Below, piece by piece: positions 1 through 37,282 of a stretch of DNA of 37,282 nucleotides. The position numbers and the translations under genes are program-made. This DNA comes from an uncultured Bacteroidia bacterium (GTDB taxonomy: Bacteria; Bacteroidota; Bacteroidia; J057; CALLMJ01). The stretch lies in contig CALLNY010000047.1 of the NCBI GenBank assembly GCA_938005475.1, forward strand, positions 1 to 37,282, read 5' to 3'. How positions within the stretch are numbered: position 1 is the stretch's first letter; each line of letters opens with the position of its first letter. Below the pieces are notes generated by a model. The model had not been told where the DNA came from. It worked only from the letters and a program-made list of their open reading frames with translations, and did no database searches.

Positions 1-1
1 T

Positions 2-847
2 ATCCATCTTGAAAACCGTAACATAGAACTTCCTTTACTCAAAGAAGGAAATCCTTTCCTTTCCCGTTTTGATTTTAAAGCCATCATTGAAACCGAAAAT
101 AACCAACATGAAACCGTACTCATAGAAATACAAAAATACAAAGGTACTAATCCATTAGACCGTTTCCGAACCTATCTCGGAGAAAATTATCTTAAACAAG
201 AAACTTACAAAGATAAGAAAGGAAAGACTATCACAGAAGCCTTGCCCATCATTGCTGTTTACATTTTAGGATACTGTCCTGTTGGATTTAATGTTCCTTA
301 TGTCATTGTTCGGAATGAAGCTTATGATGGTGTTTTGGAAGAAAAAATAGCATTAGACAGTGCTTATGTAAAACTGTTGACGCATACGGCTTATTTCATC
401 ATTGTGACACCACCGAAGGAATATGAATGGAAGAATACGCCACAGGAAGCGTTAATAAGATTGTTCAGGCAGAAGACAGCAACGAACGAGAGTAATACTA
501 CGTATGAATTAGAGGGGGAGCCTGAAATGAATTTAAAGGAGGTGGTGAACTATTTAAGCAGGGGGGCAATGGAGGAAGTGATACTCAAACAGATGAAAGC
601 AGAGGAGGATTACTACAAGGATTTAGAGACTTTGGAGATGGAAAAAAGAGAGTTAGTACAAGAATATGAACATTTATCCCAAGAACATAAGCAATTAAAA
701 ATAGTTTTAGAAGAGGAGAAGAAACGGGCTGAAGATGCTAAACAAAAAATCATAGAATTAGCGAAATTGTTAAAGGAATTGAATATGCCTATTCAAGAAA
801 TTATCAATAGAACAGGTTTATCCGAGCGGGAAATTCAAAACTTATAA
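2..847 (+). CDS. Rpn / PD-(D/E)XK nuclease-family protein, 5' end missing
   Basis: The reading frame is open from base 2, so the gene starts before the window; the TTG at 242 is only an internal codon. The visible N-terminal part has RFDFKAIIE followed by an ETVLIEIQK strand, which fits the D...(D/E)xK/Q core of the PD-(D/E)XK fold. The middle is a long charged coiled coil. The C-terminus, IIELAKLLKELNMPIQEII then TGLSEREIQNL, resembles the small helical tail of Rpn (recombination-promoting nuclease, YhgA-like) proteins, often annotated as putative transposases. Members of the family are DNA endonucleases that promote RecA-independent recombination. The fold call is motif-level; activity cannot be judged because the first catalytic region is partly outside the window. 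No other mobile-element genes or terminal repeats are seen nearby. Confidence 0.7.
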   Translation: MHLENRNIELPLLKEGNPFLSRFDFKAIIETENNQHETVLIEIQKYKGTNPLDRFRTYLGENYLKQETYKDKKGKTITEALPIIAVYILGYCPVGFNVPYVIVRNEAYDGVLEEKIALDSAYVKLLTHTAYFIIVTPPKEYEWKNTPQEALIRLFRQKTATNESNTTYELEGEPEMNLKEVVNYLSRGAMEEVILKQMKAEEDYYKDLETLEMEKRELVQEYEHLSQEHKQLKIVLEEEKKRAEDAKQKIIELAKLLKELNMPIQEIINRTGLSEREIQNL

Positions 848-885
848 TTACATATTCAAGTTTACCTTTTATATAAGTTATATTA

Positions 886-3800
886 TTATTTTCCGCATTG
901 GCATTTGCTATGATTAAATTCATGCCAATCAAATTGTTGGAAGTATGAAGGGTTTTCCCAGTAAAAGGGTGTTCTTTTTTTTCCGTTGATTTCGTCTAAA
1001 GTCATTGCATCAAATACTCTGCCATTTATGATAGTCATTAAGATTGTCTCGGTATTACGAATATCTTCTAAGGGATTTTTCTCTAATACAATAAAATCAG
1101 CGAGTTTACCTTTCCATAAGGACCCAATATAATCTGCCATACCAATATATTTTGCTCCGTTGATGGTAGCACATTTCAAGGCTTCATAGTTGGTCATTCC
1201 GCCCTGTTGTAGCATCCATATCTCCCAATGAGCGTCGATTCCTGGCATTTGTCCGTGCCCACCTACTCCAATGTTAACCCCGGCATCCAATAATTTTTTA
1301 CAGCTTTGAGAAACCAAAATATGTCCATTTTGATATTCTTCATCGGGTATCATGGTACGATGTCTTGCCCGACTATCTACCACGGAGCGGGGTGTAAAAT
1401 TTAGCAAACGTTTATTTTCCCATACATTTGTTTTCTGATACCAGTAATACTCTCCACTAATTGCACCATATGTAACCACCAAAGTAGGGGCATTAGAAGT
1501 TTTGGCATTCTTCCAAATTTGAATTACGTCTTCATAGAGTGGGGCGACAGGAATGTTATGTTCAACACTAGTATGACCATCTAAAATCATTGTAAAATTA
1601 TGCAAAAAATGAGAGCCTCCTTCGGGATAAACCATGATACCTAATTTTTTGGCTTCCTGAATGACTTGTTGGCGTTGGTCTCTACGAGGTTGATTGTAAC
1701 TTTTGATAGAAAAAGCGCCCCAATCTTTGGTTTTATTGACATGGAAAAATGCATCTTCCGCACTATTAATTACAGCCTTAAAATCACCGTCAGCACCGTA
1801 TAAAATGGTTCCCGTTGAGAATACTCTTGGACCTACCATGTTTCCTACCTTAATCATTTCCGATTGGGAGAAAATCATTTCACTATGAGCAGATGGATCA
1901 TGAATGGTAGTTACTCCGAAAGCTAACTCACTATAATACTGCCAATGCTTCTGTGGACTTAATCCATATCGAAAAGAGCCCGGATGTGCGTGGACATCAA
2001 TAATTCCCGGCATAATGTATTTTCCTTGTAAATCAAAAACCTGTGCATCTTTGGGAATAGTCACTTCGTTTATTTTCCCTATCGCTTCAATTTGGTTATC
2101 TTTTACTACGAGAACGCCGTTTATTATTACTGAAGAGTCCTCCATAGTGATAATGTTCGCATTCTTAAAGACTTTGTATCCTTTGGGAATATAGGGTTTT
2201 AAGGTTAAATTGATGGGAACACCTTTTGCGACAGGAGGAGGTAAAGAATCAGGGGAGCCAGGTAAAAATGTAAATTGTTCTTTTAAATCTGCGGTAAAAT
2301 ATTGACCACCATGTACCCAGTGTAATTTTTGGCTATCAAAAGACCAGTGTGGATAAACCCCTGCAGTTTCTGCTACTTTTCGTAAAGGCAAAGCTTTATT
2401 ATCTGCACTAATCTCTAAATTTTTACCCGTTTTTGGAAAGGGCGTAACATAAACCTTAAACAACTCTGTAAATAACAACCATTGGTTGTCAGGACTAATC
2501 GAAAATCTTGTGGTATATTTGGAGTTAGCAATAGTTGCCGTAGTTTTATTTTCTATTGAGTAAGCTTTAAGCTCTTTGTTATCCCCAAATAAACTACCAC
2601 CGATTTGATACCACAAAGTTTTGCTATCTTTAGAAAATTGAGGAAACTCACCGTCTTCTGAGATACGTGTAGTTTTTTGTGTAGTTAAATCCATGATATA
2701 GATGCCGGGCTCTGTACAAAAAACGTACCCTTGGTGGCTGTTCCCTGCTTCTTTCAAATATGCTAATAATTTTCCATCAGGAGATACCGCAACTTGCCGA
2801 TAGATGGCTTTTTCTTTAGTTATTTTTTGAATATTTTTAGGATTATTCCATTCCAATTTACAAATACTTCCCATAGCGGTATCGTTCCAAGTAACAAAAT
2901 AGAGCGTTTTACCATCGTAACTGAAAGTAGGTTCAAATTCAAAATCTTGATTTTGAGTTATTCGTTCAGGTTTACCATCAGGTAATGCCTTTTTCCATAA
3001 GTATCCTACTGCATTAAAAACAATTTCTTTATCGTTAGGGTGAATTATGGTAGTTCGTATAGCTTTGATTTCTATGTTTTCTGGTAAAGGATTTTGGGGA
3101 AAGTAATTAGCGTCTACAATGCGGTGTTCACATTTTGCGGAGAAAGGAATAATTTCAGATTTTCCCGTTGTTACTTCAATTTTACGTATCTTTCCTTTTG
3201 CCCAAATGTAAATAAACTTATCGTCAGGAGACCAATTAAAACCTGGATATACACCAAATAAAGCCCAAGCTTCTTGTTGGTCTTTGGATAAGTCGTCGTA
3301 TAAGGGAGTTTCTAATCCATTTTCTAAATCCTTGATATACAATACAGTTTTTTCACGTACTCGCTTTACGAAGGCTAATTTTTTTCCATTTCTACTGATT
3401 TGTGGTCTTACTGCACCACCGTTGCTGGAGATTATAGTTTCATTTGTTCCTTTTTCTATGTTGTAACGTTTGATAGCATAAATGAGTTTGTTGGGGTCTT
3501 TATTATATTGGAAATAACCACCGGGATAAATATCCTCACTGTAATAAATATATTTACCGTCTGGTGAGACTGAGGGTTCATTAAGGTCTTGTTGTTCATT
3601 TTTTTTGATAGTCAATTGGATACCGGAGCCTCCGGCAATATGATAAAGCCAAAGTTCACCAGCACCAGCAGAGCGTCGGGAAGTAAAATGTTTTCTTGCC
3701 ACAATGTATTGCCCATCAGGCATCCAACAAGGGTTATTCAATAAACGGAAATCCTCTTTGGTTACAGGTTTTGCATCGCTACCGTCACGGTTCATAATCC

Positions 3801-4131
3801 ATAGGTTGTCTCCACCACCCGCATCAGAAGTAAAAGCTATTTTTTTTCCATCAGGACTAAATCGGGGTTGCACTTCTAGGGCATGTCCTTTTCTTAACAC
3901 TTGAGCTTCACCACCATTAATAGGCATAATATAAATATCACCTAATAAATCAAAAGCGATTTCTTTGCCATCAGGGCTTACATCTAAATTCATCCAGGTT
4001 CCTTCTGAAACCGTAAAATTTATTAGTTTTCCTTGTTTGCCAAACTCGTTTACATCCCATTTAGTTTTTTCTTGTGCATAGATACACGTAAAAAAAATTA
4101 TTGTCAATGAAACCCAAAATAACTTCTTCAT
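886..4131 (-). CDS. secreted TolB-like beta-propeller / amidohydrolase fusion
   Basis: A 1081-residue protein with a signal peptide (MKKLFWVSLTIIFFTCIYA, then QEK), so it probably acts in the periplasm or outside. Residues of about 40-640 contain repeated SPDGKxIAF-like blades, typical of WD40/PD40 TolB-type propellers. From about 660 onward there is an imidazolonepropionase-like amidohydrolase: the metal motif IDVHAHPG near residue 712, later DGHTSVEHNIPV and GGHGQMPGIDAHWE, and a closing block LWKGKLADFIVLEKNPLEDI that forms the small beta-sandwich. Such fusions are annotated as amidohydrolases or putative dipeptidases; the substrate cannot be inferred. The C-terminus ends in an unusual CQCGK. 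The start is supported by the signal peptide and a perfect -7 motif 12 bases upstream. It lies 49 bases downstream of the response regulator on the same strand, but its own promoter suggests independent expression. Confidence 0.88.
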   Translation of the reverse strand: MKKLFWVSLTIIFFTCIYAQEKTKWDVNEFGKQGKLINFTVSEGTWMNLDVSPDGKEIAFDLLGDIYIMPINGGEAQVLRKGHALEVQPRFSPDGKKIAFTSDAGGGDNLWIMNRDGSDAKPVTKEDFRLLNNPCWMPDGQYIVARKHFTSRRSAGAGELWLYHIAGGSGIQLTIKKNEQQDLNEPSVSPDGKYIYYSEDIYPGGYFQYNKDPNKLIYAIKRYNIEKGTNETIISSNGGAVRPQISRNGKKLAFVKRVREKTVLYIKDLENGLETPLYDDLSKDQQEAWALFGVYPGFNWSPDDKFIYIWAKGKIRKIEVTTGKSEIIPFSAKCEHRIVDANYFPQNPLPENIEIKAIRTTIIHPNDKEIVFNAVGYLWKKALPDGKPERITQNQDFEFEPTFSYDGKTLYFVTWNDTAMGSICKLEWNNPKNIQKITKEKAIYRQVAVSPDGKLLAYLKEAGNSHQGYVFCTEPGIYIMDLTTQKTTRISEDGEFPQFSKDSKTLWYQIGGSLFGDNKELKAYSIENKTTATIANSKYTTRFSISPDNQWLLFTELFKVYVTPFPKTGKNLEISADNKALPLRKVAETAGVYPHWSFDSQKLHWVHGGQYFTADLKEQFTFLPGSPDSLPPPVAKGVPINLTLKPYIPKGYKVFKNANIITMEDSSVIINGVLVVKDNQIEAIGKINEVTIPKDAQVFDLQGKYIMPGIIDVHAHPGSFRYGLSPQKHWQYYSELAFGVTTIHDPSAHSEMIFSQSEMIKVGNMVGPRVFSTGTILYGADGDFKAVINSAEDAFFHVNKTKDWGAFSIKSYNQPRRDQRQQVIQEAKKLGIMVYPEGGSHFLHNFTMILDGHTSVEHNIPVAPLYEDVIQIWKNAKTSNAPTLVVTYGAISGEYYWYQKTNVWENKRLLNFTPRSVVDSRARHRTMIPDEEYQNGHILVSQSCKKLLDAGVNIGVGGHGQMPGIDAHWEIWMLQQGGMTNYEALKCATINGAKYIGMADYIGSLWKGKLADFIVLEKNPLEDIRNTETILMTIINGRVFDAMTLDEINGKKRTPFYWENPSYFQQFDWHEFNHSKCQCGK

Positions 4132-4143
4132 ATTAAAAAGTTA

Positions 4144-4151
4144 CAAAATTA
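4144..4151 (-). promoter_or_regulatory. -7 promoter element of the amidohydrolase gene
   Basis: On the minus strand the sequence reads TAATTTTG, a full match to the Bacteroidota -7 consensus TAnnTTTG, 12 bases before the ATG at 4131. No TTG is seen at the -33 distance, so the call rests on the -7 box and its position. Confidence 0.5.
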
Positions 4152-4180
4152 CATATAAAAGTTTATTATAAGAAAGGATT

Positions 4181-4897
4181 TCATAATCCAAACTTTTCTT
4201 TAAACATAACGGACTGCCTTCGGGATACTTCTACTTTAAGATTGCCCGTCAAAAAAAAGACCAAAGTATTACTAAAATAAGGGTCTACTCTTTCAATGTA
4301 TTGAATGTTAATCAATTCTTGTCTGTTTGCTCTAAAAAAATATTGAGGGTCCAGTTTTAAAGCTAAGGAATTTAAAGAGCGATGAATTAAAGCTTGTTGG
4401 TCTTTAAAGTAAATTCTTGCATAATTTCCCTCGGAGACAATACGCTTAATATCTGATACTTTAATAAAAAAACATTTATCATTATCTCGAACAAATACTC
4501 TGTCTTGAATACTAAAATAATGGTTAGAAGTATCGGATTGGTCTTGTTCTATTAGTTTTTTTACTTTATCTACTGCATCTTTGAGCCTTTGCACTTGAAT
4601 AGGTTTTAGCAAATAATCAACAGCGCCCACCTCAAAAGCTTTCAGTGCGTACTCATCGTAAGCCGTCGTAAAAATAAAATACGGTACTTGCACCAACTCT
4701 TCTAATAAATCAAATCCTGATTTTTCAGGCATATTGATATCTAAAAAAATTAAATCTGGTTTTTCTTTTTCTATCACCTCTAATGCTTCTTCCACATATG
4801 CCGCTTGCCCTACTACCTCAATACCCGATATTTCTTTTAATAAATTTTGGAGTTCTACCCGCGCTAAACGCTCATCATCAATAATAACCACTTTCAT
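4181..4897 (-). CDS. LytTR-family response regulator
   Basis: A 238-residue two-component response regulator. Residues 1-120 form a receiver domain with the acidic pair in VVIIDDERLAR, the phospho-acceptor D53 in LIFLDINMPEKSG, T in FTTAYDEYALKAF and K in LLKPI. Residues of about 130-238 form a LytTR DNA-binding domain (IKRIVSEGNYARIYF, FFRANRQELINIQYIERVDPY). The open frame extends to a TTG at 4913-4915, but that codon lies inside the predicted -7 promoter box, so the ATG at 4897 is chosen. LytTR regulators of this phylum usually pair with a 7TM or His_kinase-type sensor; none is adjacent, so it is an orphan here. No target can be inferred; the downstream amidohydrolase is on the same strand but has its own promoter. 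Confidence 0.92.
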   Translation of the reverse strand: MKVVIIDDERLARVELQNLLKEISGIEVVGQAAYVEEALEVIEKEKPDLIFLDINMPEKSGFDLLEELVQVPYFIFTTAYDEYALKAFEVGAVDYLLKPIQVQRLKDAVDKVKKLIEQDQSDTSNHYFSIQDRVFVRDNDKCFFIKVSDIKRIVSEGNYARIYFKDQQALIHRSLNSLALKLDPQYFFRANRQELINIQYIERVDPYFSNTLVFFLTGNLKVEVSRRQSVMFKEKFGL

Positions 4898-4912
4898 TAT
4901 TACAATTTTCTT

Positions 4913-4920
4913 CAAATATA
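4913..4920 (-). promoter_or_regulatory. -7 promoter element of the LytTR regulator gene
   Basis: The minus strand reads TATATTTG, a perfect TAnnTTTG, 15 bases before the ATG at 4897. A TTTG lies at 4948-4945 (minus), 24 bases upstream, slightly longer than the usual spacing. It overlaps the in-frame TTG at 4913-4915, which argues against that codon as a start. Confidence 0.55.
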
Positions 4921-5018
4921 CAATACTTTACTTTCATTAAATTACAAAATTACTTTATAGGTAAAAAGAAGGGATAAAAGCACATTGAATACCAATTTTT
5001 TTACGCTATTTTTCCTTT

Positions 5019-5047
5019 ATCAATCTAATTAAAAATTTTTTAATTGA
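5019..5047. repeat. AT-rich inverted repeat upstream of the trp promoter
   Basis: ATCAAT at 5019-5024 mirrors ATTGAT at 5042-5047, with AATTAAAAA/TTTTTAATT nested inside and a two-base bulge. It lies between the divergent LytTR and trp promoters. It could be an operator or simply the result of very AT-rich sequence; no known binding site is recognised. Confidence 0.25.
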
Positions 5048-5105
5048 TAATCATTTATTTATAAAGAATAGTAAAAAAATTTTATTACATATTTAATTTT
5101 CAACT

Positions 5106-5113
5106 TATTTTTG
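5106..5113 (+). promoter_or_regulatory. -7 promoter element of the trp operon
   Basis: TATTTTTG matches TAnnTTTG and sits 12 bases before the ATG of the leader peptide at 5126. No TTG is present 17-23 bases upstream, so the -33 half is weak or absent. If transcription starts about 7 bases after the box, near 5120, the leader-peptide message would have only about six untranslated bases and would be almost leaderless. Confidence 0.5.
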
Positions 5114-5125
5114 CGGTTAAATTGT

Positions 5126-5206
5126 ATGGAAGAACAATTCTTACTAATCAATCAATGGTGGTGGCAAATTTTCGCATACAGCAGTAGGCGCCTTAACCTT
5201 TTTTGA
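5126..5206 (+). CDS. trpL: trp operon leader peptide with three consecutive Trp codons
   Basis: A 26-codon frame opens with ATG at 5126 and stops with TGA at 5204-5206. The peptide begins MEEQFLLINQ and then has Trp at residues 11, 12 and 13 (TGG TGG TGG, 5156-5164). Three adjacent Trp codons in a short frame directly in front of a complete trp operon are the hallmark of ribosome-mediated attenuation: the peptide is a sensor of charged tRNA-Trp, not a functional protein. The codons that follow (residues 19-22, SSRR) overlay the RNA segment that can pair with the 5' arm of the terminator, so translation and RNA folding are coupled. No Shine-Dalgarno sequence is visible, and the start lies just after the predicted promoter. 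Confidence 0.88.
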   Translation: MEEQFLLINQWWWQIFAYSSRRLNLF

Positions 5207-5251
5207 TTAGTAGAAAAGTTTTTCTTTACCGCCTACTGTTTTGCAGTAGGC
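5141..5251 (+). promoter_or_regulatory. trp attenuator: competing RNA stems in the leader
   Basis: Three pairings are readable. Outer stem: 5141-5151 pairs with 5203-5213 (ACTAATCAA with TTGATTAGT plus two flanking pairs, one of them G-U); it encloses the Trp codons and the next segment. Antiterminator: CAGTAGGCG at 5182-5190 pairs perfectly with CGCCTACTG at 5230-5238. Terminator: GCCTACTG at 5231-5238 pairs with CAGTAGGC at 5244-5251. The 9-mer GCAGTAGGC occurs identically at 5181-5189 and 5243-5251, so both copies compete for the same partner. Model (inference): a ribosome stalled on the Trp codons covers 5141-5151, breaks the outer stem and frees 5182-5190 to form the antiterminator; with enough Trp the ribosome moves on, the outer stem re-forms and the terminator wins. 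Confidence 0.85.
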
Positions 5252-5264
5252 TTTTTTGTTTTTT
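5231..5264 (+). terminator. intrinsic terminator of the trp attenuator
   Basis: An 8-bp perfect stem (5231-5238 with 5244-5251) and a 5-base loop, TTTTG, are followed by six T, one G and six more T or TG (5252-5264). It ends 12 bases before the trpE ATG, so termination here would silence the whole operon. The run of T encodes the false upstream TTG start of trpE. Confidence 0.9.
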
Positions 5265-5276
5265 GAATATCAACTT

Positions 5277-6665
5277 ATGAAAAAAGAAAAATATCACTTA
5301 CAAATTACGAAATTTATGGGGGATTTATTCACACCCGTAGAATGCTACCAAAAAGTACGGTCTAAGTATCCAATAAGTTTTTTATTGGAAAGTTCTGATT
5401 ACAAATCCAAAGAGGATAGTTTTTCTTACATCGTCTTTGAACCGATTGCTTGCTTGAAGGTTTTTAAGGATTACTATCAACTCCAACATAAAAAAAGCCA
5501 AAATAACTATTCCTTCAACCAATCTTTGGAAAAAATATTACAAAACTTTCTAAATCAGTTTGAAGTTACTACTGAAAATCAAGAAGATTTTATATTGAGT
5601 GGTATTTTTGGTTATACTGCTTATGATGCTATTCCTTTGTTTGAAAATATTCATTTACAACAAAACCCAAATTTTCCGTTAGTGAGTTACTACTTCTTCC
5701 GTAATATTTTAGTTTTCAATCACTTTCATAATGAAATTTATTTGGTTGAGCATCTAAATGAACAAGAAAAACCTCAAAACAATGCTATCTTACAATTTTT
5801 AGAACAAAAACGAAAGTACTTTTTTCCATTTCATTTAAAAGGAGATGAGACCTCTAATTTCACGGACGAAACGTTTCTGGAAGCCATTCAAAAGGTACAG
5901 TATCATTGCCAAATAGGGAATATTTTTCAGTTAGTACTCTCGCGTCAGTTCTACCAACCGTATCAAGGTGATGATTTTCAAGTATATAGGGCTTTACGCT
6001 CCATCAATCCTTCTCCTTACTTATATTATTTTGATTTTGGTAATTTTCGGTTAATGGGCTCTTCCCCAGAAGCGCAAATACGCATTAAAAATTGTATAGC
6101 TTATGTTTTCCCTATTGCAGGCACCTATCAAAGAAAGGAAGATAATTTAGTAGACCTAACACAAAAATTACTATTAGATCCGAAAGAAAATGCAGAGCAT
6201 AACATGTTAGTAGATTTAGCACGAAATGATTTATCAAAAAGCAATTATAATGTAAAAGTAGAAAAATGGAAAACCGTAGAAGTATATTCACATGTAATCC
6301 ATTTAGTTTCCAAGATACAAGGAGAGTTAAAAGAAAAAGGACAGAGTATCAAAGTGATGTTAGATACTTTTCCTGCGGGGACATTAAGCGGTGCTCCCAA
6401 ATATAAAGCTATGCAAATCATCAATGAATTAGAACCTCAACCTCGCGGTCTTTACGGCGGTGCCGCCGGATACATTGGATTTAATGGTAACCTGAACCAT
6501 GCCATCTGTATACGTTCTTTTATCTCCTTTCAAAATACTTTGCAATACCAAGCTGGCTGTGGCATCGTGTTGCTATCTAAACCCCAAAATGAATTAAACG
6601 AAGTATACCACAAAATTTCTGCACTTAGAAAAGCTTTACAAATTGCCCATCATTATGAATATTAA
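5277..6665 (+). CDS. trpE: anthranilate synthase component I
   Basis: A 462-residue enzyme that converts chorismate, with ammonia supplied by TrpG, to anthranilate, the first committed step of tryptophan synthesis. The N-terminal domain carries LLESS at residues 36-40, the segment that in other TrpE proteins binds tryptophan for feedback inhibition, so enzyme-level control is likely in addition to attenuation. The C-terminal chorismate-binding domain is clear: FQLVLSRQF, GSSPEAQIRI, PIAGTYQR, DLARNDLSK, AGTLSGAPKYKAMQII and GGAAGYIGF. The frame stays open back to a TTG at 5256 inside the terminator U-tract; the ATG at 5277 is chosen because it lies past the terminator and gives the usual length. 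It overlaps trpG by 11 bases, which suggests coupled translation of the two subunits. Confidence 0.95.
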   Translation: MKKEKYHLQITKFMGDLFTPVECYQKVRSKYPISFLLESSDYKSKEDSFSYIVFEPIACLKVFKDYYQLQHKKSQNNYSFNQSLEKILQNFLNQFEVTTENQEDFILSGIFGYTAYDAIPLFENIHLQQNPNFPLVSYYFFRNILVFNHFHNEIYLVEHLNEQEKPQNNAILQFLEQKRKYFFPFHLKGDETSNFTDETFLEAIQKVQYHCQIGNIFQLVLSRQFYQPYQGDDFQVYRALRSINPSPYLYYFDFGNFRLMGSSPEAQIRIKNCIAYVFPIAGTYQRKEDNLVDLTQKLLLDPKENAEHNMLVDLARNDLSKSNYNVKVEKWKTVEVYSHVIHLVSKIQGELKEKGQSIKVMLDTFPAGTLSGAPKYKAMQIINELEPQPRGLYGGAAGYIGFNGNLNHAICIRSFISFQNTLQYQAGCGIVLLSKPQNELNEVYHKISALRKALQIAHHYEY

Positions 6666-7221
6666 CATCTTAGTCATCGATAATTACGACTCCTTTACGT
6701 ATAATTTAGTAAATCTGCTTTATGAAGCAGGTATAAAAAGTCTGACAGTCCATAGAAATGACGCTATAAGCATTGAAGCTATACAAAATTTTGATAAAAT
6801 AGTAATCTCTCCAGGACCTGGGCTACCCGAAGAAGCCGGTATCACATTACAAACGATAAAAACGTATGCTCATCAAAAGCCTATTCTGGGGGTTTGTTTA
6901 GGTTTACAAGCTATTGGAGTTGCTTTCAATGGTACCCTCAAAAATCTACACCAACCCCTTCACGGTGTAAATTCTCAAATCTCTATATTACAATCCGATT
7001 ACCTCTTTCAGAATTGCCCCCAACATTTCACTATCGGGCATTATCACTCCTGGGTCATTGATAATCTCCCTGAGCCCCTTGAATTACTTGCCATTGACGA
7101 ACATAATCATATCATGGCAGTGCGTCATAAACATTTTGATGTCCGAGGCGTACAATTTCATCCCGAATCCATCCTTACCGAATACGGATATCAAATCATT
7201 GCGAACTGGGTCAACCATTAA
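6655..7221 (+). CDS. trpG: anthranilate synthase component II (glutamine amidotransferase)
   Basis: A 188-residue class I glutamine amidotransferase that releases ammonia from glutamine for TrpE. The oxyanion motif SPGPGLPEEAG, nucleophile C81 in GVCLGLQAIG, and H169 and E171 in VQFHPES form the expected triad. Full length for a stand-alone TrpG, not fused to TrpE. The frame opens at a TTG (6643), but the ATG at 6655, giving MNINILVIDNYDSFTYNL, matches the family start. It overlaps the trpE end by 11 bases and is 11 bases from trpD. PabA serves folate synthesis with the same fold; position within the trp operon favours TrpG, but dual use cannot be excluded because no pabA is seen. Confidence 0.94.
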   Translation: MNINILVIDNYDSFTYNLVNLLYEAGIKSLTVHRNDAISIEAIQNFDKIVISPGPGLPEEAGITLQTIKTYAHQKPILGVCLGLQAIGVAFNGTLKNLHQPLHGVNSQISILQSDYLFQNCPQHFTIGHYHSWVIDNLPEPLELLAIDEHNHIMAVRHKHFDVRGVQFHPESILTEYGYQIIANWVNH

Positions 7222-7232
7222 CATTATATTTT

Positions 7233-8225
7233 ATGAAAAAAATCTTACAATCTCTATTGAATTACGAAACTTTTGATAAAAATCAAGCCAAACAAGTATT
7301 AATAGACCTCACACAAAACGAGTATCCTACCTCGCAATTAGCCGCTTTTCTTACCATCTTTATGATGCGTGGTCTAACCTTAGAAGAACTTAAAGGCTTT
7401 CGCGAAGCATTACTTGAACTCTGTTTAAAAGTAGATTTAGGAACGGATAATATCATTGATGTTTGTGGTACGGGCGGAGATGCTAAAAATACTTTTAATA
7501 TCTCTACTCTAACCGCTTTCGTTCTAGCAGGTGCCGGTATACCAGTTGCTAAACATGGAAATTATGGAGTAACCTCAGTCTCAGGCTCTTCCACCGTCCT
7601 ACAAAATTTAGGCATCCATTTTACTAATCAAACTGATTTACTCAAAAAACAATTAGAAAAGGCAAACATATGCTTTATGCACGCCCCCTTATTCCATTCC
7701 GCTTTAAAATCCGTTGCACCTATTCGTAAAGAATTACAAGTAAAAACCTTTTTTAATACCCTAGGTCCTCTCATCAACCCCGCTCAACCTCGTTACCAAT
7801 TTAACGGCGTCTTCAACCTTGAACTAGCTCGTATGTACCACCTCCTGTTACAACAAGAAAATAAATATTATTTCGTCTTCTTTACATTAGATGGCTACGA
7901 TGAAATCTCCTTGACCTCCGAATTTAAATTCTTCTCCCATCAAAATGAAGGTATCTTGTACCCCAACGATTTCAATCTTAATTTTTTAGAACCGCATGAA
8001 TTATGTGGTGGTCAAACCGCCCAACAAAGCACCGATATTTTCTTAAATATCTTACAAGCAAAAGGCAACTCCTCTCAAAATAATGTAATTATTATCAATG
8101 CCAGCCTTGCCATTCAACTTTACCGCAATTGTGATTTCTATGAAGCTAAAAAATTAGCAGAAGACAGCCTATTTAACTTAAAAGCACTGCAAAGTTTCCA
8201 AATTTTAAAATCATTAAGTTTATGA
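7233..8225 (+). CDS. trpD: anthranilate phosphoribosyltransferase
   Basis: A 330-residue enzyme that transfers the phosphoribosyl group of PRPP to anthranilate. The PRPP-binding GTGGD loop is at residues 79-83, NIST at 89-92, KHGN at 107-110 and the following SVSGSSTVLQNLG segment. The helical N-terminal domain (SQLAAFLTIFMMRGLTLEE) and the NTLGPLINPAQP block are typical of the family, and length is normal. The ATG at 7233 follows the trpG stop by 11 bases, and its TGA overlaps the trpC ATG (ATGA at 8222-8225). It depends on the attenuated promoter upstream of trpE; no internal promoter was recognised. Confidence 0.95.
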   Translation: MKKILQSLLNYETFDKNQAKQVLIDLTQNEYPTSQLAAFLTIFMMRGLTLEELKGFREALLELCLKVDLGTDNIIDVCGTGGDAKNTFNISTLTAFVLAGAGIPVAKHGNYGVTSVSGSSTVLQNLGIHFTNQTDLLKKQLEKANICFMHAPLFHSALKSVAPIRKELQVKTFFNTLGPLINPAQPRYQFNGVFNLELARMYHLLLQQENKYYFVFFTLDGYDEISLTSEFKFFSHQNEGILYPNDFNLNFLEPHELCGGQTAQQSTDIFLNILQAKGNSSQNNVIIINASLAIQLYRNCDFYEAKKLAEDSLFNLKALQSFQILKSLSL

Positions 8226-9049
8226 GTTTACTAGAAAAAATCATCGTCGATAAACAAAAAGAAGTTCAAAAAAAGAAAAGTTTGTATCCCATCAAAAAAT
8301 TAGAAAAATCCATATATTTTTCTAGTTCTACCATATCTTTAAAGCAACGTATCCTAGAGAACCTTGAACCTTTTTCTATTATTGCCGAATTTAAACGCAA
8401 ATCCCCATCAAAAGGAGTAATCCATGAAAACGCTAAAATTGAAGAAGTCATCTTTGGGTACATGCAAGCAGGTGCCTGTGCGCTTTCTATCCTAACCGAC
8501 GAAAAATACTTCGGTGCAAAACCTAATGATTTATCTACTGCTAGTTACTGGAGTTTATGCCCTATTTTACGTAAAGACTTTATTATCGAAGATTACCAAA
8601 TTTATGAAGCTAAAGCTATCGGTGCCGATGCCATTTTGCTGATTGCAAGAATCCTTTCCTTTAAACAAATTCAAGATTTTACTCAAACCGCCCATCAACT
8701 TGGTATGGAGGTACTCCTTGAATTTCATGACGAACTCGATATTCAAAAATGCGCCGATTTTGACGATTATCACCTCGCAGGCATCAATCACCGAAATTTA
8801 GATACCTTACATTTTGATTTTGAAAATTCACTAAAACTTTACCACCGATTACCCCCTAATATTCCCAAAATTGCAGAAAGTGGAATCCATGAACCCCAAA
8901 CACTCCTAATCTTAAAACAAATAGGATATCACGGATTCTTAATCGGTGAATATTTCATGAAGTCTCATAACCCGGGACAAACCTGTAAAAATTTATTAAA
9001 AGAAGCTAAACAATTATGGGAAACTACCAAATCAAAGTCTGCGGAATGA
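8222..9049 (+). CDS. trpC: indole-3-glycerol-phosphate synthase
   Basis: A 275-residue TIM-barrel enzyme that closes the indole ring from carboxyphenylamino-deoxyribulose phosphate. The active-site block IIAEFKRKSPSKGVI carries E56 and K58, equivalent to the catalytic Glu/Lys of the family; LRKDFIIEDYQIYEAKAIGAD supplies another catalytic lysine, and AGINHRNLDT and IAESGI follow, with a phosphate-binding loop near the C-terminus (GFLIGEYFM). It is separate from TrpF here, unlike the fused form of enterobacteria. It overlaps trpD by four bases and trpF by 34 bases, the longest overlap in the operon, so the last residues of TrpC and the first of TrpF share DNA in different frames. Confidence 0.95.
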   Translation: MSLLEKIIVDKQKEVQKKKSLYPIKKLEKSIYFSSSTISLKQRILENLEPFSIIAEFKRKSPSKGVIHENAKIEEVIFGYMQAGACALSILTDEKYFGAKPNDLSTASYWSLCPILRKDFIIEDYQIYEAKAIGADAILLIARILSFKQIQDFTQTAHQLGMEVLLEFHDELDIQKCADFDDYHLAGINHRNLDTLHFDFENSLKLYHRLPPNIPKIAESGIHEPQTLLILKQIGYHGFLIGEYFMKSHNPGQTCKNLLKEAKQLWETTKSKSAE

Positions 9050-9642
9050 AATATATTGATAACATCCAAGCGGTCAGCTTATTACAACCTGATTTTATAG
9101 GTTTCATCTTTTATCCTCAAACCCCTCGTTATTTCAATCTACCTTCTATCCCCGAACTACATAGCTCGTCAAAAAAAGTCGGTGTATTCGTAAATCCAAC
9201 CCTAGATAATGTCATCAACACTTTTTCTCAATTCAAATTAGATTTCGTGCAACTACATGGAAAAGAATCCCCTGATTTTTGTAAGCAACTCAAATCTAAT
9301 GCTATACCCCTCATCAAAGCTTTTAGTATCAATACTCAAAACGATTTACAACAAACCGCTTTCTACGAAAATCTATGTGATTATTTTTTATTTGACTCTT
9401 TTAAAGGAGGAAGTGGTACAACTTTCTTATGGGATTTATTAAGCTATTACACCGGAAAAACACCTTTCTTTCTTGCAGGAGGAATTAGTTTAGAAAATTT
9501 AGATTATGCTCTAGCTATTCAACACTACGCTTTTTGCGGATTAGATTTGAATAGTAAATGGGAAATTCAACCCGGCTATAAAGATATACAAAAATTAAAA
9601 ATTGGTTTTCAAAAAATTAAAAGTTATGATAAGACCCGATAA
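9016..9642 (+). CDS. trpF: phosphoribosylanthranilate isomerase
   Basis: A 208-residue TIM-barrel enzyme that converts phosphoribosylanthranilate to carboxyphenylamino-deoxyribulose phosphate. The general base C9 in IKVCGMK and general acid D127 in LFDSFKGGSGTTF match the catalytic Cys/Asp pair of the family. GVFVNPTLDNV, VQLHGKE and FLAGGISLENLDYAL are family blocks. The ATG at 9016 lies inside trpC; no later Met precedes the catalytic Cys, so this start is required. The 3' end overlaps trpB by 17 bases. Pathway order would place TrpF before TrpC in the reaction sequence; gene order C-F is the common one. Confidence 0.94.
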   Translation: MGNYQIKVCGMKYIDNIQAVSLLQPDFIGFIFYPQTPRYFNLPSIPELHSSSKKVGVFVNPTLDNVINTFSQFKLDFVQLHGKESPDFCKQLKSNAIPLIKAFSINTQNDLQQTAFYENLCDYFLFDSFKGGSGTTFLWDLLSYYTGKTPFFLAGGISLENLDYALAIQHYAFCGLDLNSKWEIQPGYKDIQKLKIGFQKIKSYDKTR

Positions 9643-10804
9643 ACATGGTTACTACGGTGAATTTGGCGGTGCATTTATTCCTGAAATGCTATTTCAAAAT
9701 GTTTATGAATTACAGCAACAATATGAAAAAATTATTTTTTCAGATGACTTTCAACGAACCTATCAAAGTTATTTAAAAGATTATGTTGGTAGACCCACAC
9801 CGCTCTATGAAGCCCAAAATTTATCGCAACATTATGGAGTGAAGGTATGGCTTAAACGGGAAGATTTATGCCACACGGGCGCTCATAAAATCAACAATGC
9901 CATTGGGCAGGTTTTATTAGCTAAATACATGGGTAAACAGCGTATCATCGCAGAAACCGGAGCCGGACAACATGGCGTAGCTACTGCAACCGCTTGTGCC
10001 TTACTGAACATGCCTTGCCAAATCTTTATGGGCGAAAAAGACATAGAAAGACAAAAACTAAACGTATTAAGAATGAAAATGTTAGGTGCCATCGTTACCC
10101 CTGCCTCTTCAGGTAGTAAAACCTTAAAAGATGCAACCAATGAAGCCATCAGAGCCTGGATACAAGACCCCCAACATACTTATTACGTCATCGGCTCCGT
10201 TGTAGGACCACACCCCTATCCCGACATGGTTGCCCTTTTTCAGTCCATTATAAGCCAAGAAATAAAAACACAACTTCAAGAAAAAGGATACCAATATCCA
10301 AATTATGTAATTGCTTGCGTTGGAGGAGGAAGTAATGCTATCGGAGCTTTTTATCACTTTATTCATAATCCCATAACACAACTCATTGCTGTTGAAGCCG
10401 CTGGTGAAGGTATTCATACCCACAAAACCGCCGCTACCATCACGCTCGGAAAAAAAGGTATCTTACATGGCAGTTTAAGTTACCTCATCCAATCTGATGA
10501 CGGACAAATCTTTGAACCCCATTCTATCTCCGCTGGACTTGACTACCCTGGTATCGGTCCCATCCACAGCTTCTTGTATGAACAAAAAAGAATTCAGGTG
10601 TTATCCGCAACTGACCAAGAAGCACTTGAAGCCGCACTAGAACTTACCCGATTGGAAGGAATTATCCCTGCACTTGAATCAGCCCACGCCTTAGCCGCCT
10701 TAAAAAAAATCCCCTTCCAACAAAACCACTCCATCGTTATCAATCTGTCCGGTAGAGGTGATAAAGATATGAACACTTATCAAAATGTATTTTCCTATGA
10801 ATAA
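9626..10804 (+). CDS. trpB: tryptophan synthase beta chain
   Basis: A 392-residue PLP enzyme that joins indole (from TrpA through a tunnel) with serine to make tryptophan. The PLP lysine is K88 in HTGAHKINNA and the catalytic glutamate is E110 in IIAETGAGQHGVATA; the PLP phosphate loop is VGGGSNAIGAF, and the end has IINLSGRGDKDM. Length and motifs fit the classic TrpB1 type that works with TrpA, not the stand-alone TrpB2. An upstream TTG at 9602 is open, but the ATG at 9626 (MIRPDKHGYYGEFGGAFIP) is the family start. It overlaps trpF by 17 bases and trpA by 8. Confidence 0.96.
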   Translation: MIRPDKHGYYGEFGGAFIPEMLFQNVYELQQQYEKIIFSDDFQRTYQSYLKDYVGRPTPLYEAQNLSQHYGVKVWLKREDLCHTGAHKINNAIGQVLLAKYMGKQRIIAETGAGQHGVATATACALLNMPCQIFMGEKDIERQKLNVLRMKMLGAIVTPASSGSKTLKDATNEAIRAWIQDPQHTYYVIGSVVGPHPYPDMVALFQSIISQEIKTQLQEKGYQYPNYVIACVGGGSNAIGAFYHFIHNPITQLIAVEAAGEGIHTHKTAATITLGKKGILHGSLSYLIQSDDGQIFEPHSISAGLDYPGIGPIHSFLYEQKRIQVLSATDQEALEAALELTRLEGIIPALESAHALAALKKIPFQQNHSIVINLSGRGDKDMNTYQNVFSYE

Positions 10805-11564
10805 ATTACAACAACTCTTTCAAAAAAAGCCAAACAATCTTTTATCAATCTTTTTTACTGCGGGTTATCCACAATTAGAAGATACTATCCCTCTAATTCA
10901 GTATCTGTGCAAGAGTAGCGTAGATTTTATAGAAATTGGATTCCCTTTCTCTGACCCCCTCGCAGATGGACCCACAATACAAGCCACAAACTATCAGGCT
11001 ATTCAAAATGGAATGACCCTATCTCTCCTTTTTAAACAACTTTCCTCTCTACCCCCTATCTCTACCCCTTTAATTCTTATGGGATACCTAAACCCCATCC
11101 TACAAATGGGAATACCCCAATTCCTGCATAATTGCTCACAAAACCAAATTGACGCAATTATTATCCCTGACTTGCCTTTTGATTACTACGAAAAATATTT
11201 CCAAAAAACTATGAGTGAATACAACATATGTTCCGTATTCCTTGTAACCCCCTCTACCCCACCTGATAGACTAAACCAAATCAAACAATTTACCACAGGA
11301 TTCGTCTATGTCGTTTCAGATAACTCTATTACAGGTAAAAACATTGATTTTCAAAAACAAAAGAAATATCTCGAAAATTTACAACAATGCCTTGAAGGCG
11401 TACCTAAAATCATTGGTTTCGGAATAAAAGACCCTCTATCTTTTCAAACAGCTTGTCAGTTTGCTAATGGTGCTATTATAGGCTCGGCTTTTCTCAATCA
11501 TTTAAAAAACCATAAAATCTCTTTAGAACTCGTTCAAAACTTTATTCAATCTATAAGGCTATGA
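10797..11564 (+). CDS. trpA: tryptophan synthase alpha chain
   Basis: A 255-residue TIM barrel that splits indole-3-glycerol phosphate into indole and glyceraldehyde-3-phosphate. Catalytic E46 (VDFIEIGFPF) and D57 (SDPLADGPTIQ) are present, as are FFTAGYP and the loop-6 region DNSITGKN. Two in-frame ATGs exist, at 10785 and 10797; the second is chosen because its overlap with the trpB stop resembles the other junctions and the protein then begins in the usual way. It is the last gene of the operon. Its stop lies inside the 3' end of the opposing nuoL gene (14-base overlap), and no terminator is visible after it, so transcripts from both sides may run into each other. Confidence 0.95.
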   Translation: MNKLQQLFQKKPNNLLSIFFTAGYPQLEDTIPLIQYLCKSSVDFIEIGFPFSDPLADGPTIQATNYQAIQNGMTLSLLFKQLSSLPPISTPLILMGYLNPILQMGIPQFLHNCSQNQIDAIIIPDLPFDYYEKYFQKTMSEYNICSVFLVTPSTPPDRLNQIKQFTTGFVYVVSDNSITGKNIDFQKQKKYLENLQQCLEGVPKIIGFGIKDPLSFQTACQFANGAIIGSAFLNHLKNHKISLELVQNFIQSIRL

Positions 11565-13452
11565 CATACCTCCATAAAAGCCCACCTATTAACAAAAAAA
11601 CTAATGAATAAATCAAATACCTCTGTATTTTGGTGGTCATCAGTTTTTTATTTATTTGGCTAATATTTAAAATACTATGAGCTATACTTGATATACTAAA
11701 GTCCCACAAGTAGGTATCCAACCATTGAAAAAAATGAGCCACTGAAACAGGCATTCCCATCCACCTTCCCGTAACCAAAAAACTTTTTAACCCTAAAATC
11801 AAACCAACTAATCCCTGTTCAAGGTAAATGAAAAACTTACCCACTGTAATCCATGGATTTATAAAACGATTCGTCATTCCATTTACTCTATTCTCTATGG
11901 TTTCCACTTTCATAATAAAATTTTGACTTGTCCATACATTATAAAACGTATTCAATCCCCAAAATCCTTGAATAACTTTTGAAGATAAGCCTAGGATAAC
12001 ATCATGATATTTCCAAAAACATAAAATGCTAACCACCAAATTCAAAATAGAAATCCAAGTAATGGAAATACTAACTGAGGGAAGTCCTGTTTTTTCAATA
12101 TGAAATGGATTAAGGCTAACCACCCAAAATAACGAACAAACGCTTAAAATGATAACTGGAATCAACATCCCTTGAGAAATAGAATAATCACGTGAAATTT
12201 TTTGATGGACTTTACGTAAAGCCCATAATACTTTGAAGCTGTATAATGTAGTGAAGAAAGCCGATAAAATTAAAATGTAAAAAGCAACACTATTAGATAA
12301 TGCCGATAATATAACTTCTTTGGTTAAGAAACCTGAGGTAAATGGTATACCCATCAAAGCGGCAAATAAAACTCCTAAAAAGCCATACAACCAGGGATAT
12401 TGTTCACAAAAATTGGCTATACTACGAATATCTTGCGGATCATGTTCAGAATTTTGTTTTTCCTGATAATGTATGATGATACCAGCCATCAAAAACAATC
12501 CTGCTTTAAAGAAAGCATGAGCCCAGAAGTGTTCCATAGCGGCATAAGGAAAACTACTCCCTACTGCGGCAAGCATCCATCCTAATTGAGAGATAGTAGA
12601 ACCCGCTAAAATAGCTTTCAAACGAAACGAAAATAAAGCATAAATAGCCCCCAACAAAGCACTTAAACTGCCTAAACCAACTAAAAACTGTTGTATATCC
12701 GAAGAAAAAAGAACCTGCAACCTGAATAATAAATAAATCCCTGCGGCTACCATCGTAGCGGCATGAATGAGCGCAGATGCAGGTGTCGGTCCGGCCATAG
12801 CATCCGGTAACCATATCATAAATGGTCCCTGAGCCGACTTCGCTATAGCCCCCATAATCAATAACCAACAATACCAAGTCCTCCCCCCATCAAATTGACC
12901 CGCCTCTGTCCATAAATGTATATCAAAACTTTTATATTCCGTATAAATTCCTAATATCCCAATCAAAAAACCTATATCCCCTATTTTATTGATCCACAAA
13001 GCTTTAGATGAACCATAAATCGCTTCTGGCTTTGCATTATAATAACCAATTAACAAAAATGAACTTATCCCTACTAACTCCCAAAAAATGAACAATAAAA
13101 TTGCATGATTACTTAATAACATTCCCTGCATGCTCCCCAAGAAAAGACATAAATATGTCCAATAGCGAAACGATGATTTCTTAAAGTAATATTGAGAGTA
13201 AATAATTACACATGCTCCTATAAAATTAACTAAAAAAATTAACAATTGCGTAATACCATCATTATTAAAACTCACCTTAAATTCCTTACCACCCAACGTA
13301 AACCATGAGTTTTCGTAAATTCCTATTGCACTTACAAAAGGAATAATTGTAGTTATAGAACAAATGATTAGCAAAAAAAGATACGCATGACGATTAAAAA
13401 ATGGAAAAATAAAAGGTAAAAGAAAGAAACTGAAAGGAATAAGCAATAACAT
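11551..13452 (-). CDS. nuoL: NADH-quinone oxidoreductase subunit L (orphan copy)
   Basis: A 633-residue polytopic membrane protein of the antiporter-like proton-channel family of complex I. Key charged residues are conserved: Glu in FWELVGISSFLLIGYY, Lys in AKSAQGPFMIWLPDAMAGP and His in PTPASALIHAATMVAAG. The C-terminal part, including the last hydrophobic helix (IYSLVFLLIGGLLW), is consistent with the long lateral helix of NuoL rather than with the shorter NuoM/NuoN. None of the usual neighbours (nuoJ, K, M, N) is present. It is preceded by a GroES-like gene 14 bases upstream on the same strand. It could be the only NuoL of the cell with genes scattered, or a paralogue used by another transport complex such as DabB-type systems, but no DabA-like partner is adjacent. 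Confidence 0.85.
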   Translation of the reverse strand: MLLLIPFSFFLLPFIFPFFNRHAYLFLLIICSITTIIPFVSAIGIYENSWFTLGGKEFKVSFNNDGITQLLIFLVNFIGACVIIYSQYYFKKSSFRYWTYLCLFLGSMQGMLLSNHAILLFIFWELVGISSFLLIGYYNAKPEAIYGSSKALWINKIGDIGFLIGILGIYTEYKSFDIHLWTEAGQFDGGRTWYCWLLIMGAIAKSAQGPFMIWLPDAMAGPTPASALIHAATMVAAGIYLLFRLQVLFSSDIQQFLVGLGSLSALLGAIYALFSFRLKAILAGSTISQLGWMLAAVGSSFPYAAMEHFWAHAFFKAGLFLMAGIIIHYQEKQNSEHDPQDIRSIANFCEQYPWLYGFLGVLFAALMGIPFTSGFLTKEVILSALSNSVAFYILILSAFFTTLYSFKVLWALRKVHQKISRDYSISQGMLIPVIILSVCSLFWVVSLNPFHIEKTGLPSVSISITWISILNLVVSILCFWKYHDVILGLSSKVIQGFWGLNTFYNVWTSQNFIMKVETIENRVNGMTNRFINPWITVGKFFIYLEQGLVGLILGLKSFLVTGRWMGMPVSVAHFFQWLDTYLWDFSISSIAHSILNISQINKKLMTTKIQRYLIYSLVFLLIGGLLWRYVIAL

Positions 13453-13466
13453 GGTTTTATCAAAAC

Positions 13467-13817
13467 TTAATCGGAGTCCCAGCGTTCATAGAGCAGAATC
13501 GCATCTTGCGGGACTACATATAGTTTTTCTTGGTGATACTCAATTTCAATGGCTCTTTTTTGCAAGAATAATACTAAATCCCCCTCTTTTACTTGCATTG
13601 GCAGGTAATAAGGTTCATCTTCTTCCCATTCTGGTTTAGGTTGAAACTGGGGAAGTGCTAATCCGGGTCCTGTTTTTAATACCCAGCCCCTCAGAACCGG
13701 AACACTCTCCTGAACTCCTGGTGGCAATATAATTCCCCCTTGTGAAATTTCACTTTCTGATTTAGGTCTTACTAAAACCTGATTTCCAACTACATATAAT
13801 CGGGATAAATCTAACAT
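13467..13817 (-). CDS. GroES-like (Cpn10 family) protein
   Basis: A 116-residue protein with the chaperonin-10 pattern: VGNQVLVRPKSESEISQGGIILPPG near the start corresponds to the GroES RVLVRP...GGI.LP mobile-loop region, and the end DLVLFLQKRAIEIEYHQEKLYVVPQDAILL matches the GroES C-terminal strands (EVLFSKYAG..., ...E..IL). It is longer than canonical GroES (about 95 residues) because of an acidic and proline-rich insertion around residues 52-72. No groEL is adjacent. It is most likely a divergent co-chaperonin-like paralogue rather than the housekeeping GroES. It sits 14 bases upstream of nuoL on the same strand, so the two are probably co-transcribed. Confidence 0.75.
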   Translation of the reverse strand: MLDLSRLYVVGNQVLVRPKSESEISQGGIILPPGVQESVPVLRGWVLKTGPGLALPQFQPKPEWEEDEPYYLPMQVKEGDLVLFLQKRAIEIEYHQEKLYVVPQDAILLYERWDSD

Positions 13818-14110
13818 AGTTTAAAACTATTCCGCAAAATAAGCAGTTTTTTCGCTCTCTTCAAAATAAGTTTATAGGTATTAACAAATTTCGGTATTTA
13901 CAGGTTTTTAAAGATATTGCTATGTTGCAGTAACGTAAAGAAAAGATAAGAACTTTACCTTTAATAAAATAATGGCTAATCAAAAGATGGCACATTATTA
14001 AATACTTCAGCAAGCTCAGTATTTTTCTATTTTTTTACGTCTTGAATAAAACCTTAATAATTAACGCAAAAGAAACTGTTTTTGAGGAAAATAATGAATT
14101 ATAATATCAA
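13818..14110. other. AT-rich intergenic stretch without a recognisable gene
   Basis: No convincing coding region, tRNA or structured RNA was found. It must hold the minus-strand promoter of the GroES-like gene; the closest motif just upstream of 13818 is TATTTTG, one base short of the usual -7 spacing. An ATG at 13972 opens only nine codons. The right edge borders the terminator of the next gene. Confidence 0.5.
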
Positions 14111-14137
14111 TAAAAAAGGCAGGTTAAAAAAACCTGC
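14111..14137 (-). terminator. intrinsic terminator of the secreted TPR gene
   Basis: On the minus strand, GCAGGTT (14137-14131) pairs with AACCTGC (14125-14119) around a five-base loop of T, followed by C C and six T (to 14112). It lies 24 bases after the stop of the gene ending at 14161. Confidence 0.85.
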
Positions 14138-14160
14138 TTCTTTCTATAGATTAGCAAAAA

Positions 14161-14928
14161 TCATTTTTTAGGTTTATTTTTATTTGCAAGATATTCTAAA
14201 TTACCTTTTGGTAATAAAAAATCTTTATCCACTTTGGATGCTTCCTCAAATAACTTTTTAGCTTTATCGTCTTGATTTTGTTCCATATAAATTACACCTG
14301 CCATGTTGAGTGAAGCCGCTTTGAGAATGACCTCCTGCTGTCCTTGATTACCAATAATCACGTTCACTTTTTCTTGTTCAGATTTGGGGTCTTTCAAAAT
14401 TTCGGCAAGAGTAGCTTCGCATTCTCCATAACGTTTTAAAGAAAATTGAAGCGTAGCAATCTGGTAAGCGTGAAGTAACGATTTAGTTTTTTTGTATAAT
14501 TTCTCGTAAGTATCTAACGCTTCTTTTACAAGTCCGAGATTTTGTTGAGCTATAGCTTGAATTTCCAGCATTTTAGTATTATCAGGGTCTGTTTGAAGAA
14601 TTTCCCCTGCTATCATAATAGTTTGCAAAAAAGAACGAGATTCAAAATAAAGCATTGCCAGCGTATCTTTTAAAGTAGTACTTTTGGGGTTTATAGCTAA
14701 CAAATAATGGCATGCGTTTATAGCAGTAGATACATCATTGTATTTTAAGGAATTATAAAGAATAGTGCGGTAGATACCTTCATCATTACCCGTTTTTTTT
14801 GTTACTTCCTGTATCGTAGTGGAATTAGTATTAGACGTAGTCTCATCATTTTTTTTATCCCCCTTTTTTTGGGCGTTTACTATACTTGAACCTAACAAAA
14901 TAAGAATTAGTAAATATATCTTTTTCAT
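14161..14928 (-). CDS. secreted tetratricopeptide-repeat protein
   Basis: A 255-residue protein with a signal peptide (MKKIYLLILILLGSSIVNA) followed by a low-complexity, charged and Thr/Ser/Asn-rich stretch to about residue 45. The rest is alpha-helical with TPR-like units, for example YNDVSTAINACHYLLAINPK, NLGLVKEALDTYEKLYKKTK and NQDDKAKKLFEEASKVDKDF. It is probably a periplasmic scaffold or interaction protein; the partner is unknown. It has its own promoter 20 bases upstream and its own terminator, so it is likely a one-gene unit even though it follows the fucose gene on the same strand. Confidence 0.8.
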   Translation of the reverse strand: MKKIYLLILILLGSSIVNAQKKGDKKNDETTSNTNSTTIQEVTKKTGNDEGIYRTILYNSLKYNDVSTAINACHYLLAINPKSTTLKDTLAMLYFESRSFLQTIMIAGEILQTDPDNTKMLEIQAIAQQNLGLVKEALDTYEKLYKKTKSLLHAYQIATLQFSLKRYGECEATLAEILKDPKSEQEKVNVIIGNQGQQEVILKAASLNMAGVIYMEQNQDDKAKKLFEEASKVDKDFLLPKGNLEYLANKNKPKK

Positions 14929-14948
14929 ATACTATGATTTTTGGCTTG

Positions 14949-14956
14949 CAAAGATA
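14949..14956 (-). promoter_or_regulatory. -7 promoter element of the secreted TPR gene
   Basis: The minus strand reads TATCTTTG, a perfect TAnnTTTG, 20 bases before the ATG at 14928 and inside the 39-base gap to the fucose gene. No clear TTG lies at the -33 distance. Confidence 0.5.
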
Positions 14957-14967
14957 CAATTTTTTTA

Positions 14968-15909
14968 TTATTGAATAATTTTATTATAATGCTGTTGAAA
15001 ATCTTTGTAAACACTTTGAATACCAGTTTTTAAATCAATTTGGGGTTTCCAGCCTAATTTCAGAATTTTGGAGCTATCCATCAATTTACGGGGAGTTCCA
15101 TTCGGTTTTGTTGTATCAAATTCAATACTTCCTTTATAATTTAGGATTTTCTTTATTAGTAGTGCTAAATCTTTTATAGAAATTTCGGAATTAGACCCTA
15201 CGTTAATATGATGTAGTCCATCATAATGAATCATTAAAAAGAGACAAGCTTCAGCGAGGTCGTCAACGTGTAAAAATTCTCTTAAAGGAGAACCATCTCC
15301 CCATACAATCACTTTATCGTAATGATGAATTTTTGCTTCGTGGAACTTTCTAATCAAAGCAGGTAAAACATGAGAATTTTGTAAATCATAATTATCATTA
15401 GGTCCATATAAATTCGTAGGCATGGCAGAAATAAAGTTACAACCATATTGTAACCGAAAATTTTCACATAATTTGATACCTGCAATTTTAGCAATAGCGT
15501 ATGGTTCATTAGTAGGCTCTAAGGCACCTGTGAGTAAAGCTTCTTCGGGTATAGGTTGAGGAGCGTACTTAGGGTAAATACAAGAAGAACCTAAAAATAA
15601 TAACTTTTTCACTTGATATTTCCATGAAGCTTGAATGACATTGGTCTCGATTAGCAGATTATCTAATAAAAAATCTGCACGATAAGTATTATTAGCATAG
15701 ATACCGCCTACTTTTGCGGCTGCAAGAAATACGTACTCTGGCCGTTCTTGCTCAAAAAAACTCATCACTGCATCTTGATTTCGTAAGTCTAGTTCTTGAG
15801 AAGTTTTGTAAATCAAATTAGAATACCCTTTTTTTTGTAATAACCGAAGTATTGCAGAGCCTACCATTCCTCTATGCCCCGCTACGTAAATTTTAGATTT
15901 TTGCTCCAT
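14968..15909 (-). CDS. fcl: GDP-L-fucose synthase
   Basis: A 313-residue SDR-family epimerase/reductase that makes GDP-L-fucose from GDP-4-keto-6-deoxymannose for surface polysaccharide or glycoprotein. The NAD(P) glycine-rich loop [14 protein letters not shown] is at residues 9-22; the catalytic Ser is in LGSSCIYPK (about 107-113), and Tyr137/Lys141 in [24 protein letters not shown] and [23 protein letters not shown] are specific to this enzyme. The partner GDP-mannose dehydratase (gmd) is not adjacent. The ATG shares one base with the stop of the upstream gene (TAATG on the minus strand), so the two are translated from one message. Confidence 0.92.
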
Positions 15910-17450
15910 TAACTTAATTTAATTTGTACATCGTTACCAGTTCTTAATTTTATTTCTTTTGAAACTAACTGATAAAACTCTTCTGAATACGAAGTTCCAT
16001 TCAGTAAAGATTTAAGAAAAGAATTAAAACAAATATGTTCATCATCACCTATCGAAATTCGAGTCTTGGTAGCCAAAAAATCTTTAATAGTTTCTAAAAA
16101 ATTTTTATCTTCTTTCCAATCTTTATTCTTAGACATATAAAATAAAATTTGAATAAAGTCTTTTTTTCTTTGAGGAATATCTTTTAAGTTATTTAGCTCC
16201 ATTTCTAAATTTTTGATTATGGAGGTATCTTTTTTCTTTAATATAATTATTATCATGGCTTTATAGATATTGATATCTAGCTTAACGGAACTGCTTAAAT
16301 AGTGAGAAAAACTTTTCTTTTTTTCTAGTTTTAGGAATATTTCTAAAGCATTTTCGTAATTGGCATTGATAAAATAATAATTAGCTAAATTAAATAAAAA
16401 AATAAAACTTACATCGATACGATTATTGATGAGATTTCTTTCTAAAATATCTAATGTTGCAAAAATAGCACTGCTGACTTTTCCTGTATAAGCTAAAGCT
16501 ACCGTTTTAACTTGATAGTACAAAAGTAGATAAGAACCGAGTGCTTCTGCTTCAGGCAATTGCAAATCTTTATAAAAACGCTCTAAATAAACATTACATT
16601 CTTCAAAACGAAACTGTCTTAATAAATAAAGGCACATCCTGTAAGTGATAGATAATTTTTTTTCGATATTTTTTTTGTTAAACAAAAGCTGTTTATCCCA
16701 ATTCAAAAAGTGTTGCTCATATTGTTTAAATAATTCGTAGGTGTTATCGTTATATATCATTACTTCAATGATAATAGAAAGCACTTTGTATTGAAGATTA
16801 AAAGTTTCTAGTTTTGTTAAGTCATACAAATGAAACTGCGTAAGATAATTATCTAATTTATTTAAAATTTCGGAATGAGGCAAAGAATAATTGGATTTAT
16901 AGAGTTCATATTTAAAGGTAGAATAATCTACTTCTAATTGATTAAAGATTTCTGCTTTCTTTCTAGCATTTTTTTGTTTTTCTATAATTTCATAAACTTC
17001 TATTTCAGGATATACTTGGGCAATAGCGAGCATGTGAGAATAAACCACTATTAATAATTCAAAATCAGAATTTTGTTCACATATTTTTTCGGCTTTTAAT
17101 AAAGCTTTTAATGCTTTTTCATGTAAATTTTTATTTCTCAAATAATGAGCAATATTGATATTATTACTTACTTCTGTGAAATAATTTCCTTCGCTTTGAA
17201 TAGATAAGTCTAAAACAAAATCTTCTATTAAGACTTTAAGCCGATGCCGAACCTGATAAAAGTAGTTCGTTTCTTTTATTCCCAATTCTTTCAAGATTTG
17301 ATTTTCAGTTTTATCGTAATCTTTTCTATAAATTTCAAAGAGGCGTAACGGTAGACTATCTTTATCTTTTCCTTTATGAGCTATAAACTCATAAAACTGT
17401 TTATACTCTTTTTCTGATAAAGAAGCAATAATAATTCCTATACTTTTCAT
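15909..17450 (-). CDS. helical-repeat protein of unknown function
   Basis: A 513-residue, probably cytoplasmic protein with no signal peptide or membrane segment. It is almost entirely alpha-helical and rich in Leu, Lys, Glu and aromatic residues. Paired helices such as [20 protein letters not shown] and [18 protein letters not shown] resemble TPR units in its middle and C-terminal parts. The N-terminal 80 residues ([36 protein letters not shown]) look like a separate helical domain. I recognise no catalytic motif and no named family. It overlaps fcl by one base, an arrangement usually seen in operons, but the link to fucose synthesis may be incidental. Confidence 0.7.
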
Positions 17451-17476
17451 TTTTTATAAATTACAATTAAAAAAAA

Positions 17477-17488
17477 TTACAGCTGTAA
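17477..17488. repeat. 12-base perfect palindrome between divergent genes
   Basis: TTACAGCTGTAA lies in the 139-base gap between the minus-strand helical-repeat gene and hppD, 26 bases before the former's ATG. It is more GC-rich in its centre than its surroundings and has the symmetry of a dimer-bound operator. Chance cannot be excluded. Confidence 0.3.
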
Positions 17489-17531
17489 AATTAATTTATT
17501 TTTGAATTCAAAAAATTTATTTTAAAAAAAT

Positions 17532-17561
17532 TTTGTTTTTTCGTTTTAATTACTATTTTTG
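17532..17561 (+). promoter_or_regulatory. promoter of the hppD-oxygenase pair
   Basis: TTTG at 17532-17535 and TATTTTTG at 17554-17561, 18 bases apart, match the Bacteroidota -33/-7 consensus closely. The ATG of hppD is 28 bases after the -7 box. A second TATTTTTG at 17497-17504 may be a further start or an accident of composition. Confidence 0.65.
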
Positions 17562-17589
17562 CTGTATAAAAATAAAACTTTAAAATATT

Positions 17590-18714
17590 ATGGAAAATCT
17601 AGTTATCTCAAACAATGAAACGACAGTAGATTTTTTGCCTATTAATGGAACAGATTATATTGAGTTCTATGTAGGAAATGCGAAACAAGCCGCTTATTAT
17701 TACAAAGCCGCCTTTGGTTTTCAAAGTTTAGCGTACGCAGGTCCTGAAACAGGTGTACGCGATAAAGCTTCTTATGTTTTACGTCAAGGTAAAGTAACTT
17801 TTATTTTCACCACGGCGCTATACCCTGATCATCCTATCTCTGAACATGTGAAATTACATGGTGATGGCGTAAAAGTATTAGCTCTCTGGGTAGAGGATGC
17901 TAAAAAATCCCATGAAGAAACTGTAAAAAGAGGTGCAAAATCTTTCATGGAGCCTCAAAAGCTAGAAGATGAAAATGGATACGTCCTACTATCTGGAATT
18001 CATACCTACGGAGATACGGTTCATATCTTTGTTGAACGTTCTAATTATAAAGGAGTTTTCTTACCAGGGTATAAACCATGGAAATCAGAATTTAACCCTA
18101 CCGAAGTTGGTTTTAAATACGTAGACCATTGCGTTGGAAACGTGGGTTGGGGAGAGATGAATACCTGGGCTAAATTTTATCAAGACGTTATGGGCTTCAC
18201 GCAACTCATTTCTTTTGATGATAAAGATATCTCCACGGAATATTCTGCCCTAATGAGCAAAGTAATGGCTAATGGAAACGGAAGAATCAAATTCCCTATC
18301 AACGAACCTGCCAAAGGAAAGAAAAAATCTCAAATTGAAGAATATATTCAATTTTACCAAGGTCCTGGTGTACAACACATTGCATTAGCAACAGATGATA
18401 TTGTTTTTACCGTCTCTGAATTACGTAAAAGAGGCGTTGAGTTTTTATATGTGCCTGATACCTATTACGATGATTTATTACATCGTGTCGGTAAAATAGA
18501 AGAAGATATAGAAATACTCAAAAAACTCAATATCCTCGTAGACAGAGATGAAGAAGGTTATTTACTTCAATTGTTTACTAAACCTGTTGAAGATAGACCC
18601 ACCGTATTTTTTGAAATCATACAAAGAAAAGGAGCAAAATCCTTTGGAAAAGGTAATTTTAAAGCTTTATTTGAATCTATTGAAAGAGAGCAAGCATTAA
18701 GAGGTAATTTGTAA
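17590..18714 (+). CDS. hppD: 4-hydroxyphenylpyruvate dioxygenase
   Basis: A 374-residue Fe(II) dioxygenase that converts 4-hydroxyphenylpyruvate to homogentisate in tyrosine breakdown. It has the two-VOC-domain build of the family. The three iron ligands are visible: H180 in YVDHCVGNV, H263 in GVQHIALATDDI and E342 in FFEIIQRKGAKSFGKGNF; the last block is highly specific to HPPD. The next step, homogentisate 1,2-dioxygenase, is not in the window. Its stop is 11 bases before the next gene and a terminator follows that gene, so the two form a short operon from the promoter at 17532-17561. Confidence 0.95.
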   Translation: MENLVISNNETTVDFLPINGTDYIEFYVGNAKQAAYYYKAAFGFQSLAYAGPETGVRDKASYVLRQGKVTFIFTTALYPDHPISEHVKLHGDGVKVLALWVEDAKKSHEETVKRGAKSFMEPQKLEDENGYVLLSGIHTYGDTVHIFVERSNYKGVFLPGYKPWKSEFNPTEVGFKYVDHCVGNVGWGEMNTWAKFYQDVMGFTQLISFDDKDISTEYSALMSKVMANGNGRIKFPINEPAKGKKKSQIEEYIQFYQGPGVQHIALATDDIVFTVSELRKRGVEFLYVPDTYYDDLLHRVGKIEEDIEILKKLNILVDRDEEGYLLQLFTKPVEDRPTVFFEIIQRKGAKSFGKGNFKALFESIEREQALRGNL

Positions 18715-18725
18715 ATTAATAAACA

Positions 18726-19682
18726 ATGAACTCCATACCTAGTTTAGATTTAGCGGATTTCATTTATGGAAATCCTGAACAAAAAGCAAAATTTGTTCAA
18801 GATTTAGGGAAAGCGTACTCCGAGATTGGTTTCGTTGCTATAAAAAATCATGGACTTTCCGATGAATTAGTAGAGAATTTGTACCGCGTAGTAAAAGAAT
18901 TTTTTGCTTTGCCTGATGAAGTAAAGCAAAAATATGAAATACCTGGACTTGGCGGGCAAAGAGGTTATACAGGAAAAGGAAAAGAACATGCCAAAAATCG
19001 TAATACAGGAGACCTGAAAGAATTTTATCATGTCGGGCAAACTGTTGAAGGAGATGACCCTATCAAAAATGAATATCCCGAAAATATTTTCCCCACAGAA
19101 GTTCCCGATTTTAAAAAATATACATTAGAAGCCTACAAAACGTTAGAAAATGCAGGGCGTTATATGCTTAGAGCTATTGCATTATATTTAGGTTTAGATG
19201 AATTTTATTTTGATGACAAAATCCATCATGGTAATTCAATTTTAAGACCTATTCATTATTTCCCCATTACAGACCCCGATTCTGTTCCTGCTGATGCGGT
19301 GCGTTCCGCTGAACATGAGGATATCAACCTTATAACTTTACTTATGGGGGCTTCTGCTGAGGGACTTCAAGTGCTTAATAAAAAAGGAGAATGGATTCCA
19401 ATTACCGCTCTCCCCGAACAAATTGTTGTCAATGTGGGAGATATGCTCCAAAGATTAACTAATAATCTACTAAAATCTACTACTCACCGTGTCGTTAATC
19501 CCCCACGAGAAAAAATGCATGAACCTCGCTACTCTATTCCTTTCTTCTTGCATCCACGCTCTGAAATGGATTTAACGTGCCTGCCAAGTTGTTGTACCGC
19601 TGACAATCCCAAAGCTTACCCCGATGCAACTGCTGGCGAATACCTCAACGAACGTTTACGTGAAATCGGACTAATTAAATAA
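18726..19682 (+). CDS. isopenicillin-N-synthase-like Fe(II)/2-oxoglutarate-type oxygenase
   Basis: A 318-residue member of the IPNS-like oxygenase superfamily. The N-terminal DIOX_N-like region contains IGFVAIKNHGL and FFALPDEVKQKYE. The iron triad is H197, D199 (AEHEDINLITLL) and H254 (STTHRVVNPP), and R268-Y-S270 is the RxS motif that binds a carboxylate co-substrate in most members. It is therefore predicted to be active, but the substrate is unknown: relatives include gibberellin, flavonoid, ethylene-forming and IPNS enzymes. Location 11 bases after hppD suggests a role linked to aromatic amino acid breakdown; that is inference. Nothing nearby suggests beta-lactam synthesis. Confidence 0.88.
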   Translation: MNSIPSLDLADFIYGNPEQKAKFVQDLGKAYSEIGFVAIKNHGLSDELVENLYRVVKEFFALPDEVKQKYEIPGLGGQRGYTGKGKEHAKNRNTGDLKEFYHVGQTVEGDDPIKNEYPENIFPTEVPDFKKYTLEAYKTLENAGRYMLRAIALYLGLDEFYFDDKIHHGNSILRPIHYFPITDPDSVPADAVRSAEHEDINLITLLMGASAEGLQVLNKKGEWIPITALPEQIVVNVGDMLQRLTNNLLKSTTHRVVNPPREKMHEPRYSIPFFLHPRSEMDLTCLPSCCTADNPKAYPDATAGEYLNERLREIGLIK

Positions 19683-19710
19683 TTAAATCTCGGTTTTTTC
19701 GTAATTTATC

Positions 19711-19742
19711 ATAAGCTATCCAACAAGATAGCTTATTTTTTA
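19711..19742 (+). terminator. intrinsic terminator after the hppD operon
   Basis: ATAAGCTATC (19711-19720) pairs perfectly with GATAGCTTAT (19726-19735) around a CAACA loop, followed by six T. It lies 28 bases after the oxygenase stop and has the T-run only on the plus strand. Confidence 0.9.
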
Positions 19743-19812
19743 ATTATATGAAAATTAAGCTAATTATTGGAAGTTTGATAAACCATAACTAATAGAGTTT
19801 TTTGAGTACTGA

Positions 19813-22800
19813 TTAGAACAAGAATTTCATTCCAAATACTAGCACGTCATCGGTTTGAGGTTCATTACCTTTCCATTCATCAAAAGTTTTACGCAACAGA
19901 TTTTCAATATCAGGCATTTTTTTGTGTTGGTTTTTTAGTAATAATTCACGAAAACGAGGAGAAGTAAATTTTCTGTTTTGGTTACCGCCGAATTGGTCTG
20001 TAAAACCATCAGTAAATAAATAAATTGCATCACCATTTTCAATATTCAAGATATGATGTTGATAGGTTCTATTTTCTTGGATAGTAGTACCACCAACCCC
20101 CAGTTTATCACCTTTAATTTCGTGGAGGTCATATTGATGCCACCAGAGCAGGGGTCTTCCAGCACCAGCAAATTCTACTATTTTTTTAGAGAAATCTATT
20201 CGTACCAAGGCAATATCCATACCATCTTTAGAGCCAGATTCTGCCTGTTTTAATCTTCTAAAAATTTCTTGGTGTAATAGTTCTAGGATAGTAGAAGTGG
20301 TTCGCAATTCTTTTTGATTGACTAAATCGTTTAAGATATTGTGCCCAATTAGGGACATAAAAGCGCCCGGGACACCATGCCCTGTACAATCCGCTATTGC
20401 TATAAAATATTGATTACCTACTTTCTGAAACCAATAAAAATCCCCTGAAACAATGTCTCTTGGTAAATACAACAAAAAGAAATTTTCTAACTCTTTTTGC
20501 ATCTCGGATATTTCAGGTAAAAATGCTTCTTGAATTCTTTTTGCGTAGTTAATACTTTCGGTTAAGTCTCGATTGATTTCTTCAATTTCCTTTTTTTGCA
20601 GTAATACTTCCTCGTTGATTTTTTCTAAAATTTGGTTTTGTTGAAGGATTTTCTTTTCAGCAATTTTTTGGTCGGTAATATCATGAGCTAATGCAAGTAC
20701 TGTCTCTACTTCATTTTCTAGATTGATTTCAGGGATAATATCCACCTTTAATATTCTATCTCCCATAATACTGGGCATAGTAAGTTCAGTTTTAATAATT
20801 TTTTTATTCCTAATAACCTCTCGGGTCATAGTATCCCAAAAAATAATAATATCATTAGAAAAATCTACATCGTAAATCGTGTTTTTGATATAAAAATCAG
20901 GCTTATGTCCAGTATATTGTTCAATAACAGGATTGATGTAAGCAATTTTAAGATTTTTCTCAAAGCGAATGATTAAATCGGTGGAGTTCTCAGATAATGA
21001 TTGAAACTGCTGACGTCTTTTTGCGTTATCTTCTGCTCTTAATCGTTCTGTAATATCTTGAATGTTTAATAAGTAACCGTTAATTGAATGGTCTTCAATA
21101 AGGTTTTTGGTTTTTACTTCAAGGAAAATATTTTGTTGATTTTTTAATTTTAATTTGATTTGAAGCACTCTTTCACTTTCATTCCCAGAGATATAAAGCA
21201 TTTGTAAAGATTGTTTCAAATTTTCGATATCCTCAGGGGGTATAAATTTATAAATACCAAATCCTAAAAGTTCATTTGGGTGATATCCCAAAATATTTAA
21301 ACAAGCAGGGCTTATATATTTGAGACTAAAGTTTTCGTCTAGAATAGCAATGACTTCTGAAGAATTTTGCAGTATAGTTTGGAGTTTTTTTTCGGATAAA
21401 ATCAGTTCGTTAGCAGTTTTATCTAAGGCTTGCATTTGTTTAGCTAATTTTTGATTAGTTTGGTTAATTTCAAACTGATTTTTTTCTAGTTGTAGGGCGT
21501 ATTTTTCTAATTCATCGGATTTAAGTTTTAATTTTTCGGTTAATTCTTCTGCTTGTTCAAGGAGTTGAAGGGTTGTTTGATGATTATAGATATTACTGAT
21601 TACTGATGCAAAGTTAGAAGAAACGATTTTAATGAATTCTTGCTCCTCGGGGTATAATAATTTTAGGGAGGCTATTTCAAGAACACCATAAAGGTTATCA
21701 TTAGAAACTAACGGAACAATCATTAAACAAGCAGGTTTGATGGGAGTTTCACCGATATTCATATTGATGTAGTCATCAGGGACTTGGGTTAAGTAGATGG
21801 TTTCAAGGGAGACGGCTACTTGCCCTACAAGCCCCTCACCGAATAAAAAAGTATCATGAAAAGCAGGCGAAGCATTCTGTGCATAAGTGGAAGATAGAAT
21901 TAAACGGGGGATTTTAGAACGAGCATCCACAATAAATAAAGCGGCTTGCTGTGTTTTGAGGTATCTACACAATTGAATGACAAATTCATCGGATAACGTT
22001 TCTAAGGTATGAGCTTTTCGTAGTAACTCGCTGAATAAGAGATGCCCTTTAAGTGCCCAATTTTTTAGTTCATTTTGATTTTCGAAGTGTTGTATTTTTT
22101 CTCTCAGTTCTAACAATCCTTTAATATATTTATTTTCTTGGTCAAGGTCAAGGATTGGTAAATTTTTATTATAGAGGATAGCTTCAGAGATTACTTGCGT
22201 TTTTTGGTATTGATTAGCAATGTAAGAAAGATTACGAGCAATTTGGTTTAAGATTTCATCTTGTTCAAGGATTAAAGGAGGAGGATTTTCTCCGTTAGCT
22301 ATTTGTTGGCTATAATTTTGAATTTCTAAAATAGGTTTTAATACGGTTCTTACTAAGAAAGAACTCAAAATTAAGATGATAATTCCTAAAAAAATAACAC
22401 CAGAGGCTAGGTAAATATTAAAAAAGAAAGTTTTGTTCAAATAATCGTCAAATTTAGATTTCAAAACTTTATTTCTTGAAAAACTTAATTTATCAAGCCA
22501 AAGCACAGTTTGTTCGTAATGAATTTGAAGTTTATAGAAAACTATTTTATGGGCATCATGGAGTTTATTTATATCTTGTTTTAGATAAAAATCTTCCATT
22601 AGTTTTGAGACTATTTGGAATTCTTCTTCATATTTTTCGAGGTTAGTGATAAAATTTTTAAGAATTTCTTTATCGTTATTAGTCCAATCGGAGGCTTGAT
22701 TTTGAAGAATAATTTTAATTTCGGTTAAGTCTTTATCCCAAAAAGGGAAAGGAGAGTGAAGATTGTCGGTAATCATTAGAGAACGGATTACGGCGAGGTG

Positions 22801-22992
22801 TAGTTTTTGGATAGCAGAAGTTAGGACATGAATATTTTTTTGTACTTTAGATTTTTCTGTTTCATAATCATGGATATGAGTTTTAATGGAGTCTAGGAAG
22901 TATAAAGAACCGATGGTAATAATAGCAACCAAAATAAGATTGGAAGCGAGCGTAATATTGAGTCTAAAATTTAAAGATTTAGAGAACTTCAT
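19813..22992 (-). CDS. membrane HAMP-GAF-PAS-PAS-SpoIIE (PP2C-type) phosphatase
   Basis: A 1059-residue sensor phosphatase. Order: membrane helix about 16-36, a helical extracytoplasmic domain to about 185, a second membrane helix about 190-215, HAMP, GAF about 320-470 (FGEGLVGQ, VPDDYI), coiled coil, PAS about 534-655, PAS about 660-780, coiled coil, and a SpoIIE/RsbU-type Ser/Thr phosphatase from about 830. The metal-binding acidic residues are kept in SGDFYWF, ADCTGHGVPGAFMS, FTDGFTDQFGG and QTDDVLVFG, so the domain should be active. Such phosphatases usually act on an anti-sigma-factor antagonist; none is in the window. It is the last gene of an operon with cheB, cheR and the PAS-array protein, overlapping cheB by 14 bases. 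Its GAF closely resembles that of the PAS-array protein. Confidence 0.93.
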   Translation of the reverse strand: MKFSKSLNFRLNITLASNLILVAIITIGSLYFLDSIKTHIHDYETEKSKVQKNIHVLTSAIQKLHLAVIRSLMITDNLHSPFPFWDKDLTEIKIILQNQASDWTNNDKEILKNFITNLEKYEEEFQIVSKLMEDFYLKQDINKLHDAHKIVFYKLQIHYEQTVLWLDKLSFSRNKVLKSKFDDYLNKTFFFNIYLASGVIFLGIIILILSSFLVRTVLKPILEIQNYSQQIANGENPPPLILEQDEILNQIARNLSYIANQYQKTQVISEAILYNKNLPILDLDQENKYIKGLLELREKIQHFENQNELKNWALKGHLLFSELLRKAHTLETLSDEFVIQLCRYLKTQQAALFIVDARSKIPRLILSSTYAQNASPAFHDTFLFGEGLVGQVAVSLETIYLTQVPDDYINMNIGETPIKPACLMIVPLVSNDNLYGVLEIASLKLLYPEEQEFIKIVSSNFASVISNIYNHQTTLQLLEQAEELTEKLKLKSDELEKYALQLEKNQFEINQTNQKLAKQMQALDKTANELILSEKKLQTILQNSSEVIAILDENFSLKYISPACLNILGYHPNELLGFGIYKFIPPEDIENLKQSLQMLYISGNESERVLQIKLKLKNQQNIFLEVKTKNLIEDHSINGYLLNIQDITERLRAEDNAKRRQQFQSLSENSTDLIIRFEKNLKIAYINPVIEQYTGHKPDFYIKNTIYDVDFSNDIIIFWDTMTREVIRNKKIIKTELTMPSIMGDRILKVDIIPEINLENEVETVLALAHDITDQKIAEKKILQQNQILEKINEEVLLQKKEIEEINRDLTESINYAKRIQEAFLPEISEMQKELENFFLLYLPRDIVSGDFYWFQKVGNQYFIAIADCTGHGVPGAFMSLIGHNILNDLVNQKELRTTSTILELLHQEIFRRLKQAESGSKDGMDIALVRIDFSKKIVEFAGAGRPLLWWHQYDLHEIKGDKLGVGGTTIQENRTYQHHILNIENGDAIYLFTDGFTDQFGGNQNRKFTSPRFRELLLKNQHKKMPDIENLLRKTFDEWKGNEPQTDDVLVFGMKFLF

Positions 22993-23590
22993 TGAAGGTT
23001 AGATGATTAATGATTTTAAGGAAATCAGAGATTTCATTAGGTTTGAGTTGGAGGTCTATGGAAGTAGATTTTGAGGCGGCTTCGGGCATGGTAGTCATAG
23101 AGCAGGTGGAAAGGTCTTGAATGATGGTAAGCCCACCTTTACTTTTGATTGTTTTCATACCATCAGCACCGTCTCTATTGGCACCTGATAGTAAGATAGC
23201 GACGAGTTGGTCTCTATATACATCTGCGGCGGATTCAAAAAGTACATCAATAGAGGGTCTTGAAAATTGAACAAGTTCCGTAATGGATAGAGCGATAATA
23301 TTTTTATTTTCAATTAACATGTGATAATTAGCGGGAGCTAAATAAGCGATGTTTGGTTGAATCATGGTTTTATCATCAGGTTCTTCAATTTTAATTTTAG
23401 ATTTTATTTCTAAGGCTTCTTTGAAACCTTCTCTTTTATCTTTTAGGCGATGTAAACACATGAATATGGGTAAAGCAAAGGGTTGAGGAAGTTCAGTTAA
23501 GATTTGCGTAATAATAGAAAAACTTCCAGCGGAACCACCAATCACGATAGCTTCAAATTTTCTTTCTTTCAAGATAGCTTCAAAATTCAT
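22979..23590 (-). CDS. cheB: stand-alone CheB-type protein-glutamate methylesterase
   Basis: A 203-residue protein consisting only of the CheB methylesterase domain. The catalytic triad is visible: S20 in VIGGSAGSF, H47 in MCLHRLK and D140 in LSGANRDGADGM; AYLAPANYHM and MTTMPEAA are further family blocks. The receiver domain that normally controls CheB is missing, so activity is not governed by CheA phosphorylation in the usual way. CheB removes methyl groups added by CheR to glutamates of a receptor. It overlaps cheR by four bases (ATGA) and the phosphatase gene by 14, so the three are probably translated together. No chemoreceptor, CheA or CheW gene is in the window. Confidence 0.92.
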   Translation of the reverse strand: MNFEAILKERKFEAIVIGGSAGSFSIITQILTELPQPFALPIFMCLHRLKDKREGFKEALEIKSKIKIEEPDDKTMIQPNIAYLAPANYHMLIENKNIIALSITELVQFSRPSIDVLFESAADVYRDQLVAILLSGANRDGADGMKTIKSKGGLTIIQDLSTCSMTTMPEAASKSTSIDLQLKPNEISDFLKIINHLTFNEVL

Positions 23591-24432
23591 GCTTTAATTT
23601 TTCGGAAGATTTTTTCATGAGAGTTTACAGTTTCAAATTTATCGGCAATCTTACACCAAATCAACGATTCTTTAGCGCCTAAACATAAAAAACCATTCAT
23701 AAATAAACTATTGTGCAACAGCTCAAACACGCGATTTTGAAGTTCTTGATTAAAATAAATCATGACGTTTCTACAAAGAATTAAATCAAATTTGTAGAAA
23801 TGGACATCTCTGGCGAGGTCATGGTGTTTAAATTTAACGTTCTGAATAAGTCGCTTATCAAATTGCATAGTTCCATTTTCAATGGTATAGTAATCAGATA
23901 GTTGGCCTGGGAACTCTGTTTTAGCGTAATTTTCGTGATAGAAATCTAAATTTCTTACGGGGAAAGCGGCAGAAGCGGCTTTTTGTAGTACTACATGATT
24001 GATATCTGTTGCATAAATCTTTGCTTTATTTAAAATTCCCTCTTGGTCTAATAAAATTGCTAAGGAAATGACTTCCTCGCCTGTTGAACAGGCGGCATGC
24101 CAAACATTAAACTCTGGTTTCGTTGCTAAAACAGGTACTACTTGGTGTTTCAGGGCTTTGTAAAAGGTAGGATCTCGGAACATTTCTGTTGTATTCACGG
24201 TAATATCCAGCACAAATTGCTCAAAAAAAGCCGGCTCAAATAAAATTTTTTGGATGAGTTTGTCCACCGATTTTAAACCATATTTTTTGAGTACCATTAA
24301 GATTCTTCTTTTAAATGAAGAAATCGCATAATTACTAAAATCATAACCGTACTTCGTGAAGATAGCATCGGTTAGTTTGGTAATCTCCTCTAACTCTATT
24401 TGAATAATTTCTTCGTCGGGTCTATTGAACAT
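23587..24432 (-). CDS. cheR: CheR-type protein-glutamate methyltransferase
   Basis: A 281-residue SAM-dependent enzyme that methylates receptor glutamates. The N-terminal helical domain (FSNYAISSFKRRILMVLKKYG) corresponds to the CheR receptor-binding domain. NTTEMFRD at residues 80-87 and the SAM loop ACSTGEE at 114-120, followed by YATDINHVVLQKA and ILCRNVMIYFN, are diagnostic. Family members often read NxTxFFRD, so M in place of the first F is a mild variation. No TPR extension is present. It starts five bases after the stop of the PAS-array gene and overlaps cheB by four bases. The tight linkage suggests that the PAS-array protein, rather than a classic chemoreceptor, is a methylation target; this is inference. 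Confidence 0.93.
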   Translation of the reverse strand: MFNRPDEEIIQIELEEITKLTDAIFTKYGYDFSNYAISSFKRRILMVLKKYGLKSVDKLIQKILFEPAFFEQFVLDITVNTTEMFRDPTFYKALKHQVVPVLATKPEFNVWHAACSTGEEVISLAILLDQEGILNKAKIYATDINHVVLQKAASAAFPVRNLDFYHENYAKTEFPGQLSDYYTIENGTMQFDKRLIQNVKFKHHDLARDVHFYKFDLILCRNVMIYFNQELQNRVFELLHNSLFMNGFLCLGAKESLIWCKIADKFETVNSHEKIFRKIKA

Positions 24433-24437
24433 AAATC

Positions 24438-27400
24438 TTATTTTTGATAAGCAACAACAATATATTTTAGAATTTCGTTATTTAAACTTTTAATTGGCTG
24501 AATAAATACTTTAAAAGTATTTTGTCTTATATTAATCTCACCTTGCCAAGAAGAATTTTTTTTAAATTGCTTCTGAACTTCTTCTAACCAGTTTTTACTT
24601 ATCATAGGAGTAATAATATCCCATTTGATATAAAAGTAATTTTGTGGGTCTATACGTAATAAATTACAGACTTTTTCATTTGCATATGAGATAAAACCAT
24701 TTTTATCAATTTCTGCTAAGTACTCAAAATCTTTGAAGATTTGCTCTTTTTGTTGTAATTCATAACGAAGATTTTTGAATTCTTGAAGAGAAAATAGGAC
24801 GGATTCTAAATTATTTTCTAAGGAAAGTTTTTGTTCTTGAAGTTCAGATATTTGGTGGTACAATTTAGTTAAATCTTGGAAGAGCCCCCAATAGACAAAG
24901 TTATCGTTTTCAATATCTAAAAATAGGGTAAGCTCGAAGAATTTATGTTGGTATTCAAAAAAATAAGCCCAAGAACCTTTTAGGTTTAAATCAGTAAGCA
25001 TTTGATGGGTTAGTTCTTCGTTGATATGATTTTGTAATAAGACAACAAAAGGTTGATGGATTAGCTCATCAGGGTTTAAATGTAAAGACTGGGACAGGCT
25101 TTCAGAAATCCAAATTAAATTGGCTTCATGGTCAGCTTTGAATGCATTGATAAAATTGGGTAAAGTATTAGAATGATTAAGTAATAAGTTCTGATTTTGA
25201 AGTTCAAGGATTTGTTGTTTATAATTTTCTTCGGATTGTTCTGCTTTTTTGAGGGCTTCACGAATTCTGAAAGATTGTATTTTTTGGGTGGTAATATCGA
25301 AGGCTACTCCAATAAACTTGTAGGGTTTATTATTTTGTCCAAGGACTGGGGTAATTGTCAGTTGTATCCAGAATTCTCTTCCTTTTTTATCTATATTACA
25401 AATTTCTCCTTTCCATACTTTGCCGGCATAAATTGTTTGGTTGAGTTCTCTGTAGAACTCTTCAGAATGCTTGTTAGATTTAAGGATACTATGTTTTTTG
25501 CCTATTACTTCCTCGTGATTGTATCCCCAGATAGTTAATGCTTCATCGTTTACGTAGGTAATCAACCCATTGAAGTCGGTTTCAGAGACGAGAGCGGACT
25601 GATTGATAGCGTTAATTTGTCCGGATAATTCTATTTGAGTTTCTAGCATTTGTGCTTGTACTTCTTCAAGAGTTTTGGAATATTTTCGTAGTTCTTCTTC
25701 ATTTTTTTGTGATTCTTCAAGTACTTGTTTGATGCGTAGGGCTTGTCTTTTTTGTTTGGTGATATCAAAGGCTACGGCAATAAATTTAAAGGGCATATGA
25801 TTTTCATCGAGTACGGGAGTTATAGTAATGTTTACCCAGAACTCTGTTCCATCTTTTGCTTGATTTTTGAGTTCTCCTTTCCATACTCTACCGGATAGGA
25901 TAGTTTGCCATAATTCTTGAAATAAGGTATCGGGGTGTTCATTAGATTTAATGAGGTTATGTTTTTTACCGATGACTTCTTGAGCGGTATATCCCCAGGT
26001 TCTTAATCCTTCATCATTTACAAAGAGGATATTTCCTTGCAAGTCAGTTTCAGAGACTAATGCGGCGTTGTTCACTGCGGCAATTTGTCCTTCTAATTCT
26101 ACTTGAGTTTTTCGTAGAATTTGTGCATTTTCTTCTAATAGTTTTTGTTGTTTTTGAGATTGTTCGAGAGCGTTTTTTAGGTTTTCATCTAATTCTTTTT
26201 GTACAGTAATATCCAGTATAGTACCGTCAATGAATTGAAGGTTGCCGAATTCGTCATATAAACCTTTTCCTTTGTCGCGTACCCAGCGAATTTTTTTGTC
26301 TTTTGTAACCAATCTATAATCAATGGAATAAGGTTGTCTATCTTCTAGACATTTTTCTATGTAAGTTTTAACTTCCTTGAGGTCTTCATCATAGATAAGT
26401 TTAATGAAGGTTTTACGTTTGTTGTAGAGAAGTTCAATAGCGGCGTATCCAGTAACTTCATAGACATGACTATTGACTAGGGTGATGGTCCAATCTTCAT
26501 CGTTCATTCTACGGTAAATAATACCGGGGATGTTGGAGAAGATGGAGTCCATTTGTTCCTGTTTTTTTCGTATTTCTTCTTTTTGATTTTGAGCAGTTAT
26601 AAGAGCTTCTTGTAGTAATTTTTCTTGGGTTTTAATTTTGGTGATATCAAATTGAACGGATATAAATTTTACGGGCTTTCCTTCGGTTCCGAGCACAGGT
26701 GTGATAGTAGTAGCGACCCAAAACTCTGTTCCATCTTTTGCTTTATTACAAATTTCACCAGACCATACTCTGCCTTCGGTGATAGTTTGCCACATTCTAA
26801 TAAAGAAGTCATCGGTATGATAGCCTGACTTCAACAGCCGAAGATTTTTTCCGATAAGTTCTTCACGGGAGTATTTAGAGACGATAATAAATTCATCATT
26901 TACAGTTAAAATATTACCTTGCAAGTCTGTTTCGGATACAATAGCGGAGTTATTGATAGCGTTGATTTGACCACGAAGTTCAATTTGAGTTTCTAACATT
27001 TTTTGGGCATTTTTACGGAGTTCATCTTCTTGGGCTTGAGCGATTTCGAGTGCTTGTTTAATACGTTCGGATTGTCTTTTCTGGGCGGTTATATCAAAAG
27101 AGACGCCGATATATTTGATGGGTTTACTATCAAATCCTAATACAGGAGTAATAGTTGAGCGTATCCAGTAAAATTGCCCATCTTTGGCTTTATTGCAAAA
27201 CTCGCCATGCCAAACCTTACCTTCTGTAATCACTTTCCATAATTCAGCATAGAGGCTTTCATGGTGTTGCCCGGATTTAAGCATTCTATGATTTTGACCT
27301 AACAATTCTTCTCTTGCGTATTTAGAAACTCTGATAAACTGCTCGTTGAGAGTAATGATATTACCTCTTAAATCAGTTTCAGCGACGATAGCGGCATTAT

Positions 27401-29942
27401 TTAATGCTCCAATTTGCCCTCGCAATTCTACTTGGGTTTTACGCATTTCTTCTTGGGCTTCCATAAGTTCATTAGTGGTTTGACGTAGTTCTGCTTCTTG
27501 GGCTTTAGAGATTTCCAGTGCGGTTCGTATTTGTTCTTCTTGGTGTTTTTGAGCGGTAATATCAAAAGCAACACCGATATATTTGATAGGTTTATAATCC
27601 AAACCTAGAACGGGAGTAATTGTAAGGGTTATCCAATAAAAAGAACCATCTTTTGCACGATTTTTGAGTTCACCTTTCCATACTTGCCCTTGTATGATGG
27701 TTTTCCATAGATTTTCAAAGATATCATCAGGTTGATGCCCAGATTTTAGTAGTCTATGATTCTGCCCAATGATTTGTTCACGAGTGTATTTTGTGATTTT
27801 AAGGAAAGTTTCATTGACATTAAAAATTCTGCCTTGTAAATCAGCTTCGGAAACGATACCTGCATTATTTAAAGCATTTATTTGACCTGTGAGTTCAATT
27901 TGAGTTCTTTTCATTTCTTCTTGTTGTGCTTCCATTTCTTCTGCATTTTGGCGAAGTTCTTCTTCTTGAGCCATTGATTCTTCTAATGCGATACGGATTT
28001 GTTCCTCTTGGTTTTTTTGTTGGGTTATATCAAATTGAACTGTAATAAATTTTAGGAGATTGCCATTAGCCTCCTTAACAGGGGTTATAATCGTATCTAC
28101 CCAGTAAAAACGGTTATCTTTGGCACGATTCTTGATCTGTCCTTTCCATACATTTCCTGCAAGGATAGTATCCCATAAATCTTTAAAAAAAGCTTTATTA
28201 TGATAGTTAGCATTGAGGATTTGGTAGGTATTGCCGAGCAGTTCATCTTTTCGGAAGCCGTAAGTATTTAAGAACTGCTGATTTACGAAGGTAATGATAC
28301 CATTAGGTTGTGCTTCGGAAACGATAGCCGAGTTATTTAAAGCGGAGATTTGGGCAGTGAGTTCTTGTTGAGAAAGGATAAGTTTTTCTTGGGTTTGTTG
28401 CATTAACTGATTTTTTTCGAGTAACTCTTTTTGTTTTCTTTGAAGTTCTTCACTAAGCGTTTGAGCTTCTTGAAGGAGTTTTAAGGTTTTCGCTTTACTT
28501 TTTAGGTTAGCAAGAGCGGCACCAATAATTTCAGAGAGTCTTTTAGCAAATTGAATATGAACTTCTTCAAAATGATTAAGGGTAGCAATTTCAATAGCAC
28601 CATGCACTTGCTGATTGTAGATTAAAGGTATGACCATCAATGCTTTAGGTTTAGCTTCTCCCAGCCCTGAGGTGAGCATAATGTAATTATCAGGTACTTC
28701 TTTAATAAAAATAAAATCTTGTGTTTTGATAGATTGCCCAATAAAACCTTCACCGAGTTTAAATTTTCTATTTTTTTGCACTTCAGAGTAAGCATAGGAA
28801 GCTAACAAGTTAATTTCAGCGGTTTCTGCATCGTACACAAAGAATGCGCCTTGATGAGCTTCTAAATACTTGGGTAGATGCGTAATGATTTGTTCAGCAA
28901 GAACTTCTGTACTATCCGACTGGCGAATATACTCTGAAAAAATGGCTTCACCTTTGATAATCCAGTTTCTTTTTGAGTCCTCTTCAGCTACTTGTTTTAG
29001 TCGGTTTTGCATAGCTATTAAGGAAGAACCGAGTTCATCATGTTCAGATAATAAGTTTAGTTGAGTCTTAAAATTTCCATCTCCAATAGCCATTGCAAAA
29101 CTAGACCAATCATGAATATTAGAAGCAATTTGTTGAATTCCTTGGGTAATTTCTCCAAACTCATCTTCTAAAATAGGAACTTCACGTTTCCGAGTATCAC
29201 CATTCATTAAATCGTTAATTAATAATTTAACTGACTGTAAAGCATTCGATATCCTGAAAGAGGTAGATAGGGTGATTAACAAAACAATAGCCCATCCCAC
29301 TAAAGCAATAAGAATATAGTAGTAAATTTTATCTTGGAAAATTTGATTTTCTTCTTTGGATTTATTTTCACTGTATTCTAATTCAAAGTTAATAAGTTCA
29401 TCCAAAATAAGCATCAAATCCACCAGCGGACTTATCACAAGATTGTTAAAATAAGTATTAGCTTGTGCATAATCTTTGATTTTGAAAGTATTGATTGTAT
29501 CTTTCCACAAAGCAATATTTTGTTTCAATAAATTGAATTGACGATATATACGTTGATTAAAATCTTTTTCTTTTGGGGTGTCTATCAAATTTTGGAACTG
29601 ATGCCATGTTTTTTCAAATTTTATAAATAGGGATTTAAGTTGTTCATCATAATTTTCAAGTTGATTATTAGTAATACCAGGCTTCAGCTGATGAACGGTA
29701 TTTTTTATTTCAAATATAGAAGTTTTGACTTCATTAAGTTGACTGGTAGTTATATTGTGTTGAATAACAGCATAATTAGCTTGCTCAAAATTATATTTTA
29801 GTTGAAATAAAAAAAATATTAGTAATAAAATAATGGCAAGGGTAGAGAAGGTCAGAATCCAAAGCCTGGTCCTGATATTGATTGTCCAATTATAGGGGGT
29901 TTCCTTTTTTTTATTTTCATTGATACCTTTTTTTTTTGACAT
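24438..29942 (-). CDS. giant membrane HAMP-GAF-multi-PAS sensor without output domain
   Basis: 1834 residues. Membrane helices at about 27-48 and 204-228 enclose a helical extracytoplasmic domain; then come HAMP-like helices to about 300 and a GAF at about 330-480 (KLGEGFIGQ, VPDNYIM). Six PAS domains of one repeating kind start near residues 527, 682, 839, 987, 1281 and 1437, each beginning QINALNN-like and ending KFIxVxFDIT, followed by a coiled-coil linker. A different PAS at about 1128 sits between copies four and five, and two divergent PAS-like domains lie at about 1594 and 1741. It ends in the last PAS: no histidine kinase, cyclase, MCP or phosphatase domain. The start at 29942 is chosen because the frame's earlier start (30005) lies upstream of a well-formed promoter. 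First gene of an operon with cheR, cheB and a SpoIIE phosphatase. Confidence 0.92.
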   Translation of the reverse strand: MSKKKGINENKKKETPYNWTINIRTRLWILTFSTLAIILLLIFFLFQLKYNFEQANYAVIQHNITTSQLNEVKTSIFEIKNTVHQLKPGITNNQLENYDEQLKSLFIKFEKTWHQFQNLIDTPKEKDFNQRIYRQFNLLKQNIALWKDTINTFKIKDYAQANTYFNNLVISPLVDLMLILDELINFELEYSENKSKEENQIFQDKIYYYILIALVGWAIVLLITLSTSFRISNALQSVKLLINDLMNGDTRKREVPILEDEFGEITQGIQQIASNIHDWSSFAMAIGDGNFKTQLNLLSEHDELGSSLIAMQNRLKQVAEEDSKRNWIIKGEAIFSEYIRQSDSTEVLAEQIITHLPKYLEAHQGAFFVYDAETAEINLLASYAYSEVQKNRKFKLGEGFIGQSIKTQDFIFIKEVPDNYIMLTSGLGEAKPKALMVIPLIYNQQVHGAIEIATLNHFEEVHIQFAKRLSEIIGAALANLKSKAKTLKLLQEAQTLSEELQRKQKELLEKNQLMQQTQEKLILSQQELTAQISALNNSAIVSEAQPNGIITFVNQQFLNTYGFRKDELLGNTYQILNANYHNKAFFKDLWDTILAGNVWKGQIKNRAKDNRFYWVDTIITPVKEANGNLLKFITVQFDITQQKNQEEQIRIALEESMAQEEELRQNAEEMEAQQEEMKRTQIELTGQINALNNAGIVSEADLQGRIFNVNETFLKITKYTREQIIGQNHRLLKSGHQPDDIFENLWKTIIQGQVWKGELKNRAKDGSFYWITLTITPVLGLDYKPIKYIGVAFDITAQKHQEEQIRTALEISKAQEAELRQTTNELMEAQEEMRKTQVELRGQIGALNNAAIVAETDLRGNIITLNEQFIRVSKYAREELLGQNHRMLKSGQHHESLYAELWKVITEGKVWHGEFCNKAKDGQFYWIRSTITPVLGFDSKPIKYIGVSFDITAQKRQSERIKQALEIAQAQEDELRKNAQKMLETQIELRGQINAINNSAIVSETDLQGNILTVNDEFIIVSKYSREELIGKNLRLLKSGYHTDDFFIRMWQTITEGRVWSGEICNKAKDGTEFWVATTITPVLGTEGKPVKFISVQFDITKIKTQEKLLQEALITAQNQKEEIRKKQEQMDSIFSNIPGIIYRRMNDEDWTITLVNSHVYEVTGYAAIELLYNKRKTFIKLIYDEDLKEVKTYIEKCLEDRQPYSIDYRLVTKDKKIRWVRDKGKGLYDEFGNLQFIDGTILDITVQKELDENLKNALEQSQKQQKLLEENAQILRKTQVELEGQIAAVNNAALVSETDLQGNILFVNDEGLRTWGYTAQEVIGKKHNLIKSNEHPDTLFQELWQTILSGRVWKGELKNQAKDGTEFWVNITITPVLDENHMPFKFIAVAFDITKQKRQALRIKQVLEESQKNEEELRKYSKTLEEVQAQMLETQIELSGQINAINQSALVSETDFNGLITYVNDEALTIWGYNHEEVIGKKHSILKSNKHSEEFYRELNQTIYAGKVWKGEICNIDKKGREFWIQLTITPVLGQNNKPYKFIGVAFDITTQKIQSFRIREALKKAEQSEENYKQQILELQNQNLLLNHSNTLPNFINAFKADHEANLIWISESLSQSLHLNPDELIHQPFVVLLQNHINEELTHQMLTDLNLKGSWAYFFEYQHKFFELTLFLDIENDNFVYWGLFQDLTKLYHQISELQEQKLSLENNLESVLFSLQEFKNLRYELQQKEQIFKDFEYLAEIDKNGFISYANEKVCNLLRIDPQNYFYIKWDIITPMISKNWLEEVQKQFKKNSSWQGEINIRQNTFKVFIQPIKSLNNEILKYIVVAYQK
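25180..28360 (-). repeat. tandem PAS-plus-linker repeat array
   Basis: Six copies of a roughly 150-155-residue unit (about 445-470 bases) lie in the giant sensor gene, starting on the minus strand near 28360, 27895, 27426, 26982, 26100 and 25632. A non-repeat PAS occupies about 26560-26110. Shared words include KPIKYIGV-FDIT, LLKSG, ITPVLG and AKDG. Copies two to four are most alike, and copies six and seven (WGY, KSN) form a second pair, suggesting two rounds of duplication. Confidence 0.85.
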
Positions 29943-29959
29943 TTTTGCGGTATAATTTG

Positions 29960-29991
29960 CAAAATTATTGAATAATCCTATAAATAACAAA
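29960..29991 (-). promoter_or_regulatory. promoter of the PAS-array/cheR/cheB/phosphatase operon
   Basis: On the minus strand TTTG (29991-29988) and TAATTTTG (29967-29960) are separated by 20 bases, a full match to the phylum consensus. The ATG at 29942 is 17 bases further on, which fixes the start of the first gene. Confidence 0.7.
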
Positions 29992-30050
29992 CAAGTAAAT
30001 TCCATAGACAGACATAAAGCGTTAATTAGAAAGGGTGAATAAAAAATTTG

Positions 30051-30058
30051 TATTTTTG
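30051..30058 (+). promoter_or_regulatory. -7 promoter element of the M16-like gene
   Basis: TATTTTTG matches TAnnTTTG and lies 16 bases before the GTG start at 30075. No TTG is found at the usual -33 distance. It is back to back with the promoter at 29960-29991. Confidence 0.5.
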
Positions 30059-30074
30059 TGAAATTAAGAGTTAG

Positions 30075-31433
30075 GTGAAAAGAGTTTCAATTTTAATAGG
30101 AATTATCTTTACGATATTTCTTCATGTACGTTGTGGCTTTTCTCAGAAAAGCCAAAAAACGAAAAACATCTCTAAAATCAAATCGGAAAATAGTGTATTT
30201 AATGTATCGGATTATATTTTTGAAGGAATAAGAATTTTACGAGTAGCAAGCATAAACGAGTTAGTAGTAGCGAAAATTTATATAACGGGCGGTATTCAGT
30301 TCTACGAAAAAGAGGAAGAGGGTATAGAACTATTAGCTTTAAAATTAGCTTTAAGAGGTTCTAGTAAGAACCATTCAAAGGAATACCTTGATGAACGATT
30401 AGAAAAATTAGGAAGCCGCACAGAAGTTTTTAGTGCTTACGATTACTCTGTAATTACACTTTACAGTTTAAGGGAACATTTTTCGGAAAGTCTCCAAATA
30501 TTAATGGAAAGAATTTTAAATCCCAAATTTGGTCTAGCTGAGTTTTATGAGATTAGAGACCGTTATATGATGGAATTACTAGAACAAGAAAAAAATCCAT
30601 GGGAACAACTTCGGAATTGGTCTTTAAGTGATTATTTTCAAGGCTCATCATGGTCTGTGAATCCCTTAGGAAGCTATCAATCTTTATTTACTTTTTCGAA
30701 TGATGGAGTGAATTTATTTTATCAGAATTTATTAGCCCAAAACAGAATTTACATAGTGGTAGTAGGTAAAATTCCTGTGGACGAACTTGCTGTTCTATTT
30801 CAACAATATTTAAAGAATTTACCGAAGGAAAGCCCTGCTATCAAAGTTACTAACAAACCTATGGTTTATACCAATTCAGATGTACACTTTCAAAAAAAAG
30901 AAGGTAATATAAGTTATATAAACGGCATTTTTAATGCACCTAAACCGGGAAGTTTAGACGCCTTCGCTTTACAGATTGCTTTATCTATTTTAAACGAACG
31001 TTTACAAACGAAACTTGTATTACAAAAAGGTTTTTTATTAGAAGCATTCTGTGGTTATGCAGAGTTTAGTAACCCTATTGCAAATATTCGCTTTTCTACC
31101 CAATTACCTGCGCCGGCAATCAAAGCAGTTATAGATGAACTAAAAAAATTAAAATTAGAAGGAGTAACAGAACAAGAGTTACATCAAAAAAAGCAGTTTT
31201 TTTTAACCCAATATTATAAAAAACTTACAACTAGCGAAAGCCAAGCTGAAATTATTGGTAATGCCGCTTTTCATTACTCTTGGAAAGAAGAACTCAAATC
31301 TTCCAAAAAAGTTGAAACCATTACTAATCAACACATTCTATCCGTACTCCAGAAATACCTAAAAAATATTCAATGGTATTATTTAGGAGATACGGGAAAA
31401 ATTGGAAAAGGAGTTTTTGAAAAAGCACTGTAA
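30075..31433 (+). CDS. secreted M16-family peptidase-like protein, zinc motif absent
   Basis: A 452-residue protein with a signal peptide (MKRVSILIGIIFTIFLHVRCGFS). It follows the M16/insulinase fold: an N-terminal half in which GIELLALKLALRGSSKNHS aligns with the usual G-x-x-H-x-x-E-H helix, and a second half with PAPAIKAVIDELKKLKLEGV and a VTEQEL...KKQFF segment typical of the C-terminal domain. The HxxEH zinc motif is not present, so it is probably the inactive partner of a two-subunit M16 pair; the catalytic partner is not in the window. The start is GTG: an in-frame TAG directly precedes it, and no ATG would retain the signal peptide. The next gene begins 11 bases downstream. Confidence 0.85.
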   Translation: MKRVSILIGIIFTIFLHVRCGFSQKSQKTKNISKIKSENSVFNVSDYIFEGIRILRVASINELVVAKIYITGGIQFYEKEEEGIELLALKLALRGSSKNHSKEYLDERLEKLGSRTEVFSAYDYSVITLYSLREHFSESLQILMERILNPKFGLAEFYEIRDRYMMELLEQEKNPWEQLRNWSLSDYFQGSSWSVNPLGSYQSLFTFSNDGVNLFYQNLLAQNRIYIVVVGKIPVDELAVLFQQYLKNLPKESPAIKVTNKPMVYTNSDVHFQKKEGNISYINGIFNAPKPGSLDAFALQIALSILNERLQTKLVLQKGFLLEAFCGYAEFSNPIANIRFSTQLPAPAIKAVIDELKKLKLEGVTEQELHQKKQFFLTQYYKKLTTSESQAEIIGNAAFHYSWKEELKSSKKVETITNQHILSVLQKYLKNIQWYYLGDTGKIGKGVFEKAL

Positions 31434-31444
31434 CTTAAAATTAG

Positions 31445-32527
31445 ATGAATATCGCTCATATCACTATATTAAATCCTATTGACCATACCCGCATCTTAAA
31501 ATATGCGAAAACCCAAGCTGATTTAGGATATTTTGTTTATGTGATTGGCAAAAAAACATCTCAAATTCCTCATCAAAGTATTAACTATCAATATTTTTCT
31601 ACGGGAAAAATTAACCGTAATTTCCTACCCCGCCTTATTACTCACTTAAAAATATTATTTTGGTGGCTAAAAAATAATCAAAATATAGATGTTTTTTGGA
31701 TTCATACGCCCGAACTTTTTTGGCTTTTTATACTCAATTACTTGCTCAATAAAAAACAAGTGTATGACGTACATGAAAACTATTTTGAAAATATTTATTT
31801 TGCAGATTATTATCCTTCTTGGATAAAAAAGCCTTTAGCACTTTTTGTAAAGAAAATAGAAAAATGGATAGCTCAAATAGCTTGGATTGTTTATGCAGAG
31901 TACTGCTATGAAAATATATTACAAGCAAAAAATTATGAAATTATTCCCAATGCTTTTGATGATAGCTTAATTTCTAAGGAATTTACAGTCCCAAACAAAG
32001 GTATAGATATACGAATGATTGTCAGTGGAAATCTTTCTGAGGAATGGGGAACCCTACAAGCTATCGACTTTTGGGAAACTCAAAATCAATTTTATCCAGC
32101 CTTTTTGATTATTGCTGGTTATGCCCCATTAATTGATTTTGCCCAAAAAATTCGCGAAAGAATTAATAAATCTCCATTCAAAAATCGTTGCGAATTGATT
32201 GGTATTGAGCAATATGTCCCTTATCATGAAGTATTAAAAGCAATCCAGAAAAGCCATATCGTTTTAGCACCGTATCAAATTAAAAAAAAATTCCTTAATA
32301 AAATTCCTACCAAATTCTATGAAGCTATCGCTATGAAAAAAACGATTTTGTTTAGTAATATCCCTTACTGGAACCAACTAAACGAACAATATTCCTTCGG
32401 ATTTTGTGTTCATAATTGGCAAGAAAAATGGGAATATAAACTTATTACTGATTGGAAAATACCCAAATCTTTTTATGATTGGCAAGAACAAAAGCCTAAA
32501 ATTCTAAAAATAATAAAAAAATTGTAA
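31445..32527 (+). CDS. glycosyltransferase, family 4-like (GT-B fold)
   Basis: A 360-residue cytoplasmic sugar transferase. The N-terminal domain opens with MNIAHITILNPIDHTRILKYA, typical of GT-B transferases that bind the acceptor, and contains YDVHENYFENI. In the C-terminal domain GNLSEEWGTLQAIDFW and IVLAPYQIK precede the donor-binding segment IPTKFYEAIAMKKTILFSN, where the Glu of FYEA contacts the nucleotide sugar. Acceptor and sugar cannot be deduced. It lies 11 bases after the M16-like gene, so it is probably co-transcribed, with no clear functional link. A hydrophobic patch near residues 60-110 could help it bind the membrane. Confidence 0.82.
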   Translation: MNIAHITILNPIDHTRILKYAKTQADLGYFVYVIGKKTSQIPHQSINYQYFSTGKINRNFLPRLITHLKILFWWLKNNQNIDVFWIHTPELFWLFILNYLLNKKQVYDVHENYFENIYFADYYPSWIKKPLALFVKKIEKWIAQIAWIVYAEYCYENILQAKNYEIIPNAFDDSLISKEFTVPNKGIDIRMIVSGNLSEEWGTLQAIDFWETQNQFYPAFLIIAGYAPLIDFAQKIRERINKSPFKNRCELIGIEQYVPYHEVLKAIQKSHIVLAPYQIKKKFLNKIPTKFYEAIAMKKTILFSNIPYWNQLNEQYSFGFCVHNWQEKWEYKLITDWKIPKSFYDWQEQKPKILKIIKKL

Positions 32528-32555
32528 CTTGCAAGCATTTTATAATTTAAACTTA

Positions 32556-32774
32556 ATGAAGTTGATATTAAAAACAATAATTAGCTGTCCGCTTTGTGGA
32601 TTTTCAAAAGAAGAAACCATGCCTCAAGATGCATGTCATTATTACTATGAGTGTCAAAATTGTAAACAAGTTATTAAACCCCAAAAAGGTAATTGTTGCG
32701 TTTTTTGTAGCTACGGAACGGTAAAATGCCCACCTATTCAACGCAAACTAAATAATTGTGGTAGAAATGATTAG
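32556..32774 (+). CDS. small cysteine-rich protein of the GDCCVxC type
   Basis: A 72-residue protein with nine cysteines: C11 and C14 (SCPLCG), C27, C33 and C36 (YECQNC), C47, C48 and C51 (GNCCVFCSYG) and C58 (VKCPPIQ). The arrangement and the words TMPQDACHYYYEC and NCCVFCSYGTVKCPP match a small family known as GDCCVxC-domain proteins, some of which carry selenocysteine. Here the first motif residues are G-N instead of G-D, and all positions are Cys. Role unknown; the cysteine pairs suggest metal or redox chemistry. The frame stays open to a TTG at 32529, but the ATG at 32556 gives the usual length. It follows the glycosyltransferase by 28 bases. Confidence 0.85.
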   Translation: MKLILKTIISCPLCGFSKEETMPQDACHYYYECQNCKQVIKPQKGNCCVFCSYGTVKCPPIQRKLNNCGRND

Positions 32775-32814
32775 GCGAATTTCTCTTACTAATATAAACA
32801 AAAATTTTATTAGC

Positions 32815-32845
32815 TTGATTTATTTAAGAATAAGTATTATTTTTG
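32815..32845 (+). promoter_or_regulatory. promoter of the T9SS-tail protein gene
   Basis: TTG at 32815-32817 and TATTTTTG at 32838-32845 are 20 bases apart, a good match to the Bacteroidota consensus. The ATG is 19 bases after the -7 box. Confidence 0.65.
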
Positions 32846-32864
32846 CAAGAAATTTTTTACATTT

Positions 32865-33533
32865 ATGAATAAAATTTTTTTTACATTCATTATTAGTCTT
32901 GCCTTTCTGAAAGTTAACGCTCAAACACCGAGCTTTGATTGGACTGCATTAGATGATACCATAAAAACGATACCCGTTATGGACTCTATTGTAGCTTTTG
33001 ATACAGATTTAAAAAATAATACTAATCGTGCATTAGATATTGTAATTATTAAGCAATCGGTTTCAAACCCCAAGAACTGGGCAAATTATATTTGCGCTGC
33101 AAGTACTTGTTATCCCCCTAATCAAGATACCGTGAGGCTATCTATTGACCCCAACACAAATATCAATGTTAAATATGATGTAGATGTAGTTGCTCCTACT
33201 AACGGCGATGTAGCAACCTTTAAAGTAACCGTTCTCAATAATCAAAACTCAAATGAGGTTATCACAAAAATATTTCGTGTAAATATTAATCAAACCAACC
33301 GTCAACCCAACCTTCATACTTCATTCTCTATTTATCCTAATCCTGTTTCTGATTTTCTAACAGTTAAAATTGATAAAGTTATATTCTCTATTGAAATTTT
33401 TAATTTGAATGGACAACTCCTTAAAACTACAAATCAGAACTTCATCAACGTACAAGATTTAACATCGGGTATTTATTTGTTAAAAGTAAATACAGAAACT
33501 TATTCTGAATATCATCGAATTGTTAAAGAATAA
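32865..33533 (+). CDS. secreted protein with type IX secretion sorting tail
   Basis: A 222-residue protein: a signal peptide (MNKIFFTFIISLAFLKVNA, then QTPSF), a beta-rich middle of about 130 residues with a Cys pair (YICAASTCYPP) and no recognised catalytic motif, and a C-terminal domain of about 75 residues (SIYPNPVSDFLTVKID, IFNLNGQLLKTTNQ, DLTSGIYLLKV). That end is the Por secretion/T9SS type A sorting domain that carries proteins across the outer membrane and is usually cut off. It is thus predicted to be released or anchored at the surface. Its own promoter and terminator mark it as a single-gene unit. The middle resembles adhesive Ig-like or jelly-roll folds, but that is only a guess. 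Confidence 0.87.
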   Translation: MNKIFFTFIISLAFLKVNAQTPSFDWTALDDTIKTIPVMDSIVAFDTDLKNNTNRALDIVIIKQSVSNPKNWANYICAASTCYPPNQDTVRLSIDPNTNINVKYDVDVVAPTNGDVATFKVTVLNNQNSNEVITKIFRVNINQTNRQPNLHTSFSIYPNPVSDFLTVKIDKVIFSIEIFNLNGQLLKTTNQNFINVQDLTSGIYLLKVNTETYSEYHRIVKE

Positions 33534-33550
33534 ATTTTTTCATATGCATG

Positions 33551-33590
33551 AGATAATCTCCAAACTCGTTTGGAGTTATCTTTTATTATT
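33551..33590 (+). terminator. intrinsic terminator after the T9SS-tail gene
   Basis: A stem of 14 pairs with one bulged T: AGATAA-T-CTCCAAAC pairs with GTTTGGAG-TTATCT (33551-33581) around a two-base or slightly larger loop, followed by TTTATTATT. It lies 17 bases after the stop. The loop as written is tight, so the top pair or two will be open. Confidence 0.8.
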
Positions 33591-33641
33591 TATGAGTATA
33601 CAACAAAAAATAAATTTTTCTTTTTACTTTAACAAAAATCT

Positions 33642-33649
33642 TATTTTTG
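33642..33649 (+). promoter_or_regulatory. -7 promoter element of the methyltransferase gene
   Basis: TATTTTTG matches TAnnTTTG and ends only nine bases before the ATG at 33659, which would give an almost leaderless transcript. No TTG is present at -33. Confidence 0.5.
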
Positions 33650-33658
33650 CAATAAGAT

Positions 33659-34228
33659 ATGTTAAAGTTTTTTGAACAAACCATTAAACATTTTAGGACA
33701 ACAGGAGCTATTGCGGCTTCTTCTGATGAATTAGGAGAATTGTTGGTTACTACGGGCGATATTCGAAATGCAAATTGCATTGTAGAATTCGGACCCGGCA
33801 CAGGAGTGGCTACAAAATTTATTTTAAAATACAAAAAACCTGAAGCTCTGTTTTTTGCTATTGAAATGAATCCATTTTTTGTAAAAGCAACCCAAAAAAA
33901 CTGCCCAGAAGCATTAGTTTATCATGATAATGCAATCCATCTGCCAAATTATTTAGCACTTCATCAAAAAAAATATTGTGATATCATTTACAGTAGTCTA
34001 CCCTGGTCCCTTATTGAAGATAAAGTTCAAGACAATCTTTTGGATGTTATTCAAGAAAACTTAAAAGATGGTGGAGAATTCCTTACTTTTGCTTATATTC
34101 ACGGAGTTTATCTCCCTAATGGTCTAAAGTTCAAGAAAAAAATTGAAAAACGTTTTAAATGCGTTCAAAAAACTAAAACAGTCTGGTTGAATACTCCTCC
34201 CGCTTTTGTTTATCACGCCATTAAATAA
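33659..34228 (+). CDS. class I SAM methyltransferase, PmtA-like (phospholipid N-methyltransferase type)
   Basis: A 189-residue methyltransferase. The N-terminal FRTTGAIAASSDELGELL resembles the conserved start of PmtA/phosphatidylethanolamine N-methyltransferase-like and KsgA-like enzymes. The SAM loop is IVEFGPGTGVATKFIL (motif I), followed by the acidic residue in FFAIEMNPFF (motif II) and IIYSSLPWSLI (the motif IV position). COG3963-type phospholipid methyltransferases have this length and layout and a short tail after the Rossmann fold. An rRNA adenine methyltransferase is less likely because the C-terminal helical domain is absent. It converges on the S1P-lyase-like gene with only four bases between stops, and both act on lipid head groups. 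Substrate not proven. Confidence 0.75.
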   Translation: MLKFFEQTIKHFRTTGAIAASSDELGELLVTTGDIRNANCIVEFGPGTGVATKFILKYKKPEALFFAIEMNPFFVKATQKNCPEALVYHDNAIHLPNYLALHQKKYCDIIYSSLPWSLIEDKVQDNLLDVIQENLKDGGEFLTFAYIHGVYLPNGLKFKKKIEKRFKCVQKTKTVWLNTPPAFVYHAIK

Positions 34229-34232
34229 TCAG

Positions 34233-35669
34233 TTATTCATCTATTGATTCTAGAATGTCTAAAATCATTTCTTCAATATCTTTTTGATTATTCAACTGGG
34301 CAATCATACCATACATAGGTGCTGTTTTTTTGGGTAATCCATTACCACCCGCTAATTTCGTTACATTCTCCGTTATTTTACTTACCACTCTTTCAGGTAG
34401 TATCTTAACCGCCGTTTTAGTTACATTTTTGACTACTGAGTTCGTTAAATGAGCCATTTTAAATTGTTTAGATTTTTTCACAGCTTCTTTAAGGTCTTGT
34501 ATAAAATCCTGTACGTAGTCTTTATGAATGTGATTAACAGTCAAATGTAAACTAGGAGGATTTTGTTGCCTATCAATTAACCAACCTTTCTCAGAAAGTT
34601 CATCTGCAACTTCATAAATATCTACTTTATCACTAGTAAAAGCAAACACGGTAGTGATAGGATTACCGATAATTTTCAGTTCAGGGATTTCTTGGATAGC
34701 TTGAATGAATTTACGAGTAGTTTCCACAACGGTTTTTACAATTTCTTTATAACCTTCTATTCCAATGTAGTTCATTAGTGCCCAAGCGGCGGCTATATTA
34801 CCCCCTGAACGTGTGCCTAATATACCAGAAGAACCATAAAGCCCCCCATTCCAGCCCCCATAAACAAAATATTGATAACGTTTGAGCTGTTTATTTTTAT
34901 ATAGAACCACGGATGCTCCTTTAGAAACATAACCGTATTTATGTAAGTCCACCGACATAGAACTGACACCTTCCAAACGAAAATCAAATTCAGGAACTTC
35001 GTAACCGAGCATTTCCATAAACGGTAAAATCATACCTCCAACACAAGCATCTACATGTAACCATAAATTTTTCTCCATAGCAAACTCAGCGAGTTTTTGA
35101 ATGGGGTCAATCATACCATGAGGATAGGAAGGAGCTGATCCTACTAACATGACCGTATTAGAATTTACTAATGCTTTTAATTTATCAACATCTACTTGAT
35201 AATGTTCATTTAAAGGAGCATGAATAACCTTAATCCCAAAATAATGCCCTGCTTTGTCAAATGCAGGGTGAGCAGATAATGGTATGACCATCTCCGGAAC
35301 AATTCTCGGATTTTTTTTCAGCGCATAATCCCTTGCCGATTTTACTGCTAACAAAATACTTTCTGTACCACCTGATGTGAAACTTCCTTTTAAAATATCA
35401 GGGTCCCCCATCAAAGAAGCCACAGTATAAACTATATCTTTCTCCATTTTTTTTAGGCTTTTGAAAGCCCCAGGGTTGAGAGCATTCTCAATCATAAACA
35501 TTTTGTAGGCTTGTGCAGAAAGTTCTTGTGCTTCTTCTCCTAAATAATATACCATACTGAAAGCCCTACCCCGCTTCCAGTCTAAATCCTGCTTCTTCAA
35601 AATATTAAGTTCCCTTAAAACTTCTTCCTGACTTCTTTTATTTTGAAATATTCTCTTGTCTTCTTTCAT
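34233..35669 (-). CDS. PLP-dependent sphingosine-1-phosphate lyase-like enzyme
   Basis: A 478-residue group II PLP decarboxylase-type enzyme. The PLP lysine is K244 in SMSVDLHKYGYVSKGASVVL, D207 in WLHVDACVGG contacts the pyridine nitrogen, H134 in PLSAHPAFDKAGHYFG stacks on the ring, and SGGTESILLAVKSAR binds phosphate. The words HPAFDKA, DLHKYGYVSKG and GTRSGG are closest to sphingosine-1-phosphate lyases rather than to glutamate or tyrosine decarboxylases. S1P lyase cleaves a sphingoid-base phosphate to a fatty aldehyde and phosphoethanolamine; this phylum makes sphingolipids, so substrate is plausible. The N-terminal membrane helix of eukaryotic forms is absent. The last 100 residues contain an amphipathic Val/Lys/Thr-rich stretch (VVKNVTKTAVKILPERVVSK) that may bind membranes. 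Confidence 0.85.
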   Translation of the reverse strand: MKEDKRIFQNKRSQEEVLRELNILKKQDLDWKRGRAFSMVYYLGEEAQELSAQAYKMFMIENALNPGAFKSLKKMEKDIVYTVASLMGDPDILKGSFTSGGTESILLAVKSARDYALKKNPRIVPEMVIPLSAHPAFDKAGHYFGIKVIHAPLNEHYQVDVDKLKALVNSNTVMLVGSAPSYPHGMIDPIQKLAEFAMEKNLWLHVDACVGGMILPFMEMLGYEVPEFDFRLEGVSSMSVDLHKYGYVSKGASVVLYKNKQLKRYQYFVYGGWNGGLYGSSGILGTRSGGNIAAAWALMNYIGIEGYKEIVKTVVETTRKFIQAIQEIPELKIIGNPITTVFAFTSDKVDIYEVADELSEKGWLIDRQQNPPSLHLTVNHIHKDYVQDFIQDLKEAVKKSKQFKMAHLTNSVVKNVTKTAVKILPERVVSKITENVTKLAGGNGLPKKTAPMYGMIAQLNNQKDIEEMILDILESIDE

Positions 35670-35686
35670 GCTTTGATATTTAACAG

Positions 35687-35716
35687 CAAAATTACAAATA
35701 AGCCTAAACTACGCAA
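35687..35716 (-). promoter_or_regulatory. promoter of the S1P-lyase-like gene
   Basis: The minus strand has TTG (35716-35714) and TAATTTTG (35694-35687) 19 bases apart, a full match to the consensus. The ATG at 35669 is 17 bases downstream. Confidence 0.7.
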
Positions 35717-35881
35717 TAAGGATGGTTATTTTCTAATGCCTAGCGTTGGAGATTTCCAATCAAAATAGTTTGATATTTGCAAAACAATTAGTTTCTTTAC
35801 AAAAGAATTAGTTTTTGATTGTACCGTTTTACACACAAAAAATTATATTGTCTCATGGAACTTTTTTATTTTATATTTTTT

Positions 35882-35889
35882 TATATTTG
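35882..35889 (+). promoter_or_regulatory. -7 promoter element of the CKGKC-motif gene
   Basis: TATATTTG is a perfect TAnnTTTG, 10 bases before the ATG at 35900. It excludes the earlier in-frame start codons upstream of 35882. No -33 TTG is visible. Confidence 0.5.
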
Positions 35890-35899
35890 CAGTCGTAAA

Positions 35900-36283
35900 A
35901 TGAAAAAAGTATTTCCAATACTTTTATTTACCATATTTACCATTCAAAGCACAAGTACGCTTTGGATATTCACTGCTTTTTATTTACAACAGAATTATAT
36001 AGCTAAAAACTTATGCATCAATCGTTTTAATCAAAAATCAACTTGTAAAGGAAAATGTCATTTAAAAAAACAGTTTCAAGCAAAAGAAAAACAGGAACAA
36101 AAATTTCCCGAACTTAAAACACAAAAAGAATTTGAACTTTTTTTTCAACCATATTCCGATATCATTATATTTTGTAAAAACTTTGAAATTCAAGAGAAAT
36201 TGAACATTCCTTATTGTAATTTTTATACCTCTGAACTCGTGCGATCTATTTTTCATCCTCCGAAACATACCTGTCTTGGTTAA
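35900..36283 (+). CDS. small membrane protein with CKGKC motif, function unknown
   Basis: A 127-residue protein. Residues 4-30 form a hydrophobic N-terminal helix (signal anchor or uncleaved signal). Then come YIAKNLCINRFN (C39) and CKGKCHLKKQF (C49 and C53), a Lys/Glu/Gln-rich helical segment, and a C-terminal RSIFHPPKHTC with HPP at 119-121. I associate this pattern, C-x(9)-C-x-G-K-C-[HY]-L-x-K and a final HPP, with small Bacteroidota proteins often encoded next to TonB-dependent receptors for copper or other metals; none is seen here. The Cys and His residues could bind a metal, but this is inference. The frame is open to a TTG at 35819; the ATG at 35900 is chosen because of the promoter box just before it. 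Confidence 0.7.
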   Translation: MKKVFPILLFTIFTIQSTSTLWIFTAFYLQQNYIAKNLCINRFNQKSTCKGKCHLKKQFQAKEKQEQKFPELKTQKEFELFFQPYSDIIIFCKNFEIQEKLNIPYCNFYTSELVRSIFHPPKHTCLG

Positions 36284-36403
36284 TAAAGTTTACTTTTTAT
36301 AGCGGGCTATAAGTTTAAGTAAGCCTTACTAAGGGCTTAATTACAAAATTGAGATAGGTATTTTATCAAATTACATTTATTTAAATATCAAACAAAAAAC
36401 ACA

Positions 36404-37273
36404 ATGATACAAACAAGAGAAATTGTAGTTTGTGACATGGCTTTGTTTGGTAGTGAATTAAGGCATTTTTACCTACGTACTTTAACAGGATTATTAGAAC
36501 AATTCCCGATTTTAGAATTTCCACATAAACAATCATTCTATACTTTGTTTATAGTGGAGGAAGCTGAAGGGGAAGTTATAATTGATAACCAGAAAATAAG
36601 ATTAGATGCGCCCCAAGTCATTATCATAAAGCCACGTTGTATAAACAGCATAAACATTAATCGTAAAGCCAAAGGAAAAATGATTTGCTTTACAGAAGAT
36701 TTTTTCTCCTTACGTTACAACAATAATACGTTGCATCAGTTTTCTTTTTTACAAAATGATGCAAAACCCTATACGCGTTTGAATAATGAAGGAAAAAATC
36801 GTTGGAGAGTCTTAATCCAACTTCTCTCTGAAGAATATAATTCCAAAAAAAGAGAGACACAGAACGTTCTTCGCTCCTACCTTAACATTATATTATTTGA
36901 GTTAGAAAGGCTATATAATCCTATCGGACTCATAAAATCCCACAACTTAAAACATGAAAAAATTCATGAATTTGAACGACTAATTGAAGAATTCTTCCCT
37001 ATCAAAAAACTCCCTTCTGAATATGCGGAGATGCTGAATATCAGTCCTAATTATTTAAACAAAATTTGTAAAGAGGAAACAGGATGCACGGCAGGAGACT
37101 TAATCAGAAAGCGAATTATCATTGAAGCCCAAAGGTTATTACATTACACTAACTATTCTATTAAGGAAATAGCCGATAAATTGGGCTTTGAAAACACGTC
37201 GTACTTTGTTACGTTTTTTAAAAAACAAACGGAAATAACACCTGAACAATTTAGAAAAAATCAATTTAATTAA
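36404..37273 (+). CDS. AraC-family transcriptional regulator
   Basis: A 289-residue DNA-binding regulator. The C-terminal 100 residues form the double helix-turn-helix of the AraC/XylS family: LPSEYAEMLNISPNYLNKIC as the first and YSIKEIADKLGFENTSYFVT followed by FFKKQTEITPEQFRK as the second, the usual signature. The N-terminal half is a cupin-like sensing domain (HKQSFYTLFIVEEAEGEV, APQVIIIKPRCI). Ligand and targets are unknown. Bacteroidota regulators of this type commonly control an adjacent transporter or efflux gene, which may lie beyond the window end, nine bases after the stop. No TAnnTTTG box was found in the 120-base gap upstream; that gap holds two small inverted repeats (TATAG/CTATA near 36298 and TAAGCC/GGCTTA near 36319). 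Confidence 0.9.
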   Translation: MIQTREIVVCDMALFGSELRHFYLRTLTGLLEQFPILEFPHKQSFYTLFIVEEAEGEVIIDNQKIRLDAPQVIIIKPRCINSININRKAKGKMICFTEDFFSLRYNNNTLHQFSFLQNDAKPYTRLNNEGKNRWRVLIQLLSEEYNSKKRETQNVLRSYLNIILFELERLYNPIGLIKSHNLKHEKIHEFERLIEEFFPIKKLPSEYAEMLNISPNYLNKICKEETGCTAGDLIRKRIIIEAQRLLHYTNYSIKEIADKLGFENTSYFVTFFKKQTEITPEQFRKNQFN

Positions 37274-37282
37274 AAATTTATA

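Follow-up and report, generated by a model that had tools for sequence, protein, structure and literature searches.

A predicted ribosome-mediated trp attenuator of the Bacteroid-trp kind, and its relatives across Bacteroidia

Introduction

Ribosome-mediated attenuation is itself textbook biology. For the Bacteroidota, a tryptophan leader has been described by Weinberg et al. 2010 as Bacteroid-trp (RF01692, "Bacteroidete tryptophan peptide leader RNA"; PMC2864571, Table 1). This RNA is found upstream of the trp operon of Flavobacterium psychrophilum, where it has already been likened to the Escherichia coli trp leader (PMC6414381), and the transcriptome of the same species was reported to give "strong clues" for leader-peptide attenuation before amino-acid biosynthesis operons (PMC9723704). 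That transcriptome also shows a TAnnTTTG box spanning −12 to −5 relative to the mapped starts and finds 5.5% of mRNAs to be leaderless (PMC9723704). In another phylum, attenuation is the only trp control of Sinorhizobium meliloti trpLE(G), and the leader AUG is at or near the 5′ end of the leader transcript (PMC7298713).

Here, we analyze a trp leader in a 37,282-nucleotide contig (CALLNY010000047.1, hereafter the window) from an uncultured Bacteroidia bacterium. An initial annotation, made from the sequence, had proposed a ribosome-mediated trp attenuator and raised the possibility that such a leader was undescribed in the phylum. That suggestion falls away, as the leader is known there as Bacteroid-trp; the biology of the trp leader is not new, being both catalogued and near-universal in the class.

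Results

All the parts named from the sequence are present in the leader, and the observation is real: a 26-codon open reading frame (ORF) with three Trp codons, a terminator, and a repeated 9-mer stand before a full trp operon, all on the forward strand. A promoter of the TAnnTTTG type had also been proposed, and the box TATTTTTG, a match to the Bacteroidota −7 box read from the sequence, lies at 5106–5113. The leader peptide ORF, MEEQFLLINQWWWQIFAYSSRRLNLF, occupies 5126–5206 (ATG at 5126, TGA at 5204–5206) and is recognized both from its sequence and from similar Trp-rich leader ORFs in relatives. Its three adjacent Trp codons, TGG TGG TGG, are at 5156–5164 and are kept in relatives as WWW, WW, or WxW. 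RNA folding places these codons within a long hairpin, with segment 1 (5139–5151; core ACTAATCAA at 5143–5151) as the 5′ side and segment 1′ (5203–5216; core TTGATTAGT at 5203–5211), which overlaps the leader stop codon, as the 3′ side. Segment 2, the antiterminator arm GCAGTAGGCG, is within the leader ORF at 5181–5190, starting 16 nt past the last Trp codon, and was assigned by folding and by locus-matched complementarity in relatives. Segment 3 (5230–5239), from terminator search and folding, pairs with segment 2 to make the antiterminator, and its positions 5231–5239 are also the 5′ arm of the terminator. Segment 4 (5243–5264), from the sequence and the terminator search, consists of the terminator 3′ arm, GCAGTAGGC at 5243–5251, and then a T-rich tract; GCAGTAGGC is thus present twice, at 5181–5189 and 5243–5251. 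The terminator search returned a single intrinsic terminator, against 0.2 expected in shuffles, with its stem at 5231–5251 followed by TTTTTTGTTT.

The stem ends 25 nt before trpE, the first structural gene (5277–6665, ATG at 5277), which was identified by the Pfam domains Anth_synt_I_N and Chorismate_bind and by protein alignment. The remainder of the operon, trpG, trpD, trpC, trpF, trpB, and trpA, follows at 6643–11564 on the same strand (Pfam), giving the order trpEGDCFBA. The locus has the general features of a trp attenuator: its trp genes are preceded by a short leader ORF in which Trp codons cluster, and an intrinsic terminator stands before the first structural gene. The nearest gene upstream of the leader, at 4181–4915, is on the opposite strand, so there is no adjacent upstream forward-strand gene to terminate. 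Elsewhere in the window, a large sensory cluster occupies 19813–30005 on the reverse strand: a 1,855-aa protein with about seven PAS domains and one GAF domain (24438–30005) is followed by CheR (23587–24432), CheB (22979–23590), and a GAF-PAS-SpoIIE phosphatase (19813–22992), all on that strand. A 513-aa ORF at 15909–17450, also on the reverse strand, had zero Pfam matches at E 0.001.

The 171-nt leader region folds at −47.0 kcal/mol, compared with −30.9 ± 3.2 for shuffles (z = −4.96). This full-length fold combines the long hairpin, which extends over 5124–5229 and encloses the Trp codons, with the terminator; an untranslated leader should accordingly stay off. Folding with parts masked, a check put forward in the initial annotation, gave both alternative structures. 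Ribosome footprints for masking were textbook values, with masking to 5175 standing for a ribosome stalled on the Trp codons and masking to 5217 for one at the stop codon. When RNA was masked to 5175 (5176–5242 folded), the antiterminator was the minimum-energy fold at −18.9 kcal/mol, and it remained the minimum (−19.2 kcal/mol) after segment 4 was included. When RNA was masked to 5217 (5218–5262 folded), the terminator formed at −14.5 kcal/mol, and it also formed when segment 2 alone was removed (5190–5262 folded). Both folding and the swap test described below put the antiterminator where segment 2 would stay free while a ribosome occupies the Trp codons.

The TrpE proteins of relatives were located by protein search, yielding 98 trpE loci; named genome contigs across Bacteroidia supplied 80 of these, and the order and class of the window the other 18. 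A leader was counted where an ORF with WW or WxW lay within 300 nt upstream of trpE, and dinucleotide-preserving shuffles served as the control. Such Trp-Trp or Trp-x-Trp leader ORFs were found at 82 of the 98 loci, compared with 60 of 1,960 shuffled upstream regions (3%). A terminator was present at 80 of the 82 leader-bearing loci, mostly 20–45 nt past the leader stop, while the distance from terminator to trpE varied, often being 20–90 nt and reaching 160 nt. The leader peptides themselves vary between relatives, as in MKTITNNTWWWNNLRQTS (Flavobacterium frigidarium), MKNLLNNNWWWHTNLSRGL (a Chitinophagaceae MAG), and MIKINHKNIWWHQLSLAAG (a Mucilaginibacter MAG), with the Trp codons kept. The leader of the same-genus relative (L002) has a different peptide, MIKNSLVLTAWWWHFNDYDSR, but keeps WWW; its CAGTAGGT arm spans the end of the ORF, and a matching terminator is present. 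Used as the query of a DNA similarity search, the leader matched the same-genus genome at the terminator hairpin alone, and its matches in other genomes were unrelated terminators; a search of Bacteroidales genomes with the pattern TGGTGGTGG was uninformative.

Sixteen of the 98 loci had no WW/WxW match. One of these (L102) has a WWW leader slightly further upstream, and three (L007, L096, and L123) have a putative single-Trp leader with a terminator. Of the other 12, most carry ahead of trpE a stretch that, read by eye, resembles the end of TrpB; in most leaderless loci, trpE seems from its sequence context to lie behind trpB and so not to be the first gene. RF01692 scored above cut-off ~1.3–1.5 kb upstream of trpE in five such genomes, all Bacteroidales and including Bacteroides fragilis and B. 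finegoldii (L058, L059, L081, L084, and L117). As this position is the presumed start of trpB, the leader is apparently kept at the head of the operon even though the first gene differs.

These comparisons bear on three alternative readings of the locus. In one, the Trp-rich ORF is a chance frame, and the terminator acts constitutively or serves a transcript arriving from upstream; short Trp-containing ORFs do arise by chance in 3% of shuffles, but the opposite strand of the nearest upstream gene and the joint conservation of leader, terminator, and matching complementarity contradict this account, which we regard as highly improbable. Another is that tryptophan is sensed without a ribosome, through a TRAP-like protein, a T-box, or a riboswitch, with the peptide incidental. 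Comparable systems exist elsewhere, and the strong leader fold would suit one; however, neither a T-box nor any other Rfam family was found in the window, and conservation is highest at the Trp codons, whereas the surrounding RNA differs between families, so that this too is given very little credence. It is likewise very unlikely that the leader regulates translation of trpE, by coupling or by occlusion of its start, rather than transcription: the terminator stem ends close to the trpE start in the window, whereas the textbook form of the terminator, with its T tract, recurs across the leader-bearing loci at varied distances from trpE. Ribosome-mediated attenuation is the reading that fits these relatives, in which Trp codons, terminator, and complementarity between segments 2 and 3 are all retained. 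Relatives without Trp codons or without that complementarity had been named in the initial annotation as evidence that would count against it; the relatives came out in its favor.

Complementarity was examined by a swap test on 77 loci, in which the region after the Trp codons was paired with the terminator (5′ arm plus loop) of its own or of other loci. Own pairs averaged −12.5 kcal/mol and swapped pairs −9.2, and 20 of the 77 loci fell within the best 5%, against 3.9 expected. The associated P values (Kolmogorov-Smirnov, 3e−12 and 2e−11 for the two swap directions; Wilcoxon, 5e−10) are optimistic, as related loci are not independent, while the exchange of partners among relatives with similar terminators counteracts the signal. 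An earlier test, using only the terminator 5′ arm against shuffled regions, was weak, with P ≤ 0.05 at 22 of 80 loci. The pairing sequences differ by group and yet match, being AGTAGGC/GCCTACT in the window's genus, CGGGG/CCCCG in Chitinophagaceae, and GCCGG/CCGGC in Mucilaginibacter and Pedobacter, which means that both sides have changed together. In Flavobacteriaceae, the pairing found between segments 2 and 3 was short and frequently at chance level; support for the antiterminator model is therefore not uniform and is best in the window's genus, Chitinophagaceae, and several other groups. In the best loci, 8–22 nt separate the final Trp codon from the start of segment 2. At 67 of 80 loci, the antiterminator arm starts before the leader stop codon is complete, so that the norm in the class is an arm lying inside the ORF or straddling its 3′ end. 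Thus, the arm does lie inside the leader ORF, as first noted, but the layout is not the unusual one it was taken to be.

We compared these leaders with Rfam at the RF01692 gathering cut-off of 49 bits. Among 40 class loci (two scans of 20), 16 were at or above the cut-off, each directly upstream of trpE at the Trp leader, and these members share the anatomy of the window's element. In closer relatives of the window (G025, G026, G032, G009, G013, and G012), matches fell below the cut-off yet were located on the leader. The window itself gave zero RF01692 matches, with none at E 10 within 5000–5400, and the E. coli-type Trp_leader family likewise had no match there at gathering score. The model misses the window's copy and, among the copies scanned beyond Flavobacteriales and Bacteroidales, the majority. 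Judged by anatomy, position, and the intermediates, the window's element is a diverged member of Bacteroid-trp that does not reach the Rfam threshold.

Finally, the putative promoter box sits only a short way ahead of the leader ORF. With the spacing seen in F. psychrophilum, transcription of the window's leader would start at about 5118, leaving a predicted 5′ UTR of 8 nt. Among 77 leaders, 35 had a TAnnTTTG box (at least 5 of 6 positions) that ended 4–13 nt ahead of the leader start, where shuffles would give 3.4, and this spacing implies a 5′ UTR of 0–9 nt. The same spacing occurred before 26 of 143 long ORFs in a control of ten stretches from two genomes, the window's own and a relative's (Fisher P = 3e−5 compared with the leaders). 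When only sequences with any box within 40 nt were considered, the counts were 35 of 61 leaders and 26 of 66 long ORFs, a marginal difference (P = 0.05). A tendency of leader ORFs toward short 5′ UTRs is suggestive only. We offer tentatively, as somewhat less than an even prospect, the reading that Trp leader ORFs of Bacteroidia are near-leaderless, starting at the AUG or a few nucleotides before it, though leaderless mRNAs are rare in the phylum; for B. thetaiotaomicron, the published figure for 5′ UTRs under 10 nt is about 3.7%.

Discussion

Sequence comparison and modeled folding make it very probable that the leader in the window belongs to the Bacteroidota (Bacteroid-trp) kind and attenuates transcription of the trp operon by a ribosome-mediated mechanism. 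The comparative criteria all point to a functional element. The anatomy, the folding energies, and the conservation across the class are direct observations. From them we infer a start site, ribosome positions, and a response to tryptophan. RNA polymerase would initiate near 5118, and a ribosome would start the leader ORF at 5126. With charged tRNA-Trp scarce, the ribosome should stall on the Trp codons at 5156–5164, where it would sit over segment 1 and open the long hairpin, leaving segment 2 (5181–5190) unpaired. Pairing of segment 2 with segment 3 (5230–5239) would then block the terminator and allow trpEGDCFBA to be transcribed. With charged tRNA-Trp plentiful, the ribosome would cross segment 2 and reach the stop codon at 5204; with segment 2 covered, segments 3 and 4 would pair, and transcription would end past the T tract, at about 5252–5264. 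In a leader that is not translated, the long hairpin and the terminator are both predicted to fold, and the operon would remain off.

TrpR (PF01371) was not found in the window's genome or in the same-genus relative. If the near-leaderless reading is true, the first ribosome would be tied closely to the polymerase, and the attenuator would be the sole tryptophan-specific control in genomes without TrpR. In two genomes from another family of the same order, a TrpR-like gene (PF01371) is located ~0.4–0.6 kb upstream of a trpE-like match (L019 in G006 and L020 in G010), which suggests a possible swap of control system.

More broadly, a catalogued leader emerges as a near-universal trp control across Bacteroidia, beyond the groups recognized by the Rfam model. 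The ~80 leaders form a comparative data set for a better covariance model, and a rebuilt model would annotate many more.

In comparison with known systems, the window's element shares with Bacteroid-trp its occurrence in Bacteroidota, its position upstream of the first trp gene, its Trp-rich leader ORF, and the succession of a long hairpin around the Trp codons and a terminator arm; it differs in that the Rfam model does not recognize this copy. With E. coli trpL, it has in common Trp codons that lie side by side, an antiterminator and a terminator that exclude each other, and a full trp operon downstream. The E. coli trp leader ORF stops before segment 2, whereas the window's crosses it, and the window further departs from the enterobacterial leader in its Bacteroidota promoter and in a genome without TrpR. 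The S. meliloti trpLE(G) leader resembles the case proposed here in having attenuation as the sole trp control and a start at or near the leader AUG. It belongs to another phylum, however, and controls only trpE(G), whereas the whole operon lies downstream of the leader in the window.
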